From positions 75,479,706-75,543,705 of the forward strand of contig OZ020586.1 in NCBI GenBank assembly GCA_963971535.1: DNA of 64,000 nt, written 5' to 3'. The notes under the pieces were generated by a model. That model ran no database searches. It worked only from the letters and a program-made list of their open reading frames with translations, and was not told the DNA's origin. The position numbers and the translations under genes were made by a program. Below, one piece after another: positions 1-64,000 of this stretch (position 1 is the stretch's first letter; every line of letters begins with the position of its first letter). The DNA is from Notolepis coatsorum (lineage: Eukaryota > Chordata > Actinopteri > Aulopiformes > Paralepididae).

Positions 1-1440
1 GGTGCTACAGTGTGTTTGTTTAAAGTGAGTGTGTGCTATAAAGTGTGGGGAGTGGGTGCTACAGTGTGTTTGTTTAAAGTGAGTGTGTGCGTGTGGATGT
101 GTGTGCTGTGTGCGTTTGATGGTTGTTGTTGTGTAGTGTTCATTGTTCGTTAAGCAGCCTGATGGCCTGGGGATAGAAGCTTCTTCTGAGTCTTTCTGTG
201 CTCGCCTTGAGACTCCGGTATCGCTTGCCTGACCGCAGCAGTTCAAAGAGGCAGTTGTTAGGGTGGCTCGAGTCCTTAATAATAGTCTTAGCCTTCCCCC
301 TGCACCGCTTGTTGTAAATGTTCTGGAGGGTGGGGAGCCCCCCTCCGATTGTGCGTTCGGCTGAACGTGTCACTCTTTGTAGTCTGCTTCGGTCTTGTGC
401 AGTGCTATTCCCAAACCAGGAGGTGATGTTGCCAGTCAGGATGCTCTCTATTGTACATGAGTAGAAGTTCTTAAGGATCTTCTGACTGACTTGGAACTTC
501 CTTAGGCGCCTGAGGAAGTAGAGGCGTTGTCGTGCCTTCTTCACAACACTGTCAATGTGTGTGGTCCATGTCAAGTCCTCGGATATGTAGGCTCCGAGGT
601 ACTTAAAGCTGTTGACTCTCTCAACCGGTGCCCCGTCGATGCTGAGGGGGCTGTAGTCCTTGACCCCCGACCTCCTGAAGTCCACAATCATCTCCTTTGT
701 TTTGCTGACGTTCAGGGAGAGGCTGTTTTCCTGGCACCATCCCGCCAGGACCTTGACCTCTTCCAGGTAGGCCCTCTCGTCGTTGGCAGAGATCAGGCCC
801 ACCACCACTGTGTCGTCAGCAAATTTGATGATTGTGTTGCTACTCCGCTGAGCCACACAGTTGTGTGTGTACAGGGAGTAGAGGAGGGGACTCAGAACAC
901 AGCCCTGGGGGGCCCCTATGTTGAGGGTGATGGATGAGGAGGTGCAGTTGCCTGCTCTCACCACCTGGGGTCTGCCCGTCAGGAAGTCCAAGACCCACTG
1001 GCAGAGGTCATAGTTCAAGCCCAGGTCCCTGAGCTTGGCTATGAGTATGGAGGGGACTATGGTATTGAATGCCGAGCTGTAGTCGATGAATAGCATTCTC
1101 ACATAGTTCCCCTTCCTCTTGTCCAGGTGTGATGCTGCTGTGTGCAGCACATGGGCTATGGCGTCCTCCGTGGACCTGTTGGGGCGGTATGCAAATTGCA
1201 GGGGGTCCATGTTGATGGGGAGGGAGGAGCAGATGTAGCCCTTTACTAGCTTCTCAAAGCACTTCATGGCTATGGAGGTGAGAGCTACAGGGCGGTAGTC
1301 GTTGAGGCAAGCAGGCTTGGATTTTTTGGGTACAGGGATAATAGTGGACTTCTTCAGGCAGGTGGGGATGACAGCCTGTTCTAAGGACAGGTTAAATATG
1401 TCAGTGAATACCGGGGCCAGTTGGTCGGCACAGACTTTTA
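1..1440 (-). mobile_element. LINE (jockey/CR1/L2-like), 3' part, runs off the left edge
   Basis: Non-LTR retrotransposon on the minus strand. Bases 140-1440 encode the reverse transcriptase; bases 1-139 are 3' UTR rich in TG/GAGTGTGTG. The UTR carries an internal tandem duplication: the stretch beginning ggtgctacagtgtgtttg recurs about 52 bp later. The same UTR and protein C-terminus recur at 27863-28361, 53311-53720 and 63341-64000, so this is a dispersed family in this genome. The 5' end stops near 1440, where the sequence passes into repeat R1. 5' truncation is typical of target-primed reverse transcription. I did not assign a RepBase family; Rex1/Babar or L2 are the nearest candidates. 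Confidence 0.9.
140..1440 (-). CDS. LINE reverse transcriptase, 5'-truncated partial ORF
   Basis: The frame is open from the R1 junction near 1440 down to a TGA at 140-142. The ATG at 1267 is internal, because the frame continues upstream through [12 protein letters not shown] and [12 protein letters not shown], typical of the region before RT motif A. RT motifs then follow in order: [11 protein letters not shown] (motif A), [17 protein letters not shown] (motif B) and KFADDTVVV (catalytic FADD). After these come the thumb and the C-terminal region that ends AIRLLNEQ. The endonuclease domain is missing. No frameshift is seen over about 430 codons, so the copy is fairly young or was active recently, but it cannot be autonomous. 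Confidence 0.88.
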
Positions 1441-1491
1441 CAACTGGCCTGTGTAGCTGACTTTGAACACAGATCTTCCGCTAACGATCAT
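1441..1491 (-). repeat. Dispersed repeat R1, short segment left of BEL A
   Basis: The reverse complement contains gttcaaagtcagctacacag, which matches 39645-39675 inside the DIRS-like element. Together with 10049-10397 on the other side of BEL A it forms one R1 copy that the BEL insertion split. The exact LINE/R1 boundary is uncertain by about 10-20 bp. Confidence 0.65.
1487..1491. other. Target site duplication of BEL A, left (ATCAT)
   Basis: ATCAT lies directly before the TGTTGTGAAG start of the 5' LTR and is repeated directly after the 3' LTR at 10044-10048. Five bases is the usual duplication length for BEL/Pao. Confidence 0.9.
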
Positions 1492-2925
1492 TGTTGTGAA
1501 GGGCCAGATTAAACCGAATATATATATTTATTTATATATATATATTTAATTGTATTTGTATATTCTCTAATATTCCCTGATATCCCTTGTATATTCCTTG
1601 TACAATATGCATTGAATATCCATTCTAGCCTACTGAACATCCCATAATAGTCTCCATTCTACTATTGGTCGAGACCTTGGTGCCAGGCTGCCATACCCCT
1701 CAGACCCAGTTCAAACGTACCGCTCCACATGTACGAACAAGTCCTAGTTCCGCATAGGAATCTGGCTACCGCACCACTAATGGGACTATTTGTTCATAGT
1801 GCGTATATATACTGCGCTACTAAAGTAGGACTTTCTTTTCAGTCCAGTTTCTTACCCTCCAATAGAGTCACAGACGTAAAGCCTCCCCGCGACGCCACGT
1901 GTGGGAGTAAGGCCAAGTTCGCCTACCATCGGTATTGAGACATCGTGTATATTAATATTTGAATAGTCATATTTGGCACTATATCGTCGAGTTGGACGTA
2001 GTCTATTAAGCTAATAATAGTCTGTTAATATATAGTGCTTCGTGCGGTGAGAATACTACCGTAGTCAGTACCCCATCGTTTCGGGCAGAGAACTGGCTGC
2101 TTACCCAGGGTGGTTGACCCCATGTGAAGCTGCACCCGAGGAGCCCCAGAGCCGACGAGCGAGTGGACCTGTATACCGGATTATTCTACCGACGACAGCC
2201 CGCCTTCCCAGGCACGGATTATGCTTTGTATACTTTGATTATTCCATGGATAAAGACCCCCGACACTGCCGTGTGTTGGAACCCCCCCCCCTGGAGAGGA
2301 CGCAAGGTGAGGAGACGCTCTGCAAGACGAGGTCGCTTCACGTCTCTCCCCCGTGGACCGGAGAGAGCCGGCCCACAAAGAGTCCACCTGCTTTCATCTG
2401 TGGTCCAAGGATCGCCGGCGCATTGAACGGCACTACAGTGGGTTCACCTGGGATACCCTTGGCCGGACGAGGCAGCCGGATTCTACCCCCCCCCCCCCTC
2501 CTACTCCTGTCGGCTTACAAGCGACCGGATTAACCCCCCCTTAGTGTATCTAGTATATAATCATTAAAGTATCATTGCTGTTATTCCTTAACTATTCCAG
2601 GTCGTATATTTACCACCTGCGCCATCAGAGATTGGACATTCTCTATTGATATACCGACGAATACTCTTTGCCATAAAAGTGCATACTATTTCGATTCATA
2701 AATGTAATTAAGTGATTAAGTGCTTGCTCTACACACCATTGCTGTGTAGTAATAAACGCATACTTCGACTTCGTACATTTGTGTTGGATCCGTTTCATCT
2801 ACGTGAGAGTGTTTATGATAATATATTTATGCCGTGTACTGGGTGGCCGAATATTAAGTACAAAGGTAGTGGTAGTAAGTATCATATCTAGTAATACAGT
2901 CAGGGAATTGTACCCCTCAGTTACA
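1492..2925 (+). repeat. 5' LTR of BEL A
   Basis: 1,434 bp, begins TGTTGTGAAG and ends CAGTTACA. It contains an AT-rich start, a stretch of C-runs near 2280 and 2490, and TATA-like segments near 1805 and 2030. Short ORFs inside it recur in all LTR copies and are not taken as genes. The promoter and polyadenylation signals must lie here, but I cannot place the start site. Confidence 0.95.
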
Positions 2926-2927
2926 AT

Positions 2928-2944
2928 TGGTCCTTCGAGCCGGA
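2928..2944 (+). promoter_or_regulatory. Primer-binding site of BEL A (tRNA-Tyr)
   Basis: TGGTCCTTCGAGCCGGA, two bases after the LTR, is the exact reverse complement of the 3' end of vertebrate tRNA-Tyr(GUA) with CCA added. All three BEL copies carry it. It is where the host tRNA would prime minus-strand synthesis. Confidence 0.9.
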
Positions 2945-2993
2945 GGGTAATTAGTGTAATATTAATATAGTGTTATTAATATTGAAATGGCCT

Positions 2994-5900
2994 ATGATGA
3001 ACACTCCACGAAACGATCCTCCTAACCAACGCCCGCAGCGCGAACGACGGCTCCCTCAGTACTTAGAGGCTTACGCTGTCAGTCAACAACCTAGTCTTCT
3101 ACTAACAGTAAACGCGGTAAAACTAGAAAGTAAAAGTATGTCTAACCCCAACGCCCAGACTACCCCGACCATAGAGGCCCCTACGGGCTCTAATGTAACT
3201 GACCAAGTTCACGGTGGGGACCAGTGGGAACCAGACATGACTTCACACCCCGCCAGTACTGAAGAAGTAGTCCCCGATGAGTCCCGGGAGGAATACAACG
3301 CTACCGAGAGAGAACTCGGCACGGAAGAAGACGGGGAGAGCACCGTGGAGATAGAGCTCCAAGGCTCCGCAAGGAGTACCCCGAGGGAAGGCTCCCCTAT
3401 ACAACCGCCTTCTCCCAGCGAGGCAGAGAGGACCCTACAGCAGGCCTTCCTCATCAGCCTGAACGCCGCTGCTGAACGCGACCGACTGCAGATCCAGCAG
3501 CGAAGCGAACACGAGCAGATACGTCTAGAAATAAGACGCATTCAGATGGAAGAGAATGTGGCCCGAGAACGAGCCGGTGCTCAACGGGACGCAGCGCGCG
3601 ACAGACAGCAGTCGCAACTAATAGAACAGCTGATCAGACGGACAACACCCTCTCCCTCCGCCAGAGGCTCCAGGAACTCGTCTAGACACACCTCCAGGGC
3701 GGCATCCCCTAGCCGAGTAAACAACCCTGAACTTGACCAACAGACGAGGTCTATACCCCCCACAGACCACCTCCCCCCACCGGTCCAAGCGAGACCTAGC
3801 AACCGGGAAGGAGCAGCATATCCTGTGGAGAGGCTAAACCAGAGACTACAAGCACTGGATGACCTAACTGAAGACGAAGAGGAAGAGGAGGAGAACCACG
3901 ACCGAAGACAGCACAGTACTCTACCGGACCAGGAGGTCCGGTACAGCCCAGGCTATACTCCCGCGGAGCTGCGCTACAGACCCCCGACTCTATACACGGG
4001 TGAGCACGACGCACGACCCGCACCGAGGAACAGCACCTGGACAAGCGGGCCATGGTACACTGCCGGTACCAGCCCATACCAAGGAGCGGGAGGAGACTCG
4101 CCTAGGAGGCCTCTCCCCCAACGCTCGCCGATGTATCCACAGTCAGCGTCATACATTGGCACGCCTATGGTACCCGACTTCACCCAAGAGAACCGGGCCC
4201 AGTATACAGAACTCCGCATGTGTCTGGAGACCATGTTGGTGGATGTATTGGATGAACGCCACAAATACGCCATCCTACTGAAGCACTTAAAGGTGCCCCG
4301 CGCACATAATATAGCGCTCGCCTACGCGACTTCCACCACCCCATACACAGCAGCGCTGGTAGCATTGGACCAGAGGTATGGGCGCATATGGGATTACGTG
4401 ATCCAGGAGATCCGACACATCGACCGCTTACCCCCAGCAATAGACAATCGAGCACTGGACGACCTGTCCATCAGAGTGCAGTCCCTGGTAGGGATGTTGG
4501 GAGCGCAAAGTGAGAAGAGGAGGCATGAACTTTACGCCAACTCAAATGTGGAAAGGATTCTGGAGAAGCTGCCGCCCGCTCGTCAGGAGCGCTTTAGGCG
4601 GCAGAGGGACCACAGAGACCCGAATGGCCCCGAACCGAACCTCCTCGATCTAGCAGACTTCCTGGCGAGAGAAGTCAGCAGCCTACGGCTAGATACATTC
4701 GGACGGAGCACCCCTGGCTCCAGAGAAGGAACCAGACGACTAAATGATGGAAGAAGATCGGTGACTGTGATGCACCAATCGGAGTCAGTACCGAGCAGCA
4801 GGAGCCACAGTACCCCCTCCAGAACGGAGAAGTGGAAGATAGTGTGCCCCTACTGTGAGAAAGAACACTGGCTAGCGCAATGTGACTCCTTCCCCAAGCT
4901 GAACGCGGAGGAAGCAGGTCAATGGATAAAGTCCAACAAGCGCTGTTTTCGCTGTGCGCGCTCACACATGGCAGCCGAATGCCGCTTAAAGAAAAGGTGC
5001 ACCAAGTGCGATGGAGCCCATCTGGACATACTTCACAACAGTAACAGACGGCGCCCTTCACCTGCACCATCCAGCCGCAAAGCGAGCGTCATGTACATCG
5101 ATCCCGCCAGCAGCAGTGGAGCCCGAGTACTCCTAAAAGTAGTGCGTGTGACACTAAGCTACCAGAATAAAGTCCTGGACACTTACGCCGTCCTCGATGA
5201 CGGGTCAGAGAAGACCCTGCTGCTCGCCTCCGCTGCGGCCCAGCTAGGGCTGCGGGGAAGCGAAACCCAAATGACAATTCGGACAATAAGACGAGATTTG
5301 AAGACGATAAAGGGCGAGAATGTCTCATTCTCTATCGCAGCAAGCGGCCAGCCTGAGCGACGGTACCAGATTGCAGACGCTTTCACCAGCCAAGAAATAG
5401 GACTGTCGCGGTACACATACCCCGTCGCCAAGCTGATGGAGAAATATGCACATCTGCGCAAGTTACCGATCCCGCTCATAGACAATGCTATGCCGACCCT
5501 GTTGATAGGCTCCGACCATGCAGACCTCATTGTCCCGATAGACCGGGTTCATACCGGACCCCGAGGCTGTCCTGCAGCAGTCGAGACCCGTTTGGGATGG
5601 ACTCTCCAAGGCCCGCTCGCCAAATCTCTCAACCGAAGTACAGCCACTAGATGTCTCCACTCCCGAGTCACAGAGGGAGAAACCGCACTCCGGCAACACG
5701 TAGAGCGGCTATGGACCTTGGAACAAATGCCCTTTAAGAACGGAAAGAAAGACATTCGCTCTAAAGATGACATTTACGCCATTCACCTCCTCGAGACAGG
5801 GACCAAGAGAGTCCCGGTCAACGGCGTGTTGAGATACGCCACGCCACTCCTGCGGCGAGAAGGAATGCCTACTTTCCACGCCAAGACAGACGCCACAGAA

Positions 5901-6803
5901 CGGTACCTGCTGAACACGGAGCGGCGCTTAGCCAAGAACCCCGCCCAAGAGAGTGTATACCGCGCTGAGATTGAGAAGCTCATCACAGCGGGACACGTCA
6001 CAAAGATGGACATTAAAGAGGCTGACCAGACCACTGAATCGTGGTACGTGCCCCACCACAAGGTCCATCACAACGGTAAAGACCGCATAGTATTTAACTG
6101 CAGCTACCAGATCGGATCCCAAAATCTAAATAAAGAGTTACTGCCCGGTCCCACACTCGGCCCCTCCCTACTCGGCGTTCTACTCCGCTTCCGCCAGGAA
6201 AAGGTGGCCATCAGCGGGGACATTAAAGGAATGTTCCTGCAGGTGAGATTAGTAGAGGCGGACAAGCCCCTGTTACGGTTCCTATGGAGAGAGAAGCCAG
6301 GAGATGAGCACCCAGCCATCTACCAATGGGAAGTCCTCCCCTTCGGAACGACGTGCAGCCCCTGCTGTGCTACATTTGCACTACAGAAACATGTAGCAGA
6401 GGACCCAGCAGCGGACGAAGAGGTCCGACACAGCGTAAAGAACAGCTTCTACGTAGACAACTGTCTACAAAGCCTTTCAACCCAAGAAGAAGCCGAGGCT
6501 CTCCTGATTAAACTCCGCGCCTCATTGATCAAAGGCGGCTTTGATCTCAGGCAGTGGGCCAGCAGCGATCCGCAAGTACTGCGCAGCCTCTCCTCCGAGG
6601 ACAAGGCAGCCAGCAGCGAGACCTGGATGGCTACAATCCCGGGAGAAGCCCAGGAGATGACCCTGGGATTGGTGTGGCGATTCAAAACAGATTCGCTTCA
6701 CTACAGACACAAGCCCCTGGCTACGGACCAGGGAAGGCCGGCCGCGCGCCGACCACCAGACGGAGTGTGTACACAACACTCGCCCGACAATATGACCCGC
6801 TAG
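2994..6803 (+). pseudogene. BEL A gag-pro-RT (first part, ends by frameshift)
   Basis: The frame opens at ATG ATG AAC (2994) shortly after the PBS. It encodes an acidic, Glu/Arg-rich gag with a coiled-coil-like region (about residues 160-220). Three zinc knuckles follow near residue 616: CX2CX3HX4C twice, then CX2CX3HX4H. The aspartic protease has DDGSEKTLLL, and the RT has GDIKGMFLQ, LPFGTTCSPC and FYVDNCLQS. Compared with copy C, one base is missing in the GC-rich run near 6740-6748, so the frame ends at 6803 after about 20 wrong residues. The RT signature is YVDN rather than YVDD; copies B and C have it too, so it is a family trait and not damage. Confidence 0.93.
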
Positions 6804-7993
6804 GATGTATTCTACCGTACACCACCAGGGCAAAAATGATTGTACGAGCATTGTGGGACAAGGACCAGGGCTGGGACGACCCCATTCCCGCACACCTTGC
6901 ATCCACCTGGAGAGAGTGGGAGATGGAGCTCCACTCACTCCCAGGCGTTAATATGCGCCGAAGCTACTTCCCACCCACGGTGAGGCCAGAGACATGTAAA
7001 ATGGACTTACACGTCTTCAGTGACGCCTCAGAGGTCGCATACGGATCAGTAGCCTACTTGCGGGCCCAAGAAAAGGGGGGAGAGATCTACACAGCATTTG
7101 TCCTCGCCCGCTCGAGAATAGCCCCACGCAAGCAACAATCTATCCCACGTCTAGAGCTCTGCGCAGCCCTAGCCGGAGCGCACCTAGCCACGCTCATCCA
7201 ACGTGAGCTCACCATACCGGTATCTAGAACAATCCTGTGGTCAGATTCCACGACAGTACTCGCCTGGATCAAATTGGACTCATGCAAGTACAAAGTCTTC
7301 GTGGGAGTCAGAGTCACCGAGATTCAAGACTTAACCGAAGAGTTAACCGGAGAAACAGAGTGGCGCTACGTTGATACAAAACAGAACCCAGCTGACGTCA
7401 TCACCCGGGGAATGCCCCTAGATGACCTCACCCGTCGCAATGTCTACAGTGACGGCCCAGCATTCCTAAAGCTCCCGGAAGGAGAGTGGCCCACGCCTAT
7501 CCCGAGGGAAGCCAGTCAGGAGGAGGCTGAGAATAAGAAGCCTGTGTTCTGTGGATTGAGCACTGTTATCTACCCAGTTACCCCCAACACACTCCTGATG
7601 GGGCGGCTAGATCCTGCATTACCCCAGACAATGTACCGGCCTGAAGAAGCGAACGGCCGACGAATGTGGAGGTACAGCCAAGTATTAGCCGACAAGTTTT
7701 GGAGCAGTTTCCTACTGCACTACCTACCGTCTCTACAGACCCGCCAGAAGTGGGTAACGGAGAGAGACAATTTGACAGAAGGAACAGTCGTCATGATTAT
7801 TGATCAATCACTGCCCAGAGCTATGTGGCCGGCCGGCCGCGTAAGCAAAGTGATCACCGGTGCCGACGGCAAGGTCCGAGCAGCTGAAGTGCTTGTCCAG
7901 GGTCGCACTTACACCCGTCCCGTGGCGAGGCTCATAGAACTGCCCCGACTCCCAGACACAATCGATGATGACCATGACCCTATAACCCTATGA
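6745..7993 (+). pseudogene. BEL A RNase H and C-terminal tail (frame-shifted, integrase lost)
   Basis: After the frameshift the true pol frame continues from about 6745 with TTRRSVYTTLARQYDPLG. RNase H residues are all visible: FSDAS, LELCAALAGAHLA, WSDSTTVLAWIK and NPADVITRG. At about 7567 (…CGLSTV) the frame jumps to PVTPNTLLMGRLDP, which in copy B lies after the integrase core. About 1.07 kb is missing relative to B, including the HHCC zinc motif and all three DDE residues. The tail keeps the WPAGRV…GRTYTRPV region. Confidence 0.93.
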
Positions 7994-8090
7994 CTTTGTG
8001 AAGTTGACTGACCCCTACAGCAAACCCTTATGTGTAAATAGACAACGCGATTAATCTGTCTCTGTTTAACTGATTAGGTCTGGGACCAAT

Positions 8091-8101
8091 CAGGGGGTGG
8101 C
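8091..8101 (+). promoter_or_regulatory. Purine-rich tract of BEL A
   Basis: CAGGGGGTGGC directly before the 3' LTR. This is the expected place of the plus-strand primer. B has AGGGGGCGGC at the same place. Confidence 0.7.
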
Positions 8102-10043
8102 TGTTGTGAAGGGCCAGATTAAACCGAATATATATATTTATTTATATATATTTAATTGTATTTGTATATTCTCTAATATTCCCTGATATCCCTTGTATAT
8201 TCCTTGTACAATATGCATTGAATATCCATTCTAGCCTACTGAACATCCCATAATAGTCTCCATTCTACTATTGGTCGAGACCTTGGTGCCAGGCTGCCAT
8301 ACCCCTCAGACCCAGTTCAAACGTACCGCTCCACATGTACGAACAAGTCCTAGTTCCGCGTAGGAATCTGGCTACCGCACCACTAATGGGACTATTTGTT
8401 CATAGTGCGTATATATACTGCGCTACTAAAGTAGGACTTTCTTTTCAGTCCAGTTTCTTACCCTCCAATAGAGTCACAGACGTAAAGCCTCCCCGCGACG
8501 CCACGTGTGGGAGTAAGGCCAAGTTCGCCTACCATCGGTATTGAGACATCGTGTATATTAATATTTGAATAGTCATATTTGGCACTATATCGTCGAGTTG
8601 GACGTAGTCTATTAAGCTAATAATAGTCTGTTAATATATAGTGCTTCGTGCGGTGAGAATACTACCGTAGTCAGTACCCCATCGTTTCGGGCAGAGAACT
8701 GGCTGCTTACCCAGGGTGGTTGACCCCATGTGAAGCTGCACCCGAGGAGCCCCAGAGCCGACGAGCGAGTGGACCTGTATACCGGATTATTCTACCGACG
8801 ACAGCCCGCCTTCCCAGGCACGGATTATGCTTTGTATACTTTGATTATTCCATGGATAAAGACCCCCGACACTGCCGTGTGTTGGAACCCCCCCCCCTGG
8901 AGAGGACGCAAGGTGAGGAGACGCTCTGCAAGACGAGGTCGCTTCACGTCTCTCCCCCGTGGACCGGAGAGAGCCGGCCCACAAAGAGTCCACCTGCTTT
9001 CATCTGTGGTCCAAGGATCGCCGGCGCATTGAACGGCACTACAGTGGGTTCACCTGGGATACCCTTGGCCGGACGAGGCAGCCGGATTCTACCCCCCCCC
9101 CCCCTCCTACTCCTGTCGGCTTAGGCGGCACGGTGGTGTAGTGGTTAACACTGTCGCCTCACAGCAAGAAGGTCCAGGGTTCGATTCCCGCTTGGGGACC
9201 AGGTTTCCATGATGCCAGGTACCCAGGTGGGGTCTCTCCCAGGCCTTTCTGTGTGGAGTTTGCATGTTCTCCCCGTGCTCGCAAGGGTTTCCCCCCCGAT
9301 AAGATAAACCCAATGGAAAAACATGCACAACAACAGATCGCTAACACTGTGGCGTCCTTGACGAAGACGGACAGGAGCACTTGGATTGGTCCCCTGGCGC
9401 GGCTCACGTTGACGCCTGTCTGCTCCCGGCTGCCCCTGGGGGGGAAGGACGACGGGATGGGTTAATCGCAGAGACGAATCGCATCGGCGATTCTAAAGAG
9501 ACAATGCATGCGTGTGTGTTCCGGTGTGTGTGCTAAAAAAACTAACCGCTGTGTGTACCACTAAAACATTGAGTGTCGTTGCATGCCGAATAAAGACCTC
9601 TGCAACAGGTCCTGCATTATTATTATTATAATTTACAAGCGACCGGATTAACCCCCCCTTAGTGTATCTAGTATATAATCATTAAAGTATCATTGCTGTT
9701 ATTCCTTAACTATTCCAGGTCGTATATTTACCACCTGCGCCATCAGAGATTGGACATTCTCTATTGATATACCGACGAATACTCTTTGCCATAAAAGTGC
9801 ATACTATTTCAATTCATAAATGTAATTAAGTGATTAAGTGCTTGCTCTACACACCATTGCTGTGTAGTAATAAACGCATACTTCGACTTCGTACATTTGT
9901 GTTGGATCCGTTTCATCTACGTGAGAGTGTTTATGATAATATATTTATGCCGTGTACTGGGTGGCCGAATATTAAGTACAAAGGTAGTGGTAGTAAGTAT
10001 CATATCTAGTAATACAGTCAGGGAATTGTACCCCTCAGTTACA
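8102..10043 (+). repeat. 3' LTR of BEL A, interrupted by a SINE
   Basis: Same ends as the 5' LTR. Total 1,942 bp; without the roughly 509-bp insert at 9124-9632 it is about 1,433 bp, matching the 5' LTR. Confidence 0.95.
9124..9632 (+). mobile_element. V-SINE (DANA-like) inside the BEL A 3' LTR
   Basis: The head starts GGCGGCACGGTGGTGTAGTG and has tRNA-like pol III boxes: A box around TGGTGTAGTGG and B box GGTTCGATTCC. Next comes the conserved V-SINE core TGGAGTTTGCATGTTCTCCC, and the 3' end is a (TTA)n run. Only TTA is clearly repeated at the two borders, shorter than the usual SINE duplication, so the exact 3' border is uncertain. It inserted after the BEL did, because the 5' LTR is uninterrupted. 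Confidence 0.85.
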
Positions 10044-10048
10044 ATCAT
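10044..10048. other. Target site duplication of BEL A, right (ATCAT)
   Basis: Matches 1487-1491 exactly. Confidence 0.9.
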
Positions 10049-10397
10049 CCATGCCCATATTTCCTCGTGAGGGAATACTCTCATTTGCATATGAAAGAAG
10101 GGGCCTACACGGTGACAGAGAAACAACCACTCGTCCAGAAAACACAGGGATCACCAGTGTTCATTGGTCGTGGCCCACTAGTTAACTATAATGGGCTTCA
10201 GACCAAGGTCTTCTGTCGCCTAAGAGGCTGAACAAAGGACCCTAGTCTGGGGCCGGTTTTCATAAACATAAACTAGCCCCCATAGCACTAACAGACAAGT
10301 GGAGCTCGCCAGCAAAACATAACTCACCAAACCTGGAACCCACCGCTTCTCACAACAGCGGCGCGTCCTACAGCCCAGCTGTGTCTTTATCGCAACC
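10049..10397 (-). repeat. Dispersed repeat R1, main segment between BEL A and BEL B
   Basis: The reverse complement matches about 39285-39640 inside the DIRS-like element. Shared stretches include CCGCTGTTGTGAGAAGCGGT, TCCACTTGTCTGTTAGTGCT, CTAGGGTCCTTTGTT and GGTGATCCCTGTGT. No ORF. Both copies may be fragments of the DIRS-like family's 5' interior, but the family is unknown to me. Confidence 0.75.
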
Positions 10398-12540
10398 TGT
10401 TGTGAAGGATCAGATTAAACCGAATATATTTATTTATGGATATATATTTAATAGGGCTGTCAGTTTATCGCGTTAATTAGATTAATTAATTACACAGCAA
10501 ATTATCGCGTTATGAAAATTAACTCAAAATTAATTACAAAAAAAAAAAAAAAAAAATTTGTATCTCATTTATCCATAAGAATGTAGAATACACATTTACA
10601 GACTTTTTTATTTTTTAATATGGTCCATTTGCATGTTCTTGGTATCTGATTCTAGGGAGATCTATGAATCTCAGGGAATGTATTCCCAGTGTCAGAAATA
10701 CTGTGGGCTAGATCCACAAAGAATGGATTGCACGGTGCAAGTTGCACCCTGGTCTGCATCCCCTTAACAATTGTGTGCCGTACTGTATTGTACCCATTCT
10801 GCAATCTGTTAATAACATTTTCATTCAATCAATCAATCTGCGCAGTGATTGATTGAATGAAAATTTTATTTTGAGTAAATTGTAATGAACCAAATGAGAA
10901 TATCAATACATTTTTTTGTATCTTTGACTGTGAATAACACCATGCTCAAATTGACCAGACCTGAAAAATCTAAGCAAATTAATAGATGGAAGATGATTAA
11001 ACAGAAGGTTTTGTAGATACAGTACTGAATTCTGCCATCCGGACACATGCAATTTGAAATATGATTATATAATATAGAATATCAGGCATAAAATGGTTAT
11101 GCGATTAAAATGCGATTAATTAGATTAATTAATTACAAATCCTGTAATTAATTAGATTAATTTTTTTAATCGCCTGACAGCACTAATATTTAATAGTATT
11201 TGTATATCGTTTGATATCCCTTGTATATTCCTTGTACATATACACTGAATATCCCTTTAGTCTACTAACAGCCCATAATAGTTTCATTCTCTCATTGGAC
11301 AAGAACTTGGCGCCAGCAGCCAAGCCCCTTGGTTCAAGTTCAATCGTGCCGACGAACATGTTGTTACTAGCCCGGTTCCGCGTAGGAATACGTCTGGCGA
11401 AATACGAATGGTACTATTAGTTCACAGCGCATATATATATGGCGCAAGTAAAGTAGAACTTTTTTTTAGTCCCTTAGCCCTTAGTTCTTTACCCTCCAAC
11501 CTAGTGGCAAGACGTTAAGCCTCACCCACGATCCACGTGTGGTGCAGTATGGTCAACTTGGCCTTAGAATGGCATTGAGACATCGTGTGGATTAATAGTT
11601 GAATTGTCATAGTTTGGCACTATACCGTCGAGTGGGACGTATTTCTATTAAGTTAATAATAGTCTATTATGTATGGTGCATCGTTCGGTTAGAGTTATAC
11701 AGTGAGTAGTACCCCCATCGTTTCCTCGCGTTATCTAGAGTCTTAACCAGGCTGGGCAGACCACGTGTGGTGCTTTCATCCGAGGAGTTCTGGGCTAGGA
11801 CGAGTGGACCTGCACATTGGATTACCTTACCCGGACGACGGCGAGCCCTACACGGCTTGGATTATCTACTTGCTTTGGGTGCTTTGATTTATGCCATGGA
11901 TAACAGCCAACACTGGTGAGTGTTGGAACTACCCCCCGAGAGGAGTCCAGGTGAGACGGCGCTCTACCCCGAGTGAGGTCGCCTCACGTCTCTTCGTTGT
12001 GGACCGGCAGCTACCGTCTACAAGAGGGCCCAACTGTATTCATCTGTGGACCAAGGTTCTGTGGGCACCGTGTTCAGCACTCTGAATTCTCCCAAGAAAT
12101 CGTTGGCCAGATGGGATATCGCCGGCGGCTCTCCTAACCCCCCCCCCCCCTACTGACTTACAACCAGCAGGACCCCCCTTTAGTATATCCAGCTATAATC
12201 ATTAAGTACCATCGCTATAGTTCCCTAAAGAACCAGGTTGTATACTTGCTTCCTGCGTAACCAGAGATTGGACATTCAATGTTGATTTACCTACGAATAC
12301 TCATTTGCCTTACAAGTGCATTCAAATCATAAATGTCATTAAGTGAACGTTGTATATACCTTTTGCTATATATTAAATATTCGACTTATACATTTGTGTG
12401 GACTTGGTTTCATGGTGGGAAAGTGTTCATCATATCTATATCATGTACTGTGTGGCCAGTAGTTAAAGTACATAAAGCGGTAGTGGTTTAATGATACCAT
12501 ACTTATCAATACAGTCAGGGAATTGTACCCCTCAGTTACA
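10398..12540 (+). repeat. 5' LTR of BEL B, interrupted by a hAT MITE
   Basis: Begins TGTTGTGAAGGATCAG, ends CAGTTACA. Removing the 734-bp insert and its 8-bp duplication leaves about 1,401 bp, similar to the 1,388-bp 3' LTR. Confidence 0.9.
10452..11185. mobile_element. Non-autonomous hAT-like element
   Basis: Terminal inverted repeats TAGGGCTGTCAG and CTGACAGCACTA, flanked by an exact 8-bp duplication ATATTTAA (10444-10451 and 11186-11193), the hAT signature. No transposase ORF. Subterminal sequence is rich in TTAATTAGATTAATTAA on both sides. It carries a piece of the 3' UTR of the LINE at 21141-26065 (about 10745-10815, GTCTGCATCCCCTTAACAAT), next to a short palindrome centred near 10842. 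Confidence 0.9.
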
Positions 12541-12542
12541 AT

Positions 12543-12559
12543 TGGTCCTTCGAGCCGGA
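12543..12559 (+). promoter_or_regulatory. Primer-binding site of BEL B (tRNA-Tyr)
   Basis: Same 17 bases as in copy A, two bases after the LTR. Confidence 0.9.
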
Positions 12560-12608
12560 TGGTAACTAGTGTAATATTAATATAGTGTTATTAATATTGA
12601 AATGGCCT

Positions 12609-13739
12609 ATGATGAACACTCCACGAAACGGTCCTCCTAACGTAGAACGCCCGCGGCGCAGACGACAGACACCTCAGTACTTAGAGGATTACGCTGTCAG
12701 TCAACTACCTAGCCTTCGACAAACGGTAAACGCGGTAAAAGTAGAAAGTAAAATTATGTCTGACCTTAACGACCAGGTTACCCCGACCACAGAGGCCCTA
12801 GTGGGTTCTAATGTAACTGACCAAGCTCACGGTGGGGACCAGGAGGGAGCTGACATGCCTTTACCCCCCGCCAATACCGAAGAAGTAGTCCCCGACCAGC
12901 CCCGGGAGGAAGACAACCCTACAGAGAGAGAACTCTGCACGGAACAAGATGAGGAGAGCGCCGAGGAGATAGAGCTCCAGGACTCCCCAACGAGTACAGC
13001 CAGGAGCGGCTCACCTCTACAACCGTCTTCCCCCAGCGAAGCGGAAAGGATGCTATCACAGGCGTTCCTCGTCAGCCTGACAGCCTTTACCGAACGCGAT
13101 CGACTCCAGGGTGAACGCGATCGACTTCAGGGTGAACGCGATCGACTCCAGACGCAGCAACGGAGCGAAGAAGAGCGCATACGCCTGGAGATGAGACGCC
13201 TTCAGACGGAAGAGAATATGGCAAGAGACCGAGCAGACACCCAGCGCGCCGCTGACGGTGCCCAAAGAGAAGCAGAGCGCGACATCGCTCTCATCCAGCG
13301 CGAAGCCGAGCGCGACAGACTACAAGCCGAGCGCGACAGACTACAAGCGCAGCTAATGGAGCAGCTGATCACCAGGGCAACACCCTCTCCCTCCGCCAGG
13401 GGTTCAAGGGCCTCGTCGAGACAACAGTCAAGGGCAGCATCCCCTAACCGACCAAGCGACCCTGAACTTGACCACCAGAGAGAGCCTATACCCCCCGCAG
13501 ACCCCCTTCCCCGACCGGTCCAAGCGAGACCCAGCTACAAGGAAGGAGCAGCATACACTACGGAGAGGCTAAATAAACGACTACAGGATCTAGAGGACCT
13601 GACAGAAGAAGAAGAGGGAGAGGAGGAGAACCAAGCCCGACGACAGCACAGTACTCCACCGGACCAGGAGGTCCAGTACAGCCCAGGCTATACCCCCGCG
13701 GCGCTGCGCTACAGACCCCCGACTCTATTCACGGGGTGA
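12609..13739 (+). pseudogene. BEL B gag, N-terminal part (ends at +1 frameshift)
   Basis: Starts at ATGATGAACACTCC as in A and C. The gag coiled-coil region is longer than in A: the peptide ERDRLQG is repeated in tandem near 13095-13155, and a further ERDRLQA pair follows near 13310-13345. The frame stops at 13737 because a run of four G (13733-13736) stands where A has three. From 13735 the correct protein continues in the next frame without a stop. A one-base slip in a G-run could also be a sequencing or assembly error. Confidence 0.88.
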
Positions 13740-16281
13740 GCATGACGCACGACCAGCCCCGAGGAATAGCACCTGGACCAGCGGGCCATGGTACCCTGCC
13801 GGTACCAGCCCACAGAGAGGCGCAAGAGGAGACTCGCCTAGGAGGCCTCTCCCCCAACGCTCGCCGATGTATCAGCCATCCACGGCGTCATACATTGGCA
13901 CACCGACGTTTCCAGACTTCACCTATGAGAATCGAGCACAGTACACGGAGCTCCGGATGTGCTTAGAGACAATGATGGTGGATGTCGCTGATGAACGCCA
14001 CAAGTATGCAATATTACTGAAGCACCTGAAAGTACCCCGAGCGCACAATATAGCGCTAGCCTATGCCACCTCTACGACCCCATACACCGCGGCTCTCGCA
14101 GCGCTGGACCAGAGATATGGACGTATATGGGATTACGTAATCCAAGAGATAAGGCATATTGACCGCCTACCCCCAGCAACAGACAATCGCTCATTAGACG
14201 ACCTGTCTATAAAAGTGCAGTCCCTGGTAGGGATGCTGGGAGCGCAACGAGAAAAGGGTATGCACGAGCTATACGCCAACTCTAACGTCGAGAGGATTTT
14301 AGAGAAGCTGCCACCCGCCAGACAAGAGCGCTTCAGGCGGCAGAGAGACCACCGTGATCCTAACGGTCCCGAACCATCCCTCCTCGATCTAGCCGACTTC
14401 CTGGCGAGAGAAGTCAGCAGCCTACGACTGGATACGTTCGTGCGGAGCACACCAAGCTCCAGAGAGGGACCCAGGAGAATAAACGATGGAAGAAGATCGG
14501 TGACTGTCATGCACCAATCAGAATCAGTACCGAGCAGTAAGAACCACAGTACCCCCTCGAGAAAAGAGAAGTGGAAGATGGTGTGCCCGTACTGCGAGAA
14601 GGAACACTGGCTGTCACAATGTGACCTGTTCAAGAAGATGAATGCAGAAGAAGTGAGTCAATGGATAAAGTCCAACAGGCGCTGTTACCGATATGCGCGC
14701 AGTCACATGGCAGCCGAGTGCCGCCTAAAGAAGAGGTGCAGTCGGTGTGACGGAGCCCACCTAGATGTCCTACACGACAGTAACAGAAGAAAGCCTGCAC
14801 CTGCACCATCGAGCAGCACAAAGGCAAGTGTCATGTACATTGACCCCGCCAGCAGCAGCGGCGCCCAAGTGCTCTTAAAGGTAGCCCGTGTAACATTGAG
14901 CTACCAAGATGAAGTCATGGACACTTACGCCGTCCTTGATGACGGGTCAGAGAAGACCCTTCTGCTCGCGTCCGCTGCGGCCCAGCTGGGACTGCGGGGG
15001 AGCGAGAACCAAATGACAATTCGGACAATAAGAAGAGATTTAAAGACGATAAAAGGCGAGAATGTCTCCTTCACTATCGCAGCAAGCGGGCAGCCAGAGA
15101 GACGGTATAGGATTACAAATGCTTTCACCAGCCAAGAAATAGGACTATCACAGTACACCTACCCCATCGCCAAGCTGATGGATAAATATGTGCACCTGCG
15201 TCAACTACCTATCCCGCTCATAGACGGCGCCACCCCGACCCTGCTGATAGGCTCCGACCATGCAGACCTCATAGTCCCGATAGACCGGGTCCATACAGGA
15301 CCCAGAGGCTGTCCTGCAGCAGTCGAGACCCGCCTAGGATGGACATTACAAGGCCCCCTCGCTAAATCTCTTAACCGAACAGCAGCCACTAGCTGCCTCC
15401 ACTCCAGAGTGACAGAAGAAGACACCACTCTCCTGCAGCATGTCGAGAGGCTATGGACACTAGAGACAATGCCCTTTAAGAACGAAAAGAAAGACATTCG
15501 TTCTAAAGAAGACATTTACGCCATAAACCTCCTCGAGCAAGGGACAAAGAGAGTCACAGTCGGCGGAGTGATGAGATACGCAACTCCACTCCTGAGGCGA
15601 GAGGGAATGCCCACCTTTCACGCCACGAAAGAAGCTACGGAGCGGTATCTATTGAACACAGAGCGGCGCCTAGCCAAAGACCCCGCTCAAGAGAGTGTGT
15701 ACCGCGCTGAGATTGAGAAGCTAATCACAGCGGGACACGTGACAAAGATTGACATTAAAGAGGCCGATCAGACGACCGAATCATGGTACGTGCCGCACCA
15801 CAAGGTCCACCAAAACGGCAAGGATCGCATTGTGTTTAACTGCAGCTACCAGATCGGATCCCAAAATCTGAATAAAGAGCTCTTGCCCGGCCCCACACTC
15901 GGCCCCTCTCTACTAGGCGTGCTACTACGCTTCCGCCAGGACAAGGTGGCTATCAGCGGGGATATCAAAGGGATGTTCCTGCAGGTGAGACTAGTGGAGG
16001 AGGACAAGCCCCTGCTGCGGTTCCTATGGAGAGAGAGGATCGGAGATGAGCACCCCGCCATCTATCAATGGGAAGTCCTCCCTTTCGGAACTACATGCAG
16101 CCCGTGCTGTGCTACATTTGCACTACAGAAACACGTCGCAGAGGACCCAGCAGCAGATGAAGAGGTCCGACACAGTGTGAAGAACAGTTTCTACGTGGAC
16201 AACTGTTTACAAAGCGTTTCGACTCAAGAAGAAGCCGAGGCTACTCAAGCTACGCGCCTCTCTGATCAAAGGCGGCTTTGA
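13735..16281 (+). pseudogene. BEL B gag C-terminus, protease and RT
   Basis: Continues gag after the frameshift. The first zinc knuckle (CPYCEKEHWLSQC) is intact, but the second reads CYRYARSHMAAEC. The second Cys has become Tyr, so it should not bind zinc normally. The protease DDGSEKTLLL and RT motifs GDIKGMFLQ, LPFGTTCSPC and FYVDNCLQS are present. The frame is lost at about 16240: relative to A, B has a net loss of 5 bases after EEAEA, and translation would stop at 16281. Confidence 0.88.
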
Positions 16282-18784
16282 TCTCAGGCAGTGGGCCAGC
16301 AGCGACCCGCACGTATTGCGCAGCCTCTCCCCCGCGGACAAGGCTGCCAGCAGCGAGACCTGGATGGCGACAATCCCAGGAGAAGCCCAAGAAATGACAC
16401 TAGGACTAGTCTGGCGCTTCAAAACAGACTCGCTCCACTATAGACACAAACCCCTGACCACGGAGCAGGGAAGGTCGACGGCGATACCGACCACCAGACG
16501 GAGTGTGTACAGAACACTCGCCAGACAATATGACCCGTTGGGATGTATTCTACCTTACACCACCAGGGCAAAGATGATTGTACGAGCACTATGGGACAAG
16601 GACCAGGGCTGGGACGACCCAATACCCGCACCCCTTGCCTCCACATGGAGAGAGTGGGAGACGGAACTCCGCTCACTCCCAGGCGTCAATATACGCCGCA
16701 GCTACTTCCCACCCACAGTGAGGCCAGAGACATGCAAGATGGATCTACACGTCTTCAGCGACGCCTCCGAAGTAGCCTATGGATCAGTGGCCTACTTGCG
16801 TGCCCAAGAGAAGGGAGGAGAGATACACACCGCCTTCATCCTGGCTCGCTCAAGAATAGCCCCACGAAAGCAACAATCTATCCCGCGTCTAGAGCTCTGC
16901 GCAGCCCTAGCAGGAGCGCATCTAGCCACGTTGATCCAACGTGAACTCACCATTCCGGTGCACAGAACAATCTTGTGGTCAGATTCCACGACAGTACTCA
17001 CATGGATCAAGTCTGATTCATGCAGATACAAGGTCTTCGTGGGAGTCAGAATCACAGAGATTCAAGAGTTAACAGAAGCAGCGAGCTGGCGGTATGTGGA
17101 CACCAAACACAACCCAGCTGACGTCATCACCCGGGGAATGTCCCTAGATGACCTCACCCGTCACAACATCTACAGTGACGGACCAGAGTTCCTCAAGCTC
17201 CCGGAAGGAGAGTGGCCTACGCCCACCCCACGGGAGGCGAGTAAAGAGGAGGCTGAGAACAAGAAACCTATGTTCTGTGGACTGAGCACAGTCGCCTCCA
17301 CAGACCCCAACATAGATGATTGCCTCACCCTACAGAGTGCGCAACTAAAGACATTCCTGTGGCACCACCCAGAGATTCAGCCCACTGCCGACATTTCAGC
17401 AGCTGACTACGAAGAAGCAGAACTTCTTCTACTACAACGAGCCCAGAGAGACTCGTTCCCCGACGAGCTAGACTGTCTACAGGGAGGAAAGCCCGTCCCA
17501 TCAGACAGCAGATTGCTCCACCTGGCACCCGAGAGCGACGCCCATAATCTCATCAGAGTGGGTGGTCGTCTGCGGAGGGCCCCCAATCTACCGGATGACG
17601 TTAAGTACCCGATAGTCTTGAACAGCCGACACAAGGTCACAGAGCTGATCATAAAGAAATACGACGAGGATGTGCATCACGCAGGAGCAGAGAGAGTCTT
17701 CGCGGAGATCAGACGTCGCTATTGGATACTTCAAGGGAGAGAAGCAGTGCGACGCTTCCAGCGAACCTGTCTAGACTGCCGAAAGTGGCGCGCGCAGCCC
17801 AGCATACCCCGGATGGCTGACCTACCTCCCTGTCGCCTCCGACTCGGCGACAAGCCATTCCACTCCACAGGCATGGACTGTTTTGGCCCGTTGTATATAA
17901 AGAAAGGAAGAGGAACCGAGAAGCGGTGGGGTATTGTATTCAAATGCATGACCACCAGAGCGATACATATCGAACTCCTTCCAACCATGAGCACAGACTC
18001 ATTCCTTATGGCCTTCCGAAGATTCACATCACGGAAAGGAAAACCGTCTACATTGTTGTCTGATCACGGGACAAACTTCAAAGGCGGAGAAAGAGAGCTG
18101 AGAGAGAGCTTCCAAGCTATGGGCCCAGAACTTAAGACCCACCTCGCTCCATCCCAGATTGACTTCCAGTTTAATCCCCCGAACGCACCCCACTTCGGTG
18201 GAACCTGGGAACGAGAAGTACGTTCTATAAAGACAGCCCTGTACGCCGTGCTTGGGGCCCAGACTGTGGCGGAGGAAGTCCTAATGACAGTCCTCACGGA
18301 GATCGAGGGAGTATTGAACTCAAAGCCCCTCGGTTACGTCTCCAGTGATGTAGCAGATGTCGACCCAGTCACCCCCAACACACTCCTAATGGGGCGGCTG
18401 GACCCCGCGCTACCCCAGACAATGTACAGGCCTGAAGAAGCGAACGGCCGAAGAATGTGGAGGTACAGTCAAGTACTAGCTGACAAGTTTTGGAGCAGCT
18501 TCCTACTCCACTACCTACCGTCTCTACAGACCCGCCAGAAGTGGGTAAAAGAGAGAGACAATTTGACAGAAGGAACAGTCGTCATGATTATCGACCAGTC
18601 ACTACCCAGAGCTATGTGGCCGGCTGGCCGCGTAAGCAAAGTGATCACCGGTGCCGATGGCAAGGTCCGAGCAGCTGAAGTACTCGTCCAAGGGCGCACT
18701 TACACACGACCCGTGGCGAGGCTCATAGAACTGCCCCGACTCCCAGATACTATCGATGATGACCATGACCCCATGACTTTGTGA
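16240..18784 (+). pseudogene. BEL B RT tail, RNase H and integrase
   Basis: The true pol frame resumes after the 5-base loss; the first ATG in it is at 16316. RNase H has FSDASEVAYGS, LELCAALAGAHLA, WSDSTTVLTWIK and NPADVITRG. The integrase follows. Its zinc motif is HHAGAERVF…CLDC (about 17675-17785). The DDE core has Asp in GMDCFGPLY (about 17876), Asp in LLSDHGTNFKGG (about 18062) and Glu in TWEREVRSIK (about 18210). The C-terminal tail WPAGRV…RTYTRPV ends at the stop just before the purine tract. This 2.5-kb part has no further break, so the integrase is intact in sequence but cut off from the gag start. Confidence 0.92.
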
Positions 18785-18867
18785 GTTGACTGACCCTTAC
18801 AGCGGACCTTGAGTGGTAGACAGTGCGGTTAATCTGTCTCTGCTTAGCTAATTAGGTGGGACTAATT

Positions 18868-18877
18868 AGGGGGCGGC
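18868..18877 (+). promoter_or_regulatory. Purine-rich tract of BEL B
   Basis: AGGGGGCGGC directly before the 3' LTR. Confidence 0.65.
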
Positions 18878-20265
18878 TGTTGTGAAGGATCAGATTAAAC
18901 CGAATATATATATTTATTTATATATATATATTTAAATAGTGTTTGTATATCGTTTGATATCCCCTGTATATTCCTTGTACAATATGCACTGAATATCCCT
19001 TTAGTCTACTAAACAGCCCATAATAGTTTCATTCTACCATTGGACGAGAACCTGGCGCCAGGTTGCCATACCCCTAGGTTCAAGTTCAATCGTGCCGCCC
19101 AACATGTCGTGGCAAGCCCCGGTTCCGCGTAGGAATACGTCTGGCGAAATACGAATGGTACTATTTGTTCATAGCGCATATATATATGGCGCAAGTAAAG
19201 TAGAACTTTCTTTTAGTCCAGTTCTTTACCCTCCAACAGAGTGACAGACGCGAAGCCTCACCCACGACGCACGTGTGGTGCAGTAAGGCCTACTTGGCCT
19301 CAGAATAGGCATTGAGATATCGTGTGGATTAATAGTTGAATAGTCATAGTTTGGCACTATACCGTCGAGTTGGACGTATTCTATTAAGCTAATAATAGTC
19401 TATTTATGTATGGTGCATCGTTCGGTTAGAGTTCTAAAGTTATCAGTACCCCCATCGTTCCTGACGTTATCTGGACGCTTAACCAGGCTGGGCAGACCCC
19501 TAGTGGTGCTTGCATCCGAGGAGCTCCGGGCCAGGGCGACTGGACCTGTACATTGGATTACTCTACCCGGACGACGGCGAGCCTTCCACGGCTTGGATTA
19601 TGCTTTGGGTGCTTTGATTATTCCATGGATAACGGCCAGTGTTGGAACTACCCCCCGGAGAGGACTCCAGGTGAGACGGCGCTCTACACCAGTGAGGTCG
19701 CCTCACGTCTCTCCGTTGTGGACCGGCAGCTACCGTCCACCAGAGGGTCCAGCTGTATTCGTCTGCGGACCGAGGTTCTGTGGGCACCGTGTTCAAGACT
19801 TTGAATTCTCCCAAGAAATCGTCGGCCAGATGGGATACCGCCAGCGGCTTCTCTAACCCCCCCCTCCTACTGTCTTACAACCAGCGGGACCCCCCCCCCC
19901 CCCCCTTAGTGTATCCAGCTATAATCATTTAAGTACCATCGCTATAGTTCCTAAATATCCAGGTTGTATACTTACTCCCTGCGTAACCAGAGATTGGACA
20001 TTCAATGTTGATTTACCTACGAATACTCATTTGCCATACAAGTGCATATTTCAAATCATAAGTGTAAACAAGTGAACGTTGTATATACCTTTTGCTATAT
20101 TAAATATTCGATTTGTACATTTGTGTGGACTTCGTTTCATCAGGTGGGAAAGTGTTCATCATACTTATATCATGTACTGGATGGCCAGAAGTTAAAGTAC
20201 AAGAGGTAGTGGTATTAAATACCATATCTAACAATACAGTCAGGGAATTGTACCCCTCAGTTACA
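18878..20265 (+). repeat. 3' LTR of BEL B
   Basis: 1,388 bp, TGTTGTGAAG to CAGTTACA, uninterrupted. A C-run near 19880 probably varies in length. Confidence 0.92.
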
Positions 20266-21140
20266 CCCGATATGCCACCTGCCCAGCTAATTAGTCAATA
20301 ATCTCAATAACACCTTCACAATAACACAGCACCTTCATACAATAAAGTGACCACCACAGTAAAATCATCAGATTGGCTACAACAGCAATCATAAAAAAAC
20401 TGTAATATTATCATTATTACAGTACTAGGTTTGGTGGATTGCAGTACATACATATAGTCCTTAGATGGCGATCATTGTCAAGGAATGGGAATTGTCCAAT
20501 TCTCAGAACCATTAATGATCCTACAGGCCAAGGCCAGTTCCAATCAGCCAGTAGGAACTATAGGGACCCGTGAAACCTCGTTCCCAGGTTTATCTCCGTG
20601 AGGGGGAAGATAGCATAACCAAGGTGCAATACTGCCCCCCTGAGGTTTTTAGTGACACCACACACAAACAATACGACCAACTTAAACTAAATTTAAATGT
20701 ATTTGGAAAATCTGGATGTATTTTAAACCATTAAAGATCCCCCAGATGTATTTCAAACTCTTCTATATTGAATACATTTTTTTATAGATATTCTTTTCCA
20801 CCAAATTTTTCAATAAACTACTGGCTTAGCAGAATCTTTACATCTTGCATAGGTGAGTTCACTTCTCACTTACACTTGACTCAAATAAGATTACATCATA
20901 TTGTTGTAATGCTACCATGTCTGAACCAGTGCTCCAGCTTTGTTTACCTTTTTCCACTTCCAATTAGTCTGGACCACAGAACTGAGACTGTGGATATAAG
21001 CTGCTATTGGCCGCCTCTTTCAGTCAGAATTCTCCTCCCCTTCTACTACTGTATCTGTGACACTATTTTATAAGGGCATCGTCCCTGCATCCTGGGCTTA
21101 GCCCTGCCCTGGATGATTGTGATTAGTTTAAAGAAATACA
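20266..21140. other. No gene recognised; unclassified flank
   Basis: AT-rich DNA without a convincing ORF. The stretch at about 21075-21135 (GATGATTGTGATTAGTTTAA and neighbours) looks like a repeat fragment, but I could not assign it. Confidence 0.5.
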
Positions 21141-21357
21141 AACATGCCAGAGTGTTTTCTAACTTATAGGTGGAAATTACTCAGCAAAAAACTAAAAACC
21201 AGGTTTACAAACATAAACATGAAGACAGAAAACACTCTCATCACAGACAAGCTGGATGTGGCCAAATACTTAAACATATTCTTCACTAACATAGCCACAA
21301 CACTGGTTAATAAACTACCATCCCACTCAGGGCATTTTGGGGTAGAACACATCCTAG

Positions 21358-23211
21358 TGTAGCAGGGTGGATTATCCCTGCTTTGTGGGAACGGTTGCTG
21401 GCAGTCACAAGGTAGCGGGACGCAGTAGAGCTCTGTCTGACTGCACCCTCGTCTTTGGGCCTGGAGTGTCAAACTGGGGGTCGGCAGTGGGAGTGGATGG
21501 GGCCCGGGATTTACCAACCTGGTTTGGTACTCTGGTCTTCCTCGCCTCTCCGGGGCGGTCAGCAGTACTCCCCAACTCGCTCTCACTTCCCCCAATACCT
21601 CCGTTAACCCTCCCACACCTAGTGACTGATATATGAATAAATAGATTCGTTCCTCCCGCAAGCAGTACCCTCCCTCAGTGACACTAGAGACCTTAATAAC
21701 TGAAAGGGGAAGGTGGGTAGGAAAGGGTTAAATGTATTAATGTTACCCGCACCAAAAGGGTTAGTGTTAAGGCTCAGGAATTGACACACACACAAGACTC
21801 CCATCTACATCCTTTAGTGTTATTTAAGGACTGGTCAGTTACAAATATCCAACAGCAATGAGTCAAATGAAATGTAGTTCTCCTATTATTCGAGTCGTAA
21901 CTCAATACCTTGCAGACAACTGATATTGTACACCCAAATAATATAGACTCAGATATTGCAGACTCAAAGATAATCGACCCAGATATTGCAGACTCCAATG
22001 TAACTGACTCATTACCACGTCTGGGCTTGTACCAATAATAATACCCCTCTAAGGCTTTACATATATGGCCCCCAAGAAGAGAAGGGTTAACTGGATGGGA
22101 AATTATTATGAATGAACATACACGTTATCACACTCAAATGAAATGAAAATGTGGGCCCACTTTACCAAACAAAAGTCCTAACTAATGCCGGCATGAAATG
22201 TTTGTGGGGTACCCCTATGCACTGTGGTTAGCAACCATTATCTTCGCCCGTAGGCCGCGACACACTGTGTAATGTACAATATGATCTTGGTAACCGAAGT
22301 GCCACTGTACTTAGCCAAGATGGCGGCCTCACCCTCACCACCACTCGTCCGGGTGGTAAGATGGCGTCGAACGATCTCGTCCCAGGAGCTAGCAAGCTGT
22401 GGTAGGCAGGGGGGCAGTAGCTGGCTGGAGGCGCGTGCTGGGTGGTGGCGACCTCTGCTGGAGAGGCGGCGTCCTCTGCTCAGACGAGACGAACTCCCGT
22501 GCTAGGCTGCTGACTGCCGGTGCTGACAAGCTGCTGGTCGACGAGCACGTGATAATCTGATGGCTACCTTAACTGAAGCTACTCTGTGGGTCTGAGAAGG
22601 CCCTCCTGCTAATCGAACATGCAGCAACGCACGGTGCCTCTAACCACCAGCTCTCTTCAGGCAACGCTTGCCGGGGGCACCTCGCTGGAGGGGATACAGT
22701 TAGCATTAGCCACTTCAATATACCGCTTACTTCTAGGATAACTCGCTGTATCACCAGGGTTGTTCCGTTCGGATGTTCAACACGCTACTAACGCTTATAT
22801 TTCTATCATAACCCGAAATATACTAGAGTCCAATTACATTCACCCGTGTGCTTCACGACGGGGCTCCTCGATGATACGTCCTCTCAGGTTCACGTTCAAC
22901 GTGGAAGAGGCTGGTTCTCTCCACTTCCGTTCAGGTGACTTGCTTCTCCTCGACGCCTCCCTCCTCGCTCCGCCTGCCACCGCCGCCCCCTGCTGGCACC
23001 GCCAACTAGCCCCACAGGAAGAACTGGGTGAATTGAATATGATTCAGTTAGTGTTTATAATCCATATTCCAGCCGGTGAGAGAAGGAGAAACTCGCGTCA
23101 TTGTTCAGGAGAATATCAAGGGAAACTGGTTAACATGTCTTTGTGCACAAAGGGGAGATAAAAGGCCAAGTCAGCACTTCTGAATAATAGTCGAATATTC
23201 AGGGTGCTACA
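21358..23211 (+). mobile_element. Solo LTR, family L, copy 1
   Basis: 1,854 bp from TGTAGCAGGGTGG to CAGGGTGCTACA. The ends form a short inverted repeat TGTAGCA/TGCTACA. It is flanked by a 4-bp duplication CTAG (21354-21357, 23212-23215) and splits a LINE ORF. The same family occurs at 27761-29963. No internal coding region remains, as expected after LTR-LTR recombination. Orientation is assigned only by TG…CA; the parent family is unknown (a 4-bp duplication fits Gypsy or ERV, among others). Confidence 0.85.
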
Positions 23212-23215
23212 CTAG

Positions 23216-23766
23216 CATACTACAAAAACCTAGGGGTCCGCAAAGACGACTTCAACCTTGAAATGGTAACAACAGATGAGGTACTCAAAAGACTGAGCGC
23301 CCTCCAACCTAACAAGGCCACTGGCCATGAAAATATCCCCTTCAAATTCTTCAGAGACTCAGCAGCCGCCATTACCCCAGTCATCACACACATAATAAAC
23401 CTACCCATAAAACAGGGACACGTCCCCAAAGACTTCAAAATTGCGAGAGTGACCCCCCTGCACAAAAAAGGCAGCAAATTAGACCCAGGCAACTACCGGC
23501 CTGTTTCTATTCTTACCTCCATCTCGAAAGTCATGGAAAAAATAGTCTACAAATAAGTCGAAAAGTACCTCGCGGAAAAAAATCTAATCTACGAATTCCA
23601 ATCTGGCTTCAGAACATCCCACTCCACTGACACATGCCTTCTCTATTTGAACGACCACATCAAACAAGAGGTGGACACAGGCAAATACTGCGGCATGATC
23701 ATGCTGGACCTCCAAAAGGTTTTTGACACTGTCAATCACTCCATTCTGATTGTCAAGCTAAAATAA
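23216..23766 (+). pseudogene. LINE RT, N-terminal half
   Basis: Encodes LSALQPNKATGHENIPFKFF, then HVPKDFKIARVTPLHKKGS, then NYRPVSILTSISKVMEKIVY. A stop (TAA near 23554) follows. The same frame then resumes with IYEFQSGFRTSHST and MIMLDLQKVFDTVNHSIL, RT motif A with the expected Asp residues. A second stop lies near 23764. This is a jockey/CR1-type RT; it joins in sequence to the VDD segment at 23917. Confidence 0.85.
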
Positions 23767-23831
23767 AGTGGTTTTTCAGTGAGCTGGATAAAGTGGTTTA
23801 TCAGTGATCTGGATGCAATCCTACCTGGGGG

Positions 23832-23916
23832 GGAGAGAATTGATTGATTGAAAATTGTATTAACAGATTGCAGAATGGGTACAATACAGTATGGCTCAAT
23901 ACATGAATGTAGAGGT
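23832..23916 (-). repeat. Short LINE 3' UTR fragment inserted in the RT
   Basis: The reverse complement contains TACTGTATTGTACCCATTCT, also found at 10781-10800 and in near-identical form at 26031-26053. It interrupts the RT between motif A and motif B. Confidence 0.65.
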
Positions 23917-24651
23917 AAATGGTACCCTATCCCCCCTCCCTCCCAGTGAGCTGTGGTGTTCCACAAGGAAGCATACTAGGACCGTTACTGTTCCTAATTT
24001 ATGCAAATGACATGTCATCAGCTTGTGACTGCAACTTGTTCCTGTTCGTGGACGACTCAGCCCTGCTGGTCTCTGACAAGAACAAGTTACAGGTTGAACA
24101 AACCCTCAGCTCAGAACTCTGCAGAATCTGCACCTGGCTCGCTGATAGCAAACTATCATTACACCTGGGTAAAACAGAGTCCATTCTCTTCGGATCAAAT
24201 AACAAACTCAGCAAGACCAAGACAGTGGGTGACAATATTGTCACAAGGAAAGATGAAATTACATATATGGGTTCCATCCTAGAGGCAAATCTTTGACAAG
24301 ATGGCATCCAATGTAATCAAAAAAGATTTAGAATCAAGAGGTTTATTTGTCACATACATACCAGTGCATACAGTGAAATGCGGAAAGTCAACCAACGAAC
24401 AAGATTCTTGTATCGGATCTCCTCTCTGGTAAACAAGAATACCCTGAAGACTCTAGCAGGAGCACTCATTCAACTCAAGGGTACTACGACTATGCTTGCA
24501 CCTCATGGTACCAAAGCACCTCAAAGGCACTAAAAATCACAAAACAAACTGGTCAGACTACTACTAACTAACTACTACTAACACGTTTAGCAATTATGCA
24601 ACATCAATGTGGAACGCCCTACCCACACTGTAAAAAAATGTGAATCCCTAC
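23917..24651 (+). pseudogene. LINE RT, C-terminal half
   Basis: Encodes CGVPQGSILGPLLFLIYAND (motif B), LFLFVDDSALLV (catalytic VDD) and LGKTESILFGS. It is broken at about 24296, where the reading frame is lost. A roughly 53-bp foreign piece at about 24331-24383 (TTTATTTGTCACATACATAC) resembles the 3' end of the LINE family seen at the window edges. After it come RTRFLYRISSLVNKNTLKTL and a decayed thumb, ending at the solo LTR at 24652. Confidence 0.8.
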
Positions 24652-25595
24652 TGTTACGCACCCCAGTAAGGGGACGCAACACAAGGCCACAGACAGGGTA
24701 GGTGAGGGTGCAGTGACACAAAACCACGGAAACAAATAGCAAAATAATAGTATTTATTTTTACAAACAAAAGAAAACTCAGCAACACAGAGAGCAAGGAG
24801 GACTACCTAGTGGCACCAAATTAAATACAAAAGGAAATGAAAACCCACCCCCCCCTTACAGGCGCTGACGCCCAAAAGTACAGGTGGTGGTGCTCACTCT
24901 AAAGCTGGTGTCTTTAACATCAGGTCACCTACGTGATGCAAAATGTAGACCCAGGGTATCTTCCTGTCCTCAATGTCCCTGTGTGCGAAACAAAAGATTA
25001 ATACACAAGAAAAAAGGAATCACCATATCCCTGTGTGCGAAACAAAAGATTAATACACAAGAAAAAAGGAATCACCATAGGCTGGGTGACAAGGGAACAA
25101 ATATACAAAGGGTTAAACAGAAATGTACACAAACTATAAAGACTCCTAAACACAATGCAATGAACCAGAGCTTCAGGTACCAGATCTACACCAAATACAC
25201 AATACTAACAATATTGCCTATGCTAACAATAATGAACCAGCTCTGGTACCTAAAGCACCCTAAAGAGCCACAGCTCTATTACCAAAAGATACCGAGAGCT
25301 CTACCACAAAGACACAGAGATAGTTACCACAACCATGAACCAGAGAGCTAACTAACACTGCACACAATGGGATATATGAAGGGGTGTGGAGCTTGATTGC
25401 TGACAAGCCTCAGCTGCTGCTGCTGTTGCTGGAGTGAGATGGTGATTGACCAGCTGCTGCTGGAACTGAGACACCTGAGAATGGGGATATGTAGACACAA
25501 GAGGGAGACAAGACAACAACAAACAAAACATGCCTATATACAGATATTATACATTTCTCCCTCTATATATATACATAAGGACAGGGTCCGTAACA
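24652..25595 (+). mobile_element. Solo LTR, second family
   Basis: 944 bp, TGTTACGCACCCC to GGGTCCGTAACA, with inverted ends TGTTACG/CGTAACA. It is flanked by a 5-bp duplication CCTAC (24647-24651, 25596-25600). A roughly 58-bp stretch starting ccctgtgtgcgaaacaaaag is duplicated in tandem at about 24970-25075. It interrupts the last part of the LINE ORF. Parent family not identified. Confidence 0.82.
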
Positions 25596-26070
25596 CCTAC
25601 CCACTTTAAAAACCGCTCTCAAAGAGCACCTACAGGAGGCTGCAATTCAAAACTGGCCCCCGTAAATGTCCAAACCCCCCCTCCCTATGCTTGCACCTTG
25701 CACCACCCCTCCCACCACCCACCCCCTCCCAATGTACAGTTTCCTCCCCCTCGTATGTATATCATTTCTGTTAGGATTTCTGTTTAACAGTACTGTATAT
25801 TTGCATATCGTGTATGTCACAAATGTAACAGTACTGTATATCTGCATGTCATGTATGTCATAAATGCCATGATATCTGTATATCTGCATGTCATGTATGT
25901 CATAAATGCCATGATATCTGTATATCTGTATGTTGTGTATGTCATAAATGTCATTATGAATTGAAAATGGGGGACCCTGATGAAAGTATTTCTCTGGTCT
26001 GCATCCCCTTAACAATTGTGTGTATTGAGCCGTACTGTATTGTACCCATTCTACAATCTCTTTTAACATC

Positions 26071-26165
26071 GACGGTTAGCTCAACTGGTTCGCTGCCTTG
26101 CTGTGGATCCTGCGGTGTGTTGGTGGATCCTGCGGTGTGTTGGTGACAAGTTTGAATCCCTTCAA
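26071..26165 (+). repeat. tRNA-like SINE head or tRNA pseudogene
   Basis: An A-box-like TTAGCTCAACTGG and a B-box-like AAGTTTGAATCCC are spaced somewhat too far apart for a functional tRNA. An 18-bp internal duplication (GTGGATCCTGCGGTGTGTTG twice) lies between them, and a T-run follows. Probably SINE-derived; no CCA or full cloverleaf can be drawn. Confidence 0.5.
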
Positions 26166-26189
26166 TTTTTTTTTTTTTTTTTTTACGTT

Positions 26190-26470
26190 AATTTTTTCGC
26201 CGGTTAAGTTTAGGCATTGTTTCGGAGTTGGTTAAGGTTAGGGTTAAGTTTAGGCATTGTTTTGGAGTTGGTTAAGGTTAGGGTTAAGTTTAGGCATTGT
26301 TTCGGAGTTGGTTAAGGTTAGAGTTTGTCTTAGAGCATGGCAATATTCTTTCGGAGTTGGTTAAGGTTATGGTTAAGTTTAGGCATTGTTTTTTGGGAGT
26401 TGGTTAAGGTTAGGGTTAAGTTTAGGCATTGTTTCGGAGTTGGTTAAGGTTAGAGTTTGTCGCAGAGCAT
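26190..26470 (+). repeat. Minisatellite with telomere-like words
   Basis: About five to six units of roughly 45-50 bp built around GTTAAGTTTAGGCATTGTTT and GGAGTTGGTTAAGGTTAGGG. Units vary slightly (TTTCGG, TTTTGG). No ORF. Confidence 0.8.
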
Positions 26471-26878
26471 GGCAATAGAATGCAGCCTATTTCCGCACTG
26501 CCGCTGTCTCGCGCTGCCGCGGTCACATGGGCCAATCAGAGAAACGCTGAACACAAGTTGGTTGCCTAAAATGTTGACGCGTCCCGGGTTCTCCTCCCGC
26601 TCCTGGTGACATTTGTCGCATGTCTTCCCGCCTCTTCTCCCGTTCATCCTCTCCTCCTCTGTCACTCATGTCTGCCCATGAAAAGCAATAAATGCTAAAA
26701 AATGTATCTTTAAAAAACCCACTACCTGTCTCCCTAGTGACTGAAACTGTGATCTCAGTAAAACATATCTTCTTCATGTATTGTTCCAATTTTCTTTCAT
26801 GAATATCATTATTAACTTCAGTCCTCACCATACATATAGAATATTTATTCATTTTCAGAATTTTAACCATTTCTTAAA
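26471..26878. other. No gene recognised
   Basis: Mixed-composition DNA without a convincing ORF, RNA gene or repeat that I recognise. Confidence 0.4.
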
Positions 26879-26935
26879 TTAGGGTTAGGGTTAGGGGGTT
26901 AGGGTTAGGGGGTTAGGGTTCGGGTTACCCTAGGG
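26879..26935 (+). repeat. Interstitial telomere-like tract
   Basis: Several (TTAGGG) words with extra G (GGGGTTAGGG), ending GGGTTCGGGTTACCC. Short and degenerate, so it is a fossil telomere seed or a repair scar, not a chromosome end. Confidence 0.85.
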
Positions 26936-27756
26936 TCTCTTTTTGACAAGAACTGCGACAAGGGTGACTCGAGGGTTAAGGGAAGCAATGGAAACATTTT
27001 TGATCACAGTTCATATTGTTATGTGTTTGGATTACTGACCTTGACTGAATTTATGATACGGTTCAACAAGGACATGATTGAACAATGACAGTTTCTAACA
27101 CCCCAGTCAAGAAAGCATGACTAGGGTGTATTGAAGACAGATGGCACAGAAGACCACGGCAAAGCACAACCACTGAACCGCTCATCAACAGCGACGTGGC
27201 ATGTATCAGATTAAATATCTTCACAAACAATGTACCTAAACAATGATGAACTAGAGATGTGATAAAATGGAATCGATGATATTGCAGTAACAGTGTTTAG
27301 TAATAGTGAACCAGAATAGATTAAGGAAGGAATAATCACATGGTCACATTGCATCACATTTTGAATTACTTAAATTACCAAATTCTATTGTTAGTTAAGT
27401 CTGTGATATTCTGTAGTCCACTCCAGACACTCCTTGTGTCATTGCTGTTCAGCTGTCCGTCAATCTTCTCCATTTATTCCTTCCTTGCCGTTTTTATTTC
27501 TCTCTTTTATTACAATTGAATCAATCATATACATGATCACAAAAGCAGGGAATGTCCCTTCAGTGAGATTTGTGAGCTCATTGATGTCCTGTTGGCAGGC
27601 CTGAGTGACGTTCACAGTGAGTTCGGTGCAGCGCAAAAACCATTGGCTGGAATTTGAAAACCACAGTCTGATATTATTGTTGCATGTGATGGTATCTGAT
27701 ATCTGTATTCAAATTTTGCAAGAGTTGATGAACATGAAAACAACTAAATGACTAAC
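26936..27756. other. No gene recognised
   Basis: AT-rich single-copy-looking DNA. I see no ORF above background and no RNA gene. Confidence 0.4.
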
Positions 27757-27862
27757 TGAGTGTAGAAGGGTGGATTATCCCTACTTTATGAGAGTAGATT
27801 GTCACTGTCACCAGGTAGTGGGAACACAGCAGATCTGGGTCCGGCTGAGTCCCCGACTGTAG

Positions 27863-28361
27863 TTCAAGTTCAAGTTTCTTTAATAGTTGTCATACAGAAG
27901 TACAGAATACTTTTATACAAAATGCTTCTTACTGTTACGCTCCAGAGACTGTGCAAGACAAGATAAGTATGAAATAAAATAACATAGTATAGCATGTAAA
28001 TTAGAAGTAAAAAATGAGGTCACAGTGTTCAGTATAGACATATGTACAATGTTCGATGCATAATAGACGTAACTGAGTTACCATATAACAATATACTATG
28101 CAGTGTACTAATATACAATACTATATAGTGCAAAGCAGAAATGGGATGAGGTACAATTTAGGTACAATTTACAGTAGGTGTACGAGTTGTAGTGCAAATC
28201 CTTTATCAATAAATATAAAGTGTGTTTGTGTGATCTAAAGTGTGGAGAGTGGGTGCTGCAGTGTGTTGTTTGTTTAAGTGAGTGTGTGCGTGTGGGTGTG
28301 TGTGCTATGTGCAATTGATGGTTGTTGCATAGTGTTTATTGTTCGTTGAGCAGCCTGATAA
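27863..28361 (-). mobile_element. LINE 3' end (same family as window edges), nested
   Basis: 5'-truncated minus-strand copy: TTCAAG tail at the left, then 3' UTR, ending with the codons for the RT C-terminus (…GTTCGTTGAGCAGCCTGATA). Flanked by TGTAG at 27858-27862 and 28362-28366, a likely target duplication. Its UTR includes tttgtttaagtgagtgtgtg, close to the UTR at 28-90. Confidence 0.85.
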
Positions 28362-28832
28362 TGTAGTGTAGGGGTATTAGAATTGGGATTTAACAGAGGG
28401 AGCGGATGGGGCCTAGGGTTTACTAACCTAGGGGTGATGCGCTGGTCTTTCTTGCCCTCCAGGGCGACTTACAGTAATTCCCCAAACACCCACACTTCCC
28501 CTAATACCTCCCACACCCTCCCACACCCTCCCACACCCGGTGGCAGTAGTGATAGATGATATAATTTCTCCCCAAAGCAGTACCTTTCCTTGTTGACGAA
28601 TGGAGACCTGTCCCAATGATGCATAGGCCGTGGGTAAGAAGGGGTTAAACAATAATGTACATTACCCGAAAGGAAGGGGTTAAACAAGAATGCACATTAA
28701 TGGACACGCACACAGTGATCCCATTTGTATGCCTCTCCTTTTATATAGATTAGCATATATTCAATACAAGGCACGATGCATAGCACTTAGATCTTGCAAG
28801 TAGAAGGGTTAATATGCTTTACACTCGTCCGC

Positions 28833-28835
<3 letters not shown>

Positions 28836-28907
<72 letters not shown>
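28836..28907 (+). repeat. (GA)n microsatellite
   Basis: About 36 perfect AG/GA units inside solo LTR copy 2. Confidence 0.98.
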
Positions 28908-28911
<4 letters not shown>

Positions 28912-30260
28912 TGGCGAGCTCCGCAAGCTACTCAATGGGATTTATTATTATTAAACACACGTGCCGTCTGCACACCTTAACCACATAACCCATGTAACCA
29001 AAAAATACAGTGGGCCCACAATTGAAACAAAAGTCCTATCTAAGCCGGCATTCCCCAAAATAACAAACGTCGGGCGCCCCTAGTCGCTGGTGCACGTGCC
29101 AGTTCAATGTATCTATTCTCTTCGCCCTTAGAGGGCACGCTCTCGAAAAGGAGAATGTTCGTCGATAAAGTTCCAGCGCTCGGAGCCCTAACTGTACCTG
29201 GCTTGAGTGTACCAACCGAGTGCTGGCCTGCTCTCGCAACGAATGTCCGTGTTGCGAGATGGCCGTCGAACGGTCCTGTGGTTGTCACCTGTGATAGCAA
29301 GGGGCTGGCTGGGCGGACGTTTAGGCAGGCGACAGCTGGACTGGCTGTCGGCTAGGCAAATGCTGGAGGCGGGTGCGGTCCGGCGACGTCTGTTGCGGTG
29401 TCCTCTGCGGGGCTGGGAGACGGTGGAGTGACGCGCGAGCTAACTGTGCTACTAGGCCTATACTTGAAGCTAAGCTGTGGGTCAGTGCGACCCCCTAGCC
29501 TTCCGCCTATACTTTAGCTAAAACGCAGCGCGTGCAATATCCACAGCGCTCTCCGGCCGTAGGACGTCTTCTTCTTGGTTCAAGCACTAACTGGGAAGCT
29601 AAACTATCGCATACGACGTTACTATCCCGCACCGTGACGGGAGTCGTATCCCGCGTGTCTTTAGTGTCGGGAGCTCCTGCTCCACACGTCTGCTTCCTTC
29701 AGTGGAAAACGATGAAGAGGGTGTCTCGCTGTATGAGCTCCGCCTTCAGCCATCCTCTTCCTCACCTGCTTGTCACCAGCCCAACGTCGCACCAGCTCCC
29801 CCTGGCGGCAGTCCAGGCCATGTCCCACTACTAAATGTCAATATAGGAGATGGAGAATCAAGGCGGGTCAGCAAGTTACACAACATTATCATGAACACAG
29901 TAGAGTACAAGGAATTAGAGTTAGACACATTGAATTATTGTTAGACATATTCAGGTGTCTACATGAGCTATGTTTAATACTTCCTGAAATATCACAGTTC
30001 CAACTCAATAACTCTCCAAAACAAATTAGGCTATAAGAGAGTTTCTAGATGTGGGATGTGTAAGATTATGGGCATAATTATCATAATTAACATAATATAT
30101 CAGCATAATTTTTTTGGAGGGTTCCTCCAATAATTGGCTGATTGGTTTTATTTCTGGCTGCATTGCAAAATATGATTAAGTAAATAAACAATAATCCAGA
30201 GGATAACACTTGCAAGTAGTCTACTGGAAACACTTCTCGATGTGATTATTTTTAGAACAT

Positions 30261-30261
30261 G

Positions 30262-30322
<61 letters not shown>
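30261..30322 (+). repeat. (TTG)n microsatellite
   Basis: About 20 near-perfect TTG units. Confidence 0.97.
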
Positions 30323-30323
<1 letters not shown>

Positions 30324-30553
30324 TCTATAGGCATGCCACGTCACGTGACGACAGAACTTCGGCCAATTGTAGAAACTGCACTTTAATCGTTTTGCCACAC
30401 GGGGTCATAATTTCTTAAAATCGGCTTTCGCGCGCAGCCAAAGCCAGCGTTGGATGATCTTGGATCGTCCTCCTGACCCAGAGCTAAAGCGAGAGAGTGG
30501 GGGGGGGGGGATAATGAGGAGGAGGGGGGAGGCCGGGGTGTGTGGCAGAGGGG

Positions 30554-30591
<38 letters not shown>

Positions 30592-31007
30592 CTGTCCCAC
30601 CACGCTGAGCGGATCTGTCACTAGTTGCTCCCCCGGCACCGAGCCTGTCTGCTGGCCTCTCTTGAAGAATCACTGACCACCTGCCTCTACTGGCGCAACA
30701 CGTACAGCTTCAACGGCAGGGCAACTTGTGATTATTAAACCCCGAGAGAGGAGGGAGGAAGGAAATTAAACAAAATAAGTCAAGACACTGAGCAGTTTCT
30801 CCAGTGCCATCCCTAACGGCAAAGAGTCTCCCCGCGTTCTCGGTTGAGGTCGGAGAAGCGCGCCGGTGTGCAGGACCTGTTGTGCGTCCTGCTGGGTTTG
30901 TTGTAACAACAGGGCGAGAGAGAGAGCGCTAAGCAACGGGACTCATTACTTACTAAACCAGGCTTCCCACTTCACTTCTCCAGCGGAGTCACTTGCATGG
31001 ATACACC
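30323..31007 (+). promoter_or_regulatory. Probable promoter and 5' UTR of the FHOD3-like gene
   Basis: GC-richer than the surroundings. It holds a palindromic E-box GTCACGTGAC near 30340, an inverted CCAAT box (GGCCAATTG) near 30361, and (GA)n near 30553-30588. No TATA box is obvious, and the transcription start cannot be fixed. A further leader exon or intron inside this stretch cannot be excluded. Confidence 0.55.
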
Positions 31008-31041
31008 ATGGCCACGTTTGTCTGCAGGGTTCAGTTTTTAG
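30997..31041 (+). other. Upstream ORF overlapping the FHOD3-like start codon
   Basis: ATG at 30997 opens a 14-codon frame that ends with TAG at 31039-31041, overlapping the main ATG at 31008 in another frame. Its context (CTTGCATGG) is weaker than the main ATG's. It could lower translation of the main frame if the mRNA includes it. Confidence 0.5.
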
Positions 31042-31172
31042 ATGACACCGATCCGTTCAACAGCACCAATTTCCCGGAGCCGACGAGACCCCCTGTTTAC
31101 TCCTTCAGGGAGGATCTTCCCCTCATCAACCAGATAGCGGGCATCCACCGGCTCCTCAAAGCTCCACATAAG
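31008..31172 (+). CDS. fhod3: FHOD3-like formin, first coding exon (55 codons)
   Basis: The ATG at 31008 sits in a strong Kozak context (ACACCATGG). The peptide has VQFLDDTDPFNSTNFPEP, then FRED, then HRLLKAPHK. That is the start of the FHOD-family formins and closer to FHOD3 than to FHOD1, whose N-terminus differs in this region. In the family this is the beginning of the GTPase-binding domain. The full protein nucleates and bundles actin filaments and in vertebrates is needed for heart and muscle sarcomeres. The exon ends at AAG|GTAGGG, a good splice donor in phase 0. The next exon is not visible in the remaining 32.8 kb, so intron 1 is very long. Whether this is the fhod3a or fhod3b paralogue cannot be told. 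Confidence 0.85.
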
Positions 31173-31178
31173 GTAGGG
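31173..31178 (+). other. Splice donor of the FHOD3-like exon
   Basis: GTAGGG directly after AAG. Translation past this point runs into a stop within 14 codons, and the similarity to FHOD ends here. Confidence 0.8.
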
Positions 31179-31412
31179 GTGCGGAATCAACGTAGATATA
31201 CCACACAAAGGTAGCCTTACACGCACCTAACATGGGCCTACGTTATTTGTTGTGTTTTTGTTGTATTTGTTGACACCAATGATGAAGGACCACAATGGAA
31301 ACAAGCCTATATCTTTATTGTGTTTATTTGAATCCTATTGGTAAATGGAGAAATGTAATACCTGTTCATATTGTGATCAAATGTATGTGATTTCCATTCT
31401 AAATCAATAAAC

Positions 31413-32448
<1,036 letters not shown>

Positions 32449-33026
32449 GTATGTTAAACCAGCTGTAAACAAACTTGCACGGCAACCGTTAATGCCATAT
32501 TTTTTTGGTTTGGATGAAAGCGTTGCTGTCTTTTATGTCGCGTCAAACCTATAAAACTGGAACGAGCGGTTACGTCAAACAACCTAACTGTAAATAAACG
32601 TGCACGTCAACCACGCTATTTTGAGAACGGACGCACGCGCACATGATTTATTGGTTCTCCAGCCCCAGTGAGAAACAACAAGCCTGTTGAGTGTTGAGGA
32701 TTTGCCCCATAATAAACAACACAGCGATATACCACACAGTCAAATCAAGGCTTAGCCTACTTGTTCTATATCTTAAAATGACCTTATGAAATGAATGAAA
32801 TGCGTGCCTATTTAACTGTCATTTCGACGTGTTCGCTGTTCCGTGTCACGGCGACAGGTGGGCACGGCGCATCACCAGCCAGATATATCCCGAGTCAGAC
32901 TCATTCATCTACAATTAAGTGACAGTCGTGAGTGGGCTGGAGGGATTCAATCACAAATGATCAGATAGCTGCAACTGCTGCAAGCGATTGTCAGACTGCC
33001 GGTGTGTGTGCGTGGTGTGTGCTGTT

Positions 33027-33030
<4 letters not shown>
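32449..33030. other. No gene recognised
   Basis: Intronic-looking DNA. GTGCACGTCAACCACG near 32602 and neighbouring GTCAAAC words resemble sequence at 36690-36720, possibly a diverged repeat. Confidence 0.4.
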
Positions 33031-33230
<200 letters not shown>

Positions 33231-33239
33231 GCTCAACTG

Positions 33240-34020
33240 GCACACTACTCTGACAGCCAACCAGCAGAGAGTGTTCCAACAACAGCAGAGCGATATCCCA
33301 GACCAGCCTCATAGTCCCATCTTTAAAAGCCACAAAACAAATGAAAAAAATGGCCCTCAGCACGGAGAGGCTTATGATTACAACCTACACACTGACAGAT
33401 GGCAGGGCCTCTGCTTGTGTTTAGTAATTTTGCTCCCATCAGGAGAAAGCGCAGGGTATATTTCACTTATAGATGTAGATAACAGGCATGGGAATTCAAC
33501 TGGTGATGGGTGTCACTTTACTTATGAGGAACCAAATGCGGAATCATATATGGACATTATTCATCCGTTAACCTTTGCAGTGAAAGGCTGACTTTTGGAA
33601 TTAGAGCTATATAGGGAAAGCGAGGAGGGAAATAGAGGAGTTGAGAGTCAGAGGGATAGTTCTTTACCGAATGTGTCACTGGGAAGCAAAGTGGACACCG
33701 TTCTGAACGCTGCACTGAGACATCCACTCTGAGACTTAATAGTGTATAAGGCTACTTAATCATTTTCAGTGTGTCCCCCACAAGTGTTAGCAATGTAGAT
33801 TACGTGGATGGACACTGAACTGTTCCAGATTTGTCTGCAGATAGGGTGAAGACATGTTGTGGTTGTGGCAGCAGGGCTGTAGCAGGCTTCTCAAGTCTGG
33901 ACTCAAGACCTCTCTTGTGTTGTCTTGGACTTGTCTTGGTCTCTATATACTGCATATCCACTTGGGTTCTAACTCGGGTCCTCCACGTGGTAGGCCAGGA
34001 CATTTACCACTCTGCCAAAG
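33240..34020. other. No gene recognised
   Basis: No convincing ORF. It leads into the minisatellite at 34021. Confidence 0.4.
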
Positions 34021-34498
34021 GGAGATATTTGGCTTGCCAGGCTTCAGGACTGGCCATGGGAGATATTAGTCTTACCAGGCTTCAGGACTGGCCATGGGAG
34101 ATATTAGTCTTACCAGGCTTCAGGACTGGCCATGGGAGATATTAGTCTTACTAGGCTTCAGGACTGGCCATGGGAGATATTAGTCTTACTAGGCTTCAGG
34201 ACTGGCCATGGGAGATATTAGGCTTACTAGGCTTCAGGACTGGCCATGGGAGATATTAGTCTTACTAGGCTTCAGGACTGGCCATGGGAGATATTAGTCT
34301 TACTAGGCTTCAGGACTGGCCATGGGAGATATTAGTCTTACTAGGTTTCAGGACTGGCCATGGGAGATATTAGGCTTACTAGGCTTCAGGACTGGCCATG
34401 GGAGATATTACTAGGCTTCAGGACTGGCCATGGGAGATATTAGTCTTACTAGGCTTCAGGACTGGCCATGGGAGATATTAGGCTTACTAGGCTTCAGA
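34021..34498 (+). repeat. 38-bp minisatellite, about 12 units
   Basis: Units of 38 bp contain GACTGGCCATGGGAGATATT followed by AGTCTTACTAGGCTTCAG. One unit near 34390-34418 is shortened by about 9 bp, and a few point variants (TACC/TACT, AGTC/AGGC) exist. Confidence 0.97.
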
Positions 34499-34608
34499 CT
34501 GGGCTACTCGTGTCTTGGTCTCTTGCCTACTATGACTTGGTTGGATGTTGACTTGATGTTGAAGACTTGTGTTTTTCTCCACATGACCTGTAATAAGATG
34601 ATTGGCTG

Positions 34609-35651
34609 TAGGGCTGACCTTCGAAGCTTTTTTTGGCAATCGACGCTTCGGGGCCGAGCTTCGATTTTAATTCGAAGCTTCGAAAAATATTTTTTTTTTT
34701 TAATTTTTTTTTAATTTTTTTTTTTTTTTTTTATTATCTTATGTTGTGGGACTTGTACAGCACTTTCGTAAACGTTGTTGTTTTTAAATGTGCTCTATAA
34801 ATAAAGTGGGTTGGATTAATTAATTAAGTAGCCCCTTTCGTGACTGACGCATCCAACAAGGTTTCACTCGGCTGTGTGATTTAATTCAAGGTGGATCGCT
34901 GTTGTCGTTTGAACAACTTCAGATTTCATGGGAACTACCAATCCCCCAAATCAAGAATGTTTAAGATGAATGAAGTAAGATTTTGATTATTTGAAATATG
35001 GCCTGTGTAGACTAAACTATGCACAGAATTATGTCAGTCTACAAGGTCCGGATTCTACATGGTCCGGCAATGTAGACCTTGTAGACTCCACTACAGACCA
35101 ATTATCAGTGAATGTTCATGCATTTTTAAGAAGGGCAACTTCCACAAAAAAACAAAGAACTCACCAAAACATCTCAGTAGCACCGTATCTAAATGTTATA
35201 TTTCATATATGGAGATTCATATTTATTTATGTATTGCATGCATTTCTACATTTTATTTCCTATTTTGTTTATTCATCCCAGTATCTTTCTTATGTGTGGA
35301 ATTCTACAAGGTGCGCGCACACACACACACACCTACACACACACCTACACACACTTACATTTAGTCATTTAGCTGACGCTTTTATCCAAAGCGACTTACA
35401 ATTTCTGTACGACAAGACAGCAAGAAGGGTACAACTCTATCAGCTGAGTAACAATGTTCATCAAAGTGTTGCGTGTTACAGTGTAGGTTAGTTTATTAGG
35501 ACAAGTGCAAGTGTAAGGTTAGTCACGGTTCGATTTTTTTTTTTTTTTTTTTTATCATTTCAGATAATGGTTGAAGAAGTGAGTCTTTAGTCGACGGCGA
35601 AAGATTGGACGGGATTCGGCTGTCCTAACTGGGATGGGTAGTTCACACACA

Positions 35652-35687
<36 letters not shown>

Positions 35688-35828
35688 CACACACACACAA
35701 ATCGAAGTAAAAAAAAATAGATTTTTTTTTGATTTTTTTTTTTTTTTAACTTCGATTTTTTTTTAATGTTCGAAGCTTGTGCCATCGAATCGAACGTTCG
35801 AAGCTTCGAAGCATTTAAGACAGCCCTA
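34609..35828. mobile_element. Non-autonomous hAT-like element with TTCGAAGC subterminal repeats
   Basis: Ends TAGGGCTGAC and GACAGCCCTA, flanked by an exact 8-bp duplication ATTGGCTG (34601-34608, 35829-35836). TTCGAAGCTT words cluster at both ends. Inside lies a common fish repeat segment (CATTTAGCTGACGCTTTTAT at about 35366) and several poly-T and CA runs. No transposase ORF. Confidence 0.88.
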
Positions 35829-35836
35829 ATTGGCTG

Positions 35837-36112
35837 CATGCATTCCATGATGTGCTCTGTCAGTTTTGGCCCCGCCCAAAAGAAGGCTGATCATCTTCAG
35901 AAAAGTCCCCAATACGTTACTCTGTTTATTACTTATTTCTTGAACAGGACTCGATTTGCTCGGGACTCTGTCTCGACTCGGCCTCCACCTCTCTTTTCGC
36001 CTTGGTCTCGACTGGACCGAACACGGCCCACTTGGACCCGTCTTGGACTGGACCGAGGTGCTTTTGACTACAGCCCCCTGAGTGGTGCCGGTCCAACGTT
36101 AATGTTTCAAAC
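35837..36112. other. No gene recognised
   Basis: Short spacer between the hAT element and the SINE; the longest reading frame has no recognisable domain. Confidence 0.4.
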
Positions 36113-36124
36113 TTTGAAATGTCA

Positions 36125-36582
36125 TTTGGGCGGCTGAGTGGCGCAGTGGGCAAGGCGCTCGCCACTAACGCAGGCGATGCTGGTATCGAGCCCAGCTCTC
36201 GCCGTTGCTACCGGCTTGGCCGGCCGTCATACTAACACAATTGGCAGTGTTAGAGGGTGGGAAAGCCGTGGGTGGGGATTGGACGTTGTGGACAGCGACT
36301 CCTACAGGTCGGTTGGGTGACGCCGGTGCAGCGGAAACAGGAAGTATCGGGGGCAGCGTGAGCCTCCCACGCGTTACTCCTCGCCACTGAGAGTTCGAGC
36401 TGCTGCGGTGAAAAGATGCGTCAGGTTGCCTCCTCGTGTACCGGAGGGGCTCACTACAGCCGACCAGTGGGAGGCATAGTCTAGCAACATTCAAGACAGG
36501 GGAGGGAAGAATTGGAAATACGAAATTGGGATGGGAGAAAAATAGAAAATGGGGAGAAAAAGTGGATCAAAAAAATAAATTA
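36125..36582 (+). mobile_element. tRNA-derived SINE
   Basis: The head GGGCGGCTGAGTGGCGCAGT has an A-box-like GAGTGGCGCAGTGG and a B-box-like GGTATCGAGCCC. The 3' end is A-rich. It is flanked by an exact 12-bp duplication TTTGAAATGTCA (36113-36124, 36583-36594), which proves retroposition. ORFs inside it are not genes. Confidence 0.88.
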
Positions 36583-36788
36583 TTTGAAATGTCAAAGACC
36601 TGATATTTAGCATGAATATCGGTAAAGTACTTTTTTTTACTACTTCTCAAAAATGTTCCTTCATAAAATCTGTTTGAATGAAAGTGCTACGTCAAACATG
36701 AACTCTAAACGTTAAACGTGGTTTGAGAACTGACATTCTGACTGAGCAAGAGATGGTATTTTTGTGCTACCGGTCAGACTTCGAGTTC

Positions 36789-37318
36789 CAGTGGCGGAAA
36801 GTAACTAAGTATTTTTACTCTGTACTGTACTTAAGTACAATTTCGAGCTACTTGTACTTTATGTGAGTATTTTCATTTTAGGGAAGTTTATACTTTTACT
36901 CCACTACAATTCAAGGGAAATATTGTACTTTTTACTCCACTACATTTATCTGAACCCATCAGTTACTAGTTACTTTGAAGACAAATATTTTGCATAGAAA
37001 ACACAATATATACAAAATAAAGAATGTATGAAGATTATATACTTTCACATTTGAAGCCTGTCAACTTCAAGAGGATGTAATCAGAGCAGCATAATTGGAT
37101 TAACTCCACTTTAACATAACCTATAGAGGTCAATGGATATACACAAACATCATGTAGAATGTGTACTTTTACTTTAGATACTTAAGTACATTCAATAGCA
37201 AATACTTCTCCACTTTTACTTAAGTAGAATTTGAATGGAGGACTTTTACCAGAGTACTTACTCATTTATCTGAGTATTTCTACTTAATTAAAGGAACTGT
37301 GTACTTCTTCCACCACTG
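36789..37318. mobile_element. MITE with CAGTGG termini
   Basis: Left end CAGTGGCGGAAAGTAACTAA; right end reverse complement CAGTGGTGGAAGAAGTACAC. Many AGTACTT/ACTTTTACT words repeat in opposite orientation within it. No clear target duplication and no ORF. Family uncertain (hAT-like possible). Confidence 0.75.
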
Positions 37319-37328
37319 CCACACCTCT

Positions 37329-37332
37329 CTCT

Positions 37333-37406
<74 letters not shown>
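37329..37406 (+). repeat. (CT)n microsatellite
   Basis: About 35 CT units with two TCGC interruptions at its ends. Confidence 0.97.
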
Positions 37407-37408
<2 letters not shown>

Positions 37409-37982
37409 GCGGTCTGACTCTCTCCCCACTGTACTGTATATATGGAATCAGTCCTCCCCCTGTCTCTGTGTCCTGCTTTCTCCTCTCTTCCCTTGTCTCC
37501 CGTCTGTCCCTACCGTGTTATTATGCCGCGACAGACAGCCGAGGCCTCCGATTGGCCTGCCGGGAGCAAACGCAAAAGTATAGGTCACCCGGTCCCAGAA
37601 TTCCTGTGGCTTCGGCCCCGGAGCCCTCAGACACTTTGTTCTCCTCAGTTTGGTTGCCGCGGTTACCCTGACCTCTTCCTCCTTCTCCCCATCCACCTCT
37701 CTCACCATATACTGTTGTTCACACACCCAAACACACACACACACACACACACATGGATAGGCCGACTAGCTAACGCAGGGTATTTTTAACCTTAGGGTCA
37801 GGATAACATAGGGAATCCCATGGAAAAGTAGGGGTCTTGAGGGTGTGTAGTTAGAGACCATGGAGGTAGGAGGGAGCTGTTCTCCTCCTACCTGACCTAT
37901 GCCAGGTCAAGGACCTTGAAGCGGATTCATGCGACTTCTCTAAGGAGTGGAGTAACATGGACTGACTTTGGTTGGCTGGAGA
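37407..37982. other. No gene recognised; short (AC)n at 37731-37752
   Basis: Mixed DNA. The ORFs here lack any domain I know. Confidence 0.4.
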
Positions 37983-38255
37983 TCAGGCAGGCTGCTGCAT
38001 TCTGTATGAGTTGAAGTGCTTGATGGTGGTAGCCGGTAGACCAGCTAGAAATGCATTGCCGTAGTCAAGGCGAGACATGACTGTTGACTGCAGGAGGAGT
38101 TGGGTGGCTTCTTTTGTCAGGAAGGGGCAGATTGTTCTGACGTTGCTCAGGGGGAATCTGCAGGTTCTGGTTGTTGAGGCGATGTGAGCAGAGAAGTTCA
38201 GCCATTGACAACATCTGCAATAAAAATATATATATACATTGTCTGTTTTATCCAA
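37983..38255 (-). pseudogene. L2-like LINE RT, C-terminal fragment
   Basis: The minus strand encodes FSAHIASTTRTCRFPLSNVR, then SRLDYGNAFLAGLP. That is the typical region after the RT catalytic domain in L2-clade LINEs, where SRLDYCNALLAGLP is the usual form. The frame is lost soon after, and the catalytic part is not present. Confidence 0.75.
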
Positions 38256-38565
38256 TGAGATAACATTTCAAGTCTGGTCACCTCAATCCAATCATTTTTA
38301 TTGCAGTAAAATGGGATCTTAAAAACATTAAAATAAAAATAATATCAATACTTGGCGTCACGCAAAATACTTTGATATCTGATTGACATTTATCTTCCTG
38401 CAATAAAACTACTGTACAGAGACATCTGGCCACGCCCCCTTCAAACACTCATTATGAGGACAAGTTGCCACAGGTTTGTCGCTGGCGGCGGTCGAGCTGG
38501 GGTAGTGGGTATGATACAGTCCAGCAGTGGGAAGGACTAAGCATTGTTACAATAAACAACGTTAA

Positions 38566-38721
38566 AGGGGCGCTGCTGATTTATTTTGCACATAATCTCA
38601 CACACATCCCAGAGTTCTAAACAGTTTAGCATACATTGATTTAGTTTGATAGTTATTAGTCTGAATATGTATGAGATAATGTGCAAAATAAATCTGCATA
38701 GTATTTTGGTAAAGAGCCCCT
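38566..38721. mobile_element. Small TTAA-flanked MITE
   Basis: 156 bp with long inverted ends: AGGGGC…TTATTTTGCACATAATCTCA and its near-complement. It is flanked by TTAA at 38562-38565 and 38722-38725, as in piggyBac-type insertions. Confidence 0.75.
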
Positions 38722-38820
38722 TTAACGCCTTATTGTTGGACTTTACTTGATGACAATTACTTAAAATCTAATCTAATCAGTTTGGGCTATAGGCTATTTG
38801 TGTCGATCCTGTCTGATACT

Positions 38821-39005
38821 GTTCTGTATCGTTAGTGGCTTAGCTTGGCATCACACTGCACTATCTCGCGTACGTGCACGCGTACTGAATAAACCACAAA
38901 TGTACCTCTAATACCAGTATTAGTCTGACCACACCCCTCATCAGCTTACCTTCATAAGCAGGTGTGTGGTCACCTGCTCTCCTCCTTCTCGCTTTCACCA
39001 CAAGG
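38821..39005 (+). repeat. Left inverted terminal repeat of the DIRS-like element
   Basis: Begins GTTCTGTATCGTTAGTGGCT. From about 38842 to 39005 it is the near-perfect complement of 43579-43753; the outermost 20-40 bases differ between the two ends, as is usual for DIRS elements. Confidence 0.85.
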
Positions 39006-39261
39006 AAGAAGTGCCTCGGTAGATCCCCACACTTGACACCATGATGGAAGAAATTGGATTAGGAACAGCTTGGGAAACAAGGATACGTTGACATCATATC
39101 TTTATTTTCTCTCTCACTATTTTCGAGAAAATACGGCGATATTGTCTTCGTACTGGAGTGTCTAGAAGATGATGATCATTCTAAAAACCCTCCACCGGTT
39201 TTCGTATTGGGAGCACGCCGCTGCATGCTTCTCAACTGCAGTTCCTTGCTGTGTTTGTTGG

Positions 39262-39690
39262 GGTGAAACCTGTCAGGCCACAGCTGAACTGTCGGACATG
39301 CCGCTGTTGTGAGAAGCGGTGCGTTCCAGGTTGGGTGAGTAGTGTTTGCTGGCGGGCTCCACTTGTCTGTTAGTGCTATGGGGGCTACTTGACAAAGTTT
39401 ATGGAAACCGGCCCCAGGCTAGGGTCCTTTGTTTAGCCGCCTAGGCGACAGACGGCCTTGGTCTGGAGACCATTATAGTTTTAACTAGTGGGCCGCGACC
39501 ATTGACACTGGTGATCCCTGTGTGTTCTGGACGAGTGGATTCTCTCTGTCACCGTGTTAAGGCCCCATCTTTCATATCCAAATGAGAGTATTCCTTCACG
39601 AGGGGATATGTGCATGTAATGTGCGATAGCGGCAGATTCATGTTCAAAGTCAGCTATACAGGCCAGTTGGTACTGTGCTGATTCCGCCGG
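39262..39690 (+). repeat. R1 repeat copy inside the DIRS-like element
   Basis: Matches, inverted, the sequence flanking BEL A (1441-1491 and 10049-10397). It lies about 260 bp inside the left terminal repeat. It may be the leader region of this family, in which case the copy near BEL A is a second family member. Confidence 0.75.
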
Positions 39691-41160
39691 ATGTGGTAGA
39701 GTCACCGTTGTGAAGCGGTGTTGACGTCTTGTTTTCTCTTTTCTCTTAAAAAGTGAGGAGAGGTTCAGAACGGCGGCCTGTCTGGGTGAGTGTTATGTCA
39801 TTGTTTACATGTTCATAGCTTACGGTTAGCCAGTCAGCTGTTAACTGCTGCGTTAGCCTGCTGGATCGCTGCATGGCCTGCTTAAGGCCTACTATTAGCC
39901 AGTCAGCTGTTAGCTGCGGGGCTAGCATGTCGTGGTCGCTAGGTAACGTTAGCTTGCTGCTATGGCCATGGCTGGCGCGGGGTAGCTTAGCTTCTCGCGC
40001 GCCGCCGGGAGCTCGCTTCTGATCGCCGTTAGCTTGATGCTATTCTGTTGAACGTGCTTTGATTTTAACATGTTTTACACTCTTGACCGCGACGTCATCC
40101 TTGACAGGGGATGTTTCGTCGACCCTGCCCTGAGCCTGGACGGGGATTGCGTCAACAAAGAGGACTGTAGCGACTGGTTGGAGCGGCGACGCTGCCCGGA
40201 TCGAACAACACAGGACGGCTGTGTTCTACGGTGTCTTGTGACTGCACTTCGCTGATCTGCGTTCCGGGTAGGAACGGGGTTGACCAGACCTCATAACACG
40301 TCTTCTGGTTTTACTTTGCTAAATGTATTGTGAATAACGGTGTTTTTTCCCAAAACGTGTGTTGTTGCAATGCATTTAGGATACGTTGCGGGTTATGTGT
40401 GAGCTGTTTTTGTCACTGGCAGTTAGCTTCTCCGTGCAGATCGTGATGTATTGATCTGGTTGTTGTGTGAGAAACATCATGGTGTTTATGTGTACCGTGT
40501 ACTCACTACTAAGGCAACTAACCTATGGAGCTATGCTTGGTGACAAGTGAGTAAAAGAATGTTCTTTCTCAGACTGTAATGACAATGGACAGTGTGTTCA
40601 CACATTAACAGGTTTTCCTGTTTTAACTGGCCGTATTGAGGGTAAAATAGGAGGATTGTGTTTTTCCCCCCCGGTTCCCTGGGGACTTTATCACCTCCTA
40701 TCAGACATGTTGTGCATTAATTGTGTCTTTTGTGTGGTAGGGATACGATGTAACTCTTAGCTTGATTGCTGAGGTTGTGCTAAATCTGCTGGAGAAACTT
40801 ATTTCCTAAAGGGAAATTGGTTTGGTTGCTGTCATGTGTGCTTAGCAAGGCCTGTGGTCGATACTAATCAAGAATGATGTATTCTCTCATTGTGAAAAAA
40901 ACGGCGTTCCTCTGTTGAGTGTTTTTGCCATTTTTTGTAGGTGATGATGGGTTGTGTGTGTCATGTGACCTACAACTGGGTTGTACTGGCCACAGAAGCA
41001 CATGTGTATGTTGGACCGGGGTTCTTAGAGCCCTCTCTATTCTGTGTTTTTCCTTAGTAAAAATCAGATAGCAGGTTAGCTCATGCGCTGTGTGGAGCTG
41101 TGAAACGCTTCATAGAGCTGACTATGACTGTGTCATATTCTCTTTTTGTCGTTACGTCGT
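39691..41160 (+). other. Interior of the DIRS-like element, no ORF recognised
   Basis: Contains a tandem pair of TTAGCCAGTCAGCTGTTA words (near 39825 and 39895) and several GTTAGCTT words. A 61-codon frame at 40070-40255 starts with ATG but has no domain I recognise. Confidence 0.45.
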
Positions 41161-41281
41161 ATCATGGGTGTGGGGTCGTAAAGGGGTGAACTGGTAACCT
41201 TTCCTCTCCCCATTGTTCTGTCGGTCAGGGGTACACCCCCTGTCCTTCAAGGTTCCCGTCACGTGGCGGTTCGGCACGTTA

Positions 41282-41282
<1 letters not shown>

Positions 41283-41314
<32 letters not shown>
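41283..41314 (+). repeat. Poly-G run of 32
   Basis: Uninterrupted G tract in the DIRS-like interior. Such runs form G-quadruplexes and are often mis-sized in assemblies. Confidence 0.95.
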
Positions 41315-41315
<1 letters not shown>

Positions 41316-42076
41316 GTTCCTGGTCCCACGGCCTGGTATATTGGGCGTGTGCACCGCAGGAATTCCCCCGCCATAGAGTACGTCACCGTGCGCGTCTCTG
41401 TTGGTAGGACTTCCGTGTGCTGTTCAGGTCCATGTGATGGATCTGTTTTCAGGGGGGGTGGTCAGGGCTCCTCCTCACCAAGCGCCTATTCAGGCCTTCT
41501 GTGAGTTCGGACTCCTTCTTCCATGTGAGGAAGCCTCCATCAGAGTACAGAGCCTTCCTCCTCAGATTGTCAAAGTGAGTGGACCCTCTAGAAGGGTCCT
41601 TTTCTATTGTATGTATATTCGATTCAATTCGTTTATTGAGTGTGTATGGGTTCAGTGCCTCTTCCCCGGAGGCCCTAAAACCAGTTTTTTACATGTTCTC
41701 GTTCATGTCTGGGGGATGATGACGGGATGGATCTGAACATATGTAGTGGGGTCTCACGCCCTTGGGGTGGGCCACCAGGCGCGGTTCGTCCGAACGTCTG
41801 GGTGGCGCCTTCTTTTCATGTTAAGATCAACACGCATATCTGCCCTTCTCCTGGAGTAGGCATGTCGGCGTGGTTAGGGCACGGGACTGGTTCTGGTCAC
41901 GCTGGTCCGGATCAGTTGAACCCGTTGTCCGCCGGGGATGCAGATCTGCTGTTCTGGTACCCTGAGGGACTTGGGCTTTTTTCAGGGGGAAAAATGCCAG
42001 GTCGGTCTGGGTGTCACAGGGTTAAGCGCTATGGAGACCCTGGTTGGGTATGTTTTTACTCAGCACTGTCGTCATG

Positions 42077-42195
42077 GCTTACAGCCATGCCATTCTGTAC
42101 GCGCTCGATCTCGTCGGATCTCGGCCGCTACACAGGTTGGTCCTGGTTAGTACTTGGTTGGGAGACCGCTGGGGAATACCAGGTACGGTGTGCTT
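42077..42195 (+). pseudogene. 5S rRNA-like segment 1
   Basis: 119 bp, close to the 120-nt length of vertebrate 5S rRNA. It matches along its whole length: CTCGATCTCGTCGGATCTCG, CTGGTTAGTACTTGG, GGGAGACC and GGAATACCAGGTA. Several changes fall in the internal promoter (GGCCGCTACACAGG where AAGCTAAGCAGG is expected), so pol III transcription is doubtful. Confidence 0.85.
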
Positions 42196-42856
42196 AGGGG
42201 CTGGTTCTCCATTATTTTTCGCTCCTCTCTCACGCATGGCGAAGAGGGGCCTGTGGGGGTGGTTTTTTTTACCTCCTCTGGTGACCCTGTGCTTCCCGTA
42301 CCGCCAGGCCCGGTCCGAAGTGATGTTTGCGACCCGTAGGCCTGGGTTAACCCTTTTTGGAAACTGAAACACTTGTACTGCGGTATAGCCGGTGTATACC
42401 CGCAGGTGTGTTTTGGAGTTTTTTCTTGAGGGGTTATAGGAACAACCACCGCATTGGGTAACACCGAGGTGGTTGATTCCCTGGTGTGTTGGGGCAGTGT
42501 CAACTCCCGGGTTCACCGTTTGAGGGTGCCCCTGCACGTTCATGACGTCTGCCAATCGTGTCAGCCTTCTCTGCCTCGACCCCTCTGGGTGGGGGTTGTT
42601 AAATGGAGGCTTGGTCATGCAACACCGCCAGCTTACGCTCCTTCCGCCGGGGCGGCTGTGTTCAGCTGTCCCCTCTGGCGCCTGTCTCGTCCGCAGTCTC
42701 CAGGCTAGGGTTAACAGCCTGTTGCCTGGTTTTTCCCCGGTGCGCTGCCTGCTTCCGTTGGTTAACCTTTTTTGTGTGCTTACGGCCATGCTGACTGCCT
42801 GTTCTGCAGGGTCAGTGTGCCAGGCGGTGTACTATTGGGGGGACGGGGCCCGCTCG

Positions 42857-42970
42857 GTTTACGGCCATGCCGACCTGAACACGCCCGATCTCGTCCGATC
42901 TCGGAAGCTAAGCAGGTTCTGGCCTGGTTAGTACTTGGGATACCGCCTGGGATTACCAGGTGCAGTAACT
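42857..42970 (+). pseudogene. 5S rRNA-like segment 2
   Basis: 114 bp. The 5' half is almost exactly 5S (CGCCCGATCTCGTCCGATCT, GGAAGCTAAGCAGG, TGGTTAGTACTTGG). It lacks about 5 bases where 5S has ATGGGAGACC, damaging the C box. Same orientation as segment 1, 780 bp downstream, like neighbouring units of a 5S array. Flanks of the two copies do not look alike. Confidence 0.88.
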
Positions 42971-43457
42971 GGGGGGCCTTTGTCCGAATACGCTGGCGAT
43001 GTGGGGGGCGGGGCACTACGTGCCCACCTGGTGGGGTCTTGATGCTGGCATCATGGACTTCTCCGGGCCCCCATTCCAGGGAGTCCAGTCCTTTTGGTGG
43101 GTCTGGGTCTTCCTTCGCGCTCCGCTGCTACGGCCTTGCCACGGGGTTGGGTTTGCCCTTGACCCCGTGATTCTGGGGGCAGTAACGAGGTTGTTCCTCC
43201 GTTCGTTCCCGGGTGGCATGCGGGTTGTGCGTGTGTGTAGTCGTGGGGTCAAGCCACGGTCTGCTCACCCTGTGCGTTAAGTTGCTTGAGTGCCTCTTCG
43301 CACGGTCGGGTCCGTCGCCTTCCCGTGAAGCCTCTAATAGGGGGGATACCCTCCATTAGGGGGGGTCGGGGGGGCTCGGCCCTCCCTGTTCTGATGGTTT
43401 TGGGGGGCTGTCAGCGGGGTGTATTTGTCAGCCAAGTGGCTCCGCTTGGCCTCCCTT

Positions 43458-43552
43458 GTGCAGTGTGATGCCAAGCTAAGCCACTAACGATACAGAACGT
43501 TAGGTTATGACTATAACCAAGTTCTGTTAGTTAGGGGCGATGCTTGGCATCA
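43458..43552 (+). repeat. Internal complementary region of the DIRS-like element
   Basis: Quasi-palindrome. 43458-43498 complements 38821-38861; 43496-43552 complements 43733-43789; the overlap is AAC at 43496-43498. It equals the complement of a joined right-end/left-end circle junction (…CCTAAC-GTT-CTGTATCG…), as expected for DIRS replication. Confidence 0.85.
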
Positions 43553-43578
43553 GACGGCCGCTGCAGCCCTTGTCCTCA

Positions 43579-43789
43579 CCTTGTGGTGAAAGCTTGGGAA
43601 GGAGGAGAGCAGGTGACCACACACCTGCTTATGAAGGTAAGCTGATGAGGGGTGTGGTCAGACTAATACTGGTATTAGAGGTACATTTGTGGTTTATTCA
43701 GTACGCGTGCACGTACGCGAGATAGTGCAGTGTGATGCCAAGCATCGCCCCTAACTAACAGAACTTGGTTATAGTCATAACCTAACGTT
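43579..43789 (+). repeat. Right inverted terminal repeat of the DIRS-like element
   Basis: Ends GGTTATAGTCATAACCTAACGTT at 43789 (GTT last). The inner part complements the left repeat. Confidence 0.85.
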
Positions 43790-44260
43790 GTGGGATATAA
43801 CAGATACATCTACATAAGGGGAACACTAGACTAGGCCAAGCTACTTAAAATGTCTCACTGTGTGTGTGTACTTCCAATTATTTGTCTGAACACCCAAGTG
43901 GGCTTTCTCATGGGTAGGGTCTAGATCCCATGTGAAATATGTTTCTATGGGAATCATCATCTTTTGACGTAGCTGCAAAGTCGTAACTCATCATCATTTT
44001 CACCCAAAAAGTAATTTATTTTTATAAAACGATCCCTCACCTCAACCCTAACCCTAACCACTCCCACCTAAAAATTCTAAATTAATGTACAAACATCCGT
44101 CTAGACACGACCTTTCTCAAGTCCATTTTCCCCTTTGACCTCAAAGCAACAAATTACCTCTGACCTCAGATACTCTATTACCAAGACAGACAGTTCTTCT
44201 TCAGGTCTTGATTCACTCTTAGACCAAAAAGAGACTCCAACATGAAGTTTGTATTTCTAA
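43790..44260. other. No gene recognised
   Basis: A short CCCTAACCCTAACC tract lies near 44045; otherwise nothing assigned. Confidence 0.4.
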
Positions 44261-44485
44261 TAGGGCTGACCCCTTCAGTCGAGTAGTCCATTAATCGCTA
44301 GGTTCAGTCTTAGTCCATCAAGAATTTGTAAGCAGATTAGTTGTTTTTTTAATGCTTTTTTCATGGTGAACGAGTTATGACACAATGTCTACAGACATGT
44401 TGATAAAACCAACAAATAGATTAGTTGACAACGTCCTGTGACTATTAGTCGATTAAGAATTTATTTAGTCAAGGAAACAGCCCTG
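44261..44485. mobile_element. Short hAT-like MITE
   Basis: Left end TAGGGCTGAC, right end ACAGCCCTG, and AGTCGA words in inverted positions. Flanked by ATTTCTAA and ATTTCAAA (8 bp, one mismatch). Third element in the window with TAGGGCTG ends. Confidence 0.75.
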
Positions 44486-44948
44486 ATTTCAAATAAATTC
44501 GTTTCAAGAGTTGGAACATTAAAAGGTCAAGCCTGACACCAAAGTTAGAAAGAACTTCCTGTTTCAATCCACTTTTCACAATCAGTCAGTTTGGCACAGT
44601 TCTTCTTAAATAACAAAGCCTCTAGACTAAACAACACAACTTTTATTTAATTTGCAAAAGCCTTTCCATTAAAACAACATTCTGAAGGGTGGGCGTGGAG
44701 GGGGGGGGGGGGGTTAATAGCCAAGCAGAACACACCCTCTGATCTCTCTTCAAAGAGGCCCCCAGTCCCAGTGGTTTTTGGTGCTCTTACAAAACAACGT
44801 CTTAAAAACCCATCATCCCAGTTACGTAATGGCGTTGTTAGCGGGACTGCCCCGCCGCGATCGCCGGCAGGCGTGGTGTTGTCTTAATGTGGAAGTAATT
44901 ACCCCCCCTTAACTCACTTTATTTTCTCCCGTCTTCTCTTTTGAGAGA
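44486..44948. other. No gene recognised
   Basis: AT-rich DNA with a G-run at about 44700-44712; no ORF of note. Confidence 0.4.
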
Positions 44949-47900
44949 GTTTGATTAAAGTGAGTGTAACGTTTGATTAAAGCGAGTGCAAAGTTTGATT
45001 AAAGTAAGTGTAAAGTTTGATTAAAGCGAGTGTAAAGTCTGATTAAAGTGAGTGTAAAGTTTGATTAAAGTGAGTGTAAAGTCTGATTAAAGTGAGTGTA
45101 AAGTTTGATTAAAGTGAGTGTAAAGTCTGATTAAAGCGAGTGTAAAGTCTGATTAAAGTGAGTGTAAAGTTTGATTAAAGTGAGTGTAACGTTTGATTAA
45201 AGCGAGTGTAAAGTTTGATTAAAGTAAGTGTAAAGTTTGATTAAAGCGAGTGTAAAGTCTGATTAAAGTGAGTGTAAAGTTTGATTAAAGTGAGTGTAAA
45301 GTCTGATTAAAGCGAGTGTAAAGTCTGATTAAAGCGAGTGTAAAGTCTGATTAAAGCGAGTGTAAAGTCTGATTAAAGTGAGTGTAAAGTCTGATTAAAG
45401 TGAGTGTAAAGTCTGATTAAAGCGAGTGTAAAGTCTGATTAAAGTGAGTGTAAAGTCTGATTAAAGCGAGTGTAAAGTCTGATTAAAGCGAGTGTAAAGT
45501 CTGATTAAAGCGAGTGTAAAGTCTGATTAAAGCGAGTGTAAAGTCTGATTAAAGCGAGTGTAAAGTCTGATTAAAGCGAGTGTAAAGTCTGATTAAAGCG
45601 AGTGTAAAGTCTGATTAACGTGAGTGTAAAGTCTGATTAAAGCGAGTGTAAAGTCTGATTAAAGCGAGTGTAAAGCGAGTGTAAAGTCTGATTAAAGCGA
45701 GTGTAAAGTCTGATTAAAGCGAGTGTAAAGTCTGATTAACGTGAGTGTAAAGTCTGATTAAAGTGAGTGTAAAGTCTGATTAAAGCGAGTGTAAAGTCTG
45801 ATTAAAGCGAGTGTAAAGTCTGATTAAAGCGAGTGTAACGTCTGATTAAAGCGAGTGTAAAGTCTGATTAAAGCGAGTGTAAAGTCTGATGATTAAAGCG
45901 AGTGTAAAGTCTGATTAAAGCGAGTGTAAAGTCTGATTAACGTGAGTGTAAAGTCTGATTAAAGCGAGTGTAAAGTCTGATTAAAGCGAGTGTAAAGTCT
46001 GATTAAAGCGAGTGTAAAGTCTGATTAAAGCGAGTGTAAAGTCTGATTAAAGCGAGTGTAACGTCTGATTAAAGCGAGTGTAAAGTCTGATTAAAGCGAG
46101 TGTAAAGTCTGATGATTAAAGCGAGTGTAAAGTCTGATTAAAGCGAGTGTAAAGTCTGATTAACGTGAGTGTAAAGTCTGATTAAAGCGAGTGTAAAGTC
46201 TGATTAACGTGAGTGTAAAGTCTGATTAAAGCGAGTGTAAAGTCTGATTAAAGCGAGTGTAAAGTCTGATTAAAGCGAGTGTAAAGTCTGATTAAAGCTA
46301 GTGTAAAGTCTGATTAAAGCGAGTGTAAAGTCTGATTAAAGCGAGTGTAAAGTCTGATTAACGTGAGTGTAAAGTCTGATTAAAGCGAGTGTAAAGTCTG
46401 ATTAAAGCGAGTGTAAAGTCTGATTAAAGCGAGTGTAAAGTCTGATTAAAGCGAGTGTAAAGTCTGATTAAAGCGAGTGTAAAGTCTGATTAAAGCGAGT
46501 GTAAAGTCTGATTAAAGCGAGTGTAAAGTCTGATTAACGTGAGTGTAAAGTCTGATTAAAGTGAGTGTAAAGTCTGATTAAAGCGAGTGTAAAGTCTGAT
46601 TAAAGCGAGTGTAAAGTCTGATTAAAGCGAGTGTAACGTCTGATTAAAGCGAGTGTAAAGTCTGATTAAAGCGAGTGTAAAGTCTGATGATTAAAGCGAG
46701 TGTAAAGTCTGATTAAAGCGAGTGTAAAGTCTGATGATTAAAGCGAGTGTAAAGTCTGATTAAAGCGAGTGTAAAGTCTGATTAACGTGAGTGTAAAGTC
46801 TGATTAAAGCGAGTGTAAAGTCTGATTAAAGCGAGTGTAAAGTCTGATTAAAGCGAGTGTAAAGTCTGATTAAAGCGAGTGTAAAGTCTGATTAAAGCGA
46901 GTGTAACGTCTGATTAAAGCGAGTGTAAAGTCTGATTAAAGCGAGTGTAAAGTCTGATAATTAAAGCGAGTGTAAAGTCTGATTAAAGCGAGTGTAAAGT
47001 CTGATTAACGTGAGTGTAAAGTCTGATTAAAGCGAGTGTAAAGTCTGATTAACGTGAGTGTAAAGTCTGATTAAAGCGAGTGTAAAGTCTGATTAAAGCG
47101 AGTGTAAAGTCTGATTAAAGCGAGTGTAAAGTCTGATTAAAGCGAGTGTAAAGTCTGATTAAAGCGAGTGTAAAGTCTGATTAACGTGAGTGTAAAGTCT
47201 GATTAAAGTGAGTGTAAAGTCTGATTAAAGCGAGTGTAAAGTCTGATTAAAGCGAGTGTAAAGTCTGATTAAAGCGAGTGTAACGTCTGATTAAAGCAAG
47301 TGTAAAGTCTGATTAAAGCGAGTGTAAAGTCTGATGATTAAAGCGAGTGTAAAGTCTGATTAAAGCGAGTGTAAAGTCTGATTAACGTGAGTGTAAAGTC
47401 TGATTAAAGCGAGTGTAAAGTCTGATTAAAGCGAGTGTAAAGTCTGATTAAAGCGAGTGTAAAGTCTGATTAAAGCGAGTGTAAAGTCTGATTAAAGCGA
47501 GTGTAACGTCTGATTAAAGCGAGTGTAAAGTCTGATTAAAGCGAGTGTAAAGTCTGATGATTAAAGCGAGTGTAAAGTCTGATTAAAGCGAGTGTAAAGT
47601 CTGATTAACGTGAGTGTAAAGTCTGATTAAAGCGAGTGTAAAGTCTGATTAACGTGAGTGTAAAGTCTGATTAAAGCGAGTGTAAAGTCTGATTAAAGCG
47701 AGTGTAAAGTCTGATTAAAGCGAGTGTAAAGTCTGATTAAAGCTAGTGTAAAGTCTGATTAAAGCGAGTGTAAAGTCTGATTAAAGCGAGTGTAAAGTCT
47801 GATTAACGTGAGTGTAAAGTCTGATTAAAGCGAGTGTAAAGTCTGATTAAAGCGAGTGTAAAGTCTGATTAAAGCGAGTGTAAAGTCTGATTAAAGCGAG

Positions 47901-49254
47901 TGTAAAGTCTGATTAAAGCGAGTGTAAAGTCTGATTAAAGCGAGTGTAAAGTCTGATTAACGTGAGTGTAAAGTCTGATTAAAGTGAGTGTAAAGTCTGA
48001 TTAAAGCGAGTGTAAAGTCTGATTAAAGCGAGTGTAAAGTCTGATTAAAGCGAGTGTAACGTCTGATTAAAGCGAGTGTAAAGTCTGATTAAAGCGAGTG
48101 TAAAGTCTGATGATTAAAGCGAGTGTAAAGTCTGATTAAAGCGAGTGTAAAGTCTGATGATTAAAGCGAGTGTAAAGTCTGATTAAAGCGAGTGTAAAGT
48201 CTGATTAACGTGAGTGTAAAGTCTGATTAAAGCGAGTGTAAAGTCTGATTAAAGCGAGTGTAAAGTCTGATTAAAGCGAGTGTAAAGTCTGATTAAAGCG
48301 AGTGTAAAGTCTGATTAAAGCGAGTGTAACGTCTGATTAAAGCGAGTGTAAAGTCTGATTAAAGCGAGTGTAAAGTCTGATGATTAAAGCGAGTGTAAAG
48401 TCTGATTAAAGCGAGTGTAAAGTCTGATTAACGTGAGTGTAAAGTCTGATTAAAGCGAGTGTAAAGTCTGATTAACGTGAGTGTAAAGTCTGATTAAAGC
48501 GAGTGTAAAGTCTGATTAAAGCGAGTGTAAAGTCTGATTAAAGCGAGTGTAAAGTCTGATTAAAGCTAGTGTAAAGTCTGATTAAAGCGAGTGTAAAGTC
48601 TGATTAAAGCGAGTGTAAAGTCTGATTAACGTGAGTGTAAAGTCTGATTAAAGCGAGTGTAAAGTAGCGAGTGTAAAGTCTGATTAAAGCGAGTGTAAAG
48701 TCTGATTAAAGCGAGTGTAAAGTCTGATTAAAGCGAGTGTAAAGTCTGATTAAAGTGAGTGTAAAGTCTGATTAAAGCGAGTGTAAAGTCTGATTAAAGC
48801 GAGTGTAAAGTCTGATTAAAGCGAGTGTAACGTCTGATTAAAGCGAGTGTAAAGTCTGATTAAAGCGAGTGTAAAGTCTGATGATTAAAGCGAGTGTAAA
48901 GTCTGATTAAAGCGAGTGTAAAGTCTGATTAACGTGAGTGTAAAGTCTGATTAAAGCGAGTGTAAAGTCTGATTAAAGCGAGTGTAAAGTCTGATTAAAG
49001 CGAGTGTAAAGTCTGATTAAAGCTAGTGTAAAGTCTGATTAAAGCGAGTGTAAAGTCTGATTAAAGCGAGTGTAAAGTCTGATTAAAGCGAGTGTAAAGT
49101 CTGATTAAAGCGAGTGTAAAGTCTGATTAACGTGAGTGTAAAGTCTGATTAAAGTGAGTGTAAAGTCTGATTAAAGCGAGTGTAAAGTCTGATTAAAGCG
49201 AGTGTAAAGTCTGATTAAAGCGAGTGTAAAGTCTGATTAAAGCGAGTGTAAAGT
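44949..49254 (+). repeat. 22-bp satellite array, about 195 units
   Basis: Monomer GTCTGATTAAAGCGAGTGTA plus AA. The first units read GTTTGATTAAAGTGAGTGT. Recurrent variants are AACGTGAG for AAAGCGAG, TGTAACG for TGTAAAG, GATGATTAAAG (3-bp insertion) and AGCTAG. They return in the same order about 1.42-1.45 kb apart (for example 46687 and 46735 versus about 48110 and 48157), so there is higher-order structure. No ORF. Confidence 0.98.
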
Positions 49255-49890
49255 CCATTACCACACACACAGCCACTGAAGTGCTTCCTTGCCGTCGCTC
49301 CCGGAGCCGCTGCTGTTTCAGAGGTTTGTGGGTTCCCTCTCCGGGAGCCGCCTCGCTCCAACTTCATCTAGCATTATGTGTTTTTGTTATGTTATAAGTC
49401 CCCCCCACCCCCACCACAGAAAGAGACACTCTTTGGAGTGCACGGCTGTTAAGATCATGTTACTAAGTGGTCGAGGGGCTCAATTCCCGTCGGCCCAAGC
49501 TGTATTTTAGGTGATGGTGTAATGTGTATAGGTGAAACACAGGGGGGCGGGGGTCTCACTTTGGACACCCGTGAAGCAGTTTGGGCTGTTTAAAAAAATA
49601 TATATAAAAAAGAGGAATGCCTTAATAACATAGCAGGTACAGATTATAACCCCCCCCCCCATGAATTGAGAGGATCAAGGCGTAATAATGAATTAGTATT
49701 GGATTATTGTAATGTGGATCATGCTGAATAACGCTGACAGATTGCGGCTGCAAGTCCCGTTTCATCTGTACACTCCTTAAGAACCAGGGCACCGGGATGT
49801 GGAGCGATTAATCCTCTGGAACATCCACCACCACTCGCAGCTCCCCCCCCCCACCCCCAGGCCAGCTCTTAGTATGAGTATTTCATATTT
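49255..49890. other. No gene recognised
   Basis: Moderate GC, a C-run near 49650 and a 73-codon frame at 49289 without a known domain. Confidence 0.4.
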
Positions 49891-49891
49891 C

Positions 49892-50310
49892 ATTCATAAT
49901 AATAATAATGATAGTAATAATAAACTTTATTTGTATAGCACCTTGCATACAAGAATTGCAGCTCAAAGTGCTTCACAGCAGAAAAAAGACAGGCACAAAA
50001 TGCAAACTGTGCAGACATGTAAAATCAGTTTTTCACATTAGGATCATAACATCCCAATAGGCCACCTTGTTTATGGTTTGATTATATGGCAGTTTTAAAA
50101 TAGACAATAATAAAAAGAGACAAATAGAATAGACAGAGTAAAATAGTGCAGTGCAATAAAATAGTAGAATAGAATATAGACGGAGTAAATGATGCAATAG
50201 TGCAGTGGAATACAATAGTTCTGAATGACTGTTTAACAGTTTAAAACCGTCTTTATCTTCCCTGTTTGATATCCACAGTTTAAAACCTGACAGTCTTCCT
50301 TCCTGTTTGA
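49892..50310 (-). repeat. Interspersed repeat 3' end, copy 1
   Basis: Begins with (AATAAT)n then AACTTTATTTGTATAGCACC and GCAGCTCAAAGTGCTTCACA, a very common fish repeat 3' terminus read on the minus strand. The same block recurs at 50448. The right border is uncertain. Confidence 0.7.
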
Positions 50311-50447
50311 TACCCACTTTCACCAATGATTACACGCAGCGAACAGCAATTCCATTGCAGTGTTCCGTACAAGTGTGTTACAAGGTTATGTGGGCTGTGC
50401 CGTAGCAGACCAGGGCAAGTAGTACAGTGGAGGAGTCTGTGTGAGAT

Positions 50448-50720
50448 AATAATAATAACTTTATTTATATAGCACCTTTCATACATGGATTGCAGCTCAA
50501 AGTGCTTCACAGGAAATAGCATAACATGAACATTAGCATACAGTTGACAGAATAAAAGCAATGCATAAAGTGCAGACATAAGAATAGGTATAAAAGAAAA
50601 TAAAACGAGTGCAATGTAGAAAGTGCAGACATAAGAATAGGCATAAAATAAGTACAATAAGTACAGTGTTGCTCAAAGGCATGTGAACCCCCCCGGAACA
50701 GCCAGTCCCCCAAACACCCC
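50448..50720 (-). repeat. Interspersed repeat 3' end, copy 2
   Basis: Shares AACTTTAT, TATAGCACC and GCAGCTCAAAGTGCTTCACA with copy 1. A short duplicated segment (AAAGTGCAGACATAAGAATA twice, about 50577 and 50618) lies inside. Confidence 0.7.
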
Positions 50721-50879
50721 ACACATCAATCCCCACCACATCCCCATCCAAGACACACCCCCTGATGAAGCACGTCATGACCGAAGGAAAACACAAACAG
50801 CTCGCGCGCCACTCACACCGCAACTTACATCCCCTGAAGTCAGTGTCTGTCTGTCAGCGGCGGTTCTTGTAGTTGGTTG

Positions 50880-51225
50880 TTTGTGTCTATTGCACTCTGT
50901 AACACTTTGAGATTTGCTTTTAATGAAAAGTGCATTACAAATATAATAATAATAATAATATTATTAGTTACGCTGCCAGCCAGTATGACTACTACCATAG
51001 TGTCTTTATACCTGTATCACTGTACATATTAATACTACATCTCTGATTAGCACTATACTCAGTAGTACTAATTTATATATTTTATATCCAGTTTAATCAC
51101 CTGTACATTGTATATTACTATTGGACTCTACTGTTACATTTGCACTCTGGTTGGATGCCAAACTTTTCGTTGTACTGTACTTGTGCTGTATAATGACAAT
51201 ACATTAGAATCTAATCGAATCTATA
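50880..51225 (+). repeat. Two LINE-like 3' ends in series
   Basis: The first ends AAAGTGCATTACAAATATAA with an (AAT)n tail at 50946-50962. The second (about 50970-51225) ends TTCGTTGTACTGTACTTGTG … CAATAC with a degenerate (AATCT)n tail. Both are typical 3' UTR terminations of fish LINEs on the plus strand. Confidence 0.65.
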
Positions 51226-51618
51226 TAGTCTAATATGGGAATTCGATGTTTCCCATACATTTTATGATTTATTTGTGGTAACATGGTAACAGCGCTCTCT
51301 GTGTGTGTTTGTGTGTTTGTGTTTGTGTGGTACGTAGTGTTTCTGCTGTTCAGTTATACGTATCCACTGCCATTCTAGGAGTATTTCTAGGTTAGTGTGT
51401 TACCGGAAAGCTGAGCGGCATCGTGGCTTAGCATTAGCCCAGCCTTCTCTCTCTCTCCCTGGCCTTGACGTGCCCCTGAACACCCAGGCCTGAACCACAC
51501 ACCCCTTCACATCCAGCATGCACGCTGCCCCGGAGAGGAGTAAATATAGACGGGTTATATTTAGGCTGTGAGACCATCCGTCTGTCGTCAGTCTGTCTCC
51601 CCAAGGGAGAAGGAGGGA
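51226..51618. other. No gene recognised
   Basis: A TG-rich patch at 51299-51330; otherwise nothing assigned. Confidence 0.4.
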
Positions 51619-52399
<781 letters not shown>

Positions 52400-52402
52400 T
52401 AA

Positions 52403-53063
52403 GGCTACGTTTAGACGAGCGTTTTGGGATGGAAGTCTGAACAGAAACCGCAAAAGTCGTCTTGCGGTTTCACTTTAAATTTTGCGTTTAGACAAGCGTT
52501 TTGGGGTGGAATTCTCCGTGCAGACGAGGCTGTAACAACTCGAGACAACGGAGCCCCGCTGTCACACGATTGGCGCATATGTCACATGACGTGCTGTGAA
52601 GACCCGCCCTACTCTGCCTCTGATTCGCAGAGTGTGGGTGGGGAATGTGATTGGACCAAAGCAGAGTCACTGACAGACAGTGGGTCCAGTCATAATAGTT
52701 GTGATAGCCGCGGGACAGATTCTTGTGTATTTAAAAGTACTGCCAATGTAGCCTTCAGGTGATCGCCATGGATAGAATCAGACATGCTTTGTTTACGCTT
52801 CTAGGCTACTGGCGCATGCCTGTGATGTACTAAGCAGTAGGCGCGACGAGAGCCTTGACGACCCTTTCGTCATCGTTGTATGCGGTTTGACAGTTTAGAC
52901 GAGAGCGCAAAGGTTTACCGTTTCTAGGAATTCCACCCTGGAAGGTGGTCTCACTTTTTTACGGTTTCACCCCGTAAAAACGCTGTTTCCGTATAAACGA
53001 AAGGCACATCTGAAAAAATATTTTTGCGGATTCACCTGCTAGCGTTTCCGTCTAAACGGGGCC
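52403..53063. mobile_element. PIF/Harbinger-like non-autonomous element
   Basis: Inverted ends GGCTACGTTTAGACGAGCG and (complement) GGCCCCGTTTAGACGGAAACG, flanked by TAA at both sides, as for PIF/Harbinger. It contains further copies of the GTTTAGACAAGCGTTTTGGG word. The 112-codon frame inside has no known domain and is not called a gene. Confidence 0.72.
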
Positions 53064-53310
53064 TAAGTCAAGTCAAGTGTTCCCTTATTAATCCCCTTGG
53101 GGGAAATGCAGGTGTCATAGCAGCATGGGGGAGGGGAGGGGGTACAGGCAGGAGAAAAGATAATAATATAAATAATTATTATAATAATAACCATTTCTAA
53201 CCATTTCTACTTCAGATAAAAACCAAAACACTGGTGATTCTAATGCTTTCTTTGAAGTACATTATTTCAGTGTTCTATCGCATTATCCATCAAATAGTGT
53301 ATGCATATTA

Positions 53311-53720
53311 ATAAGTTTCAAGTTTGCTTTTATTTGTCACATATAAAGTACACTGCATGTACATTACAGTGAAATGCTTGGTTCTGTATGAGCCCCTGAG
53401 AATGTGCTTCATACAGTAAAAAAACACTATACAAAATATACAATATACAAACTAAAGTACAACCTAAGTACAATGAAAGTACATTGAGGTACAAAAATGC
53501 TAAAATTAGGTATGGATGTAGTGCAAATCTCTTTAATAAATAGATAAAATATGGTGTAGTGTTATAAAGTGTTTAAAGTGAGTGTTAAGGTGAGTCTTTG
53601 TTTAAAGCAAGCGTGTGCATGTGGATGTGTGTGCAGTGAGTGTAGATGGATGGGTTGATGTTACATAGAGTCATTGAGCATCCTGATGGCCTGGGGATAG
53701 ATAGAACCTCCAGTGTCTTC
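53311..53720 (-). mobile_element. LINE 3' end, same family as window edges
   Basis: CAAG tail at the left, TTTATTTGTCACATATAAAG, 3' UTR with TAAAGTGTTTAAAGTGAGTG at about 53562, then the C-terminal codons (CATCCTGATGGCCTGGGGAT). A small related (TCAAG) end lies at 53067-53100. Confidence 0.8.
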
Positions 53721-53909
53721 TAAAACAAAGGAGATGAAAGAGCACAAAGACGGGGGTTCGTGTTTTACGAGTCGTCCCTCAGAAGGTTCCGTGCACCTGT
53801 TAGCGACGTGTGAGCGGCCGGCGCTCATAAACACTGGTGGAGGTCAGCTATGTCACTATGAGTGACATGAGTGAGTTTCATGCTGCAATGATCACCGCCT
53901 CTCTTTTAA

Positions 53910-54376
53910 AGGTGCTGTAAGTGGTATTTATTTGGTTAAAATAAGTATTAAGTAGCTCACTGATATAGAGTGCTTGGTAGAGTGCTTGGTCAGTAACATG
54001 GGTCTAAATTTTCTGGTATCCCGTTCCCACTTTATCCAATCAAGAGAGAGAACCCTAGATATTTTTACTTATTTCAAGAACTCTTGCCAAGCCACGTTTG
54101 CTTATTGCACTGGCAGATTATTTTACTTGTTTCAAGCTCATATTTGCTTAAAACTAGTTATTTTCTTCTTACTTTTGCAGTGTGGAGTTCTCTCTCCTGA
54201 TTGGATGAAGTGGGAACGCGATACCAGAACATTTATTTTGTGTTTACTGCAGAGTGGAGGGACTGGTAAATCCATGTTACTGACCAAACACTATATCAGT
54301 GATGGCTGTCAGAATGTAGAGCTATTATTTAACATGTAGACAACTTATTTTAACAAAAATACCACTTACAGCATCT
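53910..54376. mobile_element. Long-inverted-repeat MITE flanked by TTAA
   Basis: Ends AGGTGCTGTAAGTGGTATTT and complement AGATGCTGTAAGTGGTATTT. Complementarity reaches far inward (GCTTGGTCAGTAACATGG; TTCCCACTTTATCCAATCA), so the element could fold into a large hairpin. TTAA at 53906-53909 and 54377-54380. The 121-codon frame across it is judged fortuitous. Confidence 0.78.
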
Positions 54377-54439
54377 TTAAACCTCATATGAGTCAGAGCT
54401 GAAATGTAAGTTAGGTTTTTATTTTGGAAACAAGTTCAG

Positions 54440-54689
54440 TTTTTTTCTTCAACCGAAGACTGGTTGAAGTGACGTTCTTGCCGGTTCTCGACCATGGTGA
54501 TGTGCTATACATGAATGCATCAGCCTTGTCTCCATGTGTTGGATACTGTACATCATGGCGCTTTAAGGTTTGCTACTCATGATTGTATATTGTATACAAT
54601 CATTTACAGTCTCAGGACACTACTTATGACTGTTCCTAGAGTTTGGACTGAATGAGGAAAGAGGGCCTTTATGTTTTCTGCACCATCTG
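54440..54689 (+). pseudogene. LINE RT C-terminal fragment, left half (split by BEL C)
   Basis: Encodes TFLPVLDHGDVLYMNASALS (about 54468-54527), characteristic of the post-catalytic RT region. After a stop comes RVWTE, a stop, then GKRAFMFSAPS. The same frame continues across the BEL C insertion site at 63157 with AWNSLQK. Confidence 0.75.
54685..54689. other. Target site duplication of BEL C, left (ATCTG)
   Basis: Identical to 63157-63161. Confidence 0.9.
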
Positions 54690-56124
54690 TGTAACTGAGG
54701 GGTACAATTCCCTGACTGTATTACTAGATATGATACTTACTACCACTACCTTTGTACTTAATATTCGGCCACCCAGTACACGGCATAAATATATTATCAT
54801 GAACACTCTCACGTAGATGAAACGGATCCAACACAAATGTACGAATTAGAAACAGGTCTTTATTTCCTACACAGCGATGGTGTGTAGAATAAGCACTTAA
54901 TCACTTAATTACATTTATGAATTGAAATAGTATGCACTTTTATGGCAAGGAGTATTCGTCGGTATATCAATAGATAATGTCCAATCTCTGAAGGCGCAGG
55001 TGGTAAATATACGACCTGGAATAGTTAAGGAATAACAGCAATGATACTTTAATGATTATAGGCTGGATACACTAGAGGGGGTTAATCCGGTCGCTTGTAA
55101 GCCGACAGGAGTAGGAGGGGGGGGGGGGTAGAATCCAGCTGCCTCGTCCGGCCAAGGGTATCCCAGGTGAACCCACTGTAGTGCCGTTCAATGCGCCGGC
55201 GATCCTTGGACCACAGATGAAAGCAGTTGGACTCTTTGTGGGCCGGCTCTCTCCGGTCCACGGGGGAGAGATGTGGAGAGACCTCGTCTTGCAGAGCGTC
55301 TCCTCACCTTGCGTCCTCTCCAGGGGGGGGGGGTTCCAACACACGGTAGTGTCGGGGGTCTTTATCCATAGAATAATCAAAGTATCCAAAGCATAATCCG
55401 TGCCTGGGAAGGCGGGCTGTCGTCGGTAGAATAATCCGGTATACAGGTCCACTCGCTCGTCGGCTCTGGGGCTCCTCGGGTGCAGCTTCACATAGGGTCA
55501 ACCACCCTGGGTAAGCAGCCAGTTCTCTGCCCGAAACGATGGGGTACTGACTACGGTAGTATTCTCACCGCACGAAGCACTATATATTAACAGACTATTA
55601 TTAGCTTAATAGACTACGTCCAACTCGACGATATAGTGCCAAATATGACTATTCAAATATTAATATACACGATGTCTCAATACCGATGGTAGGCCGAACT
55701 TGGCCTTACTCCCACACGTGGCATCGCGGGGAGGCTTTACGTCTGTGACTCTATTGGAGGGTAAGAAACTGGACTGAAAAGAAAGTCCTACTTTAGTAGC
55801 GCAGTATATATACGCACTATGAACAAATAGTCCCATTAGTGGTGCGGTAGCCAAATTCCTACGCGGAACTAGGACTTGTTCGTACATGTCGAGCGGTACG
55901 TTTGAACTGGGTCTGAGGGGTATGGCAGCCTGGCACCAAGGTCTCGACCAATAGTAGAATGGAGACTATTATGGGATGTTCAGTAGGCTAGAATGGATAT
56001 TCAATGCATATTGTACAAGGAATATACAAGGGATATCAGGGAATATTAGAGAATATACAAATACAATTAAATATATATATATAAATAAATATATATATTC
56101 GGTTTAATCTGGCCCTTCACAACA
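54690..56124 (-). repeat. 3' LTR of BEL C
   Basis: 1,435 bp, same termini as the other copies. Confidence 0.95.
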
Positions 56125-56135
56125 GCCACCCCCTG
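56125..56135 (-). promoter_or_regulatory. Purine-rich tract of BEL C
   Basis: Minus strand CAGGGGGTGGC directly before the 3' LTR, as in A. Confidence 0.7.
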
Positions 56136-56233
56136 AATAGGTCCCAGACCTAATCAGTTAAACGGAGACAGATTAATCGCGTTGTCTATTTACACATAAG
56201 GGTTTGCTGTAGGGGTCAGTCAACTTCACAAAG

Positions 56234-59200
56234 TCATAGGGTTGTAGGGTCATGGTCATCATCGATTGTGTCTGGGAGTCGAGGCAGTTCTATGAGCCTT
56301 GCCACGGGACGGGTGTAAGTGCGACCCTGGACGAGCACTTCAGCTGCTCTGACCTTGCCGTCGGCACCGGTGATCACTTTGCTTACGCGGCCGGCCGGCC
56401 ACATAGCTCTGGGCAGTGATTGATCAATAATCATGACGACTGTTCCTTCTGTCAAATTGTCTCTCTCCTTTACCCACTTCTGGCGGGTCTGTAGAGACGG
56501 TAGGTAGTGCAGTAGGAAACTGTTCCAAAACTTGTCTGCTAATACTTGGCTGTACCTCCACATTCGTCGGCCGTTCGCTTCTTCAGGCCGGTACATTGTC
56601 TGTGGTAATGCAGGATCTAGCCGCCCCATCAGGAGTGTGTTGGGGTCTGCGGAGATGACATCCTCATCGTATTTCTTTATAATCAGCTCTGTGACCTTGT
56701 GTCGGCTGTTCAATACGATCGGGTATTTAATGTCATCCGGTAGATTGGGGGCTCTGCGTAGGCGACCACCCACTCTGATGAGGGTGTGAGCGTCGCTCTC
56801 GGGGGCCAGGTGAATTAATCTGCTGTCGGATGGGACGGGCTTTCCTCCCTGTAGACAGGCCAATTCATCGGGGAACGAGTCTCTCTGGGCTCGCTGCAGT
56901 AGAAGCAATTCTGCTTCCTCGTAGTTAGCTGCTGACATATCAGCGGGGGACTTGCACTCCGGGTGGTACCGCAGGAATGTTCTTTGTTGTGCACTCTCTA
57001 TGGACGTGCAATCGTTTATGTTAGGGTCGGTGGAGGCTACGGTGCTCAATCCACAGAACACAGACTTCTTAATTTCCACCTCCTCTGGACTTGCTTCCCT
57101 CGGGATAGGCATGGGCCACTGTCCTTCCGGGAGTCTTAGGAATGCGGGGCCGTCACTGTAGACATTGCGACGGGTGAGGTCATCCAGGGGCATCCCCCGG
57201 GTGATGACGTCAGCTGGGTTCTGTTTTGTATCAACGTAGCGCCACTCTGTTTCTCCGGTTAACTCTTCGGTTAAGTCTTGAATCTCGGTGACTCTGACTC
57301 CCACGAAGACTTTGTACTTGCATGAGTCCGATTTGATCCAGGCGAGTACCGTCGTGGAATCTGACCACAGGATTGTTCTAGACACCGGTATGGTGAGCTC
57401 ACGTTGGATGAGCGTGGCTAGGTGCGCTCCGGCTAGGGCTGCGCAGAGCTCTAGACGTGGGATAGATTGTTGCTTGCGTGGGGCTATTCTCGAGCGGGCG
57501 AGGACAAATGCTGTGTAGATCTCTCCCCCCTGGTCTTGGGCCCGCAAGTAGGCTACTGATCCGTATGCGACCTCTGAGGCGTCACTGAAGACGTGTAAGT
57601 CCATTTTACATGTCTCTGGCCTCACCGTGGGTGGGAAGTAGCTTCGGCGCATATTAACGCCTGGGAGTGAGTGGAGCTCCATCTCCCACTCTCTCCAGGT
57701 GGATGCAAGGTGTGCGGGAATGGGGTCGTCCCAGCCCTGGTCCTTGTCCCACAATGCTCGTACAATCATTTTTGCCCTGGTGGTGTACGGTAGAATACAT
57801 CCTAGCGGGTCATATTGTCGGGCGAGTGTTGTGTACACACTCCGTCTGGTGGTCGGCGCCGCCGCCGGCCTTCCCTGCTCCGTAGTCAGGGGCTTGTGTC
57901 TGTAGTGAAGCGAATCTGTTTTGAATCGCCACACCAATCCCAGGGTCATCTCCTGGGCTTCTCCCGGGATTGTAGCCATCCAGGTCTCGCTGCTGGCTGC
58001 CTTGTCCTCGGAGGAGAGGCTGCGCAGTACTTGCGGATCGCTGCTGGCCCACTGCCTGAGATCAAAGCCGCCTTTGATCAATGAGGCGCGGAGTTTAATC
58101 AGGAGAGCCTCGGCTTCTTCCTGGGTTGAAAGGCTTTGTAGACAGTTGTCTACGTAGAAGCTGTTCTTTACGCTGTGTCGGACCTCTTCGTCCGCTGCTG
58201 GGTCCTCTGCTACATGTTTCTGTAGTGCAAATGTCGCACAGCAGGGGCTGCACGTCGTTCCGAAGGGGAGGACTTCCCATTGGTAGATGGCTGGGTGCTC
58301 ATCTCCTGGCTTCTCTCTCCATAGGAACCGTAACAGGGGCTTGTCCGCCTCTACTAATCTCACCTGCAGGAACATTCCTTTAATGTCCCCGCTGATGGCC
58401 ACCTTTTCCTGGCGGAAGCGGAGTAGAACGCCGAGTAGGGAGGGGCCGAGTGTGGGACCGGGCAGTAACTCTTTATTCAGATTTTGGGATCCGATCTGGT
58501 AGCTGCAGTTAAATACTATGCGGTCTTTACCGTTGTGATGGACCTTGTGGTGGGGCACGTACCACGATTCAGTGGTCTGATCAGCCTCTTTAATGTCCAT
58601 CTTTGTGACGTGTCCCGCTGTGATGAGCTTCTCAATCTCAGCGCGGTATACACTCTCTTGGGCGGGTTTCTTGGCTAAGCGCCGCTCCGTGTTCAGCAGG
58701 TACCGTTCTGTGGCGTCTGTCTTGGCGTGGAAAGTAGGCATTCCTTCTCGCCGCAGGAGTGGCGTGGCGTATCTCAACACGCCGTTGACCGGGACTCTCT
58801 TGGTCCCTGTCTCGAGGAGGTGAATTGCGTAAATGTCATCTTTAGAGCGAATGTCTTTCTTTCCGTTCTTAAAGGGCATTTGTTCCAAGGTCCATAGCCG
58901 CTCTACGTGTTGCAGGAGTGCGGTTTCTCCCTCTGTGACTCGGGAGTGGAGACATCTAGTGGCTGTACTTCGGTTGAGAGATTTGGCGAGCGGGCCTTGG
59001 AGAGTCCATCCCAAACGGGTCTCGACTGCTGCAGGACAGCCTCGGGGTCCGGTATGAACCCGGTCTATCGGGACAATGAGGTCTGCATGGTCGGAGCCTA
59101 TCAACAGGGTCGGCATAGCATTGTCTATGAGCGGGATCGGTAACTTGCGCAGATGTGCATATTTCTCCATCAGCTTGGCGACGGGGTATGTGTACCGCGA

Positions 59201-61654
59201 CAGTCCTATTTCTTGGCTGGTGAAAGCGTCTGCAATCTGGTACCGTCGCTCAGGCTGGCCGCTTGCTGCGATAGAGAATGAGACATTCTCGCCCTTTATC
59301 GTCTTCAAATCTCGTCTTATTGTCCGAATTGTCATTTGGGTTTCGCTTCCCCGCAGCCCTAGCTGGGCCGCAGCGGAGGCGAGCAGCAGGGTCTTCTCTG
59401 ACCCGTCATCGAGGACGGCGTAAGTGTCCAGGACTTTATTCTGGTAGCTTAGTGTCACACGCACTACTTTTAGGAGTACTCGGGCTCCACTGCTGCTGGC
59501 GGGATCGATGTACATGACGCTCGCTTTGCGGCTGGATGGTGCAGGTGAAGGGCGCCGTCTGTTACTGTCGTGAAGTATGTCCAGATGGGCTCCATCGCAC
59601 TTGGTGCACCTTTTCTTTAAGCAGCATTCGGCTGCCATGTGTGAGCGCGCACAGCGAAAACAGCGCTTGTTGGACTTTATCCATTGACCTGCTTCCTCCG
59701 CGTTCAGCTTGGGGAAGGAGTCACATTGCGCTAGCCAGTGTTCTTTCTCACAGTAGGGGCACACTATCTTCCACTTCTCCGTTCTGGAGGGGGTACTGTG
59801 GCTCCTGCTGCTCGGTACTGACTCCGATTGGTGCATCACAGTCACCGATCTTCTTCCATCATTTAGTCGTCTGGTTCCTTCTCTGGAGCCAGGGGTGCTC
59901 CGTCCGAATGTATCTAGCCGTAGGCTGCTGACTTCTCTCGCCAGGAAGTCTGCTAGATCGAGGAGGTTCGGTTCGGGGCCATTCGGGTCTCTGTGGTCCC
60001 TCTGCCGCCTAAAGCGCTCCTGACGAGCGGGCGGCAGCTTCTCCAGGATCCTTTCCACATTTGAGTTGGCGTAAAGTTCATACTTCCCCTTCTCTCTTTG
60101 CGCTCCCAACATCCCTACCAGGGACTGCACTCTGATGGACAGGTCGTCCAGTGCTCGATTGTCTATTGCTGGGGGTAAGCGGTCGATGTGTCGGATCTCC
60201 TGGATCACGTAATCCCATATGCGCCCATACCTCTGGTCCAATGCTACCAGCGCTGCTGTGTATGGGGTGGTGGAAGTCGCGTAGGCGAGCGCTATATTAT
60301 GTGCGCGGGGCACCTTTAAGTGCTGCAGTAGGATGGCGTATTTGTGGCGTTCATCCAATACATCCACCAACATGGTCTCCAGACACATGCGGAGTTCTGT
60401 ATACTGGGCCCGGTTCTCTTGGGTGAAGTCGGGTACCATAGGCGTGCCAATGTATGACGCTGACTGTGGATACATCGGCGAGCGTTGGGGGAGAGGCCTC
60501 CTAGGCGAGTCTCCTCCCGCTCCTTGGTATGGGCTGGTACCGGCAGTGTACCATGGCCCGCTTGTCCAGGTGCTGTTCCTCGGTGCGGGTCGTGCGTCGT
60601 GCTCACCCGTGTATAGAGTCGGGGGTCTGTAGCGCAGCTCCGCGGGAGTATAGCCTGGGCTGTACCGGACCTCCTGGTCCGGTAGAGTACTGTGCTGTCT
60701 TCGGGCGCGGTTCTCCTCCTCTTCCTCTTCGTCTTCAGTTAGGTCATCCAGTGCTTGTAGTCTCTGGTTTAGCCTCTCCACAGGATATGCTGCTCCTTCC
60801 CGGTTGCTAGGTCTCGCTTGGACCGGTGGGGGGAGGTGGTCTGTGGGGGGTATAGACCTCGTCTGTTGGTCAAGTTCAGGGTTGTTTACTCGGCTAGGGG
60901 ATGCCGCCCTGGAGGTGTGTCTAGACGAGTTCCTGGAGCCTCTGGCGGAGGGAGAGGGTGTTGTCCGTCTGATCAGCTGTTCTATTAGTTGCGCTTGCTG
61001 TCTGTCGCGCTCTGCGTCCCGTAGAGCACCAGCAGCTGCTCGCTGGCTGTCTGCTCGGTCTCGGGCCACATTCTCTTCCATCTGAATGCGTCTTATTTCC
61101 AGGCGTATGTGCTCTTCTTCGCTCCGTTGCTGTAGCTGCAATCGATCGCGTTCACCCTGGAGTCTATCGCGTTCAGTAGAGGCTTTCAGGCTGACGAGGA
61201 ATGCCTGCTGTAGGGTCCTCTCTGCCTCGCTGGGAGAAGGCGGTTGTATAGGGGAGCCTTCCCTCGGGGTACTCCTTGCGGAGCCTTGGAGCTCTATCTC
61301 CACGGTGCTCTCCCCGTCTTCTTCCGTGCCGAGTTCTCTCTCGGTAGCGTTGTATTCCTCCCGGGACTCATCGGGGACTACTTCTTCAGTACTGGCGGGG
61401 TGTGAAGTCATGTCTGGTTCCCACTGGTCCCCACCGTGAACTTGGTCAGTTACATTAGAGCCCGTAGGGGCCTCTATGGTCGGGGTAGTCTGGGCGTTGG
61501 GGTTAGACATACTTTTACTTTCTAGTTTTACCGCGTTTACTGTTAGTAGAAGACTAGGTTGTTGACTGACAGCGTAAGCCTCTAAGTACTGAGGGAGCCG
61601 TCGTTCGCGCTGCGGGCGTTGGTTAGGAGGATCGTTTCGTGGAGTGTTCATCAT
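56234..61654 (-). CDS. BEL C gag-pro-RT-RNaseH polyprotein, integrase core missing
   Basis: ATGATGAACACTCC at 61654 matches the start in A and B; 1,806 codons without a stop. Gag has an Arg/Glu coiled-coil stretch near residues 165-235, with ERDRLQGERDRLQ. Zinc knuckles lie near residue 630 (CPYCEKEHWLAQC, CFRCARSHMAAEC, CTKCDGAHLDILH), the protease DDGSEK near 747 and RT FYVDNCLQS near 1165. RNase H (FSDAS, WSDSTTVLAWIK, NPADVITRG) lies near 1350-1480. After KKYDEDV (near 1665) the sequence passes through ISAD straight to PNTLLMGRL. The integrase zinc motif and the entire DDE core present in copy B are gone, in frame. Gag, protease, RT and RNase H motifs all look intact. Confidence 0.93.
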   Translation of the reverse strand: MMNTPRNDPPNQRPQRERRLPQYLEAYAVSQQPSLLLTVNAVKLESKSMSNPNAQTTPTIEAPTGSNVTDQVHGGDQWEPDMTSHPASTEEVVPDESREEYNATERELGTEEDGESTVEIELQGSARSTPREGSPIQPPSPSEAERTLQQAFLVSLKASTERDRLQGERDRLQLQQRSEEEHIRLEIRRIQMEENVARDRADSQRAAAGALRDAERDRQQAQLIEQLIRRTTPSPSARGSRNSSRHTSRAASPSRVNNPELDQQTRSIPPTDHLPPPVQARPSNREGAAYPVERLNQRLQALDDLTEDEEEEEENRARRQHSTLPDQEVRYSPGYTPAELRYRPPTLYTGEHDARPAPRNSTWTSGPWYTAGTSPYQGAGGDSPRRPLPQRSPMYPQSASYIGTPMVPDFTQENRAQYTELRMCLETMLVDVLDERHKYAILLQHLKVPRAHNIALAYATSTTPYTAALVALDQRYGRIWDYVIQEIRHIDRLPPAIDNRALDDLSIRVQSLVGMLGAQREKGKYELYANSNVERILEKLPPARQERFRRQRDHRDPNGPEPNLLDLADFLAREVSSLRLDTFGRSTPGSREGTRRLNDGRRSVTVMHQSESVPSSRSHSTPSRTEKWKIVCPYCEKEHWLAQCDSFPKLNAEEAGQWIKSNKRCFRCARSHMAAECCLKKRCTKCDGAHLDILHDSNRRRPSPAPSSRKASVMYIDPASSSGARVLLKVVRVTLSYQNKVLDTYAVLDDGSEKTLLLASAAAQLGLRGSETQMTIRTIRRDLKTIKGENVSFSIAASGQPERRYQIADAFTSQEIGLSRYTYPVAKLMEKYAHLRKLPIPLIDNAMPTLLIGSDHADLIVPIDRVHTGPRGCPAAVETRLGWTLQGPLAKSLNRSTATRCLHSRVTEGETALLQHVERLWTLEQMPFKNGKKDIRSKDDIYAIHLLETGTKRVPVNGVLRYATPLLRREGMPTFHAKTDATERYLLNTERRLAKKPAQESVYRAEIEKLITAGHVTKMDIKEADQTTESWYVPHHKVHHNGKDRIVFNCSYQIGSQNLNKELLPGPTLGPSLLGVLLRFRQEKVAISGDIKGMFLQVRLVEADKPLLRFLWREKPGDEHPAIYQWEVLPFGTTCSPCCATFALQKHVAEDPAADEEVRHSVKNSFYVDNCLQSLSTQEEAEALLIKLRASLIKGGFDLRQWASSDPQVLRSLSSEDKAASSETWMATIPGEAQEMTLGLVWRFKTDSLHYRHKPLTTEQGRPAAAPTTRRSVYTTLARQYDPLGCILPYTTRAKMIVRALWDKDQGWDDPIPAHLASTWREWEMELHSLPGVNMRRSYFPPTVRPETCKMDLHVFSDASEVAYGSVAYLRAQDQGGEIYTAFVLARSRIAPRKQQSIPRLELCAALAGAHLATLIQRELTIPVSRTILWSDSTTVLAWIKSDSCKYKVFVGVRVTEIQDLTEELTGETEWRYVDTKQNPADVITRGMPLDDLTRRNVYSDGPAFLRLPEGQWPMPIPREASPEEVEIKKSVFCGLSTVASTDPNINDCTSIESAQQRTFLRYHPECKSPADMSAANYEEAELLLLQRAQRDSFPDELACLQGGKPVPSDSRLIHLAPESDAHTLIRVGGRLRRAPNLPDDIKYPIVLNSRHKVTELIIKKYDEDVISADPNTLLMGRLDPALPQTMYRPEEANGRRMWRYSQVLADKFWNSFLLHYLPSLQTRQKWVKERDNLTEGTVVMIIDQSLPRAMWPAGRVSKVITGADGKVRAAEVLVQGRTYTRPVARLIELPRLPDTIDDDHDPTTL

Positions 61655-61703
61655 AGGCCATTTCAATATTAATAACACTATATTAATATTACACTAATTA
61701 CCC

Positions 61704-61720
61704 TCCGGCTCGAAGGACCA
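61704..61720 (-). promoter_or_regulatory. Primer-binding site of BEL C (tRNA-Tyr)
   Basis: On the plus strand this reads TCCGGCTCGAAGGACCA, that is the tRNA-Tyr 3' end itself. Confidence 0.9.
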
Positions 61721-61722
61721 AT

Positions 61723-63156
61723 TGTAACTGAGGGGTACAATTCCCTGACTGTATTACTAGATATGATACTTACTACCACTACCTTTGTACTTAATATTCG
61801 GCCACCCAGTACACGGCATAAATATATTATCATGAACACTCTCACGTAGATGAAACGGATCCAACACAAATGTACGAATTAGAAACAGGTCTTTATTTCC
61901 TACACAGCGATGGTGTGTAGAATAAGCACTTAATCACTTAATTACATTTATGAATTGAAATAGTATGCACTTTTATGGCAAGGAGTATTCGTCGGTATAT
62001 CAATAGATAATGTCCAATCTCTGAAGGCGCAGGTGGTAAATATACGACCTGGAATAGTTAAGGAATAACAGCAATGATACTTTAATGATTATAGGCTGGA
62101 TACACTAGAGGGGGTTAATCCGGTCGCTTGTAAGCCGACAGGAGTAGGAGGGGGGGGGGGGTAGAATCCAGCTGCCTCGTCCGGCCTAGGGTATCCCAGG
62201 TGAACCCACTGTAGTGCCGTTCAATGCGCCGGCGATCCTTGGACCACAGATGAAAGCAGGTGGACTCTTTGTGGGCCGGCTCTCTCCGGTCCACGGGGGA
62301 GAGATGTGGAGAGACCTCGTCTTGCAGAGCGTCTCCTCACCTTGCGTCCTCTCCAGGGGGGGGGGTTCCAACACACGGTAGTGTCGGGGGTCTTTATCCA
62401 TAGAATAATCAAAGTATCCAAAGCATAATCCGTGCCTGGGAAGGCGGGCTGTCGTCGGTAGAATAATCCGGTATACAGGTCCACTCGCTCGTCGGCTCTG
62501 GGGCTCCTCGGGTGCAGCTTCACATAGGGTCAACCACCCTGGGTAAGCAGCCAGTTCTCTGCCCGAAACGATGGGGTACTGACTACGGTAGTATTCTCAC
62601 CGCACGAAGCACTATATATTAACAGACTATTATTAGCTTAATAGACTACGTCCAACTCGACGATATAGTGCCAAATATGACTATTCAAATATTAATATAC
62701 ACGATGTCTCAATACCGATGGTAGGCCGAACTTGGCCTTACTCCCACACGTGGCATCGCGGGGAGGCTTTACGTCTGTGACTCTATTGGAGGGTAAGAAA
62801 CTGGACTGAAAAGAAAGTCCTACTTTAGTAGCGCAGTATATATACGCACTATGAACAAATAGTCCCATTAGTGGTGCGGTAGCCAAATTCCTACGCGGAA
62901 CTAGGACTTGTTCGTACATGTCGAGCGGTACGTTTGAACTGGGTCTGAGGGGTATGGCAGCCTGGCACCAAGGTCTCGACCAATAGTAGAATGGAGACTA
63001 TTATGGGATGTTCAGTAGGCTAGAATGGATATTCAATGCATATTGTACAAGGAATATACAAGGGATATCAGGGAATATTAGAGAATATACAAATACAATT
63101 AAATATATATATATAAATAAATATATATATTCGGTTTAATCTGGCCCTTCACAACA
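61723..63156 (-). repeat. 5' LTR of BEL C
   Basis: 1,434 bp, the same length as the BEL A 5' LTR. Confidence 0.95.
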
Positions 63157-63300
63157 ATCTGCATGGAATAGCCTGCAGAAATAACCTAAACCCCATGATC
63201 TAATCACTCTTAATGAATTTAAAGGCATGGTGACAGCTATAGAAACGCACTCTATTGATGTTTGAAATTGTTTTAATTGAAAAAGGATTACATGGCGTGC
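63157..63300 (+). pseudogene. LINE RT C-terminal fragment, right half
   Basis: Begins with the second ATCTG copy, then AWNSLQK, a stop, and LITLNEFKGMVT, the last conserved block of such LINE proteins. Its left half is at 54440-54689. Confidence 0.75.
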
Positions 63301-63340
63301 ACTTTTACTGTAAAGCCCTTTTGAGCGGATTTGTTTGCTG

Positions 63341-64000
63341 TCAAGTCAAGTCAAGTCAAGAGTTTTAATTGTCACGGCATACAAGTATACAATGAAATGC
63401 GGGTGGTCTTGCCCGCAACGATGTGCAATACAGTGTTACAACATATAATAGAATCCAATAAAAAACAACATTGTGCAATAAACAGGTAACATGTAACATG
63501 GTGTGACATCTCGGTATCTGTACATAGTTATTTACAGAGCATATAGGACATGCTAGGTAGCTTTGGTAGTGCAATACACTGTTCCTGTTATTCTAATTTA
63601 AAGTGGCCTTTCCTTTTGGCCATAAGTGTGCGGCATGAGTGTGTGCCCGCTCATGTTAAAGTGTTAAGTGGCTGCTAGTGTGTGAGCGTGCACAGCGTGC
63701 GTGTCGTGTGTGTGTTCATGTGTGCTTGTGTGTGGATAGTTCAGTGTTCTATGGCACTCAATGTTCATTGTTCAGGGCTCTGATGGCCTGGGGGAAGAAG
63801 CTGAGCCTAAGCCGCTCTGTCCTAGTAGCTGGGGTTCGCAGGCGTCTGCCTGACCTCAGCAGCTGGAACAGGCTGTTATTGGGGTGGTGAGGGTCTTTCA
63901 TTATCCTGCAGGCTCTGGATTTGCACCTCTTGTTGTATAGAACCTGCAGGGGAGGTAGTGCAATACCCGTGGTACGCTCGGCTGAGCGCACCACTCTCTG
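63341..64000 (-). mobile_element. LINE 3' part, runs off the right edge
   Basis: The (TCAAG)4 tail at 63341-63360 marks the 3' terminus. The UTR follows (TACAATGAAATGCGGGTGGT), then GTGTG-rich sequence, then the RT C-terminus. Same family as 1-1440, different subfamily. Confidence 0.88.
63758..64000 (-). CDS. LINE RT, C-terminal end (partial)
   Basis: Open from the window edge to a TGA at 63758. It encodes VRSAERTTG, LYNKRC, PHHPNNSLFQLLRSGRR and FFPQAIRALNNEH, parallel to the C-terminus of the left-edge LINE ([38 protein letters not shown]). The catalytic part lies outside the window. Confidence 0.85.
   Translation of the reverse strand, partial: QRVVRSAERTTGIALPPLQVLYNKRCKSRACRIMKDPHHPNNSLFQLLRSGRRLRTPATRTERLRLSFFPQAIRALNNEH

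Follow-up and report, generated by a model that had tools for sequence, protein, structure and literature searches.

A probably non-autonomous DIRS1-like retrotransposon family carrying two 5S rRNA-like sequences in Notolepis coatsorum

End anatomy and coding capacity of the element

The window, i.e. the whole 64,000-nt stretch of Notolepis coatsorum contig OZ020586.1 analysed here, contains at 38821-43789 an element with the full DIRS1-like end layout, as revealed by comparison of inverted repeats within the window. Its features are as follows (window coordinates, strand):

38821..38842, +: left terminus, divergent inverted repeat, 22 bp, starting with GTT and lying inside the 41-bp edge reproduced by the left internal complementary region (ICR)
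38843..38988, +: left conserved inverted terminal repeat (ITR), 146 bp, complement of 43598-43743
39279..39669, +: module of about 390 bp, also present (86%) at window 10383-10050 and 1492-1441, split there by an LTR element
41695..41696, no strand: point at which copy L002 has 433 bp that are missing from the window copy, with similar sequence in L018 and L009
42077..42194, +: 5S no. 1, putatively the older capture (Rfam RF00001, 66.1 bits)
42195..42856, +: 662-bp spacer between both 5S sequences, used to query the genome
42857..42971, +: 5S no. 2, putatively the younger capture (Rfam RF00001, 79.9 bits)
43458..43498, +: left ICR, 41 bp
43496..43552, +: right ICR, 57 bp exact, with the circular junction AAC at 43496-43498
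43504-43506, inside the right ICR: GTT equivalent to the nested-insertion target of another copy
43598..43743, -: right conserved ITR
43744..43764, -: right divergent inverted repeat
43765..43789, +: right extension, 25 bp, ending with GTT

The left edge (38821-38861) is the exact reverse complement of 43458-43498 over 41 bp and the right edge (43733-43789) that of 43496-43552 over 57 bp, the two internal halves together spanning 95 bp (43458-43552) and overlapping in the AAC at 43496-43498. GTT is found at both ends of the element (38821-38823 and 43787-43789). The inverted terminal repeats (38821-39005/43579-43764) agree at 178 of 187 aligned positions and contain an exact core of 146 bp (146/146 identical; 38843-38988/43598-43743), and the right extension (43765-43789) is complementary to the right ICR only. 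Under a uniform-base model, exact inverted pairs are expected in 4,969 bp by chance at about 2.6e-18 for 41 bp and 6e-28 for 57 bp. A preliminary description of this DNA had proposed this DIRS-like layout, from the two ITRs and the internal region to the AAC and the GTT ends, and its coordinates are borne out. Paired ICRs with a 3-bp overlap, each matching one edge, are present in copy L002 as well. An Ngaro-like tyrosine recombinase (YR) retrotransposon was considered and rejected, as such elements are defined by split direct repeats (PMC9210276), whereas the terminal repeats here are inverted.

A Pfam scan of six X-masked frames detected no reverse transcriptase (RT), RNase H, methyltransferase (MT) or recombinase domain in the window copy, in line with the preliminary description, in which no RT, RNase H or recombinase was visible; the sole match (E 0.2) stays under its cut-off. 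A scan of the three sense frames of copy L002 likewise gave no Pfam domain, and in neither copy did Pfam recognise the gag, RT/RNase H (MT) and tyrosine recombinase expected of autonomous DIRS1-like members. Because of the lack of a significant Pfam match in both copies, we regard the element as a non-autonomous derivative and not as an autonomous DIRS1-like member. A minus-strand frame at 42082-42789 (236 codons) has no relatives in a protein search; the length of its stop-to-stop form, 250 codons, is reached in 3/200 dinucleotide shuffles of the interior and in 0/300 shuffles of 41900-43100. The element L018/L022, having related ends and the 3' half in common with the family, carries a 544-codon frame showing no Pfam match; of the 7,996 candidates scored with this frame, none matched at E 1e-5. 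Nine further ORFs of sampled loci contain no recombinase according to a Pfam scan, and the RTs among them are without link to DIRS ends. The interior of the window copy shows a clear strand skew; among 114 1-kb windows outside, the same skew occurs in two and its mirror image in three.

In the window copy, the repeats of 146, 41 and 57 bp are all free of mismatches. Together with the lack of a recognised domain, this suggests that the window copy moved recently, after its coding capacity was gone; repeat conversion may be an alternative source of mismatch-free repeats.

Copies in the genome and insertion at GTT

The preliminary description had held that a single copy with no related termini elsewhere would speak against its reading, a condition to which the many copies run counter. 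A genome search using the 662-bp spacer scored 40 places, window included, of 337 candidates, distributed over many contigs and with 95-100% identity. A full right terminus is present in 14 of the 16 copies examined, window included, the flanks being different; 12 of these 14 termini end with GTT and the right extension, carrying the sequence TTGGTTATAGTCATAACCTAACGTT in the family, is nearly invariant across all 14. The full left terminus was read in four elements only, namely the window copy, L002, L018/L022 and the nested copy described below, while L021 is without it and L023 matches from about base 64 only. Family elements are 5.0-5.3 kb in size, and L002 shares the interior of the window copy end to end in two blocks (96% and 99%). 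The family thus shows many copies with a common non-coding interior, as a non-autonomous DIRS derivative requires. Using the ITR 38821-39005 as query, the genome search, which skips very common words, returned no match, not even itself, and this outcome is taken as evidence in neither direction. Viral contigs contained no sequence matching an exact 28-bp ITR pattern.

These copies bear on the possibility that the window copy inserted as an autonomous DIRS element and only afterwards had its coding interior replaced, through deletion and unrelated insertions, never having moved gene-free. The interior being partly mosaic and the 390-bp module adjoining a LINE-like reading frame elsewhere would fit such a replacement. 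Against it, L002, itself without Pfam domain in three sense frames, has this interior in full, and the spacer recurs at 39 other scored places, leaving this explanation extremely improbable. Layout, missing domains and copy number uphold the large non-autonomous DIRS derivative of the preliminary description; the mobilisation in trans which it added, by a coding DIRS partner of the family, we infer only.

One whole copy (L034/L036) is nested in the internal region of another copy exactly at GTT, the junctions reading ..GAACGTTAG followed by the insert GTTCTG...CGTT and then by ATGACTATAACC. The uninterrupted site is AACGTTAG-GTT-ATGACTATAACC, as in the window from 43496 onwards. In this single case, located in another family copy, the GTT target equals the terminal trinucleotide and there is no further duplication, fitting a tyrosine recombinase as expected.

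Two 5S rRNA-like sequences in the interior

The interior contains two near-full-length 5S rRNA-like sequences in sense orientation, overlooked in the earlier reading of the sequence, both scoring above the RF00001 gathering score of 38 and both located in its 3' half, outside the repeats. The second stops about 3-4 nt before the mature 3' end, shared bases blurring the exact joints, and has in the window copy a 4-nt deletion, a form absent from the other seven two-5S copies aligned. Eight copies contain 5S no. 1 and not no. 2, and a second 5S or its remnant is found at 21 of 29 inspected places. L018 lacks both, with a gap matching the 5S ends to within a few nt; as 5S-free outgroup it represents one locus only, which has other edges and carries inserts. 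In L009 the stretch is missing altogether, so that this copy says nothing about 5S presence. In a tree built without the 5S bases and rooted at its midpoint, with L018 outermost, the nine two-5S rows are grouped at 100/98 and two changes are the minimum. The tree fits the 5S sequences having been gained in order, at two sites. Conversely, the 5S-bearing form might be ancestral and L018-type copies might have lost both 5S precisely, for which speaks that a single outgroup locus was read and that L009, lacking the whole stretch, is uninformative. This would require two near-exact excisions at the 5S ends, whereas the tree requires two gains only, and we consider it very improbable.

Comparisons with L018 and the single-5S copies revealed no target duplication or A-tail at either 5S insertion, and no other SINE part was seen there. 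SINE3 elements are present in fish. With 5S-derived SINEs of this type (PMC5753468, PMC10886601) and LINE-1/5S chimaeras (PMC13174262) described, the 5S sequences might represent separate retroposed copies, SINE3-like or LINE-driven, instead of products of template switching by a DIRS RT. The missing duplication, tail and SINE parts argue against this, as does the near-full-length, sense state of both sequences, the 5S of LINE-1 chimaeras being described as typically truncated and antisense (PMC13174262); separate retroposition appears unlikely. Judging from the joints, template switching onto 5S rRNA would be the likeliest route of capture.

A further explanation resembles the LTR elements Cassandra and Ajax, in which 5S acts as promoter (PMC10886601, PMC10853983), and holds that the 5S was kept for its use as an internal promoter for RNA polymerase III or as a needed RNA part. 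Two captures in one lineage, both in sense, are in favour of it, and box IE of both window 5S shows no change compared to a human 5S. Relative to this human 5S, boxes A and C do differ, at 5/15 and 3/18 positions in 5S no. 1 and at 2/15 and 5/18 positions in 5S no. 2. Variable sites are as frequent in 5S no. 1 as in its surroundings (14/118 versus 106/1096; p 0.42) and more frequent in 5S no. 2 (12/106 versus 33/1110; p 0.0003). Deletion-bearing forms of 5S no. 2 occur at many loci, i.e. about 70 nt missing in common in 4/14 copies, 13 nt in L032/L033 and 13-16 nt in L044, L047, L050 and L051. A promoter role is therefore unsupported by box comparison, site variation and deletions, and a Cassandra-like 5S element (TRIMp3) was rejected, the 5S residing outside the terminal repeats and showing no excess conservation and deletions at many loci; we judge retention for such a function to be quite unlikely. 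Because there is no extra conservation, the 5S pieces look like passengers.

Proposed mechanism and relation to known retroelements

Our data make it highly probable that these elements form an abundant, young, non-autonomous family of DIRS1-like retrotransposons without detectable protein genes, copied in trans and inserted at GTT, with two 5S gains via template switch. According to this model, the RT of a DIRS relative with coding capacity would copy the element RNA, the ends would be joined with the help of the internal complementary region to give a circle closed at AAC/GTT, and the recombinase of the partner would insert this circle at GTT. The RT would twice have left the element RNA for 5S rRNA, copied the 5S and returned, the 5S pieces thereafter travelling as passengers in the spreading element.

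Among LTR and LINE elements, non-autonomous forms are well documented, and large non-autonomous LTR elements of the LARD type are several kb long, non-coding and mobilised in trans. In these three properties they are alike to the element reported here, whereas they have LTR ends and an integrase in place of DIRS ends; the term LARD occurs in PMC8498967. GaDIRS1, GaDIRS2 and TnDIRS1a, DIRS1-like retrotransposons of ray-finned fish (stickleback and Tetraodon), have the GTT start and the AAC circular junction in common with our element and, by the dimensions stated in PMC3266345, a divergent ITR of 19-21 (22 here), a conserved ITR of 144-148 (146 here), a right extension of 26-27 (25 here) and ICRs of 36-46 and 56-57 (41 and 57 here). 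In contrast, they are 5.3-5.9 kb in size and contain gag, RT/RH/MT and YR (PMC3266345), compared to 5.0-5.3 kb, no domain found and two 5S here, and TnDIRS1a ends with GAT (PMC3266345) instead of GTT. The non-autonomous LTR elements Cassandra and Ajax (PMC10853983, PMC10886601) likewise are protein-free, partner-dependent and contain 5S-derived sequence, which is described there as residing in the LTRs with promoter motifs kept, whereas here two separate interior 5S were apparently acquired one after the other and lack conservation. In 5S/LINE-1 and U6/LINE-1 chimaeras (PMC13174262), reverse transcription similarly links a small cellular RNA to a retroelement, although this RNA is reported at the 5' end of LINE-1 and in single insertions (PMC13174262), and not in the interior and inherited by a spreading family.

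As a summary, the 5S captures are the most unusual feature of the element; a literature search found, in the text available for the matches listed, no protein-free DIRS family and no DIRS element with 5S rRNA inside. Our family suggests DIRS ends being enough for mobility in trans, and it provides an in-genome example of GTT-site insertion. We somewhat favour a broader model in which a whole tier of DIRS elements, either protein-free or encoding gag only, lives off coding relatives, as DIRS counterpart of LARD/TRIM, and in which reverse transcription close to 5S rRNA or 5S particles would lead to repeated copying of whole 5S. We know of no direct data on template switching by a DIRS RT. The two ordered captures of a host RNA are relevant to the manner and the location of DIRS reverse transcription and, if the model is true, would constitute a readable record of template switching by this enzyme.

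Termini and insertion at GTT

The preliminary description had recognised an element of DIRS architecture by its inverted terminal repeats (ITRs), its internal complementary region (ICR) and its GTT ends, and all features named there were found in the window sequence at a level far exceeding chance. The features used here are as follows.

38821-43789, plus strand taken as RNA strand: the window element
42077-42194, plus strand: 5S no. 1
42857-42971, plus strand: 5S no. 2
L022:836-2467 with L018:6530-10000, minus strand for the L022 part: related element with DIRS-type ends (L018/L022)

The window element shows a divergent ITR of 22 bp, a conserved ITR of 146 bp with no mismatches between the repeats, a right extension of 25 bp, left and right ICRs of 41 and 57 bp overlapping in AAC, and GTT as terminal trinucleotide on either side. 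The published table (PMC3266345) gives, in the order divergent ITR/conserved ITR/extension, 19/148/27 for stickleback GaDIRS1 (ICR 46-56, AAC), 21/144/26 for GaDIRS2 (ICR 38-57, AAC) and 21/146/27 for Tetraodon TnDIRS1a (ICR 36-57, AAC). The DIRS1 dimensions also suggest a ray-finned fish as host. Because ICR and extension sit at the right as in these elements, the plus strand is by analogy the probable RNA strand.

The right end was checked in 16 copies (window, L002, L021, L023-L035), 14 of which have a complete right terminus, L026 and L034 being without one. Across these 14 the 25-bp extension is almost constant, even where the 211-bp right terminus has only 73-87% identity to that of the window element, and the terminus ends in GTT in 12, the exceptions being L028 (GCT) and L030 (GGT). 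The right flanks vary between copies, but those of L027 and L033 start alike, sharing the initial AACCCTTTCAC, perhaps reflecting insertions into one repeat family. A full left end starting with GTT was read in four elements (window, L002, L018/L022 and the nested copy described below); L021 is without the outer part and L023 is alignable only from about base 64. At L034/L036 (L034:1395-1500, L036:4880-4990) an entire 5.3-kb copy is nested within the right ICR of another copy, and the uninterrupted form of the target site, AACGTTAG-GTT-ATGACTATAACC, is known from the window copy. In this single but decisive case the insertion has one GTT per end and no further duplication, the trace predicted where a GTT circle junction serves as substrate for a tyrosine recombinase.

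Coding content, abundance and age

Pfam searches gave a single match with an E-value of 0.2 in six frames of the window copy, no match in three sense frames of L002, and none in three sense frames over 4.0 kb of L023. As far as Pfam can tell, the window copy and the second complete copy, L002, thus have no reverse transcriptase, RNase H, methyltransferase or recombinase. A minus-strand open frame of 250 codons lies between both 5S sequences (42082-42831; 236 codons in L002, 250 in L021, 227 in L036), for which a homolog search found none. On the RNA strand of the interior (39006-43457), G exceeds C and T exceeds A, the AT skew reaching -0.40 in the final part. A 390-bp interior module recurs with 86% identity at window 1441-1492 and 10050-10383, adjoining a LINE-like reading frame and interrupted by an LTR element of putative BEL/Pao type (1492-10045). 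LTR elements of this type are also present at about 10390-20266, abutting the module copy, and at 54690-63158 (minus strand, LTRs 99.8% identical). The window further holds a (CTAT)260 tract (31413-32452; 1.04 kb, 99% matches) and, 1.2 kb from the DIRS element, a satellite array of about 4.3 kb with a 22-bp unit (44948-49255).

Twenty-five 10-kb stretches of the 3.42-Gb assembly (window at G000:C7:75479706-75543705) were drawn blind to their content, 20 from C7 and one each from C1, C4, C13, C30 and C44. Three of them (L002, L009, L018) contain relatives, which cover 9,587 of 250,000 bases; one stretch, L002, holds a complete copy of 5,339 bp including both 5S sequences. A genome search with the 662-bp spacer between them (42195-42856) yielded 337 candidates, of which 40, the window among them, were scored, all with 95-100% identity; 40 is a lower bound because L002 and the nested L036 copy, met by other routes, are missing from the list. 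Two copies in like orientation lie 7.2 kb apart at C7:186745143 and C7:186752363. Mean divergence among eight two-5S copies is 1.2% (maximum 1.9%) over the spacer and the sequence after it, which makes the family a young one.

Gain of two 5S sequences

Rfam identifies two 5S sequences in the window element. In the 5S-bearing part L018 is 80-92% identical to it, and relative to L018 both are insertions, the flanks being continuous at each site within a few nucleotides and showing neither target duplication nor tail. Retroposed SINE copies should bring both duplications and a tail, arguing against such an origin of the 5S pieces. We infer instead a template switch, in which reverse transcriptase would quit the element RNA, move onto 5S rRNA at the 3' end or close to it, copy this RNA and go back to the element RNA; nearly full-length sense insertions, as both are, would be the expected outcome. 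This differs from LINE-1 chimaeras, in which 5S is usually truncated and antisense (PMC13174262). Among the open-licence PMC papers listed, none appears to describe a protein-free DIRS family or 5S within a DIRS element; repeat databases such as Repbase may contain unnamed entries of this kind.

Only no. 1 is present at eight loci (L023-L030), and both are present in the window, L002, L021 and L031-L035. The no. 2 site, checked at 29 of the 40 scored places (together with no. 1 at 15 of them), is filled at 21, with no more than about 50 nt left at four of these, and empty at eight, shares that are not frequencies because the eight single-5S loci were deliberately chosen from the lowest-identity matches. 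In a midpoint-rooted tree of 18 rows with 5S bases excluded, omitting L009 (a 72-79% relative without the stretch, element 2913-4491), nine two-5S rows group at 100/98, single-5S rows surround them and L018 is outermost; two changes, the possible minimum, explain the 5S distribution. Compared with a vertebrate 5S sequence, no. 1 differs at 18-22 of 118 positions and no. 2 at 9-13 of 106-119, the greater divergence of no. 1 being in keeping with its earlier capture.

A related element and the fate of the captured 5S

L018/L022 has edges unlike those of the window element, its 3' half being the non-coding 3' half of the window family, free of 5S, and it carries a 1.2-kb insert with the appearance of a DNA transposon. 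After the left terminus, where gag would sit, lies an unbroken frame of 544 codons which has no Pfam family and no match among the scored proteins of the collection; its position suggests gag, and the element possibly represents another class of non-autonomous DIRS, one that retains gag only. No coding partner was seen at the loci read.

Site variation is at the level of the surrounding sequence in no. 1 and above it in no. 2, whose faster change could reflect CpG content. Against human 5S, box IE is unchanged and boxes A and C are altered in both window sequences. Deletions within no. 2 comprise 4 nt in the window, 13 nt in L032 and L033, 13-16 nt in L044, L047, L050 and L051, and about 70 nt, identically, in L048, L052, L053 and L054. 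Since variation is not lowered, boxes A and C are altered and deletions in no. 2 occur at many loci, we read both 5S sequences as probable passengers of the element. The one internal deletion common to four loci probably reflects the spread of a copy whose 5S was already disrupted.
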